A stretch of 64,000 nucleotides of DNA from Halalkalicoccus sp. CG83 (lineage in GTDB: Archaea; Halobacteriota; Halobacteria; Halobacteriales; Halalkalicoccaceae). This document shows, piece after piece, positions 1 to 64,000 of this stretch. The position numbers and the translations under genes are program-made. The first letter of the stretch is position 1. Each line of letters begins with the position of its first letter. Location: NCBI RefSeq assembly GCF_037081715.1, contig NZ_JAZDDH010000001.1:2356001-2420000 (forward strand), in the 5' to 3' direction. The notes under the pieces are model-generated. The model saw only the letters and a program-made list of their open reading frames with translations, ran no database searches and had not been told where the DNA came from.

Positions 1-248
1 CTTCTTCCGTTCTGAGTAGGACGCTCCTCCGGGTCGAACTTCTGCCTGCCATACCGTGGGATTTATATGATGATCGCCGGTTTTCATCTACCGATCTATA
101 TTTGTATCAAGTGATTTGGGATTGAATCTTCCTCTACACCCGCCGGAAACGGTGATATGGATGTGAAGAGGACGCGCACGCAGGCCTTCCGTATTTATCA
201 TGCAGTACCCCAGTAGATGACGACTCCACGTTCGACGATGGAGAAGAT

Positions 249-1703
249 ATGATGGATCAACCGAACATTGCAGTGGTCGTCATGGACACGGCTCGAGCGA
301 CGGACACCGTCCCGGCGGATCCCTCCCTGACGCCGACGCTCGCGGAGCTCGCGGATGAGGGGGTCGCCTACGAACGGGCGTTCACGAGTGCCCCGTGGAC
401 GCTGCCGTCGCACGCCTCGCTCTTTACGGGCACGTACTCGTCGAGGCACGGTGCCCACGGCGACCATACGTACCTCGAGGAGGAGTGGACGACGCTCGCG
501 GAGGCGTTCTCGGCAGCGGGTTACGAGACGGTGGGAGTGTCGAGCAACACGTGGCTCACCGAGGAGTTCGGGTTCGCGCGCGGGTTCGAGTCGTTCTATC
601 GGACCTGGCAGTTCATCCAGTCGGGCACCGACCTGGGAGAGCTCACCCGGATCAAACACTCGAGCGGAAAGGTCGACGCCTTCCTCTCGCGGCTGCTCGA
701 CGGGAACCCACTGGTGAACGGCGTGAACGCCTTCTACGACCAGTTCATCCGTGGAACGGACGACGACGGTGCCGAGCGAGCGACGAGCATGCTCGCCGAC
801 TGGCTCGGCGAGCGCGAGGGGGATCGCCCCTTCTTCTGCTTCGCGAACTACATCGAGCCCCACGTCGAGTACAGCCCGCCCCGTGAGGTCGCAGAACGGT
901 TCCTCCCCGAGGGCAGCTACGAGACCGCACGCGAGATCAGACAGCAGCCACGCGCCTACGACGTCGACGAGTACGACCTCACCGAGACGGAGTTCTCGCT
1001 GCTGCGCGGACTCTATCGGGGAGAGCTCGCCTACCTCGACTCGCAGATCGCCTCGCTGCGCGAGGCGTTGATCGAGGCCGGCGAGTGGGAGGACACCGTG
1101 CTCGTGGTCTGTGGTGATCACGGCGAAAACATCGGCGATCACGGCTTCTTCGGACACCAGTACAACGTCTACGACACGCTGTTGCACGTCCCGCTGATCG
1201 TCCACGGCGAGGGGTTCGACCCCGCCGCGGGCGAGGACGAACTCGTTCAACTGCTCGACCTGTTCCCGACGCTGCTCGACGTCGCCGACCTCGACGCGCC
1301 GGCGGCCCGCGAGCAGGCACAGGGGCGGTCGTTGCTCGAGCGCGACGAGCCCCGCGAGGCGGTGTTCGCCGAGTACGTCGCCCCTCAGCCCTCGATGGAA
1401 CAGCTCGAGGAGCGTTTCGGCGAGATCCCCGAGGCCGTCTACGAGTACGACCGCTCGCTGCGGGCGATCCGGACGGACGACTACAAGTATCTCCGCGCCT
1501 CCGACGGGCTCCAGGAGCTCTACGACGTCAAGCGCGACCCCCAGGAGACGGTCGACCTCGCGGATGACGAGCCGGCGCTGGTCGAGGAGTTCGACGACCG
1601 CCTCGACGCCTGGGTCGACTCCTTCGAGCACGCCGACGGCGGCGGCGAGGTAGAGATGACCGACGCCACCAAAGGCCGGCTTCGCGATCTGGGCTACCTA
1701 TGA
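249..1703 (+). CDS. Sulfatase-superfamily hydrolase, Thr-type active site
   Basis: This 484-residue protein has the alkaline phosphatase/sulfatase fold. The N-terminal metal Asp is D13, and a second metal motif with D290 and H291 lies in a GDHGENIGDHG stretch. At the nucleophile position it reads WTLPSH (T51 to H55) instead of the Cys-x-Pro-x-Arg of formylglycine sulfatases, so it cannot be matured to formylglycine. Threonine at this place is known from phosphodiesterase or phosphotransferase branches of the superfamily. No signal peptide is visible, so it is probably cytoplasmic. The chosen ATG is the first of two tandem ATGs (249, 252); a TATA-like box lies at about 190-196. It overlaps the next sulfatase gene by ATGA, implying co-translation. 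The substrate is unknown; a sulfate or phosphate ester of a glycan is an inference. Confidence 0.85.
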   Translation: MMDQPNIAVVVMDTARATDTVPADPSLTPTLAELADEGVAYERAFTSAPWTLPSHASLFTGTYSSRHGAHGDHTYLEEEWTTLAEAFSAAGYETVGVSSNTWLTEEFGFARGFESFYRTWQFIQSGTDLGELTRIKHSSGKVDAFLSRLLDGNPLVNGVNAFYDQFIRGTDDDGAERATSMLADWLGEREGDRPFFCFANYIEPHVEYSPPREVAERFLPEGSYETAREIRQQPRAYDVDEYDLTETEFSLLRGLYRGELAYLDSQIASLREALIEAGEWEDTVLVVCGDHGENIGDHGFFGHQYNVYDTLLHVPLIVHGEGFDPAAGEDELVQLLDLFPTLLDVADLDAPAAREQAQGRSLLERDEPREAVFAEYVAPQPSMEQLEERFGEIPEAVYEYDRSLRAIRTDDYKYLRASDGLQELYDVKRDPQETVDLADDEPALVEEFDDRLDAWVDSFEHADGGGEVEMTDATKGRLRDLGYL

Positions 1704-3115
1704 GCGATCGTCCAAACGTTCTCTTCCTGCTGACCGACCAGGAGCGCTACGACCTCACCCTCCCCGGCTCCCCCGTCGAGACCCCCAACCTGGATCGGTT
1801 GAGCGAGGAGGGAATGCGATTCACGCGGGCGTACACCCCGATCAGTATCTGCTCGAGCGCGCGGGCGTCGCTGCTCACGGGGCTCTACCCCCACAACCAC
1901 GGGATGCTGAACAACTCCCACGAGTCCGACGCGATCCAGCCGAACCTCCCGACGGAGCTGCCGACGTTCGGGGAGTTGCTCTCGGAGGCGGGCTACACGA
2001 ACGCCTACGTCGGCAAGTGGCACGTCGGGCGCGATCAGGGGCCCGAGGACTTCGGCTTCGAGTACCGCGGCGGGGCCGATCGTCACCACGACGCCGACCT
2101 GGCGGGCGACTTCGAGGCCCACCGGGAGGAACTCGGTGTCGACGTGGACGAGGGGAACCTCGAGGATCGGATCTACACGGGCGGCGAGCGGCCGACGCTC
2201 GTCGCCGCTACCGACCCGGTGCCGGTCGAGGCCACGCGCCCGTACTACATCGCACAGCAGGCGATCGAACGCCTGCGAAGCGGGTTCGAGGAGCCGTTCT
2301 TCCTCCGGGCGGACCTCTACGGACCACACCACCCCTACGTCGTTCCCGAGCCGTACGCCTCGATGTACGACCCCGACGAGATCGAACGCCCCGAGAGCTA
2401 CGCGGAGACGTTCGAGGGCAAACCGGCCGTCCACGAGCAGTACCTCCGTTACCGCGGGGCCGACGCGCTCGACTGGGAGACGTGGACCGAAGCGATCGCG
2501 AAGTACTGGGGGTTCACCACGCTGATCGACGACCAGGCCGGCCGGATCCTCGACGCCCTCGAGGAGGAGGGGCTCGACGACGCGATGGTGATCCACGGCT
2601 CGGATCACGGCGACTTCACGGGAGCCCACCGTCAGTTCAACAAGGGGCCGCTGATGTACGAGGACACCTACCGGATCCCGTTGCAGGTACGCTGGCCGGA
2701 CGTCGTCGAGGCCAGCTCCGTTTGTGAAGAGTTCGTCTCGCTGCACGACCTGATGCCGACGTTCGTCGATCTGGCCGAAGCGGAGATCCCCGACGTCGAT
2801 GGCCGGTCGATCCGGCCGCTGCTCTCCGGGGACGTCCCCGAGGACTGGCCCGACGCACACTTCGCGCAGTACCACGGCGACGAGTTCGGCCTCTACTCCC
2901 AGCGGATGCTCCGGGCGGAACGCTACAAGTACGTCCACAACGGTCCAGACCGCAACGAGCTCTACGACCTCGAGGCCGACCCCGCCGAACTGAACAACCT
3001 GATCGACCACCCCGCGTACGAGGACGTCCGGACGGACCTCGAAGGGCGGCTGCTCGAACGGATGCGCGAGACCGGCGACCCGCTCGCACGCTGGAGCGCG
3101 AACGTGCTCGGCTGA
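1700..3115 (+). CDS. Sulfatase, Cys-type active site
   Basis: This 471-residue member of the sulfatase family has metal-binding D13 near the N-terminus. The active-site motif is CSSARASLLTG (C51 to R55), a variant of Cys-x-Pro/Ala-x-Arg in which Ser takes the Pro position, and a second metal motif GSDHGDF lies in the C-terminal half. The Cys would be the residue converted to formylglycine in active sulfatases. The C-terminal part carries the YKYVHN and ELYDLEADPAE features typical of sulfatases and choline-sulfatase-like enzymes. It starts inside the stop of the preceding Thr-type paralogue (ATGA overlap), so both are made from one message. Conversion to formylglycine would need an activating enzyme that is not in this window. 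Substrate unknown. Confidence 0.87.
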   Translation: MSDRPNVLFLLTDQERYDLTLPGSPVETPNLDRLSEEGMRFTRAYTPISICSSARASLLTGLYPHNHGMLNNSHESDAIQPNLPTELPTFGELLSEAGYTNAYVGKWHVGRDQGPEDFGFEYRGGADRHHDADLAGDFEAHREELGVDVDEGNLEDRIYTGGERPTLVAATDPVPVEATRPYYIAQQAIERLRSGFEEPFFLRADLYGPHHPYVVPEPYASMYDPDEIERPESYAETFEGKPAVHEQYLRYRGADALDWETWTEAIAKYWGFTTLIDDQAGRILDALEEEGLDDAMVIHGSDHGDFTGAHRQFNKGPLMYEDTYRIPLQVRWPDVVEASSVCEEFVSLHDLMPTFVDLAEAEIPDVDGRSIRPLLSGDVPEDWPDAHFAQYHGDEFGLYSQRMLRAERYKYVHNGPDRNELYDLEADPAELNNLIDHPAYEDVRTDLEGRLLERMRETGDPLARWSANVLG

Positions 3116-3132
3116 GCGGACGGAACGGTGGG

Positions 3133-3140
3133 CTTTTTAG
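3133..3140 (+). promoter_or_regulatory. TATA-like box of purK
   Basis: A ctttttag stretch lies about 26 bases before the purK ATG at 3164, the usual distance for a leaderless haloarchaeal transcript. It supports the ATG at 3164 over the upstream in-frame GTG at 3128, which would precede the promoter. Confidence 0.5.
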
Positions 3141-3163
3141 CGAGCGCGCGCGGAGCCTCGCGC

Positions 3164-4321
3164 ATGTACACACTGTCCTCACCGGGACCGACGCTGGGAG
3201 TGGTCGGCGGCGGCCAACTCGGCCGGATGATGGCCGAGGCGGCCGCCCCGCTCGGCGTCGAGCTGCTCGTCCTCGATCCGACCCCCGACTGTCCCGCCGC
3301 GCCGGTCGCGCGCGACCAGATCGTTGCCGACTTCGACGACCCGGAGGCGATCCGTGAGCTCGTGAAACGGTCTGACGCGCTGACCTTCGAGATCGAGCTC
3401 GCGGACCCCGACGTGCTCGAGTCGGCCGGCGAGGAACGCGACGTTCCCGTCGAACCCTCGCCCGACACGCTGCGGACGATCCAGGACAAGCTCGTCCAGA
3501 AGCGGGCGCTCGTGGACGCGGGGATCGCCGTCCCCGAGTTCCGGGCCGTCTCGGACGCCGAGGACCTGCGCGACGCGCTCTCGGAACTCGGCGGCGAGGC
3601 GATGGTGAAGGCGCGCCGGGGCGGCTACGACGGTCGAGGGAACGCCCCGATCGACGACCCCGCCGACGCCGAGGCGACCCTCGAGGAGATCGGCGGCGAG
3701 GCGATGGTCGAGGAGATGATCGAGTTCGACCGCGAGCTGTCGGTGATCGGCGTCAAAGGAGAAGGAGAGATCGCGACGTACGTCGTCGGCGAGAACGTCC
3801 ACGAGGAGGAGATCCTCCGCGAGACCGTGGTTCCGGCCCGTACCGACGAGGCGATCCGCGAGCGGGCACAGTCGGTCGCCCGTGACGTGCTCTCGCTGAT
3901 GGACGGCCGCGGGACCTACGGGATCGAGCTGTTCGAGTGGGACGGGGAGATCCTCGTCAACGAGATCGCCCCGCGTCCGCACAACTCGGGTCACTGGACG
4001 ATCGAGGGCGCCGACAGCTCGCAGTTCGAACAGCACGTTCGGGCCGTGCTGGGACTACCGCTTGGTTCGACGGCGCTTCGCGATCCCGTCGTGAGCAAGA
4101 ACCTCCTCGGCGACGAGCAGCGGGCCCGCGAGGCGCGCCTGTCGGGCGGCGAACAGCTGCTGGCCGAGCCGTCCGTCCACCTCCACTGGTACGGCAAACG
4201 CGAGGTGCGTCCGTTGCGGAAGATGGGCCACTTCACCGTGCTCGGCGAGGAGAACGACTCGCTCGACGAGCTACTCGAGTCGGCACGTACATACCGACGG
4301 TACGTCGAGTTCGAAGCATGA
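3164..4321 (+). CDS. purK: N5-carboxyaminoimidazole ribonucleotide synthase PurK
   Basis: This is the 385-residue ATP-grasp enzyme of de novo purine synthesis. It joins bicarbonate to aminoimidazole ribonucleotide using ATP. The N-terminal GVVGGGQLGRMM nucleotide-fold motif, the KARRGGYDGRG ATP-grasp loop and the NEIAPRPHNSGHWTIEG motif near residue 275 are diagnostic. Length is close to the usual 360-390. Start chosen at ATG 3164 because a TATA-like box lies 26 bases upstream; GTG 3128 is the alternative. It overlaps purE by ATGA, so the product is delivered to the next enzyme from the same transcript. Confidence 0.95.
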   Translation: MYTLSSPGPTLGVVGGGQLGRMMAEAAAPLGVELLVLDPTPDCPAAPVARDQIVADFDDPEAIRELVKRSDALTFEIELADPDVLESAGEERDVPVEPSPDTLRTIQDKLVQKRALVDAGIAVPEFRAVSDAEDLRDALSELGGEAMVKARRGGYDGRGNAPIDDPADAEATLEEIGGEAMVEEMIEFDRELSVIGVKGEGEIATYVVGENVHEEEILRETVVPARTDEAIRERAQSVARDVLSLMDGRGTYGIELFEWDGEILVNEIAPRPHNSGHWTIEGADSSQFEQHVRAVLGLPLGSTALRDPVVSKNLLGDEQRAREARLSGGEQLLAEPSVHLHWYGKREVRPLRKMGHFTVLGEENDSLDELLESARTYRRYVEFEA

Positions 4322-4941
4322 CGACCGAGGGCGTCCGCGGACTGATCGAGGATCTCGAACGGGAGGCAAAGCGCGAGCGCGAACCCGAAGAGCGTCCCGA
4401 GGTGGGGATCGTGATGGGCAGCGACTCGGACCTCGAGACGATGTTCGGCGCCTACGAGGCGCTGGTCGAACTGGGGTTCGAGGAGCTGACCGACTACGAC
4501 GATCCGCCAGCGGCGCGCTTCACCTTCGAGACGTACGTCGTCTCGGCCCATCGCACCCCGAAGCTGATGGACGCCTACGCGAGCACCGCCTCCGATCGGG
4601 GCCTCGACGTGATCATCGCCGGCGCGGGCGGCAAGTCGGCGGACCTGCCGAACATGACCGCCTCGCTCGCCTACCCCGTTCCGACCATCGGCGTCCCGGT
4701 CCAGGAAAAGTCGGTCGACTCCGTGATCGGGATGCCGACGGGCGCGCCGCTCGTGGCGGTCGACGCCGGCAAGTCGTTCAACGCCGCGCTGTCGGCGGTC
4801 CAGATCGTCGCTCGCGAGCACGAGGAGCTGCGCGATAGACTGCTCGAGTACCACCGCGATCTCCAGGAGGACGTCGCGGCGGTCTCGCGCGAGCTTCACG
4901 AGTCGGGAACCCCTGCCTTCCGGGAGCGATCCGACCGGTAA
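4318..4941 (+). CDS. purE: N5-carboxyaminoimidazole ribonucleotide mutase PurE
   Basis: This protein rearranges N5-CAIR to CAIR in purine synthesis, directly after PurK. Diagnostic motifs are MGSDSD, SAHRTP and the GAGG...LPNM loop. At 207 residues it is longer than bacterial class I PurE (about 160-170): it has an N-terminal acidic, helical extension of about 35 residues and an insert of roughly 20 residues between GSDSD and SAHRTP containing YDDPPAARFTFE. Both are unlikely to touch the catalytic core. The gene begins within the purK stop (ATGA). Confidence 0.94.
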   Translation: MTTEGVRGLIEDLEREAKREREPEERPEVGIVMGSDSDLETMFGAYEALVELGFEELTDYDDPPAARFTFETYVVSAHRTPKLMDAYASTASDRGLDVIIAGAGGKSADLPNMTASLAYPVPTIGVPVQEKSVDSVIGMPTGAPLVAVDAGKSFNAALSAVQIVAREHEELRDRLLEYHRDLQEDVAAVSRELHESGTPAFRERSDR

Positions 4942-4980
4942 GGCTTGCCATGGACGGGTACGAGATCGCAGCAATGAACG

Positions 4981-4989
4981 CGCTTATAG
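4981..4989 (+). promoter_or_regulatory. Promoter of the nuo operon
   Basis: A cgcttatag TATA-like box lies about 45 bases before nuoA in the only sizeable gap (89 bases) preceding the complex I operon. The predicted transcript would have a leader of about 20 bases. Confidence 0.5.
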
Positions 4990-5030
4990 TGGTGGGATTC
5001 AAAGCCTCGAACGTTACGGAGACATCGTAA

Positions 5031-5435
5031 ATGAGTACCTGGATAGCAGTCGGGGCGCTGGCGTTGGTGGGGGTGCTGATTCCGCTCGGCATGATGGCGG
5101 TATCGGCGCTGCTTCGACCGTCGGTTCCCGAACTGAGCAAAAGCAGCATCTACGAGAGCGGCGAGGTTCCGACCGGAACGACCCGAATTCGGTTCAACAT
5201 ACAGTACTACATGGTCGCGTTGCTGTTTCTCGTCTTCGACATCGAGACCCTCCTGATCTTCCCCTGGACGGTCATCTACAGCGACGCCGTGGAGCGGGTC
5301 GGCCTGCTCCACGCGCTCGGACCGATGCTGGTGTTCATCGCCGTTCTCGTCGTCGCGCTCATCTGGGCGTGGCGTAGCGGCGTGGTAGAGTGGGTCAAGA
5401 CACCGGATGCGGACAAACGGAGCCGACTACAATGA
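5031..5435 (+). CDS. nuoA: NADH dehydrogenase-like complex subunit A
   Basis: A 134-residue membrane subunit of respiratory complex I. It has three hydrophobic segments (about 5-25, 62-82, 92-115) and the conserved loop between helices 1 and 2 with YESGEVPTG and RFNIQYYMVALLFLVFDIET, a hallmark of NuoA/ND3. First gene of an eleven-gene operon. Stop overlaps the nuoB start by ATGA. Confidence 0.95.
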   Translation: MSTWIAVGALALVGVLIPLGMMAVSALLRPSVPELSKSSIYESGEVPTGTTRIRFNIQYYMVALLFLVFDIETLLIFPWTVIYSDAVERVGLLHALGPMLVFIAVLVVALIWAWRSGVVEWVKTPDADKRSRLQ

Positions 5436-6133
5436 GCAACACACCACGGGACGCGATCACCGGCAGCACCGATCCGCAGACCAAGACCAGAGAGGCGCGC
5501 ATGGGCGCCACCGACGACCGATTCAACTCGCGGCTGCGCGAGGCGTTCGGCTCCTCGCCGTTCATCCTCACCAAGTTCGACAAGTTCATGAACTGGGTGC
5601 GGGGCTCCTCGATGTTCATGCTGCAGTTCGGCATCGCCTGCTGTAGCCTCGAGATGATGCACACCTACGCGGTCAAACACGACCTGGACCGCTTCGGCTC
5701 CGGCGTCCCGAGGGCCTCGCCCCGACAGGCCGACGTCATCATCATCCCGGGGACGATCGTCTCGAAGTTCGCCCCCCGAATGAAGCGCGTCTACGACCAG
5801 ATGCCCGAGCCCAAGTTCGTCATCAACATGGGCTCGTGCGCCATCTCGGGCGGCCCGTTCCAGGGCGGCTACAACGTGATCAAGGGCGCCGAGGAGGTCA
5901 TCCCGGTCGACATCCACGTGCCGGGCTGCCCGCCGCGCCCCGAGGCGCTGGTCTACGGCGTCGTCAAGCTCCAGGAGCGGATCGCGAACGGCGAGTCCTC
6001 GCCGGTCGTGGTCAAACCCTACGAACTCGAACAGTTCGGCGACCTCCAGCAGGACGAGCTGATCGAGAAGCTCGCCGACCGAATCGACGAGGACGACCTC
6101 GTCATGCGGTACAACTGGGCCGATTCACCATGA
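5432..6133 (+). CDS. nuoB: NADH dehydrogenase-like complex subunit B (cluster N2)
   Basis: A 233-residue peripheral-arm subunit that holds the terminal 4Fe-4S cluster N2 and reduces quinone together with NuoD. Visible ligands are the adjacent C70-C71, C136 in NMGSC and C166 in VPGCPPRP. The N-terminal 40 residues are a polar extension compared with bacterial NuoB. ATG 5432 was chosen because it overlaps the nuoA stop; an in-frame GTG at 5390 lies inside nuoA and is less likely. Confidence 0.96.
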   Translation: MSNTPRDAITGSTDPQTKTREARMGATDDRFNSRLREAFGSSPFILTKFDKFMNWVRGSSMFMLQFGIACCSLEMMHTYAVKHDLDRFGSGVPRASPRQADVIIIPGTIVSKFAPRMKRVYDQMPEPKFVINMGSCAISGGPFQGGYNVIKGAEEVIPVDIHVPGCPPRPEALVYGVVKLQERIANGESSPVVVKPYELEQFGDLQQDELIEKLADRIDEDDLVMRYNWADSP

Positions 6134-7797
6134 GTCTCGAAGAACCACGACAACCGGACAGCTACGTCGCGGAAGGCACCGTCGACTACGACGCGATCGA
6201 GGAGCTACTCGGCGAACACGTCCTCGGTCGTGAGACCCACAGCGGCACCGAGGCGTTCGTCATCCGCCCCGACGAGGTCCAGGACGTCCTCTTCGCGCTG
6301 CGCGACGAGGCGGGCTTCGACCACCTCTCGTTGCTCGTCCCCCAGGAGTACGAGGACCGCTACGAGTCGATCTACTACCTGACGAAGTACGAGGACCGTA
6401 CCCAGGAGGTCGGCGTCGTCGTCCCCACGCCCCGCGACAACCCCGTCAGCCAGACCGCAGAACCGGTCTACCGTACCGCCGACTGGCACGAACGCGAGGC
6501 CTACGACCTGGTTGGCATCCGGTACGAGGGCCACCCCGACATGCGTCGGATCCTCCTGCCCGAGACCTGGCAGGGTCACCCCCTCTCGCGCGACTACGAC
6601 CAGGACCGCCCGCAGATCGTCACGCTCGCGGAGCACCAGAACCCGATCGCCGACGACTACCACGACGCCGAGTCGGACACGATGTTCCTGAACATCGGTC
6701 CACACCACCCGGCGACCCACGGCGTGCTCCACCTGAAGACGGTGCTCGACGGCGAGCAGGTCGTCGACGTCGAGCCCGACATCGGCTACCTCCACCGGTG
6801 TGAGGAGCAGATGGCCCAGCAGGGAACGTATCGCCACCAGATCATGCCGTATCCCGACCGCTGGGACTACTCCTCACAGCCCACCAACGAGTACGCCTAC
6901 GCCCGCGTGATCGAGGACCTCGCGGACGTCGAGGTGCCGGAGTACGCGAAGATCCTCCGGACGATGTCGTGCGAGTTCGGCCGGATGATGGGGCACTTCC
7001 TCGCCGTCGGAACGTTCGCGCTCGACATCTACGGCGACTTCACCGCGACGTTCATGTACGCGATGCGCGACCGCGAGAAGGTCCAGAACATCCTCGAGGA
7101 CCTCACCGGCCAGCGGATGATGCTCAACTACTTCCGGGTCGGCGGCGTCGTCTGGGACCTCCCCGAACCGCGAGAGGAGTTCTTCGAGAAGGTGCGGGAC
7201 TTCCTGGAGGAGCTGCCGGTGGCGGTCCAGGAGTACCACGACCTGGTCTCCTCGAACGAGATCTTCCAGACCCGGACGATCGGCACGGGGATCCTCGATC
7301 CGGAGGTCGCCAAGCAGTACGGCGTGACCGGCCCGGTCGCCCGCGGATCGGGGATCGACTACGACGTGCGCCGCGACGACCCCTACGGCTACTACGAGGA
7401 GCTCGACTGGGACGTCATCACCGAGGACGGCGGCGACAACTTCTCGCGGTTCATGGTGCGCATGCAGGAGGTCGAGCAGTCGGCGCGGATCATCGAGCAG
7501 TGTATCGACCTGCTCGAGGACTGGCCCGAGGACGAACGCGAGATCCAGGCGAACGTCCCCCGGACGCTGCGTCCGGATCCCGACGCCGAGATCTACCGCG
7601 CGGTCGAGGGCGCGAAGGGCGAACTGGGGATCTACATGCGCTCGGACGGGACCGACTCGCCGGCGCGGTTCAAGATCCGCAGCCCCTGCTTCCACAACCT
7701 CCACGCGCTCGGAGAGATGGCCGAGGGCGAGTACCTCGCCGACATGATCGCGGCGCTGGGCAGCCTCGACATCATCCTCGGGGAGGTCGATCGATAG
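6130..7797 (+). CDS. nuoCD: Fused NADH dehydrogenase-like complex subunits C and D
   Basis: A 555-residue fusion. Residues about 20-150 form the NuoC (30 kDa) domain with the DWHEREAYDLVGIRYEGHPDMRRILLP region. Residues about 175-555 form the NuoD (49 kDa) quinone-site domain, recognisable by GPHHPATHGVLH, EPDIGYLHRG-like EPDIGYLHRC and the C-terminal DIILGEVDR. Fusion of C and D is known in several lineages and is usual in haloarchaea. It starts within the nuoB stop and ends one codon before nuoH. Confidence 0.96.
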   Translation: MSLEEPRQPDSYVAEGTVDYDAIEELLGEHVLGRETHSGTEAFVIRPDEVQDVLFALRDEAGFDHLSLLVPQEYEDRYESIYYLTKYEDRTQEVGVVVPTPRDNPVSQTAEPVYRTADWHEREAYDLVGIRYEGHPDMRRILLPETWQGHPLSRDYDQDRPQIVTLAEHQNPIADDYHDAESDTMFLNIGPHHPATHGVLHLKTVLDGEQVVDVEPDIGYLHRCEEQMAQQGTYRHQIMPYPDRWDYSSQPTNEYAYARVIEDLADVEVPEYAKILRTMSCEFGRMMGHFLAVGTFALDIYGDFTATFMYAMRDREKVQNILEDLTGQRMMLNYFRVGGVVWDLPEPREEFFEKVRDFLEELPVAVQEYHDLVSSNEIFQTRTIGTGILDPEVAKQYGVTGPVARGSGIDYDVRRDDPYGYYEELDWDVITEDGGDNFSRFMVRMQEVEQSARIIEQCIDLLEDWPEDEREIQANVPRTLRPDPDAEIYRAVEGAKGELGIYMRSDGTDSPARFKIRSPCFHNLHALGEMAEGEYLADMIAALGSLDIILGEVDR

Positions 7798-8892
7798 ATG
7801 GTCGGTCTCCCGCTCGCGCCGCTTCAGAGCCCGAACCAGAGCGAGGTGCTCCTGCCCGATCGAGTCGCCGAGCTCACCGGGCTCGGCCAGTTCGGCATCG
7901 TCGGCGAGTTCATCGCCGCGTTCATCGCCGCGTTCTTCGTCGGCAACCTGATGCTGGCGATGACCGGCGTTGCGGGTCCGTGGGCCAAACGAAAGATCAC
8001 CGCGGCGTTCACCGACCGGATCGCGGTCAACCGCGTCGGCCCGTTCGGCCTGCTGATCATCGTCGCCGACGCCGTCCGGCTGCTGAGCAAGGAGCTCATC
8101 ATCCCCGAGGGGGCCGATCGACCGGCCTACGACCTCGCGCCGATCGTCGTCGCCGCCTCGGCGATGCTCGGCTTCGCGGTGATCCCGATGGGAAGCGGGA
8201 TCCACCTCGCCGATCCCGAGGCGGGGCTGGTGTTCGTCTTCGCCGTCGCATCGATCGCCAGCATCGGGCTGTTGATGTGTGGCTACTCGTCGAACAACAA
8301 GTACTCGATGCTCGGCGGGCTGCGCTCGGTCGCCCAGAACATCGCCTACGAGATCCCGCTGATCGTCACCGGCGCGTCGGTGGTGATCTTCGCCGGCACG
8401 CTCCAGATGAGCGAGATCGTCGCCGCACAGGCCGAGCCGCTCGCGACCGTCGCGGGCGTGGGCATCCCCTCGTGGTACGCCTTCATCAACCCGTTCGCGT
8501 TCGTGCTGTTCCTGACGGCGAACATGGCCGAAGTGGGACGTAACCCCTTCGACACGCCCGAGGCGCCCACCGAGATCATCGCGGGCTACCAGACCGAGTA
8601 CTCCTCGGTCTACTTCGTGCTGATCTACCTCGGGGAGTTCCTGCACATCTTCCTCGGTGGGGCGATCGTCGCGACGCTGTTCCTCGGCGGACCCGCCGGC
8701 CCCGTCCTGCCGGGCATCGTCTGGTTCATCATCAAGATCTGGGCGGTGTTCCTGTTCACGCAGTGGGCCCGCTCGGCGATACCGCGGGTCAGAATCGACC
8801 AGCTGATCGAGATCGGTTGGAAGGGGATGCTCGTGCTCTCCTTCGCCAACCTGGTGCTCACGGCCATCATCGTGGGGGTGCTGATCGCATAA
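7798..8892 (+). CDS. nuoH: NADH dehydrogenase-like complex subunit H
   Basis: A 364-residue integral membrane subunit linking the quinone pocket to the proton-pumping arm. It contains the ND1 signatures KRKITAAFTDRIAVNRVGPFG and EVGRNPFDTPEAPTEIIAGYQTEYS, with charged residues that form the quinone channel. About eight to nine membrane segments. ATG follows the nuoCD stop without any gap. Confidence 0.96.
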   Translation: MVGLPLAPLQSPNQSEVLLPDRVAELTGLGQFGIVGEFIAAFIAAFFVGNLMLAMTGVAGPWAKRKITAAFTDRIAVNRVGPFGLLIIVADAVRLLSKELIIPEGADRPAYDLAPIVVAASAMLGFAVIPMGSGIHLADPEAGLVFVFAVASIASIGLLMCGYSSNNKYSMLGGLRSVAQNIAYEIPLIVTGASVVIFAGTLQMSEIVAAQAEPLATVAGVGIPSWYAFINPFAFVLFLTANMAEVGRNPFDTPEAPTEIIAGYQTEYSSVYFVLIYLGEFLHIFLGGAIVATLFLGGPAGPVLPGIVWFIIKIWAVFLFTQWARSAIPRVRIDQLIEIGWKGMLVLSFANLVLTAIIVGVLIA

Positions 8893-8893
8893 C

Positions 8894-9355
8894 ATGATCG
8901 GAATGCTCAAATCGATGGCAACGACGATGAAACACGCGCTCGACGGCAACACGTTCACCGTCGAGTATCCCGACGTCGCGCCCGAGGTCAGCCCCCGGTT
9001 CAGGGGCGTCCACAAGTTCAGTCAGGAGCGCTGCATCTGGTGTCGCCAGTGCGAGAACGTCTGTCCGAACGACACGATCCAGATCGTGATGGACGAGCAG
9101 CGAAACGGCGAGCAGTACAACCTCCACATCGGCCAGTGCATCTACTGCCGGCTGTGCGAGGAGGTCTGCCCCGTCGACGCGATCCTGCTGACCCAGAGCT
9201 TCGAGTTCACGGGCGATACGAAGGAGGACCTCGTCTACAACAAGGAACAGCTCGGGAACGTCCCGTGGTACAAGGACATCGACCCCCTCGAGTCCCGCGA
9301 GCCCGATCGCGGTGCGTGGATCGGCGAGGGCGAGGGCGAGGTCGACTACCAGTAG
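8894..9355 (+). CDS. nuoI: NADH dehydrogenase-like complex subunit I, 2x[4Fe-4S]
   Basis: A 153-residue ferredoxin-like subunit with two classical 4Fe-4S motifs: C47-x2-C50-x2-C53-x3-C57 and C82-x2-C85-x2-C88-x3-C92. It carries electrons toward NuoB. One base separates it from nuoH. Because no NuoEFG genes follow or precede, the donor that feeds this subunit is unknown; in other archaea ferredoxin or F420H2-type modules fill this role. Confidence 0.95.
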   Translation: MIGMLKSMATTMKHALDGNTFTVEYPDVAPEVSPRFRGVHKFSQERCIWCRQCENVCPNDTIQIVMDEQRNGEQYNLHIGQCIYCRLCEEVCPVDAILLTQSFEFTGDTKEDLVYNKEQLGNVPWYKDIDPLESREPDRGAWIGEGEGEVDYQ

Positions 9356-9411
9356 AGATCCGCACCCGTCTCGAAATCTTCAAAGGGTGTGCAAGAGAGA
9401 GGTGAAACTAG

Positions 9412-9723
9412 ATGGTACTCTATGAGACGATCGCGTTCGCGCTGTTCGCTGGGGTGACGCTCGCGAGCAGCCTCGGCGTCGTTCTCGTCAAGGACGTGTG
9501 GCACGCGGCGTTGTTGCTTGGGGTGTCGCTGCTCAGCGTCGCGATCCACTACGTCACGCTGCAGGCGGAGTTCCTCGCGGCGATGCAGATCCTCGTCTAC
9601 GTGGGCGGGGTGTTGATCCTGATCACGTTCGCCGTGATGCTCACGCACGACGAGACCGACGCAGCACAGCCCGGAACCCGCGGACAGCGCGAGTCCGAAC
9701 CCGAGGAGGCGAGATCGTCGTGA
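9412..9723 (+). CDS. nuoJ1: Complex I subunit J, N-terminal half
   Basis: A 103-residue protein with three membrane segments matching the N-terminal half of NuoJ/ND6, including the conserved helix with YVTLQAEFLAAMQILVYVGGV. Haloarchaea split NuoJ into two genes, and the second half follows with a GTGA overlap. A Shine-Dalgarno match (gaggtga, 9399-9405) sits six bases before the ATG. This fits re-initiation after the 56-base gap behind nuoI, the longest gap inside the operon. Confidence 0.9.
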   Translation: MVLYETIAFALFAGVTLASSLGVVLVKDVWHAALLLGVSLLSVAIHYVTLQAEFLAAMQILVYVGGVLILITFAVMLTHDETDAAQPGTRGQRESEPEEARSS

Positions 9724-10061
9724 CGACGCGACCGAAGCTGCGGATCGGCGGCCACCTGCTGCCGGGGCTCGCCGCGGTCGCGCTCTTCGCCCTGTTCACG
9801 TTCGTCTTCCTGACCTCGTCGTTCCCCGCGCCAACGGGGTTCCCGGCGGGGACGAACGTCACCGCCAACATCGGCTACGCGCTGTTCAACATCGACGCCG
9901 GCGAGGTGCCCGCCGAGGGGTTCATCGTCGCGTTCTTCATGATCGCGATCGTGCTCGATGCGGCGCTCGACGGCGCGGTGATGCTGGCACGGCGCGACGT
10001 CGACGACAGCCCCGACGAGCTCGTCCCCGAGCGCGGGCAGTTCGAGGGAGGTGACGACTGA
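9720..10061 (+). CDS. nuoJ2: Complex I subunit J, C-terminal half
   Basis: A 113-residue protein with two to three membrane segments matching the C-terminal half of NuoJ, with the sequence FNIDAGEVPAEGFIVAFFMIAIVLDAALDGAV. The start is a GTG at 9720 that overlaps the nuoJ1 stop (GTGA). No ATG lies at the N-terminus. Together the two polypeptides would rebuild one ND6-like subunit. Confidence 0.85.
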   Translation: MTTRPKLRIGGHLLPGLAAVALFALFTFVFLTSSFPAPTGFPAGTNVTANIGYALFNIDAGEVPAEGFIVAFFMIAIVLDAALDGAVMLARRDVDDSPDELVPERGQFEGGDD

Positions 10062-10391
10062 ATGGTCGCTCCGATGCCGACCCAGATGCTCGTTCCCGTC
10101 CAGTGGTATCTGGTGCTCTCGGCCGGCATGTTCTGTATCGGCCTGTTCGGCGTGCTCACGCGCCGAAACGCGCTGATGTTCCTGATCAGCGTCGAACTCA
10201 TGCTCAACGCAGCGAACGTCAACTTCGTCGCCTTCTCGCTGCAGTGGGGCAACGTCACGGGCCAGACGTTCGCGCTGTTCGTGATGGCGCTCGCCGCCGC
10301 GGAGGTCGCGATCGGGATCGGCATCATCCTGGTACTGTACCGCGACTTCCGCGACGTCGACGTGACCGAGGCGGCGACGATGAGGTGGTAA
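10062..10391 (+). CDS. nuoK: NADH dehydrogenase-like complex subunit K
   Basis: A 109-residue three-helix subunit of the proton-pumping arm. The conserved Glu in SVELMLNAANVNFVAF (helix 2) and a second acidic residue in AAAEVAIGIGI (helix 3) are present. A strong Shine-Dalgarno match (gggaggtga, 10046-10054) seven bases before the ATG also encodes the last residues of nuoJ2. ATG directly follows the nuoJ2 stop. Confidence 0.94.
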   Translation: MVAPMPTQMLVPVQWYLVLSAGMFCIGLFGVLTRRNALMFLISVELMLNAANVNFVAFSLQWGNVTGQTFALFVMALAAAEVAIGIGIILVLYRDFRDVDVTEAATMRW

Positions 10392-10392
10392 G

Positions 10393-12399
10393 ATGGTAGG
10401 AGTCTTCGACTACGCACCGTTGATCGCACTGTTCCCGCTCGCGTCGTTCGTCATCGCCCTCGCGGCAGGCCGCTACCTGCCGAAGCGAGGCGGCTACGTC
10501 GGCGTCATCGCGACTGGCGGCTCGCTCCTGCTCTCGCTGTGGGCGATGCTGGCCGTCGCGGGCGGCGAGTTCTACGACCGGACGATCTACACGTGGGTCA
10601 CCGGCGTCGGCGAGGAGACTATCTCGCTCACGTTCGGCATCCTGATCGACCCGCTGTCGTCGATGATGCTCGTGATCGTCTCGCTGATCGCGATGCTGGT
10701 CCACGTCTTCAGCCTGGGTTACATGAACGACGAGGGCGAGACCGGCCTGCCGCGCTACTACGCCGGGCTCGGTCTCTTCACGTTCAGCATGCTCGGGTTC
10801 GTCCTCGCGAACAACCTGCTGATGGCGTTCATGTTCTTCGAGCTCGTCGGGCTCTGTTCGTGGCTGCTGATCGGCTTCTGGTTCCGCGAGGAGGCGCCCC
10901 CGAGCGGCGCGAAGAAGGCGTTTCTCGTCACCCGCTTCGGCGACTACTTCTTCCTGATCGGCGTCGTGGGGATCCTCGCGACGTTCGGCACCGCGCAGTT
11001 CGCCGGTGATGGCTCGTTCCCGCAGCTCGCCCTCGAGGCGGTCGAGGGCGGCGAGACGCTGTTCGGCTACGACGCCCAGACCTGGGTAACGGTGCTCGGC
11101 CTGTTGGTCCTTGGCGGCGTGATGGGTAAGTCCGCACAGTTCCCGCTTCACACCTGGCTGCCCGACGCGATGGAGGGTCCCACGCCGGTCTCGGCGCTGA
11201 TCCACGCGGCGACGATGGTCGCCGCCGGCGTCTTCCTCGTCGCGCGGATGTTCGGCTTCTACGCGCTCAGCCCGACGGCGCTCAGCATCATCGCCTTCAC
11301 CGGCGCCTTCACGGCGCTGTTCGCGGCGACGATGGGCGTCGTCAAGGACGACATCAAGCAGGTGCTCGCGTACTCGACGATCTCCCAGTACGGCTATATG
11401 ATGCTCGGGTTGGGCGTCGCCGGCTACGTCGCGGCGACCTTCCACCTGATGACCCACGCCTTCTTCAAGGCGCTGCTGTTCCTCGGAGCGGGCGCGGTCA
11501 TCATCGGCATGCACCACGAGCAGGACATGTGGAAGATGGGCGGGCTGAAGGACGAGATGCCCGTCACCTACTACACGTTCCTCGCGGGCTCGCTCGCGCT
11601 CGCGGGCATCTTCCCGTTCTCGGGTTTCTGGAGCAAGGACGAGATCGTCTACGACGCGCTGATCGTCGGGCTCGACGACCCGATCATGCTCGCCGCCTAC
11701 GCGATGGGGCTGCTGGCGGTGTTCTTCACCGGCTTCTACACGTTCCGGATGGTGCTGTTGACGTTCCACGGAGAGCCCCGTAGCGACCACGCGGAACACC
11801 CGGTCGCGCTCCGGTGGAACACGAAGCTCCCGCTGGTCGTGCTTGGCATCCTGGCGGTCGTCGCGGGCTTCGTCAACATGGTGCCGGTCGCGGAGCTGAC
11901 GGGCGCGGACATCACCTACCTCACCAAGTGGCTCGACAGCGGCCCCGAGGCGCTCAGCTACTCGACGTACACGGAGCTCGCCGAGGAGTTCGGTGACGTC
12001 CACCACGCGGAGCTGAGCCCGCTCATCGCCGGCGCGGTCACGTTCCTCTTCGCGCTCGCGGGCGTTGGTACGGCGGTGGCGCTGTATCGCGGTCCCGCGC
12101 CGGAACGACACACCGATCGCCTCGGCGCCGCGAAGACGGTGCTCGCGAGCAACTACTACCAGGACGAGTACCAGGTCTGGCTCGCCGAGGGCCTGACCCG
12201 ACGCGTCGCCCGTGGCGCGGACACGTTCGACCAGAGCGTGGTCGACGGCGTCGTCAACGGCACGAGCAGCGTGAGCCTGACCGGAAGCGACCGGCTCCGA
12301 CGGCTCCAGACCGGCGTCGTCACCAACTACGCCGCGTTGATCGCGACCTCGCTGGTCGTGTTGCTGATCGGCTTCGGCATCTACGGAGGGTGGTTCTGA
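10393..12399 (+). CDS. nuoL: NADH dehydrogenase-like complex subunit L (antiporter-like)
   Basis: A 668-residue antiporter-like proton-pumping subunit with about 16 membrane segments. The central signature GVMGKSAQFPLHTWLPDAMEGPTPVSALIHAATMVAAG and the transmembrane Lys and His residues in it are intact, as is VKDDIKQVLAYSTISQYGYM. The C-terminus carries the extended region of ND5 with a lateral-helix-like segment. One base after nuoK. Confidence 0.96.
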   Translation: MVGVFDYAPLIALFPLASFVIALAAGRYLPKRGGYVGVIATGGSLLLSLWAMLAVAGGEFYDRTIYTWVTGVGEETISLTFGILIDPLSSMMLVIVSLIAMLVHVFSLGYMNDEGETGLPRYYAGLGLFTFSMLGFVLANNLLMAFMFFELVGLCSWLLIGFWFREEAPPSGAKKAFLVTRFGDYFFLIGVVGILATFGTAQFAGDGSFPQLALEAVEGGETLFGYDAQTWVTVLGLLVLGGVMGKSAQFPLHTWLPDAMEGPTPVSALIHAATMVAAGVFLVARMFGFYALSPTALSIIAFTGAFTALFAATMGVVKDDIKQVLAYSTISQYGYMMLGLGVAGYVAATFHLMTHAFFKALLFLGAGAVIIGMHHEQDMWKMGGLKDEMPVTYYTFLAGSLALAGIFPFSGFWSKDEIVYDALIVGLDDPIMLAAYAMGLLAVFFTGFYTFRMVLLTFHGEPRSDHAEHPVALRWNTKLPLVVLGILAVVAGFVNMVPVAELTGADITYLTKWLDSGPEALSYSTYTELAEEFGDVHHAELSPLIAGAVTFLFALAGVGTAVALYRGPAPERHTDRLGAAKTVLASNYYQDEYQVWLAEGLTRRVARGADTFDQSVVDGVVNGTSSVSLTGSDRLRRLQTGVVTNYAALIATSLVVLLIGFGIYGGWF

Positions 12400-13929
12400 A
12401 TGTTGATCGAGACACTCATGGCGGTAACGCTCGTCGCAGCACTGGTCGTCTTCATCACGCCCGAGGCGTACGCACCGCAGGTCGCGTTCGTCCTCAGCCT
12501 GCTCCCGCTCGCGGGCGGGCTCTGGCTGTGGAGCGGGTTCGACGGCAGCGGCAACGCCCTGCTCGGAGGCAACGTCGCCTTCGAGTCGCAGTTCCAGTGG
12601 ATCGCGCTCGAACCCTACGCGATCAACTGGCACGTCGGACTCGACGGCGTGAGCCTTCCGCTCCTGTTGCTCACGACCGTGCTCGTCCCGCTCGCGATCC
12701 TGAGCGCGTGGACGCCGATCGAGGAGCGGGTCTCGCAGTTCTACGGCCTGATCCTCTTCCTCGAGACGGGCCTGCTCGGCGTCTTCACCGCGCTCGACTT
12801 CTTCGTCTGGTTCGTCTTCTGGGAGGCCGTCCTGATCCCGATGTACCTGCTGATCGGCGTCTGGGGCGGTCCCCGACGGAAGTACGCCGCGATCAAGTTC
12901 TTCGTCTACAGCCAGGTCGGCAGCCTGGTGATGTTCATCGGCTTCGTCGCGCTGCTGTTCGGGCTCGGCGACTCGGTCTCGAGCTTCGGCATGGCCGAGA
13001 TCACACAGGCGCTCCACGCCGGCGAACTGAGCGGGCTGGGCGCGGTCGGTGCCGAGACGCTGGCGCTGTTCTCCTTTATCGCGATCTTCTTCGGCTTCGC
13101 GGTGAAGGTGCCGATCTTCCCCGTCCACACCTGGCTGCCCGACGCCCACGTCGAGGCGCCGACGCCGGTGTCGGTGCTGCTGGCCGGCGTCCTGCTGAAG
13201 ATGGGGACGTACGCGCTCCTGAGATTCAACTTCACGATGCTCTACGACGTCGCGATCACGCTCGCGGTGCCGATCGCGGCCTTCGGCGTCGTGAGCGTCA
13301 TCTACGGCGCGCTGCTCGCGCTGGCCCAGCAGGACCTCAAACGGATCGTCGCCTACTCCTCGATCTCCTCGATGGGCTACGTCATCCTCGGACTGGTGGC
13401 GTTCACCGTCTACGGGATCGGCGGCGCGACGTTCCAGATGGTCGCCCACGGCCTGATCTCGGGGCTGATGTTCATGGCCGTCGGCGTGATCTACAACGCG
13501 ACCCACACCCGAATGGTGGGCGACATCTCCGGGATCGCCGATCGGATGCCGATCACCGTCGGCATCCTCGTCGCCGCGGCGTTCGGCTACATGGGACTGC
13601 CGCTGATGGCCGGCTTCGCCGGCGAGTTCCTGATCTTCCTGGGGGCGTTCCAGTCGACCGTGCTCCCCGGGGCGCCCGTCTTCACCGCGATCGCGATGTT
13701 CGGCATCGTGATCGTCGCGGGCTACCTGCTCTTTGCGATGCAGCGGACGCTGTTCGGCCCGTACAGGCTCGACACCGACTACGACGTGGGACGTGCGCCG
13801 CTGCACGACGTGGCGCCGCTGTTCGTGCTGATCGGGCTGATCATCGTCCTCGGCGTCGACCCCGACGTCTTCTTCACCATGATCCAGGACGCAGTTGATC
13901 CGGTCGTCGAACTGGGAGGTGGGGCCTGA
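12400..13929 (+). CDS. nuoM: NADH dehydrogenase-like complex subunit M (antiporter-like)
   Basis: A 509-residue antiporter-like subunit with about 14 membrane segments. Motifs are KVPIFPVHTWLPDAHVEAPTPVSVLLAG and LAQQDLKRIVAYSSISSMGY. A Glu in the FVFWEAVLIPMYLLIG helix corresponds to the essential helix-5 carboxylate of ND4. ATG directly follows the nuoL stop; the nuoN start overlaps its stop by one base. Confidence 0.96.
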   Translation: MLIETLMAVTLVAALVVFITPEAYAPQVAFVLSLLPLAGGLWLWSGFDGSGNALLGGNVAFESQFQWIALEPYAINWHVGLDGVSLPLLLLTTVLVPLAILSAWTPIEERVSQFYGLILFLETGLLGVFTALDFFVWFVFWEAVLIPMYLLIGVWGGPRRKYAAIKFFVYSQVGSLVMFIGFVALLFGLGDSVSSFGMAEITQALHAGELSGLGAVGAETLALFSFIAIFFGFAVKVPIFPVHTWLPDAHVEAPTPVSVLLAGVLLKMGTYALLRFNFTMLYDVAITLAVPIAAFGVVSVIYGALLALAQQDLKRIVAYSSISSMGYVILGLVAFTVYGIGGATFQMVAHGLISGLMFMAVGVIYNATHTRMVGDISGIADRMPITVGILVAAAFGYMGLPLMAGFAGEFLIFLGAFQSTVLPGAPVFTAIAMFGIVIVAGYLLFAMQRTLFGPYRLDTDYDVGRAPLHDVAPLFVLIGLIIVLGVDPDVFFTMIQDAVDPVVELGGGA

Positions 13930-15416
13930 TGGTCACCGAGGCCTCCACCTGGATCGCGCTCGCGCCGGCCGTCGTGCTGGCGGTCCTGTCGATGGTACTG
14001 TTCCTCGTCGACAGTATCGACCCCGACAGTGACGACAGCACCGTGCTCGCCGGGCTCTCGCTGGTCGGCGTGCTCGTCTCGCTGACCGTGGCGGGCTGGT
14101 TCCTGCTCGCGGGCGTCGGCCAACCCGACGGGCTCGCGCTGCTCGGCGACCAGCTCGTCGTCGACGGGACGAGCCTCTTCTTCACGCTCATCGTCACGAG
14201 CGTCACCGCGATGGTGATCGTCTCGAGCTACGACTACCTCATCGGCCAGCCCCACCAGGGCGAGTTCTACTCGCTAGTGGTGCTCGCCGCGACGGGGATG
14301 GTGCTCATGGCCCACGCGAACAGCCTCATCACCGTCTTCATCAGCCTCGAACTCTCGAGCCTCTCGTCGTTCGCGCTGGTCGCGTTCCTCAAGCGAAACC
14401 GCGGCAGCGTCGAGGCCGGGCTGAAGTACTTCCTGATCGGCGCGCTCTCGTCGGCGATCTTCGTCTACGGGATCAGCCTCGTCTACGCCACGACGGGTTC
14501 GATGCAGCTCGACGCCGTCGCGGCTGGCGTCTCCGAGACCGAGAACGTCGGCGTCCTCGGCTTCGGCGTGCTGATGCTCGTCGGCGGCTTCGCCTACAAG
14601 ACCGCGAGCGTGCCGTTCCACTTCTGGGCACCCGAGGCCTACGAGGGCGCTCCCACGCCCGTCAGCGCGTTCATCTCCTCGGCGTCGAAGGCGGCGGGCT
14701 TCGTCGTCGCCTTTCGCGTGTTCATCGAGGCGTTCCCGCTCGACGCGATGGCGGCGCTCGGGATCGACTGGGTGCTGATCTTCCAGGTGCTCGCCGTCCT
14801 GACGATGATCCTCGGCAACTTCGCGGCCGCGATGCAGGAGAACGTCAAGCGGATGCTGGCCTACTCGTCGGTCGGCCACGCGGGCTACGTGCTGATCGGG
14901 CTCGCGGCGCTCGGCGGCGGGCAGGACTCGCTGGTGCTCGGCGCGGCGATGATGCACCTGTTCGTCTACGGCTTCATGAACACCGGGGCGTTCCTGTTCA
15001 TCGCGCTCGCCGAACACTGGGGCGTCGGCCGGACCTTCGAGGACTACAACGGCCTCTGGCGACGGGCACCCGTCGCGTGCGTCGCGGTGACCGTGTTCAT
15101 GTTCAGCCTGGCCGGCCTGCCGATCGGCGGCGGCTTCCTCACGAAGTACGTGCTCTTCAGCGCCGCCGTGGGTGCGGGCTTCTGGTGGCTCGCCGCCGTC
15201 GGCGCGCTCACCAGCGCGCTCTCGCTGTTCTACTACTCGCGGCTGGTGCGAGCGATCTGGATCGAGGACCCGGTGACCGAGTTCGAGATGGCGGACCAGC
15301 CCCTCGGACTGTACGTGGGGATCCTCACCGCCGCGATCGTGACCGTCGCGCTGCTGCCGGGGTTCTTCCCGGTGGTCGACGCCGCACAGACCGCCGCCGC
15401 CTCGCTGCTCGCCTGA
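13929..15416 (+). CDS. nuoN: NADH dehydrogenase-like complex subunit N (antiporter-like)
   Basis: A 495-residue antiporter-like subunit with about 14 membrane segments. It has KTASVPFHFWAPEAYEGAPTPVSAFISSASKAAG and AMQENVKRMLAYSSVGHAGYVLIG, both characteristic of ND2/NuoN. It closes the operon. Downstream, a small 6-bp inverted repeat (15438-15452) is the only structure seen before the next gene. Confidence 0.95.
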   Translation: MVTEASTWIALAPAVVLAVLSMVLFLVDSIDPDSDDSTVLAGLSLVGVLVSLTVAGWFLLAGVGQPDGLALLGDQLVVDGTSLFFTLIVTSVTAMVIVSSYDYLIGQPHQGEFYSLVVLAATGMVLMAHANSLITVFISLELSSLSSFALVAFLKRNRGSVEAGLKYFLIGALSSAIFVYGISLVYATTGSMQLDAVAAGVSETENVGVLGFGVLMLVGGFAYKTASVPFHFWAPEAYEGAPTPVSAFISSASKAAGFVVAFRVFIEAFPLDAMAALGIDWVLIFQVLAVLTMILGNFAAAMQENVKRMLAYSSVGHAGYVLIGLAALGGGQDSLVLGAAMMHLFVYGFMNTGAFLFIALAEHWGVGRTFEDYNGLWRRAPVACVAVTVFMFSLAGLPIGGGFLTKYVLFSAAVGAGFWWLAAVGALTSALSLFYYSRLVRAIWIEDPVTEFEMADQPLGLYVGILTAAIVTVALLPGFFPVVDAAQTAAASLLA

Positions 15417-15522
15417 GCGTAGCGAAGGCGAGCAGGTCGGATCGGAGATCCGAATCGATCGCCACGCCGTCCCGTCCTCCTGACGATAGGCTTTACCGTT
15501 CGCGAGAGGTATCGCGTGATAC

Positions 15523-17004
15523 ATGCCCTCTCGGTTGCTTCTGGGATGCGGCGCCGGCACCGTCGGGCACGCGCTCGTCGAACTCGCCATGGAGCGTGGG
15601 GAGCGACGACTCCACGTCGTGACGGCCGATCCCGAGCAACGCGAGTTCCCTCGTCGAGGCGTCGCGGTCACGGCCGCCGACCCCGCGGACCCCGACGTGC
15701 TCCGGGAGATCGACGAACCGGTCGCGAGCGTGTTCGTCGGCACCGACTCGCCGTCGCGAAACGCCGACATCGCTCGGGCGGCGCGCGAGGTGTTCGGGGA
15801 CGTCCCGATCGTCGCCTACGGCGGCAGGGAACCGACCGACGACGAACTCGCTCGCATCGAGGAGCACGCCGACACGGTCGTCGAACAGGGGTCGACGCTC
15901 AGGGCACACGTCGACGAGACCGTCCTCGGGCGATCCGCCCGCCGGGCCCAGCGCCTGCGGACGCTGCTCTCGGACGTCGACGGGACGCTGGGCGTGGTAC
16001 TCCACGACAATCCGGACCCGGACGCGATCGCGAGCGGGGTCGCGCTCGCGACGCTCGCCGAGGCGGTTGGCACCGAGGCTGAGGCGTGCTACTTCGGCGC
16101 CATCTCCCACCAGGAGAACCGAGCGCTGGTGAACCTGCTCGACCTCGACCTGCGCGAACTCGACGATCCAACGGAGATAGAGGAGTTCGACGCCGTCGCG
16201 CTGGTCGATCACTCGCTTCCGGGCGTCAACGACCAACTGCCGGAGGAGACGAGGGTCGACGTCGTGATCGACCACCACCCCTCGCCGGGGCCGGTCGAGG
16301 GCCGCCACGTCGACGTCAGGAGCGACGTCGGTTCGACGAGCACGATGCTGGTCGAGTACTTCAGACGTCTCGACGTCCCCATCGACGAGACGACGGCGAC
16401 CGCGCTGCTGTTCGGCATCCGAACCGACACCGACGACTTCTCGCGGGGGCTCGTTCAGCTTGACTTCGAGGCCGCGGCCGAGCTCGTTCCGCTGGCCGAC
16501 AACGGCGTCCTCGACCAGGTCGAACGGCCGACGATCAGCTCCGAGACCCTGGATACGCTCGCGGAGGCGATCCGCAACGGACGGATCCGTGATCGGGTCT
16601 GTACGACCTGCATCGGCAGGGTGCGCGACCGCGACGCGCTCGCGCAGGCGGCGGATCGGCTCCTCGGCATGGAGGAGGTCGACGCGACGCTGGTCTACGG
16701 CTTTCGCGACGCCACGGTCTACCTCTCGGCGCGCGCCCGGGGGACCGACCTCGACATCGGCGAGACGCTCCGCGAGGCGTTCGACCAGATCGGCAGCGCG
16801 GGCGGCCACGCGACGATGGCCGGCGCACAGATCCCGCTGGGATTTCTGGGCGAGGAGACCAAGGACGACGAGGAACTGTTGACCCGCATCGTCGGTGAGG
16901 TCATCGACGAGCGGTTCTTCGAGACGCTCTCCTCTCGTCGCCGGGGACGCGTGCGACTCCCCGACGACTTCGACGAGTGGTGGGACCGCGCGGACACGCC
17001 GTAG
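15523..17004 (+). CDS. TrkA-N/DHH-DHHA1 phosphoesterase
   Basis: A 493-residue two-part protein. Residues 1 to about 115 form a Rossmann-like TrkA-N domain (LLLGCGAGTVGHALVE). Residues about 150-490 form a DHH phosphoesterase with motif I at D162, D165 and D167 in HDNPDPDAIASG, motif II ALVDHS, motif III IDHHPSPG, then GSTST and a DHHA1-type C-terminus with GGHATMAG. DHH enzymes of the NrnA/RecJ-like group hydrolyse short oligonucleotides, pAp or cyclic dinucleotides using manganese. The NAD(P)/nucleotide-binding front end suggests ligand sensing. Single gene with its own promoter region; the exact substrate is unknown. Confidence 0.85.
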   Translation: MPSRLLLGCGAGTVGHALVELAMERGERRLHVVTADPEQREFPRRGVAVTAADPADPDVLREIDEPVASVFVGTDSPSRNADIARAAREVFGDVPIVAYGGREPTDDELARIEEHADTVVEQGSTLRAHVDETVLGRSARRAQRLRTLLSDVDGTLGVVLHDNPDPDAIASGVALATLAEAVGTEAEACYFGAISHQENRALVNLLDLDLRELDDPTEIEEFDAVALVDHSLPGVNDQLPEETRVDVVIDHHPSPGPVEGRHVDVRSDVGSTSTMLVEYFRRLDVPIDETTATALLFGIRTDTDDFSRGLVQLDFEAAAELVPLADNGVLDQVERPTISSETLDTLAEAIRNGRIRDRVCTTCIGRVRDRDALAQAADRLLGMEEVDATLVYGFRDATVYLSARARGTDLDIGETLREAFDQIGSAGGHATMAGAQIPLGFLGEETKDDEELLTRIVGEVIDERFFETLSSRRRGRVRLPDDFDEWWDRADTP

Positions 17005-17040
17005 CGCTGGGTTTTTGCGAACCGCCGTCGTGGAGGGGGT

Positions 17041-17838
17041 ATGAACCTCGGCGTCACCGACGGCAAGCCCCGCGTCGACGAGTACATGACGCGCGACGTG
17101 ACGACCGTCTCGCCCGACGCGACCGTCGTCGAGGTATCGGAACGGATCGCCGAGAGCACCGAACACAGCGGCTTTCCCGTCTGCGAGGGACGGAAGGTCG
17201 AGGGGTTCGTCAGCGCGCGCGATCTGCTTCTCGCCGACGACGGCGAACCGATTTTCAAGGTGATGAGCACGGATCTGATCGTCGCCCACCCGGAGATGAA
17301 GGTGATCGACGCCGCCCGCGTGATCCTCCGGTCGGGCATCCAGAAGCTGCCCGTCGTCGACGACGCGGGCAACCTCGTGGGAATCATCTCGAACGCGGAC
17401 GTGATCCGGAGCCAGATCGAGCGTGCGACCCCCGAGAAGGTGGGAAAACTCGTCCGGACCCTCGAGAGCATCCACGACATCACCGTCAGCGAGGAACACC
17501 ACGAGGTCCGCCTCGAGAACCTCGTCCCGACCCAGGGCAAGGTGTACGCCGACGAACTCGAGGGACGGCGCTACGAGCTCGAGCGCGGACTCGCCGAACC
17601 GCTGGTCGTGATCGACGTCGACGGCCGGACACTGCTCGCCGACGGTCACCACCGCGTCATGGCCGCCCACAGCCTCGATATCGAGAAGATGGATGCCTAC
17701 GTGATCGTGATCGACGAGGAGATCGAACTCGGCATGGAGCGAACCGCGCGCAAGGAGGGCCTCACCTCGATCGACGACATCGACGTCGTCGACTACGCCC
17801 GCCACCCGCTGGTCGAGACGATCGAGCGACTGCAGTGA
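17041..17838 (+). CDS. CBS-pair/ParB-fold protein, possible free-serine kinase
   Basis: A 265-residue protein. Two CBS motifs (about 10-65 and 72-127) form one adenosine-nucleotide-binding module. A ParB/sulfiredoxin-fold domain follows (about 150-240) with the motif D201-G-H-H-R205. The ParB fold was originally linked to chromosome partition, but archaeal members with a DGHHR motif include the ADP-dependent free-serine kinase SerK described in Thermococcus. No HTH domain needed for DNA binding is visible, which favours an enzyme. The CBS pair could make activity respond to adenylate energy charge. Function is inferred by family only. Confidence 0.7.
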   Translation: MNLGVTDGKPRVDEYMTRDVTTVSPDATVVEVSERIAESTEHSGFPVCEGRKVEGFVSARDLLLADDGEPIFKVMSTDLIVAHPEMKVIDAARVILRSGIQKLPVVDDAGNLVGIISNADVIRSQIERATPEKVGKLVRTLESIHDITVSEEHHEVRLENLVPTQGKVYADELEGRRYELERGLAEPLVVIDVDGRTLLADGHHRVMAAHSLDIEKMDAYVIVIDEEIELGMERTARKEGLTSIDDIDVVDYARHPLVETIERLQ

Positions 17839-17920
17839 CGACGGAGCGTCTCGCGACTCTCGGACTCCCGGTCTCTCTCCTCGTCCATCGAACCGTCCCG
17901 AGTACGTCGATCGGGAGAGA

Positions 17921-17928
17921 CTTTTTGT
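17921..17928 (+). promoter_or_regulatory. TATA-like box of the enoyl-CoA hydratase gene
   Basis: The ctttttgt element lies about 26 bases before ATG 17951, consistent with a leaderless transcript. This is the only promoter-like element in the 112-base gap. Confidence 0.45.
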
Positions 17929-17950
17929 CGGCCGACCACCCTTCCCAGGT

Positions 17951-18700
17951 ATGATAGAGCGAAGCGTCCGCGGGGAGGCGGTCTGGATCCGGCTCGACCG
18001 ACCGGCGAAGATGAACGCGTTACATCTCGACGGCTGGCGCGAGCTCTACGGGGAGCTGGACCGGGCGAGCGAGGAGGCGCGCGTGGCGGTGATCACTGGC
18101 ACCGAGGAGGCGTTCTGCGCCGGCGACGACATCGAGACTCTGGACGCGATGGAGAGCGCCGACGACGTGAGCGAACTCGCGGTCGAGCTCCGGCGGGTGC
18201 TGTTCGGCATCGAGGAGTTGCCCGTTCCGGTGATCGCGGCGGTCAACGGGCTCGCCTACGGCGGCGGCTGTGAGATCGTGGCGGCGTCGGATCTCGCGGT
18301 CGCGGTCGAGGACGCGACGTTCGCGCTCCCGGAGACCCGTATCGGAGCGTATCCGCCGTACGCCGTCGAGCGGATGGCCGAACTGGTCGGGAAGAAACGG
18401 AGCATGGAGCTCGCGCTGACGGGCGAGCCGATCGACGCGGAGACGGCACTCGAGTGGGGGCTCGTCAACCGGGTCGTTCCACGGTCGGAGCTGACCGACG
18501 CCGTCTCCGCGTTCGTCGACGATGTGGTTCGGTCCCCGAAGGAGTCGATACGGCTGACCAAGCGCCACGCCCTCGCGGGAAAACCCAGCACGGGCGACGA
18601 GGACCGGATCGCCGGGGCGCTCGCGCGAGCGTCCCTCTCCGAGGAGTGTCGGGACGCCACCCAGACCTTCCTCGAAGGGGGCGGAAGCGAGGAGGAGTGA
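17951..18700 (+). CDS. Enoyl-CoA hydratase/isomerase (crotonase family)
   Basis: A 249-residue crotonase. The oxyanion-hole element AFCAGDDI (around 55-61) and the catalytic pair E108 (in GGGCEI) and E128 (in FALPETRIG) are both present, so hydratase chemistry on trans-2-enoyl-CoA is plausible. The second half AYPPYAVERM departs from the usual TIPGAGGTQRL, so the chain-length pocket may differ. It is convergent with the acyl-CoA synthetase gene downstream (72 bases between stops), and both would serve beta-oxidation-type acid catabolism. Confidence 0.88.
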   Translation: MIERSVRGEAVWIRLDRPAKMNALHLDGWRELYGELDRASEEARVAVITGTEEAFCAGDDIETLDAMESADDVSELAVELRRVLFGIEELPVPVIAAVNGLAYGGGCEIVAASDLAVAVEDATFALPETRIGAYPPYAVERMAELVGKKRSMELALTGEPIDAETALEWGLVNRVVPRSELTDAVSAFVDDVVRSPKESIRLTKRHALAGKPSTGDEDRIAGALARASLSEECRDATQTFLEGGGSEEE

Positions 18701-18772
18701 TCGACCGGGACTCGGCCGTACCGAGCCGGATCCGTCGGAGTGGCGTCGTTGGGCTCGGACCGCCTCGGCGGC

Positions 18773-20371
18773 TCATCCCATTCCGACGCGGCGTTCCTCG
18801 CCCTCCCAGTAGTCCTCCCTGAGTTGGTACTTCTGGACCTTCCCGGTGGCGGTCTCGGGGAGGTCGTCGACGAACTCGACGCTCTTCGGGACCTTGTAGC
18901 GCGCGAGTCGTTCGCCCGCGAACTCCCGGAGGTCCTCGCCGGCGAGGTCGGTGCCCGACTTCCGGACGACGATCGCGGTGACGGCCTCGCCCCACTCCTC
19001 GCTGGGCGTCGGGATCACTGCGGCCTTCGCCACGTCGGGATGGTCGTAGAGCACGTCCTCGACCTCGATTGAGGAGACGTTCTCGCCGCCGGAGATGATG
19101 ATGTCCTTCTCGCGGTCCTGGATCGAGACCATGCCGTCCTCGTCGATGGTGGCGAGGTCGCCGGTGTGGAAGTAGCCCGGTAGCTTCGCGTTGAACGCCT
19201 TCTCGGTCGCCTCGGGCTTGTTCAGGTACCGATCCATCACCTGGTTGCCCTTGACGACGATCTCACCGATGCTCGTCCCGTCCCGGGGCACGTCGACGCC
19301 GTCCTCGTCGACCACCCGTACGTCGGTACAGAGCGTCTCGCTGCCCTGGTTCACCTTGAGGTCGCGCCCGCGTTCGGCCAGCCGCCGCGGGGAGTTCGAG
19401 GTGGTGACGATCGGCGCGGTCTCGGTCAGCCCGTAGATGTGAATGATCCGCCAGCCGATCTCGTCCTCGATGGTTCGGATGGTGCTGGTCGCCGGCGCGC
19501 TGCCGGCCGTCGCCAGGCGGACGTCGCGATCGCCGGTCGTTTCGACGTCCGGGTGCTCCTCGTGGTGGGCGATGAGCCGGTTCAGAACCGTCGGTGCGCC
19601 ACACATGAACGAGACGTCGTGGTCGCGTACCCGGCGGAACGTTCCCTCCGGATCGAACGTGCGCTGACAGACGTGCGTCCCGCCGGTTCCGGTGATGGCG
19701 TAGGTGTGGCCCCAGCCGTTACAGTGGAACATCGGCAGCGTCCAGAGATACGTGTCGTCGTCGCGGATCTCCATGTGCTGGTTCAACACGAGGGCGTGCC
19801 AGTGCTCGGTTCGGTGGGTGCGGACGACGCCCTTCGGGTCGCCGGTCGTCCCCGACGTGTAGTTGATCGAGGCGTCGTCGTCCTCGCTGATTTCGGGTCG
19901 TTCGGGCGGAGCGCTCGACTGGTCGGCGATCCACTCCTCGTAGTCGGTCCAATCGCCCTCGATCTCGTCAGCCTGGTAGCCGACGAAGCGCTCCGTGGGG
20001 ACCGCGTCCCGAATCGCCTCGACGTTCTCCGCGTACTCGTAGTCGGCGATGACGATCCCCGCCTCACAGTCGCCGAGGATGTACTCGAAGTCCTCGGGAA
20101 CGAGGAGGTAGTTCATCGGAACGAACGTCGCGCCGATCTGGTTCGCGCCGTAGAGCGTCTCGAGGAAGTAGTGGGTGTTCGGCGAGAGCAGCGCGACCCG
20201 ATCTCCCTTCCCGATCCCTGAGTCGAGGAGCGCGTTCGACACCCGATTGACGCGCTCCGCGAACTCGGCGTAGCTGTACTCGGTCCCGTCGTGTGTGATC
20301 ACCCCGGTCACGTCGTCGTAGACGTCAACCGCACGATCGAGAAAGTCGAGGGTCGTCATGTCTACGTTCAT
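18773..20371 (-). CDS. Acyl-CoA synthetase (AMP-forming)
   Basis: A 532-residue member of the ANL superfamily that activates a carboxylic acid to acyl-AMP and then acyl-CoA. Motifs: YTSGTTGDPKG (A3 phosphate loop), IYGLTETAP (A5), YFHTGDLA (A7), KDIIISGGENVSSIEVE (A8) and C-terminal ATGKVQKYQLRE with the catalytic Lys (A10). It is a close paralogue of the gene at 28398-30008 (same start context TTxDFLDRA). Start set at ATG 20371, about 40 bases after a TATA-like gttatac element on this strand; ATG 20359 is an alternative. Substrate is probably a medium-chain or branched fatty acid, by family. Confidence 0.9.
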   Translation of the reverse strand: MNVDMTTLDFLDRAVDVYDDVTGVITHDGTEYSYAEFAERVNRVSNALLDSGIGKGDRVALLSPNTHYFLETLYGANQIGATFVPMNYLLVPEDFEYILGDCEAGIVIADYEYAENVEAIRDAVPTERFVGYQADEIEGDWTDYEEWIADQSSAPPERPEISEDDDASINYTSGTTGDPKGVVRTHRTEHWHALVLNQHMEIRDDDTYLWTLPMFHCNGWGHTYAITGTGGTHVCQRTFDPEGTFRRVRDHDVSFMCGAPTVLNRLIAHHEEHPDVETTGDRDVRLATAGSAPATSTIRTIEDEIGWRIIHIYGLTETAPIVTTSNSPRRLAERGRDLKVNQGSETLCTDVRVVDEDGVDVPRDGTSIGEIVVKGNQVMDRYLNKPEATEKAFNAKLPGYFHTGDLATIDEDGMVSIQDREKDIIISGGENVSSIEVEDVLYDHPDVAKAAVIPTPSEEWGEAVTAIVVRKSGTDLAGEDLREFAGERLARYKVPKSVEFVDDLPETATGKVQKYQLREDYWEGEERRVGMG

Positions 20372-20437
20372 CGTTGATCGCCTGGTATACCGTGACATGT
20401 GAAACCGTATCGTATAACGTTTTCGTCGGCGAAGCGG

Positions 20438-20560
20438 GTCCTCAGCGCCGGTCGCGTTCCCGCGGGAGCTAGGTCGGATCGCCAGGACGACCTGGCGAAG
20501 ACGAAAGCGACTGAAGTCACGGTACGTAACGCCGAACAGGCGATGCAGCTTCACGGCGGG
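20438..20560 (+). pseudogene. Decayed C-terminal fragment of an acyl-CoA dehydrogenase
   Basis: In one plus frame this stretch reads AGRVPAGARSD, then LAKTKATEVTVRNAEQAMQ and LHGG. That matches the order and spacing of the C-terminal helix region of acyl-CoA dehydrogenases (compare AKLYASEISREVANEAIQ followed by IHGG in the intact gene at 52840-53982). The homology stops before the expected GYGY and catalytic-Glu segment, and no start codon with the rest of the enzyme lies upstream, where the divergent synthetase begins. It is therefore a relic of about 40 codons. Identification rests on reading the motif, not on a search. Confidence 0.55.
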
Positions 20561-20667
20561 CGATCGATTTTCTCAACGATCGTAGGATCGCTCGAGACCT
20601 CTAATCGAACCACCGGTTCGGCGTTTCAACGTCGGCGATACGGATCCGTCGGTGTTCTCTCATCCGA

Positions 20668-20690
20668 CTCATAAATGAGGTGTTTTATCA
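20668..20690 (+). promoter_or_regulatory. TATA-like box with adjoining palindrome
   Basis: A perfect 5-bp palindrome with a two-base centre (ctcat-aa-atgag, 20668-20679) sits directly before tgttttatca (20681-20690), which is about 25 bases upstream of ATG 20713. The palindrome occupies the BRE region and could be a repressor or activator site. Confidence 0.4.
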
Positions 20691-20712
20691 TGGGACGGAG
20701 TGTGCAGATCGT

Positions 20713-21696
20713 ATGCAGCCAGGTGTAGTCATTCCGCGGAACTTGGAGCGGGATCCGACCGAACTCGCCATTAACGCCGAGAGGTGGGGATACGACTCGG
20801 TTTGGATGGGGGAGTTGTGGGGGACCAGTTCGGTAGTCAAGCTCACGGAGATCGCATGCCGAACGGAGGAGATCGCAATCGGCACTGCGATCCTGAACAT
20901 CTACTCCCGGTCGCCGGCAGTACTCGCGATGACTGCTGCGACCCTCGACCGAGTCTCAGACGGACGGGCTTACCTCGGGGTTGGCCCGAGTACGCCGACA
21001 GCGATCGAGAACATTCACGGCATGGAGTTCGATCGCCCCGCGCGTCGGGCCCACGAAACGATCGACCTGATCCAACGACTCGCTACGACCGAGAATGATC
21101 GAATCGACTATGACGGCGAACTGGTCAGCGTTACTGGCGTACCCACGTTAGGACGGGACATCCCCATCTATTTCGCTGCTCTCGGGCCGGCGAATCGCCG
21201 GATCGTCGGTAGACTATGTGACGGCTGGATTCCTCATAACATCCCCCTCTTCAAGCTGAACGACGCCTTTGAGACCATCGCGGAAACGGCTCGAGAGGCC
21301 GGACGCGATCCGGATTCCATAACGATCGCGCCATACGTCCCTGCAGCCGTAAGCGACGACGACGAGAGAGCCCGGAAAGCACTCCGGGGTCATATCGCGT
21401 ACTACACGTCGAGTTCCGAAGGGTACAGACGAGCGGTGGAACCCTATTATCCGAACGAGACTACCGAGATAGCCGAACGATGGCGAGCGGGTGATCGAGG
21501 TGAAGCCGTGGACCTCGTGACCGACGATATGGTTCGTGATCTCGGTATCGCGGGTACACCGGAGAGCGCACGGAATCAGTTCCGCGAACTCCTCGAGGAA
21601 TCGATCATCGACCGCCCCCTGATCACCATCCCAGAACAAGCAGCGGACGACCTCGCCGAACGGACGGTTAAGGAACTCTCTCCGGTTGAAAAATGA
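20713..21696 (+). CDS. LLM-class flavin/F420-dependent oxidoreductase (Mer-like)
   Basis: A 327-residue protein of the bacterial luciferase-like fold, close to the 5,10-methylenetetrahydromethanopterin reductase branch. Features are the N-terminal strand GVVIPRN, RWGYDSVWMGELWG, GTAILNIYSRSPAVLAMTAATLD, GRAYLGVGPS and the C-terminal GTPESARNQFRELLE. These enzymes use F420 or FMN to reduce or oxygenate diverse substrates. ATG 20713 was chosen for the TATA-like box 25 bases upstream; an in-frame codon at 20680 would precede it. Codon use is less GC-rich than in flanking housekeeping genes. A role in the neighbouring acid or organohalide cassette is inferred from position only. Confidence 0.8.
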   Translation: MQPGVVIPRNLERDPTELAINAERWGYDSVWMGELWGTSSVVKLTEIACRTEEIAIGTAILNIYSRSPAVLAMTAATLDRVSDGRAYLGVGPSTPTAIENIHGMEFDRPARRAHETIDLIQRLATTENDRIDYDGELVSVTGVPTLGRDIPIYFAALGPANRRIVGRLCDGWIPHNIPLFKLNDAFETIAETAREAGRDPDSITIAPYVPAAVSDDDERARKALRGHIAYYTSSSEGYRRAVEPYYPNETTEIAERWRAGDRGEAVDLVTDDMVRDLGIAGTPESARNQFRELLEESIIDRPLITIPEQAADDLAERTVKELSPVEK

Positions 21697-21801
21697 CGTC
21701 CCTTCCGTCGTTCGAATACGGCCTGCCTCACCGAACCCTCCATCGCTGATCCCTATCGTCTCAATCGGGCTGTAGACGCCCGTTCTCTACACGAACACAA
21801 C

Positions 21802-21810
21802 GATTTAATA
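21802..21810 (+). promoter_or_regulatory. TATA-like box of the symporter operon
   Basis: gatttaata lies about 25 bases before ATG 21833, giving an essentially leaderless message for the three-gene transport unit. Confidence 0.5.
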
Positions 21811-21832
21811 GCTGTAATATGACGAGATAGGT

Positions 21833-22117
21833 ATGCAGACACATACCAAGGAGGCAGGCGCGACGATAGGCGCTTTCGTGGCGTTGACGAGCGTGATACA
21901 CGGCGGGATCTGGTTCACCGTATTTGGAACGCCGGACTTCACGGTGTTGGGCTTCCCGTTTCACTACTTCTGGCTGGTCGCGGGTGGTCCGGCCGCGATG
22001 TTCGTTCTATACGCGGTGTACTATCGATATATCACGACGGCGATTATAGACGAGAAAGAACGGTTGAGAGCTGACGTTAGCGAGACGAGTACCGAGCCGA
22101 GTGATATCGATGGTTAA
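21833..22117 (+). CDS. Small two-helix membrane protein, DUF3311-like
   Basis: A 94-residue protein with two hydrophobic segments (about 10-32 and 40-65) and a charged C-terminal tail. The core VLGFPFHYFWLVAGGPAAMFVLYAVYYRY resembles the LGxPFxYFWxL pattern of DUF3311 proteins, which are usually encoded just upstream of sodium:solute symporters. Its gene overlaps the symporter start by eight bases, so a role as a small accessory subunit is likely but unproven. Confidence 0.65.
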   Translation: MQTHTKEAGATIGAFVALTSVIHGGIWFTVFGTPDFTVLGFPFHYFWLVAGGPAAMFVLYAVYYRYITTAIIDEKERLRADVSETSTEPSDIDG

Positions 22118-23774
22118 GCCGCTTCAGCAGGCCGGGGAATACCCATTTCAGGAGACGTTTGCTGAACTCGCGATCCCTCTCGCGATTCTCCTCACGACCT
22201 TCGTCGTCTATTACGGGATCAGCTACTTCATGAAAAACCGGATCCAGGGGACTGACGATTACATGGTGGCTGGACGGACCATCGGTCCGTTCGTCAACGG
22301 ATCTGCGATCTCCGCAACGTGGGAAAGTCTGGCGACGTTTATGGGTGTCGTCGCATTGATGTTAACGGTCCAGATCCCGTTTCTGGCGGTCTGGACTAAC
22401 TTCTTGTTGTCGATCCCGCTGATCGTCATTCTCTACGGGCAGACGCTCCGCCGGTTGGGCTCCTATACGCCAGCGACCTTCTGTAAGGATCGGTACGGCA
22501 ACACGATGTCGATCGTAATGGCTCTGCTCATCGTGTTCGTCATGCTAATGTACGCGTTGGGACAGTTCATCGGTCTCGCGCAGATCACGGAGATCCTGTT
22601 CGGCTGGGATTACACCCTCTCGCTATTCGTCATCGCGGCGCTGGTGACGGGATACGTGGTGATCGCCGGCATGTGGGGTGTCTCGTACAACTCCGCCCTA
22701 CAGTTTTGGATCATGTTGACCGCGGCGTTCATTCCGATGATGTTCGTCCTCAATCAGCTCGGTTCGAGTGGCTGGTTCTTTCCGCCGCTTGGCTACGGCG
22801 ACCTCGTACCGGAGATGCAGCGAGCCAATCCCGAATTCTTCGACATGGCGTTCGACACCCGCTGGTACTTCGCGATGTTCCTCGCAATGGCACTCGGCCC
22901 CATCGGCATGCCCCATCTGGCCCAGCGTATCTTCACCAGTCGTGACGTCGAAGCCGGTCGTAGGACCGTCTTCTGGTTCATCACGGTCACCGCGCTGATG
23001 TTCGCGACGATGTACTCCGTTGCGTTCGCCGGCGTTTTCTGGCTCGGAAACGAGGGGTACGAGATCGCGGACGCCGACCTGGACAAGATGATCTTCTATC
23101 TCAACTTCGCTTTCAACGGCGATTCGATCACTGGCTACGTCGTCGCCGGTGCGATCGCTGGCGGTCTCTCAACCGTGAGCGGACACATGCTCGCGATCAG
23201 CGCCGCCGTCGCGAACGACGTTATCGAGGCCCTCGAACTCGAAGTCTCCGAGGACCGTAAGACCCAGTTCGGATACGCGTCAGTCCTCGGTGCCGGTCTC
23301 CTCATCGCGCTGATCGCACTCGACCCACCAGCGTTCCTCGTCGTTAGTATCCTGTGGGCGTTCGCGATCAGTGCAGCCGCGATCACGCCGGTCATCGTGT
23401 TCGGTGTCTGGTCGGCTCGTGTGAACCGGTACGGTGCGATCGCGTCCAGTTTCGTCGGGTTCGTCACCGTTCTCGTACTCTCACCGCATGCGTTCAGCGG
23501 TATCGGAGCCGGCGGTGAAGGACTGACGGCTCTGCTCGGTATCGACGCGATCATGATCGCATTCCCGCTCTCGATCATCACGTTCGTAGTCGTTTCGCTC
23601 ATCGCTGAGCGGATCGACGCTCTAAACGTCGATCCGGAGTCCAACCGGGCGCTCATCAACGAAATGCATGGCTACCCGGACGATGACATCGATCGCTTTA
23701 CCAGCGCCGCTCCGCTTATCGTCCTCGTAGTGCTCATGTTGCCGATCCTCTGGTGGGGAATCCAGCCCTGGTGA
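22110..23774 (+). CDS. Sodium:solute symporter (SSS family)
   Basis: A 554-residue transporter with about 13 membrane segments. It carries SSS features: DDYMVAGRTIGPFVNGSAISATWESLATFMG near the N-terminus, the ALGPIGMPHLAQRIFTSRD region, and GGLSTVSGHMLAISAAVANDV containing the Ser/Thr residues that bind sodium. This family imports acetate, propionate, pyruvate, proline, pantothenate and similar solutes. ATG 22110 is used; GTG 22101 is possible. It lies between two tiny membrane-protein genes with overlapping ends. Next to two dehalogenase homologues, a haloacid or short-chain carboxylate substrate is a reasonable inference. Confidence 0.85.
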   Translation: MVKPLQQAGEYPFQETFAELAIPLAILLTTFVVYYGISYFMKNRIQGTDDYMVAGRTIGPFVNGSAISATWESLATFMGVVALMLTVQIPFLAVWTNFLLSIPLIVILYGQTLRRLGSYTPATFCKDRYGNTMSIVMALLIVFVMLMYALGQFIGLAQITEILFGWDYTLSLFVIAALVTGYVVIAGMWGVSYNSALQFWIMLTAAFIPMMFVLNQLGSSGWFFPPLGYGDLVPEMQRANPEFFDMAFDTRWYFAMFLAMALGPIGMPHLAQRIFTSRDVEAGRRTVFWFITVTALMFATMYSVAFAGVFWLGNEGYEIADADLDKMIFYLNFAFNGDSITGYVVAGAIAGGLSTVSGHMLAISAAVANDVIEALELEVSEDRKTQFGYASVLGAGLLIALIALDPPAFLVVSILWAFAISAAAITPVIVFGVWSARVNRYGAIASSFVGFVTVLVLSPHAFSGIGAGGEGLTALLGIDAIMIAFPLSIITFVVVSLIAERIDALNVDPESNRALINEMHGYPDDDIDRFTSAAPLIVLVVLMLPILWWGIQPW

Positions 23775-23953
23775 GCGATAACGACCATCATACGCGGCTG
23801 TTCGGAACCCGGGTTGGAACGGGCGTATGGCTGGTGATCGGCATCAGTACGGGCGTTCTCGCAGTCCACTGGGGCGATCGGATTACGGCTCTCATCGGAA
23901 TCGGGTGGGTGATGCTTGCCGTCTTCAGCTACCTCGAGTATCGGAAGGCGTGA
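23771..23953 (+). CDS. Small two-helix membrane protein
   Basis: A 60-residue protein starting at a GTG that overlaps the symporter stop (GTGA). It has a polar N-terminus followed by two hydrophobic stretches (about 14-31 and 35-53). I do not recognise the family. Translational coupling suggests it works with the symporter. Confidence 0.6.
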   Translation: MSDNDHHTRLFGTRVGTGVWLVIGISTGVLAVHWGDRITALIGIGWVMLAVFSYLEYRKA

Positions 23954-24089
23954 GGGGGACCGTGGGTCCTCGGTTGACCGGCAGTTTACGGTGACTAACC
24001 GGGCGCTACCGGTGACACCCGTTTTCGAGACGTGGAGGTCTCCGGAGGCGGCGCGGTGTGGTCGTTCGGATTCCAGGACAAACGACGAG

Positions 24090-24773
24090 CTACACACCTA
24101 GTTCGTCGGCGACGTCATGGAACGTCTCGACGGTGGAGTCCGGATCGGAAGCGAACGGGTCCCACGAACCACCCTTGCGGTTGAGCCAGACGCCTTGCAT
24201 GCCCGCGTGCATCGCTCCCTGGACGTCGAACGAAGGCCCAGCGACATGTGTGATGTTCCGGATGGGCGTCCCAGTTCGGCCGGCAGCGTGTCGATAAATC
24301 TCGACGTGCGGCTTGAACGTCTCGATCTCGTGTGCGCTGATCGTATCGGCGATCAGGTCGTCGAGATCGGCATGAGTGACCATCGAGGTGAGCATCTCGG
24401 GGTTTCCGTTCGAGAGGACGTAAACGTCGTACCCGCCCTCGATCAGCCGCTCGATTCCTGATCGAACGTCCTCGAAGGGGTCCAATTCGTGATAAACCGA
24501 AAGGATTTCGTCCCGCTGATCCGCACTCACCTCGACGGCGTGAGTTTCGAGGGCGTACTGGAGGGCATCACGGTTCATCTCGTAGAACGATTGGTAGGCG
24601 TCGACGTAGTTGCTGACCATGGTGTAGAACAACGAACGGGTGCGCCACAGATCGGAAACGGGCCGTGGGTCATCGATCGTATCGGCGAGTGCTCGTTCAG
24701 CGGCGCTCGGGTCGACCAGCGTCCCATACGAATCGACCGTTATCGTCTCGCACCGCGTGGTATCCAATGACAT
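24090..24773 (-). CDS. Haloacid dehalogenase type II-like HAD hydrolase
   Basis: A 227-residue HAD protein whose length and motifs match the L-2-haloacid dehalogenase (type II) group. Present are nucleophile D14 in DSYGT, T18, R44 in WRTRSLFY, S121 in LSNGNPEML, K154 in FKPH, Y160 and D183 in PSFDVQGA. Two residues of the classical active site differ: the Ser and Asn of the SSNAWD loop are A178 and P180 here. Dehalogenation of 2-haloalkanoates by an ester intermediate on D14 is therefore possible but not assured; a phosphatase or other HAD activity is the alternative. A TATA-like box (24796-24805) lies 23 or more bases upstream on this strand. Confidence 0.75.
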   Translation of the reverse strand: MSLDTTRCETITVDSYGTLVDPSAAERALADTIDDPRPVSDLWRTRSLFYTMVSNYVDAYQSFYEMNRDALQYALETHAVEVSADQRDEILSVYHELDPFEDVRSGIERLIEGGYDVYVLSNGNPEMLTSMVTHADLDDLIADTISAHEIETFKPHVEIYRHAAGRTGTPIRNITHVAGPSFDVQGAMHAGMQGVWLNRKGGSWDPFASDPDSTVETFHDVADELGV

Positions 24774-24795
24774 GGTATGGAATCCACGGCTCCCA

Positions 24796-24832
24796 CTATA
24801 AAACTACGGAAGGGGCTCTCTCCATAGAGAGC
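24796..24832 (-). promoter_or_regulatory. Promoter and hairpin upstream of the HAD gene
   Basis: On the minus strand agttttatag (24796-24805) is a TATA-like box for the gene starting at 24773. Just upstream lies a perfect 7-bp inverted repeat, gctctct-ccat-agagagc (24815-24832). It could be an operator for the HAD gene or mark the 3' end of the preceding DehI-like gene, whose stop is at 24856. Confidence 0.4.
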
Positions 24833-24855
24833 GGACGGAAAACCGGCGTCGCCGA

Positions 24856-25740
24856 TCAGAGCACCGATCGTTCGCCCGTCGCATCGACGGCGGCTGCCGA
24901 TAGCACCAACACCGGGATGACCGTCTCGATCGGTCCGGAGTTGAACGACCGGAACAGTCCCCGTAAGTCGTCGACCGTCCGCTCGTCGAAACCTCGGTCG
25001 TTCAGTACGGCCGGTGTGAGCTGTGGGGTGTACTGGAGTGAATCGACGTAGTCGTCGGTCAGTGTCGCGACATCATCGCAGGCGTTCGTGAACGTATCAG
25101 TGGTCAACGCCGGCTCGAGATCGGTCCAAAGCGGCGTGAGGAACTCCGGCCATTGAGCTAGACAGCGATAGATGCTCGGAAGACCAGTGTCGATCCCGTG
25201 AAAGGACTGGATCGATTCCACGACCGTCCGCAGCTCGTCAGGAACGTCGTCAAACGCGATCATGGTGGGGGGCCGGCCACGATCTCGATCGAGCCAGTCG
25301 GGTAGCGGTGCAGTCGCAGCGTAGCTCGGATCCGGATCGTTACCGATCGGACGGCCGTGAAGCCCCCGGTCGATGACTTCGAACAGTGCTGCGAGTCGCG
25401 GTGCGACGACGTCGAAGGTTGCGATTTGGCCCCGAAGTTCCCCATACTCGGCCGGCGGCAGATCAACGTCTTCACGGCGATACACTGGTAGCTCGTGGGC
25501 TTCCGACATCGTTGAGAGGACAGTATCGCGATACCGAACTGAAAACCGACCGAATGCCCGAGTCTGGAACAACGGCTTTACTTGAGCCCACGCGTGACGG
25601 AGGAACTCCGGATGGTTAGCCATCGATGTCCGGAAGATCCAGTTGACGATCGGAGCTCGAAACGTGGCTTTGACATCGTCGTACAACCCACGCTTCCAGC
25701 CCGTCGCTTCCTGTTCGTAGAGTTGCTTCTCGGTATCCAT
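24856..25740 (-). CDS. DehI-type (group I) 2-haloacid dehalogenase homologue
   Basis: A 294-residue, all-helical protein matching the length of the group I D,L-2-haloacid dehalogenase DehI, which hydrolyses both enantiomers of 2-haloacids by direct water attack. The sequence shows the internal duplication of the family: HPEFLRHAWAQVKPLFQTRAF (about 43-63) recurs as WPEFLTPLWTDLEPALTTDTF (about 197-217). D184 in FHGIDTGLPS falls near the position of the catalytic Asp189 of the Pseudomonas enzyme. It is encoded on the same strand as the HAD-type homologue with 82 bases between them. Activity not proven; haloarchaea carry several uncharacterised DehI-family proteins. Confidence 0.78.
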   Translation of the reverse strand: MDTEKQLYEQEATGWKRGLYDDVKATFRAPIVNWIFRTSMANHPEFLRHAWAQVKPLFQTRAFGRFSVRYRDTVLSTMSEAHELPVYRREDVDLPPAEYGELRGQIATFDVVAPRLAALFEVIDRGLHGRPIGNDPDPSYAATAPLPDWLDRDRGRPPTMIAFDDVPDELRTVVESIQSFHGIDTGLPSIYRCLAQWPEFLTPLWTDLEPALTTDTFTNACDDVATLTDDYVDSLQYTPQLTPAVLNDRGFDERTVDDLRGLFRSFNSGPIETVIPVLVLSAAAVDATGERSVL

Positions 25741-25789
25741 ACGCTATGAAAAATCGCCATCGAACTAACTGTTCCCATCGTCTCAACCG

Positions 25790-25804
25790 GAGGGAGCCTC
25801 CCTC
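25790..25804. repeat. Small palindrome upstream of the DehI-like gene
   Basis: gagggag-c-ctccctc is a perfect 7-bp inverted repeat about 50 bases upstream of the DehI-like start and 130 bases before the divergent GNAT gene. It may be an operator in this 196-base divergent gap; nothing else was seen there. Confidence 0.3.
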
Positions 25805-25936
25805 TTCCTCGACGTTCCGTCCGTCGTCGGTCTCGCCGCAGCTCACCCGCAAAATCGAGCGAACCGGGCGTTCTCGCGTTCCCCTCCCCCCACATTCACC
25901 GAAAGAACTAATCGCCGTATCGTGCTATGCTCATAC

Positions 25937-26425
25937 ATGGCAATCCGGGGAGCGACGACCGACGACATCGAAGGCATCAGGCGGGTCGCCCGGCAGTCCT
26001 GGCGAACGGACTACCCGGAGATACTGAGCCGCGAGACGGCAGAGGAGGCGGTCGAGGAATGGTACGACCCTGACCGTCTCGAGGAGGAGATCGAGAGCAC
26101 CGATGCGCTGATCGCGGTGTTCGAGACGGTCGACGGCGACATCGGCGGGTTCGCTCAGATCGTCTGGGACGCGCAAACGGGCACCGTCCTCCGCCTGTAC
26201 GTCGCACCGGATCACCGCGGTCGGGGGATCGGAACAGATCTGCTGACGTGGACGGTCGATGCGCTCGCCGACCGGGACGTCGAGCGAGTTCGAGCGTTGG
26301 TCCTCAGCGAGAACGAACCGGGAAACGCCTTCTACCGATCGTTCGGCTTCGAGAAAACGGGGGAGGGCCGGACGACGATCGGCGACGATGCCTACCGCGA
26401 GAACACCTACTCGATGCCGGTGTAG
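25937..26425 (+). CDS. GNAT family N-acetyltransferase
   Basis: A 162-residue single-domain acetyltransferase. The acetyl-CoA-binding motif A VLRLYVAPDHRGRGIGTDLL (about 90-110) and the later NEPGNAFYRSFGFEKTGE segment are typical of RimI-like or small-molecule GNATs. ATG 25937 starts MAIRGATTDD; a GTG five codons upstream is possible. Substrate unknown. Composition returns here to the GC-rich style of the chromosome, suggesting the accessory segment ends just before it. Confidence 0.85.
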   Translation: MAIRGATTDDIEGIRRVARQSWRTDYPEILSRETAEEAVEEWYDPDRLEEEIESTDALIAVFETVDGDIGGFAQIVWDAQTGTVLRLYVAPDHRGRGIGTDLLTWTVDALADRDVERVRALVLSENEPGNAFYRSFGFEKTGEGRTTIGDDAYRENTYSMPV

Positions 26426-26565
26426 TACCGCTCTCGCCGGGATCGACGCCAGTTCGTGGAGGATCCCGCCGCGTTCCGATCGACTCGCGTGATCGACTCG
26501 ACGATCCTCGCGAGAGTCACTGTCGTCGATCGAGGAGATTGCCGTTCTGACGGCACTACGCGCCA

Positions 26566-26607
26566 GTTCCGTCGATCGGATTCACCGATCCGACGGAACC
26601 TTAATAC
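26566..26607 (+). promoter_or_regulatory. Promoter of the acyl-CoA mutase gene with 14-bp inverted repeat
   Basis: An almost perfect inverted repeat (left arm 26566-26579, right arm 26585-26599, one bulged base, five-base centre) runs straight into the TATA-like cttaatac (26600-26607), 25 bases before ATG 26632. The arms begin gttccgtcg and end cgacggaac. A dimeric regulator bound here would touch the BRE/TATA region. Confidence 0.5.
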
Positions 26608-26631
26608 AGAACCGTGACAAAGGACGCGACC

Positions 26632-28338
26632 ATGTACGACGACGACGAGCTCTCCCAGATACGGGAGTCGAAGTCCCGGTGGAAGGAGGAGACCCTCGAT
26701 CCGCTGCTCGAGGCCCACGGGGAGCGAAAGGAGCGCTTCGCGACCGTCTCGAACCTCGAGGTCGACCGGCTCTACACGCCCGACGACGTCGCCGACCTCG
26801 ACTACGAGGCGGATCTCGGCTTTCCCGGCGAGGAGCCCTACACCCGCGGACCGTACCCGACGATGTACCGGGGACGGACGTGGACGATGCGCCAGTTCGC
26901 GGGCTTCGGCACCGCCGAGGAGACCAACGAGCGCTTTCACTATCTGATCGACGAGGGCCAGACGGGACTGTCGGTGGCGTTCGACATGCCCGCGTTGATG
27001 GGCAAGGACTCCGACGACCCCCTCTCGGAGGGCGAGGTCGGAAAGGAGGGCGTCGCCGTCGACACGCTGCGCGACATGGAGGTGCTGTTCGACGGGATCG
27101 ACGTCGGCGAGGTCTCGACGAGCTTCACCATCAACCCCTCGGCCGCGGTGATCTACGCGATGTACGTCGCGCTCGCCGACCAGCAGGGCGTCCCCCGTGA
27201 GGAGGTGCGCGGTACCCTCCAGAACGACATGCTCAAGGAGTTCATCGCCCAGAAGGAGTGGGTCGTCCCCCCGGAGCCCTCCCTGAAGGTGGTCACCGAC
27301 ACCATCGAGTTCGCCGTCGAGGAGACCCCGAAGTTCAGTCCGGTATCGATTTCGGGCTACCACATCCGCGAGGCCGGCTCCACCGCCGTTCAGGAGCTCG
27401 CCTTCACGCTCGCGGACGGCTTCGCTTACGTCGAGGACTGTCTCGACCGAGGACTCGAGATCGATTCGTTCGCCCCGCAGCTCTCCTTCTTCTTCAACTC
27501 CCACAACTCCATCTTCGAGGAGGTCGCGAAGTTCCGCGCCGGCCGGCGGATCTACGCCCGGCTCATGGACGAGTGGTACGACGCCGAGCGACCCGAATCC
27601 AAGCGGATGAAGTTCCACACCCAGACGGCAGGCCAGTCGCTCACGGCCCAGCAGCCGCTCAACAACGTCGCCCGCGTGACGATCCAGGCGCTCGCGGGCG
27701 TCCTCGGCGGGACCCAGAGCCTCCACACCAACTCCTTCGACGAGGCGCTTGCGCTGCCCTCCGAGGAGGCGGTACGGGTCGCGCTCCGAACCCAGCAGAT
27801 CATCGCCGAGGAGTCGGGCGCCGCCGACATCGTCGACCCATTGGGAGGGAGCTTCGCGATCGAGGCGCTGACCGACGAGACCGAACGTCGGACGATGGAG
27901 TATCTAGAGGAGATCCGCGAGATGGGCGAGGGCTCGGTCCGCGACGGCGTCCTCCGGGGGATCTCGGAGGGCTACTTCCACCGCGAGATCCAGGACGCCT
28001 CCTACGAGTACCAGGAGCGCGTCGACCGCGGCGAGGAGGTCGTCGTCGGCGTCAACCGCTACACGATCGAGGAGGACACGAGCCCCGAGGTCCTCCACGT
28101 CGACGAGCAGGCCGCCGCCGAACGCCAGTTCGAGCGACTCGAGGAGGTCAAGGAGGAACGCGACGATAGCGCAGTCGAGACGTGTCTCTCGGAGCTGCAG
28201 TCGGCGGTCCGCGACGGGGAGAACGTGATGCCGTACGTCGTCGACGCGGTGAAGGCCTACGCGACGATGGGCGAGATCATGGACGTCTTCGAGGCCGAGC
28301 ACGGCCGGTACCAGGAGACCGCCGGGCTGGCACGCTGA
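26632..28338 (+). CDS. B12-dependent acyl-CoA mutase large subunit, isobutyryl-CoA mutase-like
   Basis: A 568-residue TIM-barrel subunit of the methylmalonyl-CoA mutase family without the C-terminal B12 domain, as usual in archaea, where the cobalamin subunit is separate. Numbering coincides with the Propionibacterium mutase: S114, Q197, Y243 and H244 are conserved. The two substrate-carboxylate residues are changed: F89 (RQFAGF) replaces Tyr89 and Q207 (IAQKEW) replaces Arg207. That Phe/Gln pair is known from isobutyryl-CoA mutase, which interconverts isobutyryl- and n-butyryl-CoA. Automatic naming as methylmalonyl-CoA mutase may therefore be wrong. The acyl-CoA synthetase next door (59 bases) could supply its substrate. 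A candidate B12-binding partner is at 47650. Confidence 0.9.
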   Translation: MYDDDELSQIRESKSRWKEETLDPLLEAHGERKERFATVSNLEVDRLYTPDDVADLDYEADLGFPGEEPYTRGPYPTMYRGRTWTMRQFAGFGTAEETNERFHYLIDEGQTGLSVAFDMPALMGKDSDDPLSEGEVGKEGVAVDTLRDMEVLFDGIDVGEVSTSFTINPSAAVIYAMYVALADQQGVPREEVRGTLQNDMLKEFIAQKEWVVPPEPSLKVVTDTIEFAVEETPKFSPVSISGYHIREAGSTAVQELAFTLADGFAYVEDCLDRGLEIDSFAPQLSFFFNSHNSIFEEVAKFRAGRRIYARLMDEWYDAERPESKRMKFHTQTAGQSLTAQQPLNNVARVTIQALAGVLGGTQSLHTNSFDEALALPSEEAVRVALRTQQIIAEESGAADIVDPLGGSFAIEALTDETERRTMEYLEEIREMGEGSVRDGVLRGISEGYFHREIQDASYEYQERVDRGEEVVVGVNRYTIEEDTSPEVLHVDEQAAAERQFERLEEVKEERDDSAVETCLSELQSAVRDGENVMPYVVDAVKAYATMGEIMDVFEAEHGRYQETAGLAR

Positions 28339-28360
28339 TCGCGTGCGGACTCGACGGAAA

Positions 28361-28369
28361 CGTATATCA
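28361..28369 (+). promoter_or_regulatory. TATA-like box of the second acyl-CoA synthetase
   Basis: cgtatatca lies about 30 bases before ATG 28398 in the 59-base gap behind the mutase gene, so the synthetase can be transcribed on its own. Confidence 0.45.
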
Positions 28370-28397
28370 CGATTTGTGAGTAACTTCGAACCAGACC

Positions 28398-30008
28398 ATG
28401 CACAAGCCACTGCTGACGACGGATTTTCTAGATCGTGCACGGAATCACTACGGCGATCAGGAGGCCGTCGTGGCGACGACGGGCGAGCGCTTCACCTACG
28501 AGGAGCTCGGCGACCGGGTCGACCGGCTCTCGGCGGCCCTCCAGGAGCGCGGCGTCGAGAAGGGCGACCGGGTGGCGGTGCTGGATCCGAACACCCACTA
28601 TCACCTCGAGGCCGCCTACGCGATCATGCAGCTCGGAGCGATTCACACGCCGCTCAACTACCGCCTGGTGCCGGACGACTTCGAGTACATCCTCGACGAC
28701 GCGGGCGTGACGGCGATCGTCGCCGACCACGAACACGCAGAGAAGGTCGAACCGATCCGCGAGTCGGTGCCGACCGAGCTCTACGTCTCGAACGACGCCG
28801 ACGCCACGGAGGGCGACTGGGAGGACTACGAGGCGCTCATCGACCGCGAGGGCGAGTACGATCGCCCCGAGATGAGCGAGGACGACGTCATCACGATCAA
28901 CTACACCTCGGGGACGACCGGCGATCCCAAGGGGGTGTGTCGGACCCACCGCGCGGAGACGATCCACGCCTATCTGGTCAGCACCCACCAGGAGATCCGC
29001 GACGACGACGTCTACCTCTGGACGCTGCCGATGTTCCACGTCAACGGCTGGGGCCACATCTACGCCATCACGGGCATGGGCGCGAGACACGTCTGTACCC
29101 GCGGGGTCGACGCCGAGGGGATCTTCGAGGCCATCCGCCAGGAGGACGTCTCGTACATGTGTGCGGCGCCGACGGTGCTCAACATGCTGAGCGACTACTA
29201 CGACGAGCACGACCCCGAGACCATCGGCGCGAACCCCGTCCGGGTCGCGACCGCCGGTGCGGCGCCGCCCGAGGCGACCATCCGGGCCGTCGAGGACGAG
29301 TTCGGCTGGTATCTCAAACACGTCTACGGCGCGACCGAGACCGGCCCGCTGATCACGACCTCCGACTGTCGACGCCTCTTCGACGAGGACGCCTCGGAGC
29401 GGTTCTCGATCAAGAAACGCCAGGGACTGGGCTACCTCGGCACCGACGTGCGAGTGGTCGACGAGGACGGCGAGGACGTCCCCCGCGACGACGCCACCAT
29501 CGGCGAGATCGTCGTCCGGGGCAACCAGGTGATGGACAGCTACTGGGAGAAGCCCGAGGCGACCGAGGAGGCGTTCAACGATCGGCTGGAGGGCTACTAC
29601 CACACGGGCGATCTCGCCATGGTGGACGAACACGGGATGCTCTCGATCCAGGACCGGAAGAAGGACATCATCATCTCCGGCGGCGAGAACATCTCTACCA
29701 TCGAGCTCGAGGACACGCTGTTCGACCACCCCGAGGTGGCCGACGCGGCGGTGATCCCCGCACCCAGCGAGAAGTGGGGTGAGACGCCGAAGGCGTTCAT
29801 CGTACCCGCCAGCGGCGACCCCAACGACCCGGGCGTGACTCCCGAGGAGATCACGGAGTTCACCCGCGAGCGCCTGGCGGGCTACAAGGTCATCCACGAG
29901 GTCGAGTTCGTCAAAAACCTCCCCACGACGGCGACCGGCAAGACCCAGAAGTTCGAGCTCCGCGAGCGCGAGTGGGAGGACGAGGAGAGCATGGTGGGTC
30001 AAGGGTGA
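28398..30008 (+). CDS. Acyl-CoA synthetase (AMP-forming)
   Basis: A 536-residue ANL-superfamily ligase with YTSGTTGDPKGV, YGATETGP, YYHTGDLAMVD, KKDIIISGGENISTIELE and TATGKTQKFELRE carrying the catalytic Lys. It is a paralogue of the protein at 18773-20371. Location directly after the acyl-CoA mutase suggests activation of a short or branched acid such as isobutyrate or butyrate, which is inference. TATA-like box about 30 bases upstream of the ATG. Confidence 0.9.
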   Translation: MHKPLLTTDFLDRARNHYGDQEAVVATTGERFTYEELGDRVDRLSAALQERGVEKGDRVAVLDPNTHYHLEAAYAIMQLGAIHTPLNYRLVPDDFEYILDDAGVTAIVADHEHAEKVEPIRESVPTELYVSNDADATEGDWEDYEALIDREGEYDRPEMSEDDVITINYTSGTTGDPKGVCRTHRAETIHAYLVSTHQEIRDDDVYLWTLPMFHVNGWGHIYAITGMGARHVCTRGVDAEGIFEAIRQEDVSYMCAAPTVLNMLSDYYDEHDPETIGANPVRVATAGAAPPEATIRAVEDEFGWYLKHVYGATETGPLITTSDCRRLFDEDASERFSIKKRQGLGYLGTDVRVVDEDGEDVPRDDATIGEIVVRGNQVMDSYWEKPEATEEAFNDRLEGYYHTGDLAMVDEHGMLSIQDRKKDIIISGGENISTIELEDTLFDHPEVADAAVIPAPSEKWGETPKAFIVPASGDPNDPGVTPEEITEFTRERLAGYKVIHEVEFVKNLPTTATGKTQKFELREREWEDEESMVGQG

Positions 30009-30144
30009 GTGCGGGTACCCGCCGTTTCGACACCGTGCCACGCCGCCGTGAGACGGGCGGCGCTACCGATACCTCACGGGTGGGGCCGTCGAACGCGCGG
30101 GACGTCGCCGGGACGCTCGGTACTCCCAGCGCACTGCCCGACGG

Positions 30145-30411
30145 TCAGTCCTCGGGGGCGACGTACATCACGAGAAGCAGGAGCACCCCGAACACGACCC
30201 CGATCGTGACCGCCCCGTAGACGGCGAGACCGATCGGGGTCGGCGGGATCGGTATCAGGCCGAACAGCGCGACCGACTGGAGGTCCTCGACGACGATCCC
30301 GAGGATGATCCCCATCACGGCGGCGAACGCGACCAGTCCGGCGTAGATGGCGACGACGACTCGACGACCCGGGACGCGACCGGCATCCTCGGCGACGGCG
30401 GATTCGTTCAC
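30145..30411 (-). CDS. Small membrane protein of the oxidase region
   Basis: An 88-residue protein with two hydrophobic segments (about 18-42 and 60-84) and a short polar N-terminus. It resembles the small uncharacterised membrane proteins that haloarchaea encode beside cytochrome oxidase genes. No catalytic motif. The 136 bases between it and the acyl-CoA synthetase hold nothing I can identify. Confidence 0.6.
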   Translation of the reverse strand: MNESAVAEDAGRVPGRRVVVAIYAGLVAFAAVMGIILGIVVEDLQSVALFGLIPIPPTPIGLAVYGAVTIGVVFGVLLLLVMYVAPED

Positions 30412-30469
30412 GGGCGCGGTTAGGACGGCGAAGCGATGAGGCTTTCCCTCCTACGGCCGGAGCGTGTAC

Positions 30470-30574
30470 ATGCTCGACAGAGAGCTGACCGAAAAGGAGC
30501 TGCTGGCGCTCGTTCTCGGAGGCATCGCCGTGCTGATGGCGGTGACGGCGTTCTTCATCGTCGCGACGGGCTGA
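30470..30574 (+). CDS. 34-residue single-helix membrane protein
   Basis: A very short gene starting at ATG 30470 that encodes an acidic N-terminus (LDRELTEKE) followed by one hydrophobic helix (about residues 10-33). It lies between the divergent small membrane protein gene and the convergent cox1. Size and composition resemble the tiny accessory subunits of haem-copper oxidases. It is short enough to be chance, but the charged-then-hydrophobic pattern and the gap it fills favour a real gene. Confidence 0.5.
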   Translation: MLDRELTEKELLALVLGGIAVLMAVTAFFIVATG

Positions 30575-30613
30575 GACGGAAGAGAACGAGAACGGCTTCG
30601 TGACCGACTCCGA

Positions 30614-32374
30614 CTACTCCTCGACGTCGTCCGCTCGACCGCCGTCGGTCATCGCCTCGGCCTCCTCGCCGCCGTCCGCGAGCCTCGTTTCGATCTTGCG
30701 CTCGAACCAGGTCCACTCGTTGGTCGTGAGCCCGTCCTCCTTGAGGTGCCACGGATCGCCGTTCTGGATGAGCGGCCCCTCGAGGTACGACTGGACCATG
30801 TTCCAGAGGAAGACGATACCGCCGATGAAGATGAGGAAGGCGCCGACGGTCGTGATCTGGTGGAGCGTGGCGAAGCCGGGCAGGTACTCCGCGTATCGCC
30901 GGGGCATGCCGCCGTAGCCCAGCAGGATCATGGCGAAGAACGTCACGTTCGTTCCGACGAACGAGAGCCAGAAGTGGATGAGTCCGAGCTTACGCTGGTA
31001 CATCCGCCCCGTGACGAGCGGGAACCAGTAATAGACGCCCGCGAACAGCCCGAACGCGATCGCGCCCATCACGATGTAGTGGAAGTGACCGACCACGTAG
31101 TAGGTCGCGTGGAGGACCTTATCGACCGGGATGGAGGCGAGGAACACGCCGGTGACGCCGCCGATGATGAAGTTCGAGACGAACCCCAGACAGAACAGCA
31201 TCGGTACGGTCGTCCGGAGGCGACCCGCCCATAGGGTGGTGATCCAGTTGAAGACCTTCACCGCACTGGGCACCGCGATGGCGAGCGACACCGCCATGAA
31301 CGCCGACCGGATGCGGGGGTCGATGCCCGTGGTGAACATGTGGTGGGCCCAGACGCCAAAGGAGAGAACGCCGATCGCGAGCGTCGAGTAGACGACGAAC
31401 TTGAATCCGAAGAGCTTCCGGCCCGCGAAGCGGGGCAGGATCAGGCTGATCAGCCCCATCGGCGGCAGTACGAGGATGTAGACCTCGGGATGGCCGAAGA
31501 ACCAGAAGAGGTGCTGGTAGAGGATATAGCCGCCGCCGTCGGTGGTGAAGAACGTCGTCCCGAGGTTCCGGTCCAGCAGCAGCATGATCAGGACGCTGCC
31601 GAGCAGCGGGAACGCGAAGAGGATGAGTCCCGACTGGGTGAGCATCGTCCAGGAGAAGATGTCGAGGCGCTCCCAGCCGACGTCGGGCGCACGCTCGGTG
31701 AAGATGGTCGCGATGAAGTTGATCGCACCCATCGTGGCACTGATCCCCGAGAGGTGCAGTCCCAGCAGCATGAAGTCAACGCCGAGTACACCCTGCTCGA
31801 TCGACAGCGGCGGGTACATCGTCCAGCCGGTCTGGGCCGGTTCGACGCCGACCGAGAGCAGAAGGAACGGGATCCAGATCAGGATCCCCGCCACCGGCAG
31901 CAGCCAGAACGCGATGGCGTTGACCCGGGGGAAGGCCATGTCGTCGGCGCCGATCAGGAGCGGAATGAAGTAGTTCGCGAACGCCGCGATCATCGGCGTC
32001 CCGAACAGGAACAGCATCGTGATGCCGTGGCTCGTCATCAGCGCGTTGTACGTCGTGGCTTCGAGCAGCACCGATTCGGGGGTGAACAGCTCGGTTCGCA
32101 TGAGCGTCGCCATCGCTCCACCCCACGCCAGCGCGAACGTCCCGAACAGGCCGTAGAGGATGCCGATGTCCTTGTGATCGACGGTGGTGAGCCATCGGAC
32201 GATGCCGCCGGGTTTCTCCTCGGTCTCGTAGGCAGTATCGTCGACGGCGCGCCCGCCAGCGGTCGTCAGCGGCGCGTAGGATCGCCAGTCCTCGAGGCGG
32301 ACGATCCAACCGGCCACCGCCAGCAGGAACAACCCCATCAACACTGTCAAGACTATCTGCCCGTCTACCTGCAT
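30614..32374 (-). CDS. coxA: Haem-copper oxidase subunit I (A1/aa3 type)
   Basis: A 586-residue catalytic subunit of the terminal oxidase that reduces O2 to water and pumps protons. Haem-ligand histidines occur in TSHGITMLFLFG and VVGHFHYIVMG; CuB and cross-linked His-Tyr lie in FFGHPEVYILVLPP; further CuB histidines are in WAHHMFTTG. The Glu in GHPEV marks the A1 family with a D-channel. It has about 13-14 helices, with an additional N-terminal helix (1-26) ahead of the WLTTVDHKDIGILYG start of the canonical domain. Encoded opposite to subunits III and, in the next block, near II. Confidence 0.95.
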   Translation of the reverse strand: MQVDGQIVLTVLMGLFLLAVAGWIVRLEDWRSYAPLTTAGGRAVDDTAYETEEKPGGIVRWLTTVDHKDIGILYGLFGTFALAWGGAMATLMRTELFTPESVLLEATTYNALMTSHGITMLFLFGTPMIAAFANYFIPLLIGADDMAFPRVNAIAFWLLPVAGILIWIPFLLLSVGVEPAQTGWTMYPPLSIEQGVLGVDFMLLGLHLSGISATMGAINFIATIFTERAPDVGWERLDIFSWTMLTQSGLILFAFPLLGSVLIMLLLDRNLGTTFFTTDGGGYILYQHLFWFFGHPEVYILVLPPMGLISLILPRFAGRKLFGFKFVVYSTLAIGVLSFGVWAHHMFTTGIDPRIRSAFMAVSLAIAVPSAVKVFNWITTLWAGRLRTTVPMLFCLGFVSNFIIGGVTGVFLASIPVDKVLHATYYVVGHFHYIVMGAIAFGLFAGVYYWFPLVTGRMYQRKLGLIHFWLSFVGTNVTFFAMILLGYGGMPRRYAEYLPGFATLHQITTVGAFLIFIGGIVFLWNMVQSYLEGPLIQNGDPWHLKEDGLTTNEWTWFERKIETRLADGGEEAEAMTDGGRADDVEE

Positions 32375-32497
32375 GAACCATGCTCAGCGGTGGAGCGTAA
32401 TGAAAGGTTAGGTTCCGCCCCGCGACGGATCGTGCGACCGCGGGACGGCAACGCTTCGCTCGCTACGATCTACCCGCGCCGTCGGGTTGGGTCGGAG

Positions 32498-32725
32498 TTA
32501 GATGCGCTTCGCGGTCGCGTACGTGAGGTGGAGCAGTCCCCAGATCATGCTGATCATGATCGTCCACATGTAGATGCTCATCAGCGACCCGTCACGCCAG
32601 CCCTGAGGCGTCGCCACCGCGAAGAGGAGGAAGAAGAACAGCAGGATGCCGAACGGGACGAGGTTCACCGTCGAGTCGAGCAAGGTCTCCTTGTTGAACA
32701 CTCGGTCGTCGAGCAGTCGGCTCAT
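32498..32725 (-). CDS. Small oxidase-associated membrane protein (DUF6684-like)
   Basis: A 75-residue protein with two hydrophobic helices (about 22-42 and 48-70). It belongs to a haloarchaeal family found next to cox1; the DUF assignment is from memory. ATG 32725 is preferred because a TATA-like element (ctatttgat) lies about 30 bases upstream on this strand; ATG 32746 would leave only about 10 bases. Probably an accessory or assembly protein of the oxidase. Confidence 0.6.
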   Translation of the reverse strand: MSRLLDDRVFNKETLLDSTVNLVPFGILLFFFLLFAVATPQGWRDGSLMSIYMWTIMISMIWGLLHLTYATAKRI

Positions 32726-32774
32726 ATACGCCGGCTTCGAGAGCATCGATCAAATAGGTAGTGGTTCGCCGGTC

Positions 32775-33155
32775 CTACAGCGCCGCCCGATCGCGAAGGA
32801 GGACCCGACCCAGGATCGACCCTCCCATACAGAGTACGCCCGCGATCGCGATCGCGACCGCGCGGAGGCCGACGTCGATGGCGCCGCCGTCGCCCGGATA
32901 GAGGAGCATGATCGCGATGCCGATGACGGCGAGGAGCATGCCCAGTCCGCCGACGAACGGCCACGGCGTCGCGAGGTAGCCCGCCTCGTTCAGGATGCCG
33001 GCGATGCTGCCGACGAACAGGAGCAGTCCGCCGACCGCGAACGCGACCACGTCGAGGAACACCCCCACCTCGGCGATCGCGAGTCCGACCGCGATGAACA
33101 GGGGCCAGGGGCTCGCCTTTCGGTACTGATCGCTCAGCCCGGGTTGTTCTTCCAT
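32775..33155 (-). CDS. Multi-helix membrane protein of the oxidase region
   Basis: A 126-residue protein starting MEEQPGLSDQYRKASPWPLF and followed by four hydrophobic helices with glycine-rich faces. It is encoded between the small cox-linked membrane protein and the zinc-finger membrane protein on the same strand. The family is a haloarchaeal DUF without known function; the neighbourhood suggests oxidase biogenesis. Confidence 0.6.
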   Translation of the reverse strand: MEEQPGLSDQYRKASPWPLFIAVGLAIAEVGVFLDVVAFAVGGLLLFVGSIAGILNEAGYLATPWPFVGGLGMLLAVIGIAIMLLYPGDGGAIDVGLRAVAIAIAGVLCMGGSILGRVLLRDRAAL

Positions 33156-33193
33156 GTCTCCGGTAGGGACCTCGCCCTCGAAAACCCATCGAA

Positions 33194-33454
33194 CTACGCG
33201 ATGGCGAGATAGAGATAGAGAAACGTGAAGTAGAGCGCGATCAGCATCGCGAGCGCCTTCAGTCGAAATCGCTTGATCTCGGCGGTCTCCGAACGGTACT
33301 CGGAGACGAACGCCTCGCGTTCCCCGTCCGTGAGCCGGTCGTAGTGTTCGAGACCGACGTGGAGGACGCGGTATCGCGCGCGGGAGAACGGCCGGCCGCA
33401 GTGTGGACACGCCTTCGCGTCCTCGGCGTCGCGGTCGAACGCGGGCTCCGACAT
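33194..33454 (-). CDS. C2H2 zinc-finger protein with C-terminal membrane helix
   Basis: An 86-residue protein. Residues about 16-38 contain C-x2-C-x12-H-x4-H (CPHCGRPFS to LHVGLEH), a C2H2 zinc-finger pattern. A charged helix follows, then a single C-terminal hydrophobic helix (about 66-86), so the finger is tethered to the membrane. Its gene lies in the cox1-linked minus-strand set, divergent from cox3 with about 90 bases between. A role in copper or haem delivery, or in oxidase assembly, is inference. Confidence 0.65.
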   Translation of the reverse strand: MSEPAFDRDAEDAKACPHCGRPFSRARYRVLHVGLEHYDRLTDGEREAFVSEYRSETAEIKRFRLKALAMLIALYFTFLYLYLAIA

Positions 33455-33515
33455 GGTCGGCCGTAGCCGGCGGGGGAGGTTGTAGCTTGCGACCCAGGCG
33501 GACGTGGTTGGGAGG

Positions 33516-33524
33516 CTTTTTGGT
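33516..33524 (+). promoter_or_regulatory. TATA-like box of cox3
   Basis: gctttttgg lies about 27 bases before ATG 33547 in the divergent gap between the zinc-finger gene and cox3. Confidence 0.45.
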
Positions 33525-33546
33525 AATCGACGCAGAAGCCACCTCC

Positions 33547-34455
33547 ATGACCGTCTCCGAAGACTCCGCGGACGACCACGGCCACCACCTCCCGGCCGTC
33601 GAGGACTGGCCGAAGGGGTTCGGCGAGGCCAGCTGGTGGCCGTTCATCACTGCGATCGGCGCCTCGGGCATCTACGTCGGAGCCGCGCTGACCATCCTCA
33701 GTCTGGGCGGGCTCCCGCTGTTGCCGGCCGTCGGCGGCGGCGTGTTCCTCGCGAGCGTCGGCGTCTTTCTCGTCGGGCTCTACGGCTGGACGTACCACGC
33801 GTTCATCAAGGCGTTCTGGGACGCGGACGCACACGGCGAGGACAACACCCTCCGGTGGGGGATGTTGCTCTTCCTCTGTACCGAGGTCGCGACGTTCGGC
33901 GCCGTGTTCGTCTACTACTTCCAGATCCGAGTCGCCGAGTGGCCGCCCGCCGACTTCGAGGTGATCGCCGGGCCGCTCGTCTCCGGAACGGTGACGCTCG
34001 GCTCCGTCCAGATCCCCATCGTCAGCGAGCTCGTCCTCGCGAACACGCTCATCCTGATCCTGAGCAGCGGTACCATCCACTGGGCGCACGTCCAGCTCCG
34101 AAAGGACAACCGACGGAACTTCATCCTCGGGCTCGCCGTGACGCTGCTTCTGGGCGTGATCTTCCTCGCCGGCCAGGGCTACGAGTACTACGAGTTCATC
34201 GTCCACTACGGCTTCACGCTCGCCGCCGCCGAGGAGGCGCTCTACGCCAGTGCCTTCTACGGACTGACCGGTCTGCACGGGCTGCACGTCTCCATGGGCG
34301 CGGTGCTCATCGCGATCGTGCTGGTCCGCGCGCTCTACGGCCAGTACTCCGCCGACCGACACACGAGCGTCAGCACCGTCTCGATGTACTGGCACTTCGT
34401 CGACGTCGTCTGGATCTTCCTCGTCGTCGTGCTGTACGTCGGCGCAGTGATCTGA
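33547..34455 (+). CDS. coxC: Haem-copper oxidase subunit III
   Basis: A 302-residue membrane subunit with seven predicted helices that stabilises subunit I and its proton uptake. Typical signatures are WGMLLFLCTEVATFGAVFVYYF, SSGTIHWAHVQLR, GQGYEYYEF, FYGLTGLHGLHVSMGA and the C-terminal WHFVDVVWIFLVVVLY. ATG 33547 is preferred over upstream in-frame codons because the TATA-like box lies between them. Confidence 0.94.
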   Translation: MTVSEDSADDHGHHLPAVEDWPKGFGEASWWPFITAIGASGIYVGAALTILSLGGLPLLPAVGGGVFLASVGVFLVGLYGWTYHAFIKAFWDADAHGEDNTLRWGMLLFLCTEVATFGAVFVYYFQIRVAEWPPADFEVIAGPLVSGTVTLGSVQIPIVSELVLANTLILILSSGTIHWAHVQLRKDNRRNFILGLAVTLLLGVIFLAGQGYEYYEFIVHYGFTLAAAEEALYASAFYGLTGLHGLHVSMGAVLIAIVLVRALYGQYSADRHTSVSTVSMYWHFVDVVWIFLVVVLYVGAVI

Positions 34456-34466
34456 CGGGAACGCGG

Positions 34467-34501
34467 ACGTCGACTTCTGTGGGGAGAAACCCCGTCGACG
34501 T
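34467..34501 (+). terminator. Stem-loop after cox3
   Basis: Twelve bases past the cox3 stop, acgtcgac (34467-34474) pairs with gtcgacgt (34494-34501), with an inner gggg/cccc stem (34481-34484, 34490-34493) around an agaaa loop. No T-run follows, so it may stop or process the transcript rather than act as a classical terminator. Confidence 0.35.
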
Positions 34502-34619
34502 TCAGCGGATCTACGACGTGAACGACGGAAGACAACTCTCCGACTGAACGATATCCGCTGTCAACGATCGGCCACGCTCCAATGCCCCCTACTGCGTCTC
34601 TTTTGAATCCAACCCTGAT

Positions 34620-34994
34620 ATGGCAGGCAAGAGGATCATCCCCCCGAGTGCTCTATCGCCGGGAGTGAGTGACACCAAGTCCGGATCACAGACCGTCGAC
34701 CGATACGCAGTCTTCGAACTGCTCTCCAACGGTCATCGCCACCGTCTGTTAACGACTCTGCTGGAGGAGGGCTCCACCACCGCCATCCCTCCCTCCGACG
34801 ACGCAGGTCCGGAGGCGGATCCGGAATCAGTACGGCTTGCGTTGTATCACATCCATCTCCCGAAACTCGAGGACGCCGGGTTGATCGAGTGGGACCGAGA
34901 CCGGAATCAGGTGTCCAAAGGGCCCAAATTCAGGACAGTGGTGGATCTACTCGGCCGGCTGGATGAGACGGACAGTGACACAGTAGAGGCGTAA
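34620..34994 (+). CDS. Winged-helix transcriptional regulator (haloarchaeal DUF7344-type)
   Basis: A 124-residue protein. After a polar N-terminus, YAVFELLSNGHRHRLLTTLLEE begins a winged-helix domain; LALYHIHLPKLEDAGLIEWDRDRNQVSKGPKF supplies the recognition helix and wing. Such small proteins are abundant single-gene regulators in haloarchaea. ATG 34620 lies about 27 bases after a TATA-like ttttgaat. Target unknown; it sits inside the oxidase region but its gene is monocistronic. Confidence 0.75.
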   Translation: MAGKRIIPPSALSPGVSDTKSGSQTVDRYAVFELLSNGHRHRLLTTLLEEGSTTAIPPSDDAGPEADPESVRLALYHIHLPKLEDAGLIEWDRDRNQVSKGPKFRTVVDLLGRLDETDSDTVEA

Positions 34995-35131
34995 TGCCTT
35001 TTCATATCCGATCCCCTTTCGAATCGGACGGCTACCGAAAAGACGCGTCGACCTCCCCGCGAAGACCCGTGTTCGCCGTGCTTTTCGCAGGTAGGCCGTA
35101 ACGAGGGCCACTCACCGATGGCCGTTCTCGA

Positions 35132-35407
35132 TCACTCGATCGAGAGGTCGCCGTCGTCCCCGCTGCTATCTCCCTCCTTCCACTCGAGTTCGAACTCGAC
35201 GCTCAGCTCCGTCGATCCGTTCGTCTCCCGTTCGGCCTTGACCTCGAACGTGGGCCGGTCGGGAACCGCGAGCTCCACCGACTCGTCGCCCGAACTGAGC
35301 GTGAGGTCGCCACCGTCGTCGAGTTTGTCCGCGACCGAGCGGAGGTAGGTGGCGATCTCCTCGCGGGAGTGGGACCGTTCCGTCTCGAAGAGCACTTCCT
35401 CTGGCAT
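35132..35407 (-). CDS. amphi-Trp domain protein
   Basis: A 91-residue acidic protein that follows the amphi-Trp pattern: VLFETERSHSREEIATYLRSVADKLDDGG, then LTLSSGDESVELAVPDRPTFEVKAERE and the closing Trp in FELEWKE. Function of the family is unknown. ATG 35407 is chosen over an upstream extension that lacks similarity. Stands alone between a regulator and a broken cupin gene. Confidence 0.75.
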   Translation of the reverse strand: MPEEVLFETERSHSREEIATYLRSVADKLDDGGDLTLSSGDESVELAVPDRPTFEVKAERETNGSTELSVEFELEWKEGDSSGDDGDLSIE

Positions 35408-35712
35408 GGATCGACGTACGGCGGGAGCACTAATAACACTGCATCCCCCTCGGATCGGATGAGGAGATCCCGCGGAGCAGGGGTCGTCGATCGCCCTCGG
35501 TTCGAGAAACGACCAGTCGGCTCCGGGGACCTCCATCGGTCACGGACCGATCGGGTAGTCTACACCTTCTGACGGTACGTAGAGACTACGTTCAGCAACG
35601 GGCCGACGGCTGGGTGTCTCCCTGGACGGTTCATCGAGATGCGGTCTACGTTATTATGGCAACTGACCTCTAGCGATCCATGGGAGCGAACGACGAGTCG
35701 GCCCGAGCGTGA
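35408..35712. other. 305-base gap without recognisable gene
   Basis: Between the divergent amphi-Trp gene and the cupin remnant I see only an A/T-rich ttattat element near 35,650, which may be a promoter for the downstream remnant, and one for the amphi-Trp gene near 35,430. No RNA gene or repeat was detected. Confidence 0.5.
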
Positions 35713-36052
35713 ATGATCGATGCTGGAGAAGGCGATGCGTACTGGTCGCTTGGGTCGCTCACGGTCCTGAAAGCGACGGGTGATCGGTGGCGAGCGGTTC
35801 ACCGTGACCGACGGACCGACCGTCTTCGCGCCGCACGGCCTCCCTCACAGCTACCTCACCGAAGAGGAGACGCGGTGGCTCGTGTTCGTTCGCGAACCCG
35901 GCCTCGAACGACTGTGGGCGTCGGTCGGAAGTCCGGCCGAATCGTGGACGATCCCGGACGATTCGGAGGTAGACGAGCAGATGAGCCGCGTCGCTGAGCA
36001 GTTGGATCGGTACGGAATCGAGATCGTGGGGGATCCGCTGACGGTCGACTGA
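35713..36052 (+). pseudogene. Cupin-domain protein broken by an internal deletion
   Basis: The first frame (from ATG 35713) reads MIDAGEGDAYWSLGSLTVLKATGD, the usual N-terminus of quercetinase-like cupins. The second frame (from about 35780, shifted by one base) reads IGGERFTVTDGPTVFAPHGLPHSYL and continues to a complete C-terminus ending YGIEIVGDPLTVD. Between them the metal-binding first cupin motif (G-x5-H-x-H) and about 40 residues are missing, and the frame changes at the junction near 35,775-35,785. The second cupin motif with its His is intact, but the protein cannot bind metal normally. It is therefore a deletion pseudogene, unless a second promoter makes a 90-residue C-terminal product. 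Confidence 0.65.
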
Positions 36053-36140
36053 ACTCGATACCGGCGCAATTCGATCAGGCAACAACAGCGACGGAGGTTC
36101 GGTCGTCCTCTATGGCGTCGACGTTTCCGGCGTTAACGGC

Positions 36141-36974
36141 TCATTCCCCGCCGGACTCGTTCTCCTCGTCGGCCGGGTCTTCCGTCGCCGAACCCTCAGA
36201 TTCGTTGCCGCCCGCGGACTCGTTACCGCCCGCGGACTCGTTGCCCTCGCCGCCCTCACCGCCGCCTTCCTGTTGCTCCTGGACCCACTGCTGGTACTCG
36301 TCCTCGCTCACCGCGTTGATGGTGAAGTACATGTTCGAGTGGCCCACGCCGCAGTACTTCGAGCAGTAGCCCTGGTACTCGCCCTCGTTGTACACCTCGG
36401 TCTTCACCGTGTTGATCTCGCCGGGGTTCGCGTCCTGTTTCAGCCCCAGATCGGGGACGTGGAACCCGTGTATGTAGGAGTTCTGTTCCTCGTCGGCCCC
36501 GACGTTGAAGTAGACCTGGGTGTCGGTCGGGATCGTCGCCTCGCCGGTCGACTCGATGCCTTCATCCTCGTAGACGAAGTTCCAGCCGTAGTTGAACGCG
36601 ACGACGTCGATCTCGACTGCGTCCTCGGCCGGCGTGTCGTTCTGCTGGTGTTCGATGAAGGGGCTGGCCATCACCTGGTAGGAGGCGAGGCCGACGAACA
36701 GCAGGACGATCGCGGTCGCGACGGTCCACGTGATCTCGAGCCGGCGGTTCTCCTTCGTCGGGTTCGGCTCGTCGTTCTTTCGGAACTTGTAGATCGCGTA
36801 GAAGAGCGCCGCCTGGGTGAGAAGCGTGATCGGAATCGCGGCGTACAGGAGTACGTTGTTCAGATCGCTGATGAGCTGGTCGTTGACCGAGTTGGCGGCC
36901 GCGGCGGGCTCGGCCGCGGCTGCCAGCAGCCCGATACAGAACGTCAGTATAAGGGCACTCCGGGTCCGTTCCAT
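36141..36974 (-). CDS. coxB: Haem-copper oxidase subunit II (CuA)
   Basis: A 277-residue subunit that accepts electrons into the binuclear CuA centre. N-terminal signal-like helix (about 5-27), two membrane helices (about 40-62 and 80-100), then an extracellular cupredoxin domain with HGFHVPDLGLK and GYCSKYCGVGHSNM, giving the complete C-x3-C-x3-H-x2-M ligand set. The last 45 residues are a Gly/Asn/Glu-rich acidic tail in which NESAGG is repeated, probably solvent-exposed at high salt. Divergent from the haem O synthase fusion gene. Confidence 0.95.
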   Translation of the reverse strand: MERTRSALILTFCIGLLAAAAEPAAAANSVNDQLISDLNNVLLYAAIPITLLTQAALFYAIYKFRKNDEPNPTKENRRLEITWTVATAIVLLFVGLASYQVMASPFIEHQQNDTPAEDAVEIDVVAFNYGWNFVYEDEGIESTGEATIPTDTQVYFNVGADEEQNSYIHGFHVPDLGLKQDANPGEINTVKTEVYNEGEYQGYCSKYCGVGHSNMYFTINAVSEDEYQQWVQEQQEGGGEGGEGNESAGGNESAGGNESEGSATEDPADEENESGGE

Positions 36975-37078
36975 ACGCCGTCCTTTGCGAGAACGGGCAT
37001 AAATCTGTGCGTTTCGCCCCGGAGGAACCGACCGCGGAGCCTAAGTACGCCGGGCCGAAAGCTCCGGTAGACGTGACT

Positions 37079-38482
37079 ATGGAACCGCGAGCCCGGAGCC
37101 GATTTCTCCCCCTGCTCGCCGTCACGACGATGGGGGTCTACCTCCTGGTGATCGTCGGCGCGACGACCGCGCTGACCGACGCCGCCGCCGCGTGTCCGAC
37201 CTGGCCCGCCTGTCACGGCAGCCTGCTCCCCGACGGCGGCGCCGCGACGCTGGCGTGGCTCCACCGGGTCGTTGCGCTGGTCGTCGGACTGGGCGTGCTC
37301 GTCACCGCCGTCGTCGGCTTCCGAGCGGAGCCCTCGACGAGGATCCGCGCGGCGCTCGCGCTCTCAGCAGTGCTCTACCCCGTCCAGATCGGGATCGGCG
37401 CGCTCGCCGCGACCGCCGGTACTCCCGCGACGATCTCTGCGATCCATCTACTGGTCGGAACGGCCATCTTCGGCGGACTGCTCGTGGCGTTGGCGTGGAC
37501 GCTCGAACGACGCTTCCCCACGCGCGAGCGCGACGAGCCGCTGACCAAGACGGGCGACCCCGACACGCCGACGACCGGCGAACCGACGGCCGTCGAGTCG
37601 ATGTCGACCGAAAACGGAGTTCGCACGACGCTGTTGGCGTACTTCAGCCTGATGAAACCGCGGCTGATGTGGCTGCTCTGTCTGGTCGCGGCCGCGGCGA
37701 TGGCGCTCGCGGCCGGCCCAGCGCTCTCGGTCGGAACGATCGTCGCCACCCTCTCCGGTGGCGTCCTCGCGATCGGCGCGAGCGGTACCTTCAATCACGT
37801 GCTCGAACGCGACGTCGACCGGCGGATGCAGCGCACCGCCGACCGGCCGCTCGCGACGGACGTCGTCTCCGTACGCAACGCCCTGGCGTTCGGCACCCTG
37901 TTGGGGATCGCCTCGCTCGCGACGTTCTACGTCTTCGTCAACGCGCTCGCCGCCGTGCTCGGGCTGACGGCGATCGTCTTCTACAGCGTGATCTACACGC
38001 TCGTGCTGAAGCCGAACACCGTCCAGAACACGGTGATCGGCGGCGCGGCGGGCGCGCTACCCGCGCTGATCGGCTGGGCCGCCGCCACCGGCGAGATCGG
38101 CCTGCCCGCGCTCGTGCTCGCGGGCGTGATCTTCTGCTGGACGCCCGCGCACTTCTACAACCTCGCGCTCGCCTACAAGGACGACTACGAGCGCGGCGGC
38201 TTCCCGATGATGCCCGTGGTTCGGGGCGAGCGCACCACCCGAAAGCAGATCGTCGTCTATCTCGGGGCGACGCTGATCGGCGCGAGCCTGCTCGCCGCGG
38301 TCGACACCCTCGGCTGGCTGTTCGCGGCGACGAGCGTCGTCTTCGGCGGCGTGTTCCTCTGGGCGGTACTGCGGCTGCACCGCGAGCAGAGCCGGGGTGC
38401 GGCGATGCGGTCGTTCCACGCCTCGAACGCCTACCTCGGGATGCTGCTGTTCGCGATCATCGCCGACGCACTGGTCCTATGA
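37079..38482 (+). CDS. ctaB: CtaA-like half domain fused to protohaem IX farnesyltransferase
   Basis: A 467-residue fusion. Residues 1 to about 145 have four helices with ACPTWPACHGSLLPDGG and LHRVVALVVG, corresponding to one half of haem A synthase (CtaA/Cox15). From about 180 a UbiA-type prenyltransferase follows with YFSLMKPRLMWLL, NHVLERDVDRRMQRTADRPL and FCWTPAHFYNLALAYKDDYERGGFPMMP, the haem O synthase signatures. It would farnesylate haem B to haem O for the aa3-type oxidase. ATG 37079 is used; an in-frame GTG at 37007 is less likely. Overlaps the next gene by ATGA. Confidence 0.92.
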   Translation: MEPRARSRFLPLLAVTTMGVYLLVIVGATTALTDAAAACPTWPACHGSLLPDGGAATLAWLHRVVALVVGLGVLVTAVVGFRAEPSTRIRAALALSAVLYPVQIGIGALAATAGTPATISAIHLLVGTAIFGGLLVALAWTLERRFPTRERDEPLTKTGDPDTPTTGEPTAVESMSTENGVRTTLLAYFSLMKPRLMWLLCLVAAAAMALAAGPALSVGTIVATLSGGVLAIGASGTFNHVLERDVDRRMQRTADRPLATDVVSVRNALAFGTLLGIASLATFYVFVNALAAVLGLTAIVFYSVIYTLVLKPNTVQNTVIGGAAGALPALIGWAAATGEIGLPALVLAGVIFCWTPAHFYNLALAYKDDYERGGFPMMPVVRGERTTRKQIVVYLGATLIGASLLAAVDTLGWLFAATSVVFGGVFLWAVLRLHREQSRGAAMRSFHASNAYLGMLLFAIIADALVL

Positions 38483-39237
38483 TCGAGACCGGACACGAGA
38501 CGCCCGACGCCCTCCGATGGCTCCCCGAGCGCTTCCAGCCCCGAACGTCGACGCTGCTCTACGGGGCGGCGCTCGTCAACGCCGAGGTCCTGCTCGTCGC
38601 CGCATACCTGCTGGCCTCCGGCGCGAGCGTCGACGACCCGTTCGGCCTCGTCTACCCGTTCGTCTGGATCAACGTCGGCCTCTGGGCGATCGTGCGGACC
38701 GATCCCGTCGCCCGCGAGCGCCGCCACCGCCGGCTCGTGGGCGTCGTCGCCGGCGTCTACCTCCTCGCGCTGTTCGTCCTCGGCGGGATGCTCTGGACGG
38801 CCCACCCCGAGGCGCCCACCGGCTTCGACGTCTCGATGCTCACGCCCGGCGTCGGACCCGTCCTCGCGTACAACGGGACGCTCGTGCGCTTCACGCTCGT
38901 CCCCTTCCTCGTCGTCGGCTACGCCGCGCTCGCCTACCTCGTCTACGCGACGCTGCTCGACGCGGCCGGATCGGCGATCGGTGGCGTCGTCGGACTGTTC
39001 TCGTGTCTCTCCTGTGTCTGGCCGCTGATCGCGCCGATCTTCGTCGGCGCGTTCGGCAGCGCCGGCGCCGCGGCGGCGACGAGCCTCCAGTCCTACGTCG
39101 CCGGGACCGCGATCTTCCTGGCGACGGTGGCGCTGCTCTACTGGCGGCCGTTCAAGCGCGAGCACGAACCCGAGTCCGAGCGGGAGCCGCCCGACGACCC
39201 GAGGGAACGTTGGGAACGAGGAGGACGGGACCGCTAG
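38479..39237 (+). CDS. Polytopic membrane protein of the oxidase cluster
   Basis: A 252-residue protein with about six hydrophobic segments and a highly charged C-terminal tail (KREHEPESEREPP). Family known only as a haloarchaeal DUF next to ctaB. The LFSCLSCVWPLIAPI segment holds two Cys (C-x2-C) inside a membrane stretch, which could bind a metal or haem precursor; that is speculation. Start overlaps the ctaB stop (ATGA). Its stop codon overlaps the stop of the convergent reductase gene. Confidence 0.7.
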   Translation: MIETGHETPDALRWLPERFQPRTSTLLYGAALVNAEVLLVAAYLLASGASVDDPFGLVYPFVWINVGLWAIVRTDPVARERRHRRLVGVVAGVYLLALFVLGGMLWTAHPEAPTGFDVSMLTPGVGPVLAYNGTLVRFTLVPFLVVGYAALAYLVYATLLDAAGSAIGGVVGLFSCLSCVWPLIAPIFVGAFGSAGAAAATSLQSYVAGTAIFLATVALLYWRPFKREHEPESEREPPDDPRERWERGGRDR

Positions 39238-40247
39238 TGGCCGAAGCGCCGGCCTTCCTCCTCGTAGCGCGCGTCGTCGATGCGCTCGCGCTGCTCGCGC
39301 GAGAGGTCGACCTCGACCGCACCGACGTTCTCCTCTAGCTGGTCGGTCGTGCGTGCACCGACGATCGGCGTACACGAGAACTCCTCCTGGTCGATCAGCC
39401 AGCGCAACGAGACCTGTGCGGGGGTGGCGTCGACCTCGTCGGCGACCGTGCGGATCTCGTCGAGCACGTGCCACCCTCGATCGGAGACGTAGTAGTCCTC
39501 GAAGCGCTCGTCGAGGTCGGCGCGCGATCCCTCGGGGCCAACGACCTCCTCGCCTTCCTTCTCGTACTTTCCGGTGAGGAAGCCGCCCGCGAGCGGCGAG
39601 TACGGACAGACCGCGAGGTCCTGATCCGCACAGACCTCGAGGTAGTCGGCGACGTCGTCGCGGTAGGCGGCGTGAAACAGCGGCTGGGTGACGTCGAAGC
39701 GTTCGAAGCCCTCGACCTCCGACTTCCAGAGCGCCTTCGTCAGCTGCCAGGCGGCCATCGTCGAGGCGCCGAGGTAGTTGACCTTCCCCTTATCGACGAG
39801 CGTGTCGAGCGCGTCGAGCGTCTCCTCGATCGGCGTCTCCTCGTCCCAGCGGTGGATGTAGTAGACGTCGAGGTAGTCCGTTCCCAGCCGATCGAGCGTC
39901 CCCTCGATCTGCTCGCGAATGTGCTTTCGACCGAGACCGGAGTCGTTCGGTCCGGGCTCGCCCCAGCCGTCGAACGGGAAGTAGACCTTCGAGGCGAGCA
40001 CGAAGTCGCTCCGGTCGCGCTCGGCGAGCCACTCACCGATGTACTCCTCGCTGGTCCCGTGTGGGGTGCCGTAGACGTTCGCGGTGTCGATGAAGTTGAT
40101 CCCGTGATCCCATGCGGTATCGAGCAGATCGTGTGCCTCCTCCCTGCTGGTCTCGACGGTGCCGTTGCTCTCCTTTCCGAAGCGCCACGTGCCGAAACAC
40201 AGCTTCGAGACGTCGGTGCCGGTCGAACCGAGACTGTGGTACTCCAT
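39234..40247 (-). CDS. Aldo/keto reductase
   Basis: A 337-residue TIM-barrel oxidoreductase using NADPH. The catalytic tetrad is visible as D54 and Y59 (IDTANVYG), K87 (ASKVYF) and H132 (YYIHRWD). The C-terminal CTPIVGARTTDQLEENVGA is the cofactor-binding region. ATG 40247 starts MEYHSLGSTGTDVSKLCFG, the canonical N-terminus; a much longer open frame upstream has no homology. Likely reduces aldehydes or acts on sugars; substrate unknown. Convergent and overlapping at CTAG with the gene before it. Confidence 0.9.
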   Translation of the reverse strand: MEYHSLGSTGTDVSKLCFGTWRFGKESNGTVETSREEAHDLLDTAWDHGINFIDTANVYGTPHGTSEEYIGEWLAERDRSDFVLASKVYFPFDGWGEPGPNDSGLGRKHIREQIEGTLDRLGTDYLDVYYIHRWDEETPIEETLDALDTLVDKGKVNYLGASTMAAWQLTKALWKSEVEGFERFDVTQPLFHAAYRDDVADYLEVCADQDLAVCPYSPLAGGFLTGKYEKEGEEVVGPEGSRADLDERFEDYYVSDRGWHVLDEIRTVADEVDATPAQVSLRWLIDQEEFSCTPIVGARTTDQLEENVGAVEVDLSREQRERIDDARYEEEGRRFGH

Positions 40248-40627
40248 GGTGGCTCCTCGGATCCCAGTACCTAAACGCTCACCGTGGCGGCCATTCCTTC
40301 GGGATGCGATCCGGTCGTCGCACGGGACGTCGATGGTCGGACTCCGGCCGCCGTCCCGGCCCGGTCGATATATAGTTCGAGATCCGGTCGACACCGCCGT
40401 CCGTCGATCGGTCGATGACCGGTTGAATTCGGGACACGTACGGAGTCCAATCCGAAATCCGTACTTCGCCCTCGACCCGTCGAAGATCCTCATAACGGCA
40501 GTTCTCGTCACCTCTCCCTCGCGATCGACCCGGAGCGAATACCGATGGTTAGCCGTCCGGAGCCTTCCCATCTGATATATATATATCATAGCATCGTACT
40601 TAACCAATCGCCGAAACGTCTCGAGTG
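40248..40627. other. 380-base gap upstream of pstS
   Basis: No gene or RNA is recognisable. The left part holds the aldo/keto reductase start region, with a cgatatatag element near 40,366-40,375 that may be its distant promoter. The right part contains the AT palindrome and TATA-like box described separately for pstS. Confidence 0.5.
40573..40605 (+). promoter_or_regulatory. pstS promoter with 16-bp AT palindrome
   Basis: tgatatatatatatca (40573-40588) is a perfect palindrome that ends nine bases before the TATA-like cttaacc (40599-40605), itself about 25 bases before the pstS ATG. Phosphate-responsive elements are known upstream of haloarchaeal pst promoters; this palindrome is the best candidate here, or it may itself be the TATA element of a longer leader. 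Confidence 0.4.
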
Positions 40628-41656
40628 ATGACGGACGATCAAGCCGACGGGCGAAGCGGAGCGGTGTCGCGTCGAAACGTGCTCGCGGCGGGGGGGACTG
40701 CGCTCGCACTCTCGATCGCTGGCTGTGCTAACAACGAGGGGTCGAGCGATAATGGTTCAGGTGACGAGGGACTCGGCGGCGGGGGCGGAAACGGCGATAG
40801 CGACCTCTCGGGCGAGGTCATCGTCACCGGATCGAGCACGGTGTTTCCCATCTCGGACCAGATGGCACAGAACTTCATGGAGGAGAACCCCGACGTCAAC
40901 GTGACCGTTGACTCCACGGGAAGCGGCGGCGGCTTCGAGAACCACTTCTGTCCGGGTAACTCCGACATCAACGGTGCCTCGCGACCGATCAAGGAGGAAG
41001 AATCCGCGAGCTGTGAGGAGAACGGCGTCGAACCCGTCGAGTTCCAGGTCGCCGGCGACGCGCTGACGATGGCCGTCAGCCCCGACAACGACTGGGTCGA
41101 CAGCATGACCTACGATCAGATGGCCCAGATCTGGCAGGAAGGCGGTGCGGAGACGTGGGCCGACGTCAACTCCGATTGGCCCGACGAGGAGTTCGAGCTG
41201 TTCGGTCCGGACGACACCTCCGGTACCTTCGACTGGTTCACCGAGAACGTCGTCGGCGAGGCCGGCAACCACCGCAGCGACTACGAACCGACCGAGGACG
41301 ACAACATCATCGTCGAAGGGCTAGAAAACAACGAGTACTCGATCGGCTACTTCGGCTTCGCGTACTATCAGGAGAACCAGGACCGCGTCAAGGCGCTCGC
41401 CGTCGCGGAAAGCGAGGGCGATGAGCCGGTCGAGCCAAGCCTCGAAGCCGCACAGGCCGGCGACTACCCGATGGCGCGGCCGCTGTTCATCTACCCGAGT
41501 GGGAACTCGCTCAGCGAGAAAGAACAGGTCTACGCGTTCACGGAGTACTACCTCGATAACTCCGACGAGTCGTTCATCGGCGAGGAGATCGGCTACGTTC
41601 CGTCGAACTCCGAGCAAGTAGACGAGAACCTCTCGACGCTCGAAGAGTACCAGTAA
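40628..41656 (+). CDS. pstS: Phosphate-binding lipoprotein PstS
   Basis: A 342-residue substrate-binding protein of the high-affinity phosphate ABC importer. The N-terminus has a twin-arginine signal (S14-R15-R16-N-V-L) followed by a hydrophobic stretch and a lipobox ending at C33 (SIAGC), so it is exported folded and lipid-anchored, as typical for haloarchaea. A glycine-rich linker (about 37-60) precedes the domain. Phosphate-site segments GSSTVFPISDQM, DSTGSGGG and SRPIKEEE are present. ATG 40628 follows a GTG at 40625. Confidence 0.95.
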   Translation: MTDDQADGRSGAVSRRNVLAAGGTALALSIAGCANNEGSSDNGSGDEGLGGGGGNGDSDLSGEVIVTGSSTVFPISDQMAQNFMEENPDVNVTVDSTGSGGGFENHFCPGNSDINGASRPIKEEESASCEENGVEPVEFQVAGDALTMAVSPDNDWVDSMTYDQMAQIWQEGGAETWADVNSDWPDEEFELFGPDDTSGTFDWFTENVVGEAGNHRSDYEPTEDDNIIVEGLENNEYSIGYFGFAYYQENQDRVKALAVAESEGDEPVEPSLEAAQAGDYPMARPLFIYPSGNSLSEKEQVYAFTEYYLDNSDESFIGEEIGYVPSNSEQVDENLSTLEEYQ

Positions 41657-41779
41657 TCGACGGGCTGCACGCGACGACGGAGCGACCGACATCCCATTTC
41701 AGCGTCCGTTTCGCCCGCGGTCTGAATCGGGAACGAACAGCATCACACGAATACGATAGATATTAGACATGGTTCGACG

Positions 41780-42727
41780 ATGAGCGGAAACTCAGGCACA
41801 GCGAGTGAGTCAATAACCTACGGTTCGGTCGGCCGTGGAATACAAGAACGATTGATCAAGCTCTTGTTGTTTTCGTGCGCCGCGTTGACGGTGCTGGTCA
41901 CGCTCAGTATCCTCGTCACGCTCACGTATGATACGATCACCTTCTTCGGGTTCGAAGCGGTCGACGTCGTCTCGTTTCTGACCGAAACCAACTGGGAGCC
42001 ACGAAGCGGCCAGTACGGCGTCTGGCCGCTCGTGAGCGCGACGCTTACGGTTACCGTGGTCTCCGCGCTGGTCGCGATTCCGATCGGGACGGCCGCCGCC
42101 GTCTACCTCTCGGAGTACGCCAGCCCGCAGATGCGGTCAGTGCTCAAGCCGGCCCTCGAGATCCTCGCGGGGATCCCGACGGTCGTCTACGGCTACCTCG
42201 CGCTGGTCTATCTCACCCCGTGGCTCCGCGCCGCGGGGCTCCCACTCGGCACGTTCAACCTGCTCAGTGCGTCAGTCATGGTGGGGATCCTGATCGTGCC
42301 AATGGTCTCGTCGCTCTCGGAGGACGCCATGAGCGCCGTTCCCGATTCGCTGCGTCAGGCCGGCTACGGAATGGGCGCGACGAAGTTCCAGGTCTCGACC
42401 GGGATCGTGATTCCAGCTGCGGTCTCGGGCGTCTTCTCGTCGTACATCCTCGCACTCAGCCGTGCGATCGGTGAGACGATGATCGTCGTCATGGCTGCCG
42501 GGCTCCAGACCAACCTGTTCGACCCGCTCGATCCGTTCGGCAGTCTCGCGAGCTCCGGTCGTACGATGACCGCGGCGATGGTCAACGCAGTCACGAGCGA
42601 CGCGACGGGTGCTTCGCCGGAGTACTACAGCATGTTCGCGATCGGGCTGACGCTGTTCGTCATCACCTTTACGATGAACCTGCTGAGCAACCGCATCGCG
42701 GCGCGTTACCGGGAGGAGTACCAATGA
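41780..42727 (+). CDS. pstC: Phosphate ABC transporter permease PstC
   Basis: A 315-residue permease with six helices. The ABC-coupling EAA loop reads EDAMSAVPDSLRQAGYGMGATKFQV, and LSRAIGETMIVVMAAG is typical of PstC. The 123 bases between pstS and pstC contain the A/T-rich gatagatattagac near 41,755-41,768, possibly a second promoter. Stop overlaps a 13-codon reading frame that bridges to pstA. Confidence 0.94.
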   Translation: MSGNSGTASESITYGSVGRGIQERLIKLLLFSCAALTVLVTLSILVTLTYDTITFFGFEAVDVVSFLTETNWEPRSGQYGVWPLVSATLTVTVVSALVAIPIGTAAAVYLSEYASPQMRSVLKPALEILAGIPTVVYGYLALVYLTPWLRAAGLPLGTFNLLSASVMVGILIVPMVSSLSEDAMSAVPDSLRQAGYGMGATKFQVSTGIVIPAAVSGVFSSYILALSRAIGETMIVVMAAGLQTNLFDPLDPFGSLASSGRTMTAAMVNAVTSDATGASPEYYSMFAIGLTLFVITFTMNLLSNRIAARYREEYQ

Positions 42728-42765
42728 TGGGACACGAAGCGGTCCGAACGGGGGTGTCTCGATAA
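42724..42765 (+). CDS. 13-residue micro-ORF linking pstC and pstA
   Basis: A minimal frame starts at ATG 42724 within the pstC stop (ATGA) and ends with TAA that overlaps the pstA ATG (TAATG). The peptide MMGHEAVRTGVSR has no homology I recognise. Its likely value is translational coupling across the 37 bases between pstC and pstA; it may also be chance. Confidence 0.35.
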   Translation: MMGHEAVRTGVSR

Positions 42766-44402
42766 TGGCGAGCGACGCCACCGACGTCGGCAAGTGGTTC
42801 GGCGACGCCGGATCGATCGACCGCACGACGGGCCGGCTGTTCAAGTGGGGCTGTCTGGGTGCGACGGCACTCGCGCTGTTTCTGATGCTCGTCTTTCTGT
42901 TGTACGTGTTCAACGACGCGTTCGCCCCGCTGTCGGCCGATCCAGGGTGGCTGTTGACGTTCACTGGGACGGTCCTCCTGCCCATGCTGGGACTGGGTGC
43001 GTACTACTATCGCCGGGACCCCGCAGCCGGACGGGTCGCCTACACCGCACTCGGACTCCCGATCGTCATGGGCCTCTTTGCGGGCGGCGTCTGGCTGCTG
43101 TTCCGACACGTCGCTCCCCCCCGAATGTGGTTCGGCTTCGTCGTCGCGCTGGCGATCGTCGTCGCGCTCGTTCGGGCACACGAGCGGATCAGACCGAACG
43201 CAACCGACGAACGTACCGTCCTCCTCGTTGGTGGCACCATCCTCGCACTCGTCGGGGTCCCGGGGCTCTTCCCGAGCCTCCGGAACCTCGTCCTCTCAGC
43301 CCCTGCGCTACCGACGGTGACGGTCATGTTCCTGTTGACCTTTGCCCTCCCGATCGCGACGCTCGCGGGTTGGTACGTCCGGAAGGGACGCGAGAGCACT
43401 CGCGCCGGGACGATCGCCCTCGCAGTCGTGCTGGTCGCCGCTGGCCTCGGCCTCGTAATCGGGCCCGTCGCTGGCGTCCTTCCGGCTACCTGGGTCATCG
43501 CCGTCTCCCCCGTCGTCGGGGCACTGGTGATGTACGTCGATCGCGTTCTCCGTCAGGGAGAGGGCACCTCGGGGTTCGCGTTCCCGGTCGTCGTCGTCGC
43601 GGGCATCCTCGCGGGGACGGCGATCGCCGACCTCGCAGACTTTGCTGGTCCGGAGACGTGGCTCAATCGCGATTTCCTCACCGGGGTACACTCCACGACG
43701 GCGGTCGAGGCGGGCATCTACCCAGCGCTCGTCGGTTCCGTCCTCATCCTCATCGTGATCGTCGTCTCGGCGTTTCCCGTCGGGATCGCCGCGGCGGTCT
43801 ACCTCGAGGAGTACGCGCCCTCCGGCGGTAAGCTGGGTCGTTTCATCGAACTCATCGAGATCAACATCGCGAACCTCGCGGGTGTGCCCTCGGTCGTATA
43901 CGGGGTTCTCGGGCTGGCGATCTTCATCAATCTCCTCAACATGGGCGTCGGCACCGCCGTCGTCGCCGGGTTCACCGTCGGGCTGCTGATCCTGCCGATC
44001 GTGATCATCTCGACTCAGGAGGCGATCCGGTCGGTGCCCGACTCCCGACGCAACGCCTCGTATGCAATGGGGGCGACCAAGTGGCAGACCGTTCGGAACG
44101 TCGTGCTTCCCGAGTCGATGGCTGGCATCTTCACGGGGACGATCCTCGCGCTGGGGCGGGCGATCGGCGAGACAGCTCCCCTGTTGATGATCGGCGTCCC
44201 GGCCGTCGTGCGCGTCTCGCCGGAATCCTTCTTCAGCCGAACCGGCGCGATGCCCCGACAGATCCTCACGTGGTCGACGCAGATCGAGACGGACTTCCGC
44301 TACGGCGTTCTGGCCGCCGGCGTCGTGACGCTCCTCGTCGTGCTACTGACGATGAATGCCACGGCCATCGTCCTCCGGAACCGCTACCAGCAAAGTCGGT
44401 AG
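42765..44402 (+). CDS. pstA: Phosphate ABC transporter permease PstA, long form
   Basis: A 545-residue permease, almost twice the bacterial length. The first 300 residues add several hydrophobic helices not found in bacterial PstA; the C-terminal 240 residues are the canonical permease with the coupling loop QEAIRSVPDSRRNASYAMGATKWQ and ALGRAIGETAPLLMIG. Long PstA proteins occur in haloarchaea. No pstB or phoU follows; the next gene belongs to a different ABC class. Confidence 0.93.
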   Translation: MASDATDVGKWFGDAGSIDRTTGRLFKWGCLGATALALFLMLVFLLYVFNDAFAPLSADPGWLLTFTGTVLLPMLGLGAYYYRRDPAAGRVAYTALGLPIVMGLFAGGVWLLFRHVAPPRMWFGFVVALAIVVALVRAHERIRPNATDERTVLLVGGTILALVGVPGLFPSLRNLVLSAPALPTVTVMFLLTFALPIATLAGWYVRKGRESTRAGTIALAVVLVAAGLGLVIGPVAGVLPATWVIAVSPVVGALVMYVDRVLRQGEGTSGFAFPVVVVAGILAGTAIADLADFAGPETWLNRDFLTGVHSTTAVEAGIYPALVGSVLILIVIVVSAFPVGIAAAVYLEEYAPSGGKLGRFIELIEINIANLAGVPSVVYGVLGLAIFINLLNMGVGTAVVAGFTVGLLILPIVIISTQEAIRSVPDSRRNASYAMGATKWQTVRNVVLPESMAGIFTGTILALGRAIGETAPLLMIGVPAVVRVSPESFFSRTGAMPRQILTWSTQIETDFRYGVLAAGVVTLLVVLLTMNATAIVLRNRYQQSR

Positions 44403-44444
44403 CGGATCGAACCCCTTAGGTCCGTACCGCCGCTGGCTTCGGAC

Positions 44445-45380
44445 ATGCAGAACCTGCTCGTCGCCGAGGACCTCCGCCGTGAGTACGACGGAGCCCTCGC
44501 GCTCGACGGCGTCTCGCTCTCGGTCGAACGGGGGGAGGTGTTCGCGCTCATCGGCCCCAACGGCGCGGGGAAGACGACGCTCGTGCGCGCGCTCACCGGC
44601 ACCACCGAGCCGGACGGCGGGCGGGCGTCGGTGCTCGGCTCACCGCCCGCCGAGGTGGACCGCTCGCGGATCGCGCTGCTCCCACAGTCGTTCTCCCCGC
44701 CGCGGCGGCTCACCGCGCGCGAGCTTCTGGAGTACTACGCGGGGCTCTACGACGACTCCCGGCCGGTCGGGGAGGTCCTCGCGGAGGTCGGGATGGCCGA
44801 TGACGCCGACACGTGGTACGAGAAGCTCTCGGGCGGTCAGCAGCGTCGCGTCTGCGTGGGGACCGCGCTCGTGAACGATCCCGAGGTGCTCTTCCTCGAC
44901 GAACCGACGACGGGGATCGATCCCGCGGGCCGGCGCGATCTCCGAACTCTGATCGCGAGGCTGGCCGCCGGCGGGACGACGGTGTTCCTGACGACTCACG
45001 ACATGGCGGAGGCCGAACGCCTCGCCGACCGCGTCGGCCTGCTCGCGGACGGGCGGCTGGTCGAGGTCGGCTCGCCGTCCGAACTCGTACGTGAACACGG
45101 CGGCGAGAGCCGTCTGATCGTCGAGACCGACGCCGGGACCGACGCGCTCGCCGGAAGCGGCTATCGCGTCTCGGCGGACGATCGGCGGCTGGTCGTCCAC
45201 GGGATCCGCCCTCGGGAGATCGGCGAGGCGGTCGCGGCGCTCGAACGCGCGGGCATCGAGTACGAGTCGCTGACCTGGACCGAATCCGGGCTGGAGGACG
45301 TCTACCTCGCGCTCGCGGGCGAACGGGACGCGGAGACGCATGCACGGAACCCCCTCGCGGAGACGGGTGGAGCGCGATGA
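44445..45380 (+). CDS. ABC transporter ATP-binding protein (DrrA/ABC-2 exporter class)
   Basis: A 311-residue ATPase. Walker A GPNGAGKTT, Q-loop LLPQSF, signature LSGGQQRR, Walker B VLFLDEPTTGID and H-loop TTHDMAEAE are intact. A C-terminal extension of about 90 residues (ending LTWTESGLEDVYLALAGE) is typical of DrrA/CcmA-type exporters. It is not PstB: the domain order and C-terminal extension differ. It overlaps the permease gene by ATGA. Substrate unknown; lipids, drugs or surface polymers are possible by family. Confidence 0.92.
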   Translation: MQNLLVAEDLRREYDGALALDGVSLSVERGEVFALIGPNGAGKTTLVRALTGTTEPDGGRASVLGSPPAEVDRSRIALLPQSFSPPRRLTARELLEYYAGLYDDSRPVGEVLAEVGMADDADTWYEKLSGGQQRRVCVGTALVNDPEVLFLDEPTTGIDPAGRRDLRTLIARLAAGGTTVFLTTHDMAEAERLADRVGLLADGRLVEVGSPSELVREHGGESRLIVETDAGTDALAGSGYRVSADDRRLVVHGIRPREIGEAVAALERAGIEYESLTWTESGLEDVYLALAGERDAETHARNPLAETGGAR

Positions 45381-46123
45381 GCGCGACCGCCCGGATCCGT
45401 GCGGAGTTCGGCGCGGCGTGGCACTCGTTCGTCCGCCGACGGACCGCCGTCTTCTTCACCTTCTTCTTCCCCGTCATCCTGATCGTGATCTTCGGCGCGC
45501 TCGTGCGGACCGACCCGACCGGCGGCGGGCTGTTCACCGAACCTCCCGAGTACTACCTCGCGGGCTATCTGGCCGTGGTCGTGATGTTCACGCCGCTCTC
45601 GCGGGTCGGGAGTACCGTCGCGCGCCACCGTGAGGGCACCCGCTTCGAGAAGCTGGCGACGACGCCGCTCTCGCGTACCGAGTGGCTGCTCGCGCACACG
45701 CTCGTCAACGTCGTCCTCGTGGGGGCGGCGAGCGCCGTCCTCCTCGTCGTCCTCCTGCTGATCACCGACGCGCAGTTCGTCCCCTCGCCGCTGCTGGTCC
45801 CGTTCGTCGCGCTGGGGACGGCGCTGTTCTGCGGGTTCGGCGCGATCCTCGGGCGGGTCGCCGACTCCCAGGACGGCGTGATCGCCGCCGCGAACACCGT
45901 CGCCCTGCCGATGCTCTTTCTCGCGGAGACGTTCGTCCCGCCGGCGCTGCTGCCCGAGTGGATGGGCCCGCTGATCGACCTCCTGCCGTTGACGTACTTC
46001 GCACGCGGCGTGCGGGCGGTGACGTCGACCGGCGATCCGTGGCTCGCGGACTTGGCGGTCCTGGCCGGCCTGGCCGTCGCGTTCCTGCTCGTCGGCGCGT
46101 ACGCGATCCCGCGAACCGACTGA
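45377..46123 (+). CDS. ABC-2 type transporter permease
   Basis: A 248-residue permease with six helices of the ABC-2 family: FVRRRTAVFFTFFFPVILIVIFGALV at the N-terminus, ARHREGTRFEKLATTPLSRTEWLL in the cytoplasmic loop and PLTYFARGVRAV near the end. One permease plus one ATPase form a complete exporter as homodimers. Starts within the ATPase stop. Confidence 0.92.
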   Translation: MSATARIRAEFGAAWHSFVRRRTAVFFTFFFPVILIVIFGALVRTDPTGGGLFTEPPEYYLAGYLAVVVMFTPLSRVGSTVARHREGTRFEKLATTPLSRTEWLLAHTLVNVVLVGAASAVLLVVLLLITDAQFVPSPLLVPFVALGTALFCGFGAILGRVADSQDGVIAAANTVALPMLFLAETFVPPALLPEWMGPLIDLLPLTYFARGVRAVTSTGDPWLADLAVLAGLAVAFLLVGAYAIPRTD

Positions 46124-46181
46124 CTGCGGGAGGATTCCAGACCCTAGAAAGCTTATACACAACCATTTCCTAGCTGAAATA

Positions 46182-46226
46182 ATGAGCGAGAAACCGATCG
46201 TCGAGGGCCGATCCGATGGAGCGTGA
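46182..46226 (+). CDS. 14-residue leader ORF overlapping a small-protein gene
   Basis: ATG 46182 lies about 26 bases after a TATA-like gcttataca (46150-46158), so a leaderless transcript would begin here, yet the frame ends after 14 codons (MSEKPIVEGRSDGA). The next gene starts inside it in another frame. It is either a coupling leader or the original N-terminus of the downstream protein separated by a one-base shift. Confidence 0.35.
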   Translation: MSEKPIVEGRSDGA

Positions 46227-46356
46227 ACGCGCGGAGACGGAGCGCTATCGCTACACGGAGTACCTCCACGGCTCGAGCACGATCTTCCTGATCCAGGACG
46301 CGGAGAACGACAACGCCTGGATCCAGTCGACCACCGCCGTCCCCGCCGAGCGCTGA
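46216..46356 (+). CDS. Small haloarchaeal protein (DUF7331-like)
   Basis: A 46-residue acidic protein, MERERAETERYRYTEYLH, then STIFLIQDAENDNAWIQSTTAVP. The DxENxxAWIxS pattern is found in a family of tiny haloarchaeal proteins of unknown function; the DUF number is from memory. It is convergent with the molybdate/sulfate-type transporter gene (6 bases between stops). Confidence 0.6.
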   Translation: MERERAETERYRYTEYLHGSSTIFLIQDAENDNAWIQSTTAVPAER

Positions 46357-46362
46357 ACTGGG

Positions 46363-47463
46363 TCAGGCTCCCCGTCTCGCGCGCTCGATCGCCAGGTGGA
46401 CGACGATACCGAGCACGAAGGCGGCGCCGAGGTTCCAGACGAGCGCGAGCAGCCCGATCGAGACCGAGAGCGCGAGATTCGACGAGCTCCGGACGCTCGC
46501 GCCGAGCGAGACGGCGATCATCACGAGAAGGACGCCGAGCATCGCGACCGGAAAGGCGCCGAGAAACGCCGCCGAGGCGAACGGGACGAGGGCGAGATAG
46601 CCGACCCCGAGGACGAGGTTCGCGCCGCCCGTCCGCGCGCCGAACTCGTACTTCCCGGCGACGCCGTCACAGCCGTGACACATCGGGATCCCCCCGGCCG
46701 GAACCGCGAGCAGGTTCGTCACGCCCATGCTCGTCGAGAGCTCGTCGGCCGGGACCTCCCGGTCGAAGAGATCGGAGAACAGAAGCGAGGTCGCGAGCGC
46801 CGCGTTGCCGATCGTCATCGCCAACTGGGCGAAGACGCCGTCGGCGGTCCGCCACGTGAGCGCCCCCGCGATCGCCGGTAGCGGCGGGGCGCCGGGAAGC
46901 CGCGGCGACGGAACGCCCGCGGTCGCGAGTGCGATAGCCATTCCAACGAACAGCACGACGAGCGCGCTCGCCCGTCTGCGTCCCAGCGCGATCGCGACCA
47001 GCGCGATGACGGCCGCCGCGGCCGCGAGGGTGAGGTCCTCGAGCGCGAGCCCTGCCCCCGTCTCGAGCAGGAGGAGGGCGACGGCGAACTGCACCCCCCG
47101 GATCACCGGCTCGCCGATCCACCGTTCCACCTCGGCGAGCGCTCCGGTAGTGCCGATCCCGAGCAGGACGACCCCGAGGACGAGGCCGGCGAGCGCGAGC
47201 TCGGCGTAGCTCAGCGCGCCGGCGATCGCGAGCGCGGCGAGCGCCTTCATCGGCTCGACCGAGATCGGAAGGCCGTAGCGGACTCCCCAGACGATCTGGA
47301 AGACGCCGAAGGCCAACAGCACGTGCGGGAGCGAGATCTCGGTCAGTGCCGCCATCGCAACCACTATCGGCAACACCGTGATCGAGTCTCCGACCGCTCC
47401 GGTCACCTCGCTGACGGAGAGCTCGAGTCGTCGGAGGCCCGAAACGTCCAGAGAGATGGCCAC
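46363..47463 (-). CDS. Putative molybdate/sulfate transporter (MOT1/SulP-like)
   Basis: A 366-residue transporter with about ten helices. Diagnostic for the MOT1 branch are GAVGDSITVLPIVVAM at the start, YGLPISVEPMKALAA and SMGVTNLLAVPAGGIPMCHGCDGVAGKYEFGARTGGANL. MOT1 proteins import molybdate; related members take sulfate. The start is placed at GTG 47463 (VAISLDVSGLRRLELS); the frame remains open to an ATG at 47580, but that extension is polar and lacks family features. Single gene. Confidence 0.8.
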   Translation of the reverse strand: MAISLDVSGLRRLELSVSEVTGAVGDSITVLPIVVAMAALTEISLPHVLLAFGVFQIVWGVRYGLPISVEPMKALAALAIAGALSYAELALAGLVLGVVLLGIGTTGALAEVERWIGEPVIRGVQFAVALLLLETGAGLALEDLTLAAAAAVIALVAIALGRRRASALVVLFVGMAIALATAGVPSPRLPGAPPLPAIAGALTWRTADGVFAQLAMTIGNAALATSLLFSDLFDREVPADELSTSMGVTNLLAVPAGGIPMCHGCDGVAGKYEFGARTGGANLVLGVGYLALVPFASAAFLGAFPVAMLGVLLVMIAVSLGASVRSSSNLALSVSIGLLALVWNLGAAFVLGIVVHLAIERARRGA

Positions 47464-47649
47464 AGGAGGGATATACGGCCGAGAGGCATTACCCTTGTCA
47501 GAAACCGTATTCGGGACGGATTCCCGCACGAGGTAACCGAATGAAGTTACTTCGAGGGGTGCGAAGACCGTCACGGACATCCGTTAAAGTGAAAGTTCTC
47601 GGTTGGGAAATGGGCACATGAACCGATCGTCGGATCGGAGGTGGGTTGC

Positions 47650-48066
47650 GTGAGCGTCGAAGGCGACCAGCGGGCGATCCGCTGTCTCGTCGCGAAGGTC
47701 GGCCTCGATGGCCACGATCGGGGTGCACACGTCATCTCGCGAGCGTTTCGGGACGCGGGGTTCGAAGTGATCTACTCGGGGCTGCACAACGCGCCCGACG
47801 AGATCGTCCAGGCCGCCGTCCAGGAGGACGTCGACGTGCTCGGAATCTCCATCCTCTCGGGGGCGCACAACACGCTCATCCCGAAGATCGTCGCGGGGCT
47901 CGAGGAGTACGACGCCTTCGAGGACACGCTGATCATCGTCGGCGGCGTGATCCCCGAGAAGGACAAGGAGCCGCTGAGGGAGAAGGGCGTCGACGCGATC
48001 TTCGGACCGGGCACGCCGATGAAGGAGACGATCGAGTTCGTCCGCGAGAACGCTCCCGAACGATGA
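47650..48066 (+). CDS. Cobalamin-binding small subunit of acyl-CoA mutase
   Basis: A 138-residue B12-binding domain. The base-off/His-on signature D20-G-H22-D-R-G25, the SILSGAH loop and the VGGVIP turn are intact. In archaea this chain pairs with a separate barrel subunit to form methylmalonyl-CoA mutase or a related mutase. GTG 47650 is preferred (MSVEGDQRAIRCLV); GTG 47641 adds three residues. Cotranslated with meaB. The only barrel subunit in the window is the Phe/Gln-type protein at 26632, so either that protein is its partner or the partner lies elsewhere. Confidence 0.92.
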   Translation: MSVEGDQRAIRCLVAKVGLDGHDRGAHVISRAFRDAGFEVIYSGLHNAPDEIVQAAVQEDVDVLGISILSGAHNTLIPKIVAGLEEYDAFEDTLIIVGGVIPEKDKEPLREKGVDAIFGPGTPMKETIEFVRENAPER

Positions 48067-49061
48067 GCACGGGCGAGAGCGAGAACGACCTAGTCACGCA
48101 GCTGCTGGCCGGCAAACACCGGGCGCTGGCGCGCACGATCACGAAGATCGAGAACCGCGCGCCGGGCTATCGCGACCTCGTCGCGGGACTCCACGAGCAC
48201 ACCGGCGACGCGGAGGTGATCGGCATCACCGGCAGCCCCGGCGCGGGCAAGTCGACGCTCGTCGATAAGCTCGCGCTCAGCTACAGGGAAGAGGGGCTCA
48301 CGGTGGGCGTGATCGCGGTCGACCCCTCCTCGCCGTACACGGGCGGCGCGGTGCTCGGCGACCGCATCCGGATGGCCTCGACCACCGGCGACATGGACAC
48401 GTTCGTGCGTTCGATGGGCGCGCGCGGGCAGTTAGGGGGACTGTCGACGGCGACCGGTGACGCGATCAAGGCGTTCGACGCCTTCGGGATGGACCGGATC
48501 ATCGTCGAGACCGTCGGCGCCGGACAGAACGAGGTCGACATCGTCCGTACCGCCGACACGGTCGCGGTGCTCGTCCAGCCCGAGAGCGGCGACGACATCC
48601 AGATGCTGAAGGCGGGCATCCTCGAGATCGGCGACGTCTTCGTCGTCAACAAGGCCGACATGGCCGGCGCCGATCGAACCGTGAAACAGCTCTCGGAGAT
48701 GCTCGAGGGCCGCAACGACGGGGACGACGGCTGGAAGCCGGAGATCGTCGAGACCGTCGCGACGAGCGGCGAGGGGATCGACGACCTCCTGGAGACGTTC
48801 GCGGCCCACCGCGAGTACCTGGAGTCGTCGGGGGCGCTCGAGGAGAAGGCGCGCGCACGATACGCCGAGGAGGTTCGGACGCTACTGCGCGAGGACGCCG
48901 GCCACCTGCTCGAGGACGAACTCGAGCGTCGGGGCGGCATCGAGTCGGTGGTCGACCGAATCGCCGCCCGCGAGATCGACCCGTACACGGTCGCCGACGA
49001 GATCGTGACGCCGCTCGAACGCTGTCTCGACGCGCGCGAGGAGACGCCGCCACATCGGTAA
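48063..49061 (+). CDS. meaB: Mutase-associated GTPase chaperone MeaB
   Basis: A 332-residue G3E-family GTPase that gates adenosylcobalamin loading and protects B12 mutases from inactivation. Walker A GSPGAGKST, the DPSSPYTGGAVLGDRIRM segment, ETVGAGQNEVDI (switch region) and NKAD are all present. It overlaps the B12-subunit gene by ATGA, as in many organisms. Confidence 0.94.
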   Translation: MSTGESENDLVTQLLAGKHRALARTITKIENRAPGYRDLVAGLHEHTGDAEVIGITGSPGAGKSTLVDKLALSYREEGLTVGVIAVDPSSPYTGGAVLGDRIRMASTTGDMDTFVRSMGARGQLGGLSTATGDAIKAFDAFGMDRIIVETVGAGQNEVDIVRTADTVAVLVQPESGDDIQMLKAGILEIGDVFVVNKADMAGADRTVKQLSEMLEGRNDGDDGWKPEIVETVATSGEGIDDLLETFAAHREYLESSGALEEKARARYAEEVRTLLREDAGHLLEDELERRGGIESVVDRIAAREIDPYTVADEIVTPLERCLDAREETPPHR

Positions 49062-49114
49062 CAGGCGTTACCGGATAAACTATCGACCCCGTAGGGAAGC
49101 TGCCCAAAAATATC

Positions 49115-49143
49115 GTACTGAATGCAGAGGCTGTGTTCAGTAC
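49115..49143. repeat. Hairpin after meaB
   Basis: gtactgaa (49115-49122) pairs perfectly with ttcagtac (49136-49143); after a two-base mismatch, cag/ctg adds three pairs around an agg loop. It lies just past the orphan gene's stop (49152, minus strand) and 54 bases after meaB, so it may be a bidirectional transcript end or the remnant end of an insertion. Confidence 0.4.
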
Positions 49144-49151
49144 CCGGGGGA

Positions 49152-49694
49152 TCACTCTTTGAAGTCTGCTTGTAGATCCTCGTTTCTGAGTTCCATTACT
49201 TCATTAATCAAATCCTCACATGGATTGTAGAGATCGTCCTTCAATTCCGCCATCGTTTCTGATACCTCATCATCCATGCTTCGAAGGTTTTCGTCCGCGA
49301 GAATACCACAATATAGGGATATAGCGCCTGCATTATCGGATATTCCAACTTCTCCTTCGTCTCGTTTTCCGATCAAATTGAATATAAGAGGCGGTCTGTT
49401 GGCTAGATGCTTCATCACCCTTGAGCCGTATTCGTCCAGATCATTCCCTGGAATCCAACCTCCAGAATTCTGTATATTTGAATCCAAGACCCGATACTTG
49501 TATTCATAATTTGCTTGTAATTCTCGAATTAGCCGAATGAACTCATCACACCATTCCTCAGCGTCACTATATCGCTCCCATTCATACTTCATCTGAAGCT
49601 TCCCCTTTGAAATTCTCCAGCTGAGGAAGCCACTGAGGAGTACACTTAGGAGTACCGTTGCTACGCTAAGAACGACCTGACCAATTGTTACCAT
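49152..49694 (-). CDS. Orphan membrane-anchored protein, AT-rich
   Basis: A 180-residue protein that I do not recognise. Residues about 5-24 form one N-terminal hydrophobic helix, then a basic patch (WRISKGKLQMKYEWER) indicates that the rest is cytoplasmic. The remainder is mostly helical with a Trp/Cys segment (SDAEEWCDEF) and an acidic C-terminus. Codon use is far more A/T-rich than in the neighbours (for example many ATT, AAT and GAA codons), a sign of recent transfer. Upstream A/T-rich sequence around 49,700-49,720 can serve as its promoter. Confidence 0.65.
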   Translation of the reverse strand: MVTIGQVVLSVATVLLSVLLSGFLSWRISKGKLQMKYEWERYSDAEEWCDEFIRLIRELQANYEYKYRVLDSNIQNSGGWIPGNDLDEYGSRVMKHLANRPPLIFNLIGKRDEGEVGISDNAGAISLYCGILADENLRSMDDEVSETMAELKDDLYNPCEDLINEVMELRNEDLQADFKE

Positions 49695-49948
49695 TGGCTT
49701 TGTATCGGTCTGTTATTTAAAAACCTCAATGATATACACTCGCATTAATAGCCCTTCATCCACTACAATTGAGGACAATCGCTTGCTGAATACGCGCCCT
49801 CTATCCAGTACACCTCCAGGAATCCGCTCTCCCGGCAGAACGGTCGGGGTCGATGAACGTCACTCGGCTATTTTACGCTACTACTACGAGTGAAACGTGA
49901 GTTCGCCGTCCGACCAGCGTTAAGGCCCTGGCGACCGACGAACGAGGT

Positions 49949-50887
49949 ATGAAGCTTCGACGACTGGTCGGTGGTGCCGCGGCCGCGGTCGGCCTCACCG
50001 CCGTCGCTAATCGCACTCTCGCCGGAAACGCAGGATCGCTCGAGCCCGCCCTGTCGGGACGCCAGCACACCTACCGCTGGCGCGGCATCGACGTCGCCTA
50101 CACCGAGGCGGGCAACCCCGACAACCCCGACCTGCTGTTGATCCACGGCGTCAACGCCGCCGCCTCCAGCCGGGAGTTCGAGGAGGTCTTCGACGCGCTC
50201 GCCGAGGAGTACCACGTCGTCGCACCCGACCTGCCCGGCTTCGGGCTCTCGGAGCGTCCGCCGCTGCTCTACTCGGGGTCACTGTACGTACAGTTCGTCG
50301 CCGAGTTCGCACGCGACACGACCGAGGACGCCGCCTGCCTGGCCTCCTCGCTGTCGGCTGCCTACGCCGTCGAGGCCGCCGAGGACGCCGGCTTCTCGCG
50401 GCTCCTCCTCGTCTGTCCGACGACGACGGCGATGCCCACGCAGCGACCCGCCCTCCGATCGCTGCTGCGGGCCCCCGTCGTCGGCACCGCGATCTACAAC
50501 CTCGTCACGAGCAAACCGGCGATCCGGTACTTCAGCGCGGATCACGGCTACTACGACATGGAGAACTTCAGCGAGGAGAAACGGGAGTACGAGTGGACGA
50601 GCGCCCACCAGCCGGGGGCGCGCTACGCGCCCGCATCGTTCATCAGCGGCTTCCTCAACCGGCCGATCGACCTCGGCAAGGAGCTCTCGGGACTCGACGT
50701 GCCGACCACCCTGATCTGGGGCCGAGAGGCCGACATCACGCCGCTTCGCCAGGGCCGGACGCTAGCGGAGACCGCCGACGCTCGGCTCGTGGTGATCGAT
50801 CGGGCGCGGCTGCTTCCACACGCTGAGCACCCCCGCGAGTTCGTCGGCGTCGTTCGCGAGGAGCTACGCGGGGCGAAAAACGAGTAG
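49949..50887 (+). CDS. Alpha/beta-fold hydrolase
   Basis: A 312-residue hydrolase. The N-terminal 28 residues are hydrophobic after KLRR, so a membrane anchor or signal is possible. LLLIHGVNAAASS is the oxyanion strand; the nucleophile elbow reads A132-S133-S134-L135-S136 instead of Gly-x-Ser-x-Gly, with S134 the likely nucleophile; WGREADITP carries the acid and LLPHAEHP the His. Ester hydrolysis is probable, substrate unknown. It converges with the OB-fold gene, their 3' ends overlapping by 24 bases. Confidence 0.83.
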   Translation: MKLRRLVGGAAAAVGLTAVANRTLAGNAGSLEPALSGRQHTYRWRGIDVAYTEAGNPDNPDLLLIHGVNAAASSREFEEVFDALAEEYHVVAPDLPGFGLSERPPLLYSGSLYVQFVAEFARDTTEDAACLASSLSAAYAVEAAEDAGFSRLLLVCPTTTAMPTQRPALRSLLRAPVVGTAIYNLVTSKPAIRYFSADHGYYDMENFSEEKREYEWTSAHQPGARYAPASFISGFLNRPIDLGKELSGLDVPTTLIWGREADITPLRQGRTLAETADARLVVIDRARLLPHAEHPREFVGVVREELRGAKNE

Positions 50888-51241
50888 GTCGTCGCCCGTC
50901 GTCTCGCGTTCCTCGACGCCGGCGGCGACGCGGATGCCCTCCTCGGGATCCTCGACGCCCCGGAGCTGGCCGGTCAGGCGCACCAGTCCGAAGTCGACGA
51001 TCGCGACCGTGTAGGGCGCGTCGTCGACGAAGTCGGGCGTGGCGACGTGGATCGTGGTGAGCGTGTCGACGGTGCCGCTGTCGGGAAGGTCGCGGCGTTC
51101 GAGTTCCGGATCGCCACACTCCGGACAGCGCCGTCTCGGGGGGAGCGAGCCGTGACCGTTCGGACACTCGAAGGCGTAGGCCTCGCCCTCGGCGATCGCC
51201 TCGAGCCACTCGTCGTACCCCTCGTCGGTCTGTTCGCTCAT
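50864..51241 (-). CDS. Zinc-ribbon OB-fold (DUF35) partner of thiolase
   Basis: A 125-residue acyl-CoA-binding OB-fold protein. Zinc-ribbon ligands are C26 and probably H30, then C39 and C42 (CPECG); the C-terminal half forms the OB barrel. Archaeal DUF35 proteins bridge thiolase and HMG-CoA synthase or act as thiolase subunits. Its start overlaps the thiolase stop (ATGA on the minus strand), which supports a complex with that thiolase. Confidence 0.85.
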   Translation of the reverse strand: MSEQTDEGYDEWLEAIAEGEAYAFECPNGHGSLPPRRRCPECGDPELERRDLPDSGTVDTLTTIHVATPDFVDDAPYTVAIVDFGLVRLTGQLRGVEDPEEGIRVAAGVEERETTGDDLLVFRPA

Positions 51242-52410
51242 TTCGCCACCTCCAACACGTGGACCGTCGTGCTAGCGACGGTGCCGCCGGCGTTGTGGAC
51301 CAGACCGGTCTCAGCGTCCGGGACGGCGTCGCTGTTGAGGTGGTCGCCGGTGAGCAGGCTTGCGACCTCGATGACCTGGCTTACGCCCGTCGCGCCGACG
51401 GGGTGGCCCTTCGCCTTCAGACCGCCCGAGAGGTTCACGGGTCGGTCACCGTCGGCGGTCGTCTCGCCCTCGCGCGCCGCCGTGATCCCCTCGCCGGGCT
51501 CGTAGAAGCCGATCGACTCGATCGCGAGCACCTCGGCGATGGTGAAGCAGTCGTGAACCTCGGCGACGTCGACGTCGTCGGCGTCGATCCCGGCGTCGGC
51601 GTACGCCTCGTTCGAGGCGTCCTCGGCGGCGGGCGTCCGCGCGAGGTACTCCCGATCGGCCAGCGCCATCCGGTCGCCGCCCTGGCCGCTGCCGGTGATC
51701 GCGACCGGAGCGTCGAGCGAGTGCTCCTCCGCGTACTCGTCGCTGACGAGCACTATCGCGCTCGCGCCGTCGCTGATCGGGCAGGCGTCGTACAGCCCGA
51801 GCGGCTCGGCGACGGGCGGCGCCTCCAGCACCTCCTCGACGGTGATCTCGCGTTGGAGCTGTGCGTAGTCGTTCTCGAGCGCGTTGGCGTGATTCTTCAC
51901 CGCGACGTGCGCGAGGTCCTCGCGCGAGCCGCCGTACTCCTCGAAGTAGGCGTTAGCCATCAGCGCGTACGCGCCGGGAAAGCTCATCCCCGCGCGGATC
52001 TCGAACAGTTCGTCCGCGGCGATCGAGAGCGCCTTCGTCGCGCCCGCGGTGCCGAGGTTGGTCATGCGTTCCGCGCCGCCGACGAGCATCACGTCGACCT
52101 CGCCGTTGCGGACGTTCCGGACCGCCTCGCGCACGGCAGCCCCGCTCGAGGCACAGGCACTCTCGAAGCGGGTCGCCGCGCCGTGGACGCCGGCGATCTC
52201 CGCCATCAGCGGCCCCTGGTGGCCCTGGTCCTCGGCGACCTCGCCCATGAAGTTGCCGTAGAAGAGCTCCTGAATCTCTCCGCGCGCTATCCCCGCATCC
52301 TCGATCGCGCCGTCGCTGGCCTCGGCGAACATGTCCCGAGCGGTTCGCTCGGGGAACTTGCCGAAGTGCGTATGACCCGTGCCAGCGATTCGAACACCTG
52401 TCATCGTCAC
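51238..52410 (-). CDS. Thiolase-family acetyl-CoA acetyltransferase
   Basis: A 390-residue thiolase of the archaeal/SCP2-like branch. C86 in ESACASSG is the acylated Cys; EVHDCFTIAE and GLKAKGHPVGATG carry the His residues. It either condenses acetyl-CoA or cleaves 3-ketoacyl-CoA. Two ATGs (52410 and 52404) fit; the TATA-like ataaattcc lies upstream. Cotranslated with its DUF35 partner. Without HMG-CoA synthase beside it, its place could be beta-oxidation rather than mevalonate synthesis. Confidence 0.9.
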   Translation of the reverse strand: MTMTGVRIAGTGHTHFGKFPERTARDMFAEASDGAIEDAGIARGEIQELFYGNFMGEVAEDQGHQGPLMAEIAGVHGAATRFESACASSGAAVREAVRNVRNGEVDVMLVGGAERMTNLGTAGATKALSIAADELFEIRAGMSFPGAYALMANAYFEEYGGSREDLAHVAVKNHANALENDYAQLQREITVEEVLEAPPVAEPLGLYDACPISDGASAIVLVSDEYAEEHSLDAPVAITGSGQGGDRMALADREYLARTPAAEDASNEAYADAGIDADDVDVAEVHDCFTIAEVLAIESIGFYEPGEGITAAREGETTADGDRPVNLSGGLKAKGHPVGATGVSQVIEVASLLTGDHLNSDAVPDAETGLVHNAGGTVASTTVHVLEVAK

Positions 52411-52460
52411 CCCTAGACGAGGAGTGCCTATAGGACTGCCGGAATTTATCCTCTACCTAC

Positions 52461-52721
52461 TTACATTCCCATGTCCGCGGCGGCGTCCGGGACCGGGAGA
52501 TCGTTCGGATCGTCCCCCAGCAGTTCGGCGGCGTGATCGAGCGCCATCTCGAAGCCGTAGTACCGCTCTCGCTCCTCGCCCGCCCCGTCGCGGACGATCA
52601 GCATCGCGTAGCCCGAGCGGTCCTGCGCGATCGAGGCCCGGCGGCCGTCACGCGCGAACTCGAGGACGCGCTCGGCGTCGGTCTCGTAGTACTCGGCGGC
52701 CGTCTCGCTCGTCTCGTTCAT
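52461..52721 (-). CDS. Small conserved haloarchaeal protein (DUF7111-like)
   Basis: An 86-residue acidic protein with AAEYYETDAERVLEFARDGRRASIAQD, ERYYGFEMALDHAAELLG and DLPVPDAAADMGM. I recognise it as a conserved haloarchaeal family of unknown function; the DUF number is from memory. No membrane segment or metal motif. Lies between acyl-CoA dehydrogenase and thiolase on the same strand, separated from both. Confidence 0.7.
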   Translation of the reverse strand: MNETSETAAEYYETDAERVLEFARDGRRASIAQDRSGYAMLIVRDGAGEERERYYGFEMALDHAAELLGDDPNDLPVPDAAADMGM

Positions 52722-52839
52722 ACCAGCCGTTCGTGGTGGTGGAAGGCAAACCCGTCGATCGGGATCAGCTCCTGCTCGCGATCCGGGGCAGGGGTGGTGG
52801 CCGATCGTCGAGCGCTCGGCGACGGATGGACCGATCCGG

Positions 52840-53982
52840 TCAGTCGAGCACCGAGTCGCCGATCGTGTTGCGCAGGATCTCGCTTGTCCCCTCGTAGATC
52901 TCGTTGAGCTTCGCGTCGCGATAGTAGCGCTCGACGTCGAAGTCCCGCGTGTAGCCGTAGCCGCCGTGGATCTGGATCGCCTCGTTCGCGACTTCCCTGC
53001 TGATCTCGCTGGCGTAGAGCTTCGCCTGGGCGGCCTCCTTTCTGAACTCCTCGCCGCGGATCTTCCGGTCGGCGGCGTCGTGCATCAGCAGGCGCGCGGC
53101 CCGGAGCTTGGTGTCCATGTCCGCGAGCTTGTGTTTGATCGTCTGGAACTCCCCGATGGGCTGGTCGAACTGCTCGCGTTCGCCCGCGTACTCGCGAGCG
53201 TCGTCGAGCGCGGCCTGCGCGAGGCCGACTCCGCGGGCGGCGATGGTGATGCGCCCGCCGTTCAGGGTCTTCAGTGCCTGGACGAAGCCGCGACCCTCCT
53301 CGCCGATCAGACGGGACTCGGGGATTCGCATCCCCGAGAAACGCAGTTCGGCGGTCGGACAGCCCTTGTCGCCGAGTTTGTGTTCGGTGCCCTCGACGTG
53401 GAAGCCGTCGTCCTCCTCGGGCCGGACGACGAAGGAGGAGATCCCCCGGCTGCCGGCCTCGGGGTCGGTCTTCGCGAACAGCGTGATCGTCTCCGCCACC
53501 GAGCCGTTCGAGATCCAGAGCTTCCCGCCGTCGACGACGTACTCGTCGCCGTCCTTCTCGGCACGGGTCTCCATCGCGGGGACGTCGCTCCCCGCGCCGG
53601 CCTCCGAGAGCGCGAACGCCCCCACCTCTCGCCCCTCCGCGAGCGGCACCAGGTACTCCTCCTTCTGGCTCTCGTCGCCGAACTCGTAGAGCATGTTGCC
53701 CGCGAGGCTGGTGTGGGCGGCGACGACGGTGCCGAGCCCGCCAGATCCCCTCGAGATCTCGGCGAGCCCGTCCGCGTAGGAGTGGTAGTCGAGGCCCGCC
53801 CCGCCGTACTTCTCGGGAAACGGCATTCCCATCAAACCGAGATCGCCCATCTCGCGGACGAGGTCGTGGGGGAACTCGTCGTTCTCGTCGATCTCCCCCG
53901 CGCGTGGTTTGACCTCCTCGTCGACGAACTCCGCGACCATCTCGTGGATCTGGCGCTGTTCGGCGGAGCGGCTGAAGTCCAT
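52840..53982 (-). CDS. Acyl-CoA dehydrogenase
   Basis: A 380-residue FAD enzyme introducing the alpha-beta double bond into acyl-CoA. FAD-binding LSEAGAGSDVPAMETRA and KLWISNGSVAETITLF, then IQIHGGYGYTRDFDVERYYRD and the catalytic Glu in YEGTSEILRNTIG. The position of this Glu matches short-chain/butyryl-CoA dehydrogenases. ATG 53982 starts MDFSRSAEQRQIHEMV, the usual N-terminus. Electrons would go to ETF, not encoded here. Confidence 0.93.
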   Translation of the reverse strand: MDFSRSAEQRQIHEMVAEFVDEEVKPRAGEIDENDEFPHDLVREMGDLGLMGMPFPEKYGGAGLDYHSYADGLAEISRGSGGLGTVVAAHTSLAGNMLYEFGDESQKEEYLVPLAEGREVGAFALSEAGAGSDVPAMETRAEKDGDEYVVDGGKLWISNGSVAETITLFAKTDPEAGSRGISSFVVRPEEDDGFHVEGTEHKLGDKGCPTAELRFSGMRIPESRLIGEEGRGFVQALKTLNGGRITIAARGVGLAQAALDDAREYAGEREQFDQPIGEFQTIKHKLADMDTKLRAARLLMHDAADRKIRGEEFRKEAAQAKLYASEISREVANEAIQIHGGYGYTRDFDVERYYRDAKLNEIYEGTSEILRNTIGDSVLD

Positions 53983-54136
53983 ACCACCTAATCTCGATGG
54001 TCGATGCTTTAGGTTTCGGTTCGATCGGGGCTCGCTCGGCACGCTCGCGTCGCCTTCGTCCGGTTCGGTGCCGTGATCCGTCCTCGGACGAACGACAGTG
54101 CTAAACCCCTCGGGCGGCGAGCACAGGTCCTGTGGG

Positions 54137-54145
54137 TTTTTTTAT
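54137..54145 (+). promoter_or_regulatory. TATA-like box of the squalene/phytoene synthase gene
   Basis: A T-rich ttttttatc element lies about 30 bases before ATG 54173, fixing the start against an in-frame codon at 54098. Confidence 0.5.
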
Positions 54146-54172
54146 CTCCGCGGCATAGAACCGGTAACGGCC

Positions 54173-55240
54173 ATGTCTGGATCCTCCCGGAGTTCACTTT
54201 CCGAAACCGCCGACCTCGAGTGGTGTCACGAGGCGGTCGATGGCGTCTCGCGGACGTTCGCGCTCACCATCGACGTCCTCGACGAGCCCATGTCGTCGTA
54301 CATCTGCGTCGGATATCTCCTCTGTCGCGTCGCCGACACCGTCGAGGACGCCAACCACCTGCCACCGACCGAGCAGACGGCGATCCTCAGAACGTACGAC
54401 GCGCTGCTCGATCCGGAGGACCCGACCGACGTCGCGGCGTTCATGGAGCGCGTCGAGCCGTGGATCCCCGCGGCGGAGGAGCGCTCGGCCGACTGGAACG
54501 TCGTCGCGGAGGCTCCCCGCGTGCTCCGGGCGTTCGAACGCCAGCCCGCCGCGGTCCAGGAGGCGATCCGACCCCCCGTCCGTGAGCTCGTCTCCGGAAT
54601 GGCGCTGTTCGTCGAGCGCTACGCCGAGGAGGGCGGGCTCCGGATCCAGAGCCGCGAGGAACTCGAGGAGTACTGCTACTACGCCGCGGGCACCGTCGGG
54701 AAGCTCATCACCAACCTCGTCTGTCGCGACGGCGTCGAGGATCGAACCGAACGTCGGCTCTACGACACCGCCGAGTCGTTCGGCCTGCTGCTCCAGCTGG
54801 TGAACATCTCGAAGGACGTCCACGACGACGTCCACGAGGAGAACAACGTCTACCTCCCGGCCGACTGGCTCGAACGCGAGGGCGTCGCCCAGGAGGCGGT
54901 CTGTGCCGAGGAGAACGTCGCAGAGTCGGCGACGGTCGTCCGGCGGACAGCGGACCACGCGCGCACGTTCCTCGACGACGCCCAGCGCTACCTCCAGGCG
55001 GTCCCCAAGACCGACGGCAACCGGCTCGCGGCCTGGGCGATCCCCTACCTGCTCGCGGTCGGCACCCTTCGGGAGCTCTCCGAGCGGCCCGAGGACGCCC
55101 TCTCGGAGACGGGCGTGAAGATCTCGCGCCAGGAGGTCCAGGCGATCGTCAGCCGGACGCTCGGCGAGACCGACGGCGAGGCGCTCCCCGAACTGCGCCG
55201 AGCGATCGACCGACAGCCGTTTCACCGAGCCCGAAGCTAA
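54173..55240 (+). CDS. Squalene/phytoene synthase family protein
   Basis: A 355-residue all-helical head-to-head prenyl synthase. The two Asp-rich motifs are D55-TVE-D59 (CRVADTVED) and NISKDVHDD; EYCYYAAGTVGKLITNL is the conserved central helix. It couples two farnesyl diphosphates to squalene or two geranylgeranyl diphosphates to phytoene. The YCYYAAGTVG helix and single-gene context without carotenoid genes favour squalene synthase. The N-terminal 15 residues are polar. Convergent with a small gene, sharing four bases. Confidence 0.87.
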   Translation: MSGSSRSSLSETADLEWCHEAVDGVSRTFALTIDVLDEPMSSYICVGYLLCRVADTVEDANHLPPTEQTAILRTYDALLDPEDPTDVAAFMERVEPWIPAAEERSADWNVVAEAPRVLRAFERQPAAVQEAIRPPVRELVSGMALFVERYAEEGGLRIQSREELEEYCYYAAGTVGKLITNLVCRDGVEDRTERRLYDTAESFGLLLQLVNISKDVHDDVHEENNVYLPADWLEREGVAQEAVCAEENVAESATVVRRTADHARTFLDDAQRYLQAVPKTDGNRLAAWAIPYLLAVGTLRELSERPEDALSETGVKISRQEVQAIVSRTLGETDGEALPELRRAIDRQPFHRARS

Positions 55241-55521
55241 CCGGTATCACACGCGAGCCGTTCGGCGAGCGAGAGCGCGCGTTCGATGCGCTCGTCGGCC
55301 TCCTCGCTTCCCGTCTCCTCGATCGACTCGAGTAGCTCGATCACCTGCCGTGCACCCTCACGGCGCGTCTCGGCGGGAGCCTCACGGATCTCTGCTGCGA
55401 CCGCCTGGGCCTCGCCGAGCCACCGGTTCGCGCGGTGATCGATCGGGAGCTCCTCGGTCGCCTCGAGCTCCGCGTGAAGCTCGTCGGCGAGCGCCGCGGG
55501 CTCCTCGTCCTGCTGGTCCAC
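55237..55521 (-). CDS. Small acidic helical protein
   Basis: A 94-residue, Glu/Ala-rich protein predicted to be entirely helical, without Trp-rich or metal motifs (one Cys, near the end). I do not recognise a function. It starts three bases after the stop of the 3-hydroxyacyl-CoA dehydrogenase gene on the same strand, so it is cotranscribed with it. Confidence 0.6.
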   Translation of the reverse strand: MDQQDEEPAALADELHAELEATEELPIDHRANRWLGEAQAVAAEIREAPAETRREGARQVIELLESIEETGSEEADERIERALSLAERLACDTG

Positions 55522-55524
55522 GGT

Positions 55525-56373
55525 TTAGTACTCGTAGAACCCCCGTCCCGATTTCTTCCCGAGGTCGCCCGCCTCGACCTTCCGTTTCAGGAGATAGGCG
55601 GGTTTGTACCGATCGCCGAGCTCCTCGTACAGGGTTCGCGAGGCGTTCAGACAGACGTCGAGCCCGATGTGGTCGGCGAGCTCCAGAGGACCCATCGGGA
55701 CGTTCGTCCCCAGTCGCATACCCGCGTCGACGTCCTCCCTCGTGGCGACACCTTCGTCGAACGCACGGACCCCCTCGTTGATCCAGGGCATCAGGATGCG
55801 GTTGGTGACGAAGCCGGGCTTGTCGTCGGACTCCCAGGTGGTCTTCCCGAGCGCCTCCGCGAACGCGTGGGCGAGCGCCGTGGTCTCCTCGTCCGTGCGC
55901 TCGCCGACGACCACCTCGACGCCCTCCATGATCGGGACGGGGTTCATGAAGTGGAGCCCGACCACTCGTGAAGCGCGGTCCGTCGCGTTCGCGATGGTCG
56001 TGATCGACAGCGTGGAGGTGTTGGTCGCGAGCGCCACGTCCTCGTCGACGATTCCGTCGAGGTCGGCGAAGACCTCTCGTTTGACGTCCATCTCCTCGAG
56101 GGCAGCCTCGACGACAAGGTCGCAGTCCGCGAGATCGGCGAGATCGGTCGTGCCGGTGATGCGTTCGACGGCAGCGTCGGCCTCCTCCCTGCTCAGCCGG
56201 TCCTTCGAGACGAACCGCTCCAGGCTGTCGTCGATCGACTCGAACCCCCGCTCGACGAAACCCTCCTCGACGTCGCGCATCCTCACCTCGTAGCCGTTCG
56301 TCGCGGCGACCTGCGCGATCCCGCTGCCCATCGTACCCGCGCCGACGACGCCGACCCGCTCGATCGAGTCCAT
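55525..56373 (-). CDS. 3-hydroxyacyl-CoA dehydrogenase (3-hydroxybutyryl-CoA type)
   Basis: A 282-residue NAD enzyme with GVVGAGTMGSGIAQ as the dinucleotide fold, then ATNTSTLSIT and LHFMNPVPIMEGVEVV containing catalytic H141, and the C-terminal GPLELADHIGLD and KKSGRGFYEY. Length fits the stand-alone short form of bacteria and archaea. ATG 56373 (MDSIERVG) is preferred over ATG 56385. With the nearby hydratase, dehydrogenase and thiolase it completes a beta-oxidation cycle within the window. Confidence 0.93.
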   Translation of the reverse strand: MDSIERVGVVGAGTMGSGIAQVAATNGYEVRMRDVEEGFVERGFESIDDSLERFVSKDRLSREEADAAVERITGTTDLADLADCDLVVEAALEEMDVKREVFADLDGIVDEDVALATNTSTLSITTIANATDRASRVVGLHFMNPVPIMEGVEVVVGERTDEETTALAHAFAEALGKTTWESDDKPGFVTNRILMPWINEGVRAFDEGVATREDVDAGMRLGTNVPMGPLELADHIGLDVCLNASRTLYEELGDRYKPAYLLKRKVEAGDLGKKSGRGFYEY

Positions 56374-56520
56374 CGTTCGAACCATGGGAGCGCTTCGACG
56401 GCGCCACTCCTAAGCGTGCCGTCAGAGGTTTACTATCTCGGTAGTTAGATCTCTCCACGATCGTTCGTTTTCGAGCGACTGACGCGACGAGAGCCCGGGA
56501 TTCCGGAGGGTGGCAGTACA

Positions 56521-56530
56521 TTCTTATAGG
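56521..56530 (+). promoter_or_regulatory. TATA-like box of the aldolase-FBPase operon
   Basis: ttcttatagg lies about 26 bases before the aldolase ATG (56553), consistent with a leaderless message. Confidence 0.55.
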
Positions 56531-56552
56531 ATGTTACCCGACTCCAAAACAG

Positions 56553-57374
56553 ATGCTTCCACTGACCGACTCCCCGATCGCACGGGACGGAAAGATACTG
56601 ATCCTGGCGTACGATCACGGGCTCGAGCACGGGCCGGTCGACTTCGAACCGGTGCCCGGGACGATGGATCCCGAACGGATCTTCGAGACCGCCACGCACG
56701 ACGCGGTGACCGCGACCGCCGTCCAGAAGGGGGTCGCGGAGGCGTACTACCCCTCCTACGAGGACGAGGTGAACCTGCTGTTGAAGCTCAACGGCACCTC
56801 GAACCTCTGGATGGGCGAGCACGACTCGGCGGTGAACTGCTCGACCGACTACGCCGCCGAACTGGGCGCCGACGCCGTCGGCTTCACGCTCTACGGCGGC
56901 TCGAACCACGAGGTCGAGATGGCCGAGGAGTTCCGCGAGATCCAGGAGGGAGCCCGCGAACACGACATGCCCGTCGTCATGTGGTCGTATCCGCGCGGCC
57001 AGGGGCTGAAGAACGACACCAAGCCGGACGTGATATCGTACGCGACGCGGCTCGGACTCGAACTCGGCGCCGACGTCACGAAGGTGAAGTACCCCGGCAG
57101 CCCCGAGGCGATGGAGCACGCCTGCTCGATGGCCGGCAAGACGAAGGTGATCATGTCCGGCGGTTCGAAGACCGACGACCGGGCGTTCCTCGAGACGGTC
57201 GAGGAGGCGATGAACGCCGGCGCCTCCGGACTGGCGGTCGGCCGCAACGTCTTCCAGCGCGAGGACCCCGAGTCGATCCTCGACGGCCTCGAGAAGGTGA
57301 TCTTCGAGGGCGCGACCGCCGAGGAGGCGCTCGAGGGCGGCGGAGCCGAGGCCGCAACCGCGACTGACGACTGA
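56553..57374 (+). CDS. Archaeal class I fructose-1,6-bisphosphate aldolase
   Basis: A 273-residue Schiff-base aldolase of the DhnA/archaeal FBPA family. K179 (KVKYPGS) is the expected Schiff-base Lys, Y146 (WSYPRG) the catalytic Tyr and D21 (AYDHG) is conserved. The same family includes 2-amino-3,7-dideoxy-D-threo-hept-6-ulosonate synthase; direct linkage to FBPase (one-base overlap) makes the sugar-phosphate role more likely. Works in gluconeogenesis. Confidence 0.88.
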
Positions 57375-58240
57375 TGGACGCACGCTCGGAGACGACCGTC
57401 GAAGCGGTCCTCGAGACGGTCGCACGGTGTGCTCCCGAGATCCGCTCGGCGCTGCCCGGCAGACGCGTCGAGAGCAGCGAGACCAACCCCAGCGGCGAGG
57501 TTCGGATGGCGGCCGACGCGTACGCCGACGACCTGCTCGAGGAACGATTGGGCGCGATCGACGGCGTCGACGAGTACGCCAGCGAGGAGCGGGCGGGCGT
57601 GGTCGAGACGGGGGAGGGAGGTGAACTCTCCGTCGGCGTCGACCCGCTCGACGGCTCCTCGAACCTCAAGCCCAACAACACGATGGGGACCATAGTGGGA
57701 GTGTACGACGAGGCACTCCCCGCCGCGGGCGATCACCTGATCGCGGCCGCCTACGTGCTCTACGGCCCGATCACGACGATGGCGGCGGCGGTCGACGGCG
57801 AGGTCACGGAGTACGTCGTCGAGGACGGCGAGCGCGAGGCGGTCCGCGAGGACGTCGAACTCCCCGACGACCCGACGGTCTACGGCTTCGGCGGGCGCGT
57901 CCCCGACTGGCCCGAGGAGTTCGCGGCGTACGTCGAGGAGGTCGAGTCCGACCCGAGCCTGAAGCTCAGATACGGCGGCTCGATGATCGGCGACGTGAAC
58001 CAGATCCTGACTTACGGTGGGATCTACGGTTATCCGGCGCTCGAGTCGGCTCCCGAGGGCAAGCTTCGGCTTCAGTTCGAGGGCTACCCCGTCGGCTACG
58101 TGCTGGAGTGTGCCGGCGGGCGGTCCTCGAACGGCGAGCGTTCCCTACTGGCGGTCGAACCGACCGACCTCCACCAGCGGACGCCGGTCCACGTCGGCTC
58201 GACGGGGCTGATCGACCGACTCGAGAAGGCACTGGACTGA
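57374..58240 (+). CDS. fbp: Fructose-1,6-bisphosphatase (class I-type)
   Basis: A 288-residue phosphatase with the metal-binding signature [17 protein letters not shown] and the substrate region [17 protein letters not shown], ending with [19 protein letters not shown]. It dephosphorylates the aldolase product to fructose 6-phosphate. The gene begins on the last base of the aldolase stop codon, so the two consecutive gluconeogenic steps are coupled. Confidence 0.92.
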
Positions 58241-58323
58241 CACCGCCGAAACGAGCCGAACGAGCGCCAGCAGAACCGCGCTCGAGGAATCCCGTTTCGA
58301 ACGTCGGAGGACGAGAACGAGCA

Positions 58324-58331
58324 GTCTTATT
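58324..58331 (+). promoter_or_regulatory. TATA-like box of the cupin gene
   Basis: tcttattt lies about 28 bases before ATG 58355 and supports that start over an in-frame codon at 58331. Confidence 0.45.
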
Positions 58332-58354
58332 TGAGCTACTCGAGACGTCCGCAC

Positions 58355-58747
58355 ATGCCACGCGACTACGACCGATCCGCGATTCCTGCCGTACACGACC
58401 TGCAGAACGTCACGCCCTATCGCGAGGAGCCCGGGTTCGAACAGGTCGTCTTTCGCGGCATCGATCAGATGATCGGCTTCTCCCGAATCGGTCCCCGAAA
58501 GCCGGACGGCGAGCCCCACACGCACCCGTACGAACAGATGAACATGCTCGTCGAGGGGCGCCTCGACTTCCTCGTCGACGGCGAGCGAGTCGAACTCGAA
58601 CCCTACGACGCGTTGGCGATCCCTCCCGAGATCCCCCATACCTCACGAGCGGTCGCCGGGGAGACCGCGACGCTTCTGGCCTTCTGGCCGCTTCGAGAGG
58701 ACCGGCTCGACGGAACGGCGTATCAACAGGAGTTTCCCGACCTGTAG
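58355..58747 (+). CDS. Cupin-domain protein
   Basis: A 130-residue single cupin. First motif GEPHTHPYEQMNMLVEGRLDF provides two His and a Glu/Gln set; second motif IPPEIPHTSRA gives another His, so a metal site is complete. Small cupins act as dioxygenases, isomerases or sensors; nothing here narrows the substrate. Contrast with the broken cupin at 35713. Confidence 0.82.
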   Translation: MPRDYDRSAIPAVHDLQNVTPYREEPGFEQVVFRGIDQMIGFSRIGPRKPDGEPHTHPYEQMNMLVEGRLDFLVDGERVELEPYDALAIPPEIPHTSRAVAGETATLLAFWPLREDRLDGTAYQQEFPDL

Positions 58748-58932
58748 ATGGCAGTTTCGCGGGGTGCCGCGATGAGAACGGGCGGTCACAGAGCGGTCTC
58801 TCTCCGTCGAGAATCGTCGTTCCAGACCCACGACACCCGAAGGAACGCCAGGGCTGCCCGATCGGGACGTTCCCTGTCGGCCGATACCGGCGACCGAACG
58901 AGGGGAGACGCCGTTGGGGCTGATCGCCTCTA

Positions 58933-59106
58933 CTAGACGACTTGTAGATGTCCCTCTCGAAGCTCCTCGTCGGTGAAGTCCTTGCCGTGGAACTCCTGCA
59001 TGTGTCGCTGAGCCAGTTCGAGCGCCTCCTCCTCGTCCTCCGATTGGATGATGAACCGACAGTCGTTCTGTGCCGCCTCGCAATCGAGTTTGTGTGCTTG
59101 TGCCAT
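58933..59106 (-). CDS. DUF1059 small protein
   Basis: A 57-residue protein, MAQAHKLDCEAAQNDCRF, then SEDEEEALELAQRHMQEFHG and a short acidic tail. Two Cys near the N-terminus and the His-x2-x-x-His stretch match the DUF1059 pattern. Function of the family is unknown. The 185 bases before it (58748-58932) hold nothing identifiable, and the 179 bases after it contain only a ggtatac element and a gatagctatc palindrome (59154-59163). Confidence 0.75.
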   Translation of the reverse strand: MAQAHKLDCEAAQNDCRFIIQSEDEEEALELAQRHMQEFHGKDFTDEELREGHLQVV

Positions 59107-59285
59107 AGGTCGTTTTCGTATACCCCGTTCGAGTACTACGTGATCGGCAATCAGATAGCTATCTCCTGACAGCTCTGCAGCCCCTGAGGTTCGTGCAGTC
59201 CATGAAAAGTAGTCACCGGATGCACCTCCAGGAGCCAGCGTACTCGTCGTCAGCGATACCGATACCTGCAGGAGAGCGGGAGACG

Positions 59286-60380
59286 CTAGTCGATCTCGAA
59301 GCGAAGCAGCGCGCCGTAGCCGCCGAACGCCTGTTCGAACTGCTCGCCGCGTTCGAGGTCGGTGGGAACGAGGACGTGGTCGGCCTCGATCTCCTCTGCC
59401 TGCTCGATCAGATCGCCGGTCTCCTCCGCGGGGACCGACTCCGAGAGCAGGAGCGTCCCGACGGCGTCGAACTCCAGGGCCCGCTCGACCTTCTCGCGGC
59501 CGTAGACGACCTCCTCGCCCTCGTCGACCGCACTGAAGAACCGATCGAGCGCCTCGCGGGCCGGGCGGTCATCGGCCGCGGTGAGGTGGTCCTCGGCCCG
59601 GTCGACGAGCTGTCGGAGTCCCTGTTCGGAGGCGTACTCCACAGTATAAGTACCAGCGATCCGATCGCGGAGGCGGTGATCGAGGCGGTCGTCGCCGGTG
59701 AACTCCTCGACCGTGATCTCGGTGCCCCCTAGCAGGAGTTCGTCGACCGGCTCCTCGCCGAGGAAGGCGCGTTCGGCGGCGTCGGCGACGTCGTCGAAGA
59801 ACCCCTCCTTCCACTCGGCCTGGCGGTCCTGGAGGGCCTCGCCCTCGGCCTCCTCGGGTGCGCCCTCCAGCGAGGGGGTCTCCTCGGCCATCTCGTTCTC
59901 GAGCGTCTCGATCGGGACGACCTCCTCGCCTTCGAGACGGCCGAGCGCGGCGCCGCCTCGTTCGACGACGAGCAGGCCGTAGGTCGACGAGGGCTCGGTC
60001 AGGCTCTCGAGCGGACCGACGTCGAACTCGTTTGAGTGCTCGTAGACGAGGTCGTCGATCGGCGTCGGGAGGTCGTCGAAGACGTACGTCACGAGTTCCT
60101 CGTCGTCGGTGACGCCCGCGTAGACGACGATCCCGTTCTCGGGCGTCTCGTCGTAATCCTGAAGGAGGTGTCGGAGCTCCTCGAGCGCGTCCTTCAGGTG
60201 TTTGTTCATGGGACCCGAGTCGCCGTACTCGGACTCGGCGTGGTCTCGTTCGATCCGGTTGTGTGCTGCCTCGAGCGACTCGTTCGGCGGAACCGCGAGA
60301 GTGACGAGACTCGTTCGGTCGGCCGAGGTGCTCTCGACGGCTTCGATCCGTTCGCGAAGGGCGTGGGTGTTCGAGCTCAT
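59286..60380 (-). CDS. Vms1/eRF1-like protein without GGQ
   Basis: A 364-residue protein with the three-part release-factor architecture. The N-terminal half (TSLVTLAVPPNESLEAAHNRI, then LQDYDETPENGIVVYAGV) follows aRF1; the middle domain YGLLVVERGGAALGRLEGEEV leads into a loop where aRF1 has GGQ, but here the loop is acidic (around residues 165-195) without GGQ; LGGTEITVEEF and the C-terminal TLLLSE complete it. Relatives of yeast Vms1 release peptidyl-tRNA from stalled ribosomes. Lack of GGQ means hydrolysis would need another residue, or the protein works in a different way. Confidence 0.75.
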   Translation of the reverse strand: MSSNTHALRERIEAVESTSADRTSLVTLAVPPNESLEAAHNRIERDHAESEYGDSGPMNKHLKDALEELRHLLQDYDETPENGIVVYAGVTDDEELVTYVFDDLPTPIDDLVYEHSNEFDVGPLESLTEPSSTYGLLVVERGGAALGRLEGEEVVPIETLENEMAEETPSLEGAPEEAEGEALQDRQAEWKEGFFDDVADAAERAFLGEEPVDELLLGGTEITVEEFTGDDRLDHRLRDRIAGTYTVEYASEQGLRQLVDRAEDHLTAADDRPAREALDRFFSAVDEGEEVVYGREKVERALEFDAVGTLLLSESVPAEETGDLIEQAEEIEADHVLVPTDLERGEQFEQAFGGYGALLRFEID

Positions 60381-60512
60381 GATGAAAGAGTGTGCGTTCG
60401 TCTTCGTCGCTACGTGGAAACCGTCGGCGCTGCCTCGTAAACGTTGGTCTTTCGAGCGCGCCCTGTGAGACGCTGGCGTTCGTCGTGTCGAACGCCTCGT
60501 GGCACGACGACT

Positions 60513-60710
60513 CTACACCGGCGGGTGAACGAGGAGCACGTCGACCAGCGCCGCCGTCGCGACCAGCGAGGCGATCACGAGCGCCGCGACCAGGGAGACG
60601 GAGAGCACCGTCTGAGCGAGGAGGCCCGCCGCGTACGCACCCGGGATCAGGCCGAGCGCTAGATCGTATCGAGACACCGTCAAGTCACCGCCCGTAGTAC
60701 TCTCCGACAT
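60513..60710 (-). CDS. Small two-helix membrane protein
   Basis: A 65-residue protein: polar N-terminus, then two hydrophobic stretches (about 17-35 and 38-60) separated by a short turn. It belongs to no family I recognise. Ends at 60513 with the gap to the Vms1-like gene start being 132 bases. Confidence 0.55.
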   Translation of the reverse strand: MSESTTGGDLTVSRYDLALGLIPGAYAAGLLAQTVLSVSLVAALVIASLVATAALVDVLLVHPPV

Positions 60711-60857
60711 GGCTAATTAGATGTAATTAACGCGCTTCACTAAAAGGTCCGGCCGACGTTCGCAAGCACCGGCGATCGTTCGGGTCGGGGCGCTCGGCGC
60801 TCGCCTCTCGCCGGGTTCGAGCGTAGAACTATGTCGAGGCGGTCGAGACGGGTCGAC

Positions 60858-62510
60858 ATGGCGTGGCAGATCGATCCCGACGGCGAGACGTACGAACACG
60901 CGTACGAGGCGTTCACGTGGGACGGAATACCGGACGACTACAACGCCGCCCGCGACCTGCTTCGAAAGCACGAGGACGTGGACCGACCGGCGCTCCACCA
61001 GGCCTACCCCGACGGGACCCGAGAGACGTACACCTTCCGTGAGCTCGACGACCTCACGGACGCGTTCGCCAACGGATTGGCCGAACGCGGCGTCGAACGA
61101 GGCGACCGCGTCGCGGTGGTCGCCCCCCAGAAGCCGGCGAACCCGATCACGCACGTAGCGTGCTGGAAGCTGGGCGCGATCAGCCTGCCGCTGTCGGTGC
61201 TGTTCGGCGAGGACGCGCTGCGGTACCGCCTCGAGGATAGCGGGGCGACGGCCGCCGTCGTCGACCGAGCGGTGCTCGAAACCGTCGAGTCGGTCCGGGG
61301 AGACTGTCCGGATCTCGAGCACGTGATCTCGGTCGACGTCGAGGATCCGCCGACGGGCGTCGAGCGGTTCGAGGCCGTCCACGAGGAACGGTCGAACGGG
61401 TTCGAGATCGCCGAGACCGACGTCGACACGCCGGCGATCGTCATGTACACCAGCGGCTCGACGGGCCCCCCGAAGGGCGTTCTGCACACCCACGGCGTCT
61501 GGCTGGGCCACTGTCCGGCGTTCTACATGTACTTCGAGCGCGACCTCACTGAGTCGGTCTGCTGGACGCCGGCCGACTGGGCGTGGATCGGCGCGCTGGG
61601 CGATCTCCTCTTTCCGGCGTGGCACTACGGCCGTCCCGTCGTCGGCTATCCGATGGAGGGGTTCGACGCCGGGACGGCCTACGAACTGCTCGAGGAGTTC
61701 GGGGTGACCGACGCGTTCCTGCCGCCGACGGCGGTTCGGATGATGATGGGCGTAGAGGACCCCGCGACGAACTACGACCTCGCGTTGAAGGCGATCTGCT
61801 CGGGCGGCGAGCCGCTGACGCCGGAGATTCTCGAGTGGGCCGATGAGGAGCTCGAGGGCGTCGTCGTCAACGAGCTCTACGGCCAGACCGAGGCGAACCT
61901 GCTCGTCACTAACTGTCGAGACTGGTTTCCGGCGCGAGCCGGCAGCATGGGAAAGCCCGTCCCCGGTCACGTCGTCGCCGTCGTCGACTCCGGGACCGGC
62001 GAGGAACTTCCCGAGGGCGAGGTGGGAACGATCGCCGTCCGACGCGACGACGACCCGGTCGTCTTCGAGGAGTACTGGAACCAGCCCGAGAAGACCGAGG
62101 CGGCGACCGTCGACGGCTGGCACCTCACGGGCGATCTCGGCTATCGCGACGAGGAGGGCTACGTCTGGTTCAAGGCGCGCGACGACGACGTGATCATCAC
62201 CAGCGGCTACCGGGTCGGCCCCGGCGAGGTCGAGAGCGCACTCCTCGAACACCCGGCAGTCGAGCAGGTGGGTGTGATCGGCGTTCCCGACGAGACGCGC
62301 GGCGAGATCATCAAGGCGTTCGTCCAACCGGTTCGCGAGATCGAGGGTGACGACGCGCTGCGCGAGGAGCTTCGCGACCTCGTCCGCGAGAACCTCGCGA
62401 AGTACGAGTACCCCCGCGAGATCGAGTTCGTCGAGGCGCTCCCCCAGACCACGACCGGCAAGATCCAGCGCCGAAAGCTCCGCGACCGCGAGACCGAATC
62501 CGAGCGGTGA
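60858..62510 (+). CDS. Acyl-CoA synthetase (medium-chain/ACSM-like)
   Basis: A 550-residue ANL ligase. MYTSGSTGPPKGVLHTH (A3), ELYGQTEANLLV (A5), WHLTGDLGYRDEEGY (A7), DDDVIITSGYRVGPGEVES (A8) and TTTGKIQRRKLRD with the catalytic Lys (A10). The SGYRVGPGEVE and TPADWAWIGALGD segments are typical of the acetyl/ACSM branch and distinguish it from the two SGGEN-type synthetases elsewhere in the window. ATG 60858 begins MAWQIDPDG. It probably activates short or medium-chain acids. Confidence 0.92.
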   Translation: MAWQIDPDGETYEHAYEAFTWDGIPDDYNAARDLLRKHEDVDRPALHQAYPDGTRETYTFRELDDLTDAFANGLAERGVERGDRVAVVAPQKPANPITHVACWKLGAISLPLSVLFGEDALRYRLEDSGATAAVVDRAVLETVESVRGDCPDLEHVISVDVEDPPTGVERFEAVHEERSNGFEIAETDVDTPAIVMYTSGSTGPPKGVLHTHGVWLGHCPAFYMYFERDLTESVCWTPADWAWIGALGDLLFPAWHYGRPVVGYPMEGFDAGTAYELLEEFGVTDAFLPPTAVRMMMGVEDPATNYDLALKAICSGGEPLTPEILEWADEELEGVVVNELYGQTEANLLVTNCRDWFPARAGSMGKPVPGHVVAVVDSGTGEELPEGEVGTIAVRRDDDPVVFEEYWNQPEKTEAATVDGWHLTGDLGYRDEEGYVWFKARDDDVIITSGYRVGPGEVESALLEHPAVEQVGVIGVPDETRGEIIKAFVQPVREIEGDDALREELRDLVRENLAKYEYPREIEFVEALPQTTTGKIQRRKLRDRETESER

Positions 62511-62517
62511 CGGCGAT

Positions 62518-62537
62518 CCCGTGCTCGAAAACACGGG
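62518..62537 (+). terminator. Hairpin after the acyl-CoA synthetase gene
   Basis: cccgtg (62518-62523) pairs with cacggg (62532-62537) around ctcgaaaa, eight bases past the stop. No T-run follows immediately; the assignment as a 3' end signal is tentative. Confidence 0.3.
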
Positions 62538-62570
62538 ACTGCCTCGAGGCGGGGTTCTGGAGGGAAAACG

Positions 62571-62580
62571 GTTTCAAATA
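62571..62580 (+). promoter_or_regulatory. TATA-like box of the carboxylase gene
   Basis: gtttcaaata lies about 24 bases before ATG 62599 and fits leaderless transcription of the carboxyltransferase gene. Confidence 0.5.
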
Positions 62581-62598
62581 GCCCCGCGCAGACGGGGT

Positions 62599-64000
62599 AT
62601 GAACGTCCGGATCAGCGCGGGCGCGACCGAGGAGGAGGCCTCGGCGATCGCCGCCGCGCTCGCACGCCACGTCGACGGCGAGATCGAGGTCTACGTCGGC
62701 GACGCGGAGGAGCCGACGGTGGTCCGCGACGCCGTCGTCAGGGAGCCAGAGGAGGACGACCTCGGGGCGACCGAGCGCGAGGAACGGCTCCGGGAGGAGA
62801 TCGCCGACATCGAACGAGGTGGTCCCGAGAAGTACAAGGAACGTCTCTCCGAGCAGGGGAAGCTGTTCGTGCGCGATCGTCTCGACCTCTGGTTCGGCGA
62901 GGAGGGAGTGCTGTTCGAGGACGGCCGGTTCGCGGAGTTCGACGCCGAGGACCGGCTGCCGGCGGACGGCCTGCTGACGGGCGCGGCGGAGTTCGACTCC
63001 CGGGAGGTCCACTTCATGGCCAACGACTTCACCGTGAAGGCGGGCAGCATGGCCGGCAAGGGGGTCGAGAAGTTCCTCCGGATGCAACAGCGCGCGCTGA
63101 AGTCGGGAAAGCCGGTCCTGTACCTAATGGACTCCTCCGGGGGACGGATCGACCAGCAGCGAGGCTTCTTCGCCAACCGGGAGGGAATCGGGAAGTACTA
63201 CTACAACCACTCGATGCTTTCCGGGAGGGTTCCCCAGATCTGCGTGCTCTACGGGCCGTGTATCGCCGGCGCGGCGTACACGCCGATCTTCGCCGACTTC
63301 ACGGTGATGGTCGAGGGGATGAGCGCGATGGCGATCGCGTCCCCCAGAATGGTGCGGATGGTCACCGGCGAGGAGATCGACATGCAGGATCTCGGTGGCC
63401 CGGAGGTCCACGCCCGTCACTCGGGCAGCGCGGATCTGGTCGCCCGTGACGAGCAGCACGCCCGCGAACTCGTCTCGCAGTTGATCACCTATCTGCCCGA
63501 CAAGGCGGGGGAGAACCCCCCGAGAGGGAAGCCGAAGCCGCCCGCGCGCTCGCCCGAGGGGATCGACTCGGTCGTCCCCCAGGAGCCGAACAAGGGCTAC
63601 GACATGGTCGACGTGATCGACCGAGTCGTGGATCGCGACAGCTACTTCGAGCTCAAACCCGACTACGGTGCGGAGATCATCACCGCCTACGCGCGGATCG
63701 ACGGTCGTCCTATCGGTATCATCGCCAACCAGCCGAACCACCGCGCTGGCGCGATCTTCCCCGACGCGGCGGAGAAGGCCGCCGAGTTCATCTGGAAGTC
63801 CGACGCCTACGACGTTCCGCTCCTCTACCTCTGTGATACGCCCGGATTCATGGCGGGCTCGGGCGTCGAGAAGGACGCCATCCTCGAGAAGGGAAAGAAG
63901 ATGATCTACGCCACCTCCTCGGCGACGGTGCCGAAGCAGTGCGTCGTCGTCCGCAAGGCCTACGGCGCCGGCATCTACGCGATGAGCGGTCCGGCCTACG
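62599..64000 (+). CDS. Acyl-CoA carboxylase carboxyltransferase with N-terminal epsilon-like domain (partial)
   Basis: The frame is open from ATG 62599 to the window edge (467 codons); the C-terminus is missing. Residues 1 to about 55 (MNVRISAGATEEEASAIAAALA) resemble the small epsilon/PccX subunits of actinobacterial and haloarchaeal acyl-CoA carboxylases, then the beta-type carboxyltransferase follows: MDSSGGRIDQQRGFFANREG, YGPCIAGAAYTPIFADF, the N-terminal CoA site, and in the C-terminal lobe IIANQPNHRAGAIFPDAAEKAAEFI and LCDTPGFMAGSGVEKD. The specificity segment reads YGAGIYAMSGPAY, unlike YGGAYDVM of propionyl-CoA carboxylases, so the substrate may not be propionyl-CoA. A biotin carboxylase subunit should lie outside the window. 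Confidence 0.88.
   Translation, partial: MNVRISAGATEEEASAIAAALARHVDGEIEVYVGDAEEPTVVRDAVVREPEEDDLGATEREERLREEIADIERGGPEKYKERLSEQGKLFVRDRLDLWFGEEGVLFEDGRFAEFDAEDRLPADGLLTGAAEFDSREVHFMANDFTVKAGSMAGKGVEKFLRMQQRALKSGKPVLYLMDSSGGRIDQQRGFFANREGIGKYYYNHSMLSGRVPQICVLYGPCIAGAAYTPIFADFTVMVEGMSAMAIASPRMVRMVTGEEIDMQDLGGPEVHARHSGSADLVARDEQHARELVSQLITYLPDKAGENPPRGKPKPPARSPEGIDSVVPQEPNKGYDMVDVIDRVVDRDSYFELKPDYGAEIITAYARIDGRPIGIIANQPNHRAGAIFPDAAEKAAEFIWKSDAYDVPLLYLCDTPGFMAGSGVEKDAILEKGKKMIYATSSATVPKQCVVVRKAYGAGIYAMSGPAY

What the first reader, a model, noticed from the sequence alone, without database searches (positions are those of the whole stretch)
20713..25740. Candidate haloacid uptake and dehalogenation island
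Within 5 kb of lower-GC DNA sit a sodium:solute symporter with two tiny membrane partners, a type II HAD-fold dehalogenase homologue, a structurally unrelated DehI-type (group I) dehalogenase homologue, and a luciferase-like oxidoreductase. Two non-homologous enzyme families for the same class of substrate next to a carboxylate-type importer is hard to explain unless the substrate is a 2-haloacid or similar. Products (lactate, glycolate) could enter central metabolism.
Basis: inference. Interest (0 to 1): 0.65.

Follow-up and report, generated by a model that had tools for sequence, protein, structure and literature searches.

The report
Acquired carboxylate-uptake insert with dehalogenase homologues
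A salt-loving archaeon has gained a 6.2-kb block of DNA that carries a sodium-driven acid importer and relatives of two dehalogenase families, but the DehI relative lacks its catalytic residues and the importer is usually found beside branched-acid (vitamin B12 mutase) genes, so breakdown of halogenated acids is unproven and not the likeliest role.

Summary
The genes are as described and the island is real. Against five congeners, window 20432-26590 (6.16 kb, 59.5% GC versus 65.5% for the window) is an insert beside the mutA/fadD/coxA locus. It carries LLM, sm1-SSS-sm2, HAD, DehI-like and GNAT genes. Related blocks lie on Natronorubrum and Haloterrigena megaplasmids, inside a larger acyl-CoA pathway cluster (ligase, two acyl-CoA dehydrogenases, B12-dependent CoA mutase, thiolase in most).

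The haloacid reading is only partly supported. The DehI-like protein has the group I fold (TM 0.80), but the catalytic Asp and Asn of DehI/HadD are Ile and Ala. No readable copy among 62 haloarchaeal homologues has either, while another residue set is nearly invariant. The HAD passes the type II cut-off and keeps 7 of 9 catalytic residues, but it is an extra copy of a family found in 242 of 391 haloarchaea. The symporter lies near an isobutyryl-CoA-mutase-like MutA in 11 of 13 genomes.

Most likely this is a laterally acquired uptake module for a short, probably branched carboxylate feeding CoA activation and B12 isomerisation. The HAD/DehI-like pair is a conserved accessory of unknown chemistry. 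Haloacid use remains possible and is directly testable.

The parts
20432..26590 (.). Acquired insert (about 6.16 kb) between fadD1 and mutA
   Evidence: DNA homology to congener G134 (L111) stops at 20431 and resumes at 26591; absent at the same locus in four more congeners; GC 0.595 against 0.655 for the window
20680..21696 (+). LLM-class (F420/luciferase-like) oxidoreductase
   Evidence: PF00296 E 1.1e-69; nearest solved relatives are F420-dependent methylene-H4MPT reductases; 66-70% identical copies in the Natronorubrum/Haloterrigena clusters
21833..22117 (+). sm1, small membrane partner of the symporter (DUF4212-like)
   Evidence: PF13937 20.9 bits, below the cut-off of 30; conserved before the SSS gene in related loci
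22101..23774 (+). SSS-family sodium:carboxylate-type symporter
   Evidence: PF00474 E 1.2e-43; closest NCBIfam subfamily TIGR03648, below cut-off; 86-89% identical in 10 other genomes and 62-77% in two
23753..23953 (+). sm2, second small membrane partner
   Evidence: no family; two hydrophobic segments; conserved after the SSS gene at 47-63% identity
24090..24773 (-). HAD type II homologue (annotated haloacid dehalogenase type II in relatives)
   Evidence: TIGR01428 151 bits, cut-off 125.4; D14, T18, R44, S121, K154, Y160, D183 kept; L-DEX S175/N177 are A178/P180
24856..25740 (-). DehI-like protein with remodelled active site
   Evidence: PF10778 119 bits; predicted model pLDDT 94.3, TM 0.80 to D-2-haloacid dehalogenase 5gzx; HadD W48/N131/Y134/D205 are I31/A113/L116/I190
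25922..26425 (+). GNAT acetyltransferase, part of the insert
   Evidence: PF00583 E 1.7e-15; absent at the locus in congeners, next to mutA in related clusters
26614..28338 (+). resident B12-dependent acyl-CoA mutase large subunit, isobutyryl-CoA-mutase-like motif F/A/Q
   Evidence: best solved relative 4r3u (2-hydroxyisobutyryl-CoA mutase, 608 bits) ahead of human methylmalonyl-CoA mutase (496 bits); motifs; core gene in 244 of 293 genomes
18773..20374 (-). resident acyl-CoA synthetase (fadD1) left of the insert
   Evidence: PF00501; 91% identical and next to mutA in congener G134
28398..30008 (+). resident acyl-CoA synthetase (fadD2)
   Evidence: PF00501; 83-87% identical and syntenic in five congeners
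47641..49061 (+). MutB (B12-binding subunit, 47641-48066) and MeaB (about 48063-49061): the only PF02310 match in this genome

Best explanation
A laterally acquired 6.16-kb insert adds a sodium-coupled carboxylate uptake system (sm1-SSS-sm2) with a HAD, a DehI-like protein, an LLM oxidoreductase and a GNAT to a resident acyl-CoA locus (fadD, mutA). The likely flow is: the symporter takes up a short, probably branched carboxylate such as isobutyrate; an acyl-CoA ligase activates it; the isobutyryl-CoA-mutase-like MutA with MutB/MeaB isomerises it to the straight-chain acyl-CoA; beta-oxidation genes finish it. The HAD/DehI-like pair is a conserved accessory. The DehI-like protein probably does not dehalogenate, because its water-activating Asp and Asn are gone and another residue set is fixed; it more likely binds or transforms a related small acid. 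Shown: the insert, the gene identities, the conserved clustering and the lost residues. Inferred: the substrate, the order of steps, and the role of HAD, DehI-like, LLM and GNAT.
For: Empty site in congeners. The symporter lies within a few kb of mutA in 11 of 13 genomes that hold it. Clusters with ligase, acyl-CoA dehydrogenases, 3-hydroxyacyl-CoA dehydrogenase, MutA/MutB and MaoC, with thiolase and MeaB in most, on Natronorubrum and Haloterrigena plasmids, and a compact version in a MAG (L128). MutA carries F/A/Q at positions where the genome's other mutase and human methylmalonyl-CoA mutase have Y/A/R and 2-hydroxyisobutyryl-CoA mutase has I/D/Q. DehI-like active-site residues replaced across 62 haloarchaeal sequences. 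HAD is a common haloarchaeal family. A related haloarchaeal SSS transporter followed by UspA was proposed to carry acetate (PMC3102087), and the plasmid clusters also have a Usp gene after sm2.
Against: MutA is a core haloarchaeal gene (244 of 293 genomes), so sitting next to it in this window could be chance, although the plasmid clusters carry their own copy. The specificity reading of F/A/Q rests on my own knowledge of the mutase family; the primary papers were not available. MutB/MeaB lie 20 kb away in this genome. In two of 13 genomes the symporter has no mutA nearby. The HAD still passes the type II equivalog cut-off. No growth or enzyme data exist.
Confidence: 0.5

Rival explanations
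1. One reading: an uptake and dehalogenation island for 2-haloacids, with the SSS importing the acid and HAD and DehI-like releasing halide from the two enantiomers.
For: HAD above the TIGR01428 cut-off with nucleophile D14 and six other catalytic residues kept; DehI fold; HAD and DehI-like adjacent in 15 of 56 fetched loci in two different orientations; a dehalogenase-permease operon is known in Burkholderia MBA4 (PMC3552994).
Against: DehI-like lacks Asp205/Asn131 equivalents in every readable haloarchaeal copy; the Asp position is a gap in 3 of 62, and D205N abolishes activity in HadD (PMC5780510). HAD lacks the S175/N177 equivalents. HAD is present in 242 of 391 haloarchaea regardless of DehI (co-occurrence p 0.07). 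Clusters hold acyl-CoA genes and no lactate or glycolate oxidation genes.
Confidence: 0.2
2. The HAD/DehI-like pair is an independent detoxification unit for some non-halogen small electrophile or acid and only travels with the transporter; the transporter works with the acyl-CoA genes.
For: DehI-HAD pairs also occur divergently without transporter or mutase in Haloterrigena and related genomes (L071, L073, L080, L150). The symporter occurs without DehI and HAD near mutA in G182.
Against: Transporter and DehI co-occur far above chance (10 of 13 against 46 of 378, p 3.5e-7, not corrected for phylogeny).
Confidence: 0.2
3. A neutral passenger: the insert arrived by recombination between conserved flanks and has no coherent function here.
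For: Low GC, no MutB/MeaB in the insert, absent in congeners.
Against: All ORFs are intact and the same gene set recurs in several genera with 86-89% identical symporters.
Confidence: 0.1

Closest known systems
Group I 2-haloacid dehalogenases (DehI of P. putida PP3, HadD AJ1, DL-DEX Mb)
   Same: PF10778; same two-repeat helical fold (TM 0.72-0.80); Ser204 and Thr76 equivalents kept
   Different: catalytic Asp205/189 and Asn131/114 are Ile190 and Ala113, Trp48 and Tyr134 are Ile31 and Leu116; haloarchaeal set N33, W34, R37, D110, R115, R192, Q196 conserved instead
Type II L-2-haloacid dehalogenases (L-DEX YL, DehIVa)
   Same: TIGR01428 above cut-off; 7 of 9 catalytic residues
   Different: S175 is A178 and N177 is P180; one of a widespread haloarchaeal family, with a second copy in the same genome
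Isobutyryl-CoA / 2-hydroxyisobutyryl-CoA mutases
   Same: separate large subunit, best solved relative 4r3u; B12 subunit and MeaB in the genome
   Different: lacks the Ile and Asp found at the corresponding positions of 4r3u; carries Phe/Ala/Gln; annotated as methylmalonyl-CoA mutase family in relatives
Haloarchaeal putative acetate SSS transporter with UspA (Anderson et al. 2011, PMC3102087)
   Same: SSS family, Usp gene downstream in the plasmid clusters, acyl-CoA synthetases nearby
   Different: rarer (13 of 391 genomes), has two small membrane partners, linked to mutA instead of acetyl-CoA synthetase; whether the two transporters are orthologous was not tested
Burkholderia MBA4 haloacid operon (deh4a-deh4p)
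   Same: dehalogenase homologue next to a carboxylate importer
   Different: different permease, proven dehalogenase, no mutase or acyl-CoA genes reported

Membership tests
Group I 2-haloacid dehalogenase (DehI/D-DEX) | PF10778 domain and two-repeat helical fold | tested here: met
   119 bits; AlphaFold model TM 0.80 to 5gzx
Group I 2-haloacid dehalogenase (DehI/D-DEX) | water-activating Asp (D189 DehI / D205 HadD) | tested here: not met
   I190; I or V in 59 haloarchaeal sequences, gap in the other 3 of 62
Group I 2-haloacid dehalogenase (DehI/D-DEX) | assisting Asn (N114 DehI / N131 HadD) | tested here: not met
   A113; no Asn in any of 62
Group I 2-haloacid dehalogenase (DehI/D-DEX) | halide release from 2-haloacids | not testable with these tools
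   needs an enzyme assay
Type II L-2-haloacid dehalogenase | TIGR01428 score above curated cut-off | tested here: met
   151 against 125.4 bits
Type II L-2-haloacid dehalogenase | nine catalytic residues of L-DEX YL (listed in PMC4899344) | tested here: not met
   7 of 9; S175 is A178, N177 is P180. Not decisive: DehRhb works with different catalytic residues (PMC8554231)
Isobutyryl-CoA mutase | B12 mutase large subunit nearer to HCM/ICM than to MCM | tested here: met
   608 bits to 4r3u, 496 to human MCM; only part of fused ICM (IcmF) aligned
Isobutyryl-CoA mutase | Phe and Gln in place of MCM Tyr89 and Arg207 (own knowledge of the determinants) | tested here: met
   RQFAGF, KEFIAQKEW in the window and RQFAGF, KEFIAQ in all cluster copies; own MCM copy has RQYAG, KEYIARNTY
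Isobutyryl-CoA mutase | catalysis on isobutyryl-CoA | not testable with these tools
   needs an enzyme assay
VC_2705/DUF4212-type two-part SSS symporter | scores above TIGR03648 and DUF4212 cut-offs | tested here: not met
   192.8 against 320.75 and 20.9 against 30 bits; arrangement alike but not a member by these models
Genomic island | empty site in close relatives and atypical composition | tested here: met
   no terminal repeats or integrase found

The most novel reading that the evidence does not exclude
The haloarchaeal DehI-like family (56 of 391 genomes) is a neofunctionalised group I dehalogenase fold with a different conserved pocket. With its HAD partner and a three-part sodium symporter it handles a branched short-chain acid in a B12-mutase pathway, a function not described for either family.
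Probability: 0.3. Interest if true: 0.55.

Novelty: new variant of a known kind. Interest (0 to 1): 0.36.

Why it matters
NCBI and Pfam names (haloacid dehalogenase type II; halocarboxylic acid dehydrogenase DehI family) would lead annotators to call these plasmid clusters haloacid degradation genes. The residue evidence says the DehI-like proteins of haloarchaea probably do something else, and the clustering points to a concrete, testable substrate class. If haloacid activity were found all the same, it would mean a group I enzyme without the known catalytic Asp/Asn pair.

Tried and rejected
Rejected: a DehI catalytic Asp moved to the symmetric repeat (position 35 is Ile, Phe, Val or Tyr, never Asp; the pseudo-symmetric positions 33 and 267 are Asn in 60 and 48 of 62, noted but not interpretable without coordinates). 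Rejected: HAD presence as a marker of haloacid use (242 of 391 genomes; weak co-occurrence with DehI, Fisher p 0.07). Rejected: 2-haloisobutyrate to 2-hydroxyisobutyrate followed by 2-hydroxyisobutyryl-CoA mutase. A DL-DEX mutant has been crystallised with 2-bromo-2-methylpropionate (3wj8), but the catalytic Asp/Asn and the residues of 4r3u are missing here.
Full report
Setting. The window is part of a 3.64-Mb haloarchaeal genome (G000:C1:2356001-2420000). An LLM-class oxidoreductase is followed by a small membrane ORF, an SSS symporter and a second small ORF, with the symporter overlapping both small ORFs. A HAD and a DehI-like gene follow on the minus strand. The HAD passes the curated type II cut-off (TIGR01428, 151 against 125.4 bits). 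The DehI-like protein scores 119 bits against PF10778.

The island. Five congeners (L110-L114) were read at the same locus. All share NuoN, DHH and CBS genes on one side and MutA, FadD2 and CoxA on the other, and none has the LLM, sm1, SSS, sm2, HAD, DehI-like or GNAT genes there. Congener G134 gives both edges: DNA homology ends at window 20431 and resumes at 26591. In the other four congeners ECH and FadD1 are also missing, so they show absence but not the left edge. The insert is therefore 6.16 kb, GC 0.595 against 0.655 for the window. No terminal repeats stood out. The symporter is 89% identical to that of G237, of another family, where the flanking NuoN, DHH, CBS and CoxA are only 53-71% identical; this fits lateral transfer but could also reflect slow evolution of the symporter. 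In G237 the transporter and HAD lie at the corresponding place between CBS and MutA, so recombination through conserved flanks is plausible.

The company it keeps. The symporter was found in 13 of 391 haloarchaeal genomes. It lies within a few kb of a mutA gene in 11 of them; 10 of the 13 also have DehI somewhere against 46 of 378 other genomes (Fisher p 3.5e-7, not corrected for phylogeny). The annotated records of Haloterrigena turkmenica pHTUR01 and two Natronorubrum plasmids show the fullest version: IclR regulator, LLM, acyl-CoA dehydrogenase, 3-hydroxyacyl-CoA dehydrogenase, thioesterase, AMP-binding ligase, DehI-like, HAD, sm1, SSS, sm2, Usp, mutase large subunit, GNAT, B12-binding subunit, MeaB (in two of the three), a second acyl-CoA dehydrogenase and MaoC; the two Natronorubrum plasmids add an enoyl-CoA hydratase, a CoA-transferase and a thiolase with its OB-fold partner. 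A MAG has a compact version (L128). These are genes of carboxylic-acid activation, B12-dependent isomerisation and beta-oxidation. No lactate or glycolate oxidation gene is annotated among them.

The mutase. Window MutA is closest among solved structures to 2-hydroxyisobutyryl-CoA mutase (608 bits), ahead of human methylmalonyl-CoA mutase (496 bits). At three positions it reads Phe, Ala, Gln, as do the congener and cluster copies; the other mutase of this genome reads Tyr, Ala, Arg like methylmalonyl-CoA mutases, and 4r3u reads Ile, Asp, Gln. From my own knowledge of the family, Phe/Ala/Gln is the isobutyryl-CoA mutase pattern; the papers that would confirm it were not held. This mutase is core in haloarchaea (244 of 293 genomes), so in this window it is a resident gene and only the plasmid clusters carry it as part of the block. 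The genome has one B12-binding subunit, at 47641-48066, with MeaB beside it.

The DehI-like protein. The AlphaFold model is confident (pLDDT 94.3) and matches D-2-haloacid dehalogenase with TM 0.80; only group I dehalogenases match. A profile of haloarchaeal sequences aligned to HadD puts Asn131 at A113, Tyr134 at L116, Asn203 at P188, Ser204 at S189 and Asp205 at I190; Trp48 falls at I31. In HadD, D205N abolishes activity and N131D removes about 96% (PMC5780510). Among 62 haloarchaeal homologues the Asp position is Ile or Val (gap in three, which include truncated copies) and the Asn position is never Asn, while N33, W34, R37, D110, R115, R192 and Q196 are nearly or fully invariant. This is the pattern of a kept protein with a changed pocket, not of a decaying gene; the new chemistry is unknown.

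The HAD. Seven of the nine residues that matter in L-DEX YL are kept; S175 and N177 are Ala and Pro (residue list from PMC4899344). That does not prove inactivity: DehRhb uses other residues (PMC8554231). But the family is found in 242 of 391 haloarchaeal genomes, including all five congeners in that sample and a 68% identical second copy in this genome beside a 3-hydroxyacyl-CoA dehydrogenase-like gene. Its presence is therefore no marker of haloacid use. HAD beside DehI-like in 15 of 56 fetched loci, in same-strand and divergent arrangements, does argue that the two work together.

Conclusion. I give 0.5 to uptake of a short, probably branched carboxylate for the CoA/B12-mutase route with HAD/DehI-like as accessory, 0.2 to haloacids, 0.2 to an independent HAD/DehI-like detoxification unit and 0.1 to a passenger block.

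Noticed in passing
window 49001-50000: A sharp GC dip to 0.49 with one 180-aa ORF (49152-49694, minus strand) that looks like a membrane-anchored protein of unknown family; the lowest-GC kilobase of the window.
   Followed up: no
L091 (Haladaptatus caseinilyticus plasmid) 10001-10882; L132 8001-10614; L155: DehI-like genes also sit beside cobalamin biosynthesis genes in one genome and beside another MutA copy in others, a possible loose link of the family with B12-dependent metabolism.
   Followed up: partly
L071, L073, L080, L150: HAD and DehI-like genes form a divergent pair without transporter or mutase in Haloterrigena and related genomes.
   Followed up: partly
G000:C1:1994314-1994994 (L157): Second HAD type II copy of this genome (68% identical, motif VTAGWFD) upstream of a 3-hydroxyacyl-CoA dehydrogenase-like gene.
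   Followed up: partly
L127 (Natronorubrum halalkaliphilum): The larger cluster is present but no HAD was detected between DehI-like and sm1.
   Followed up: no
window 24856-25740: Bacterial DehI has the most complex known protein knot (PMC4985754); the same fold in haloarchaeal proteins suggests a knotted protein in a high-salt cytoplasm. Knot not computed.
   Followed up: no
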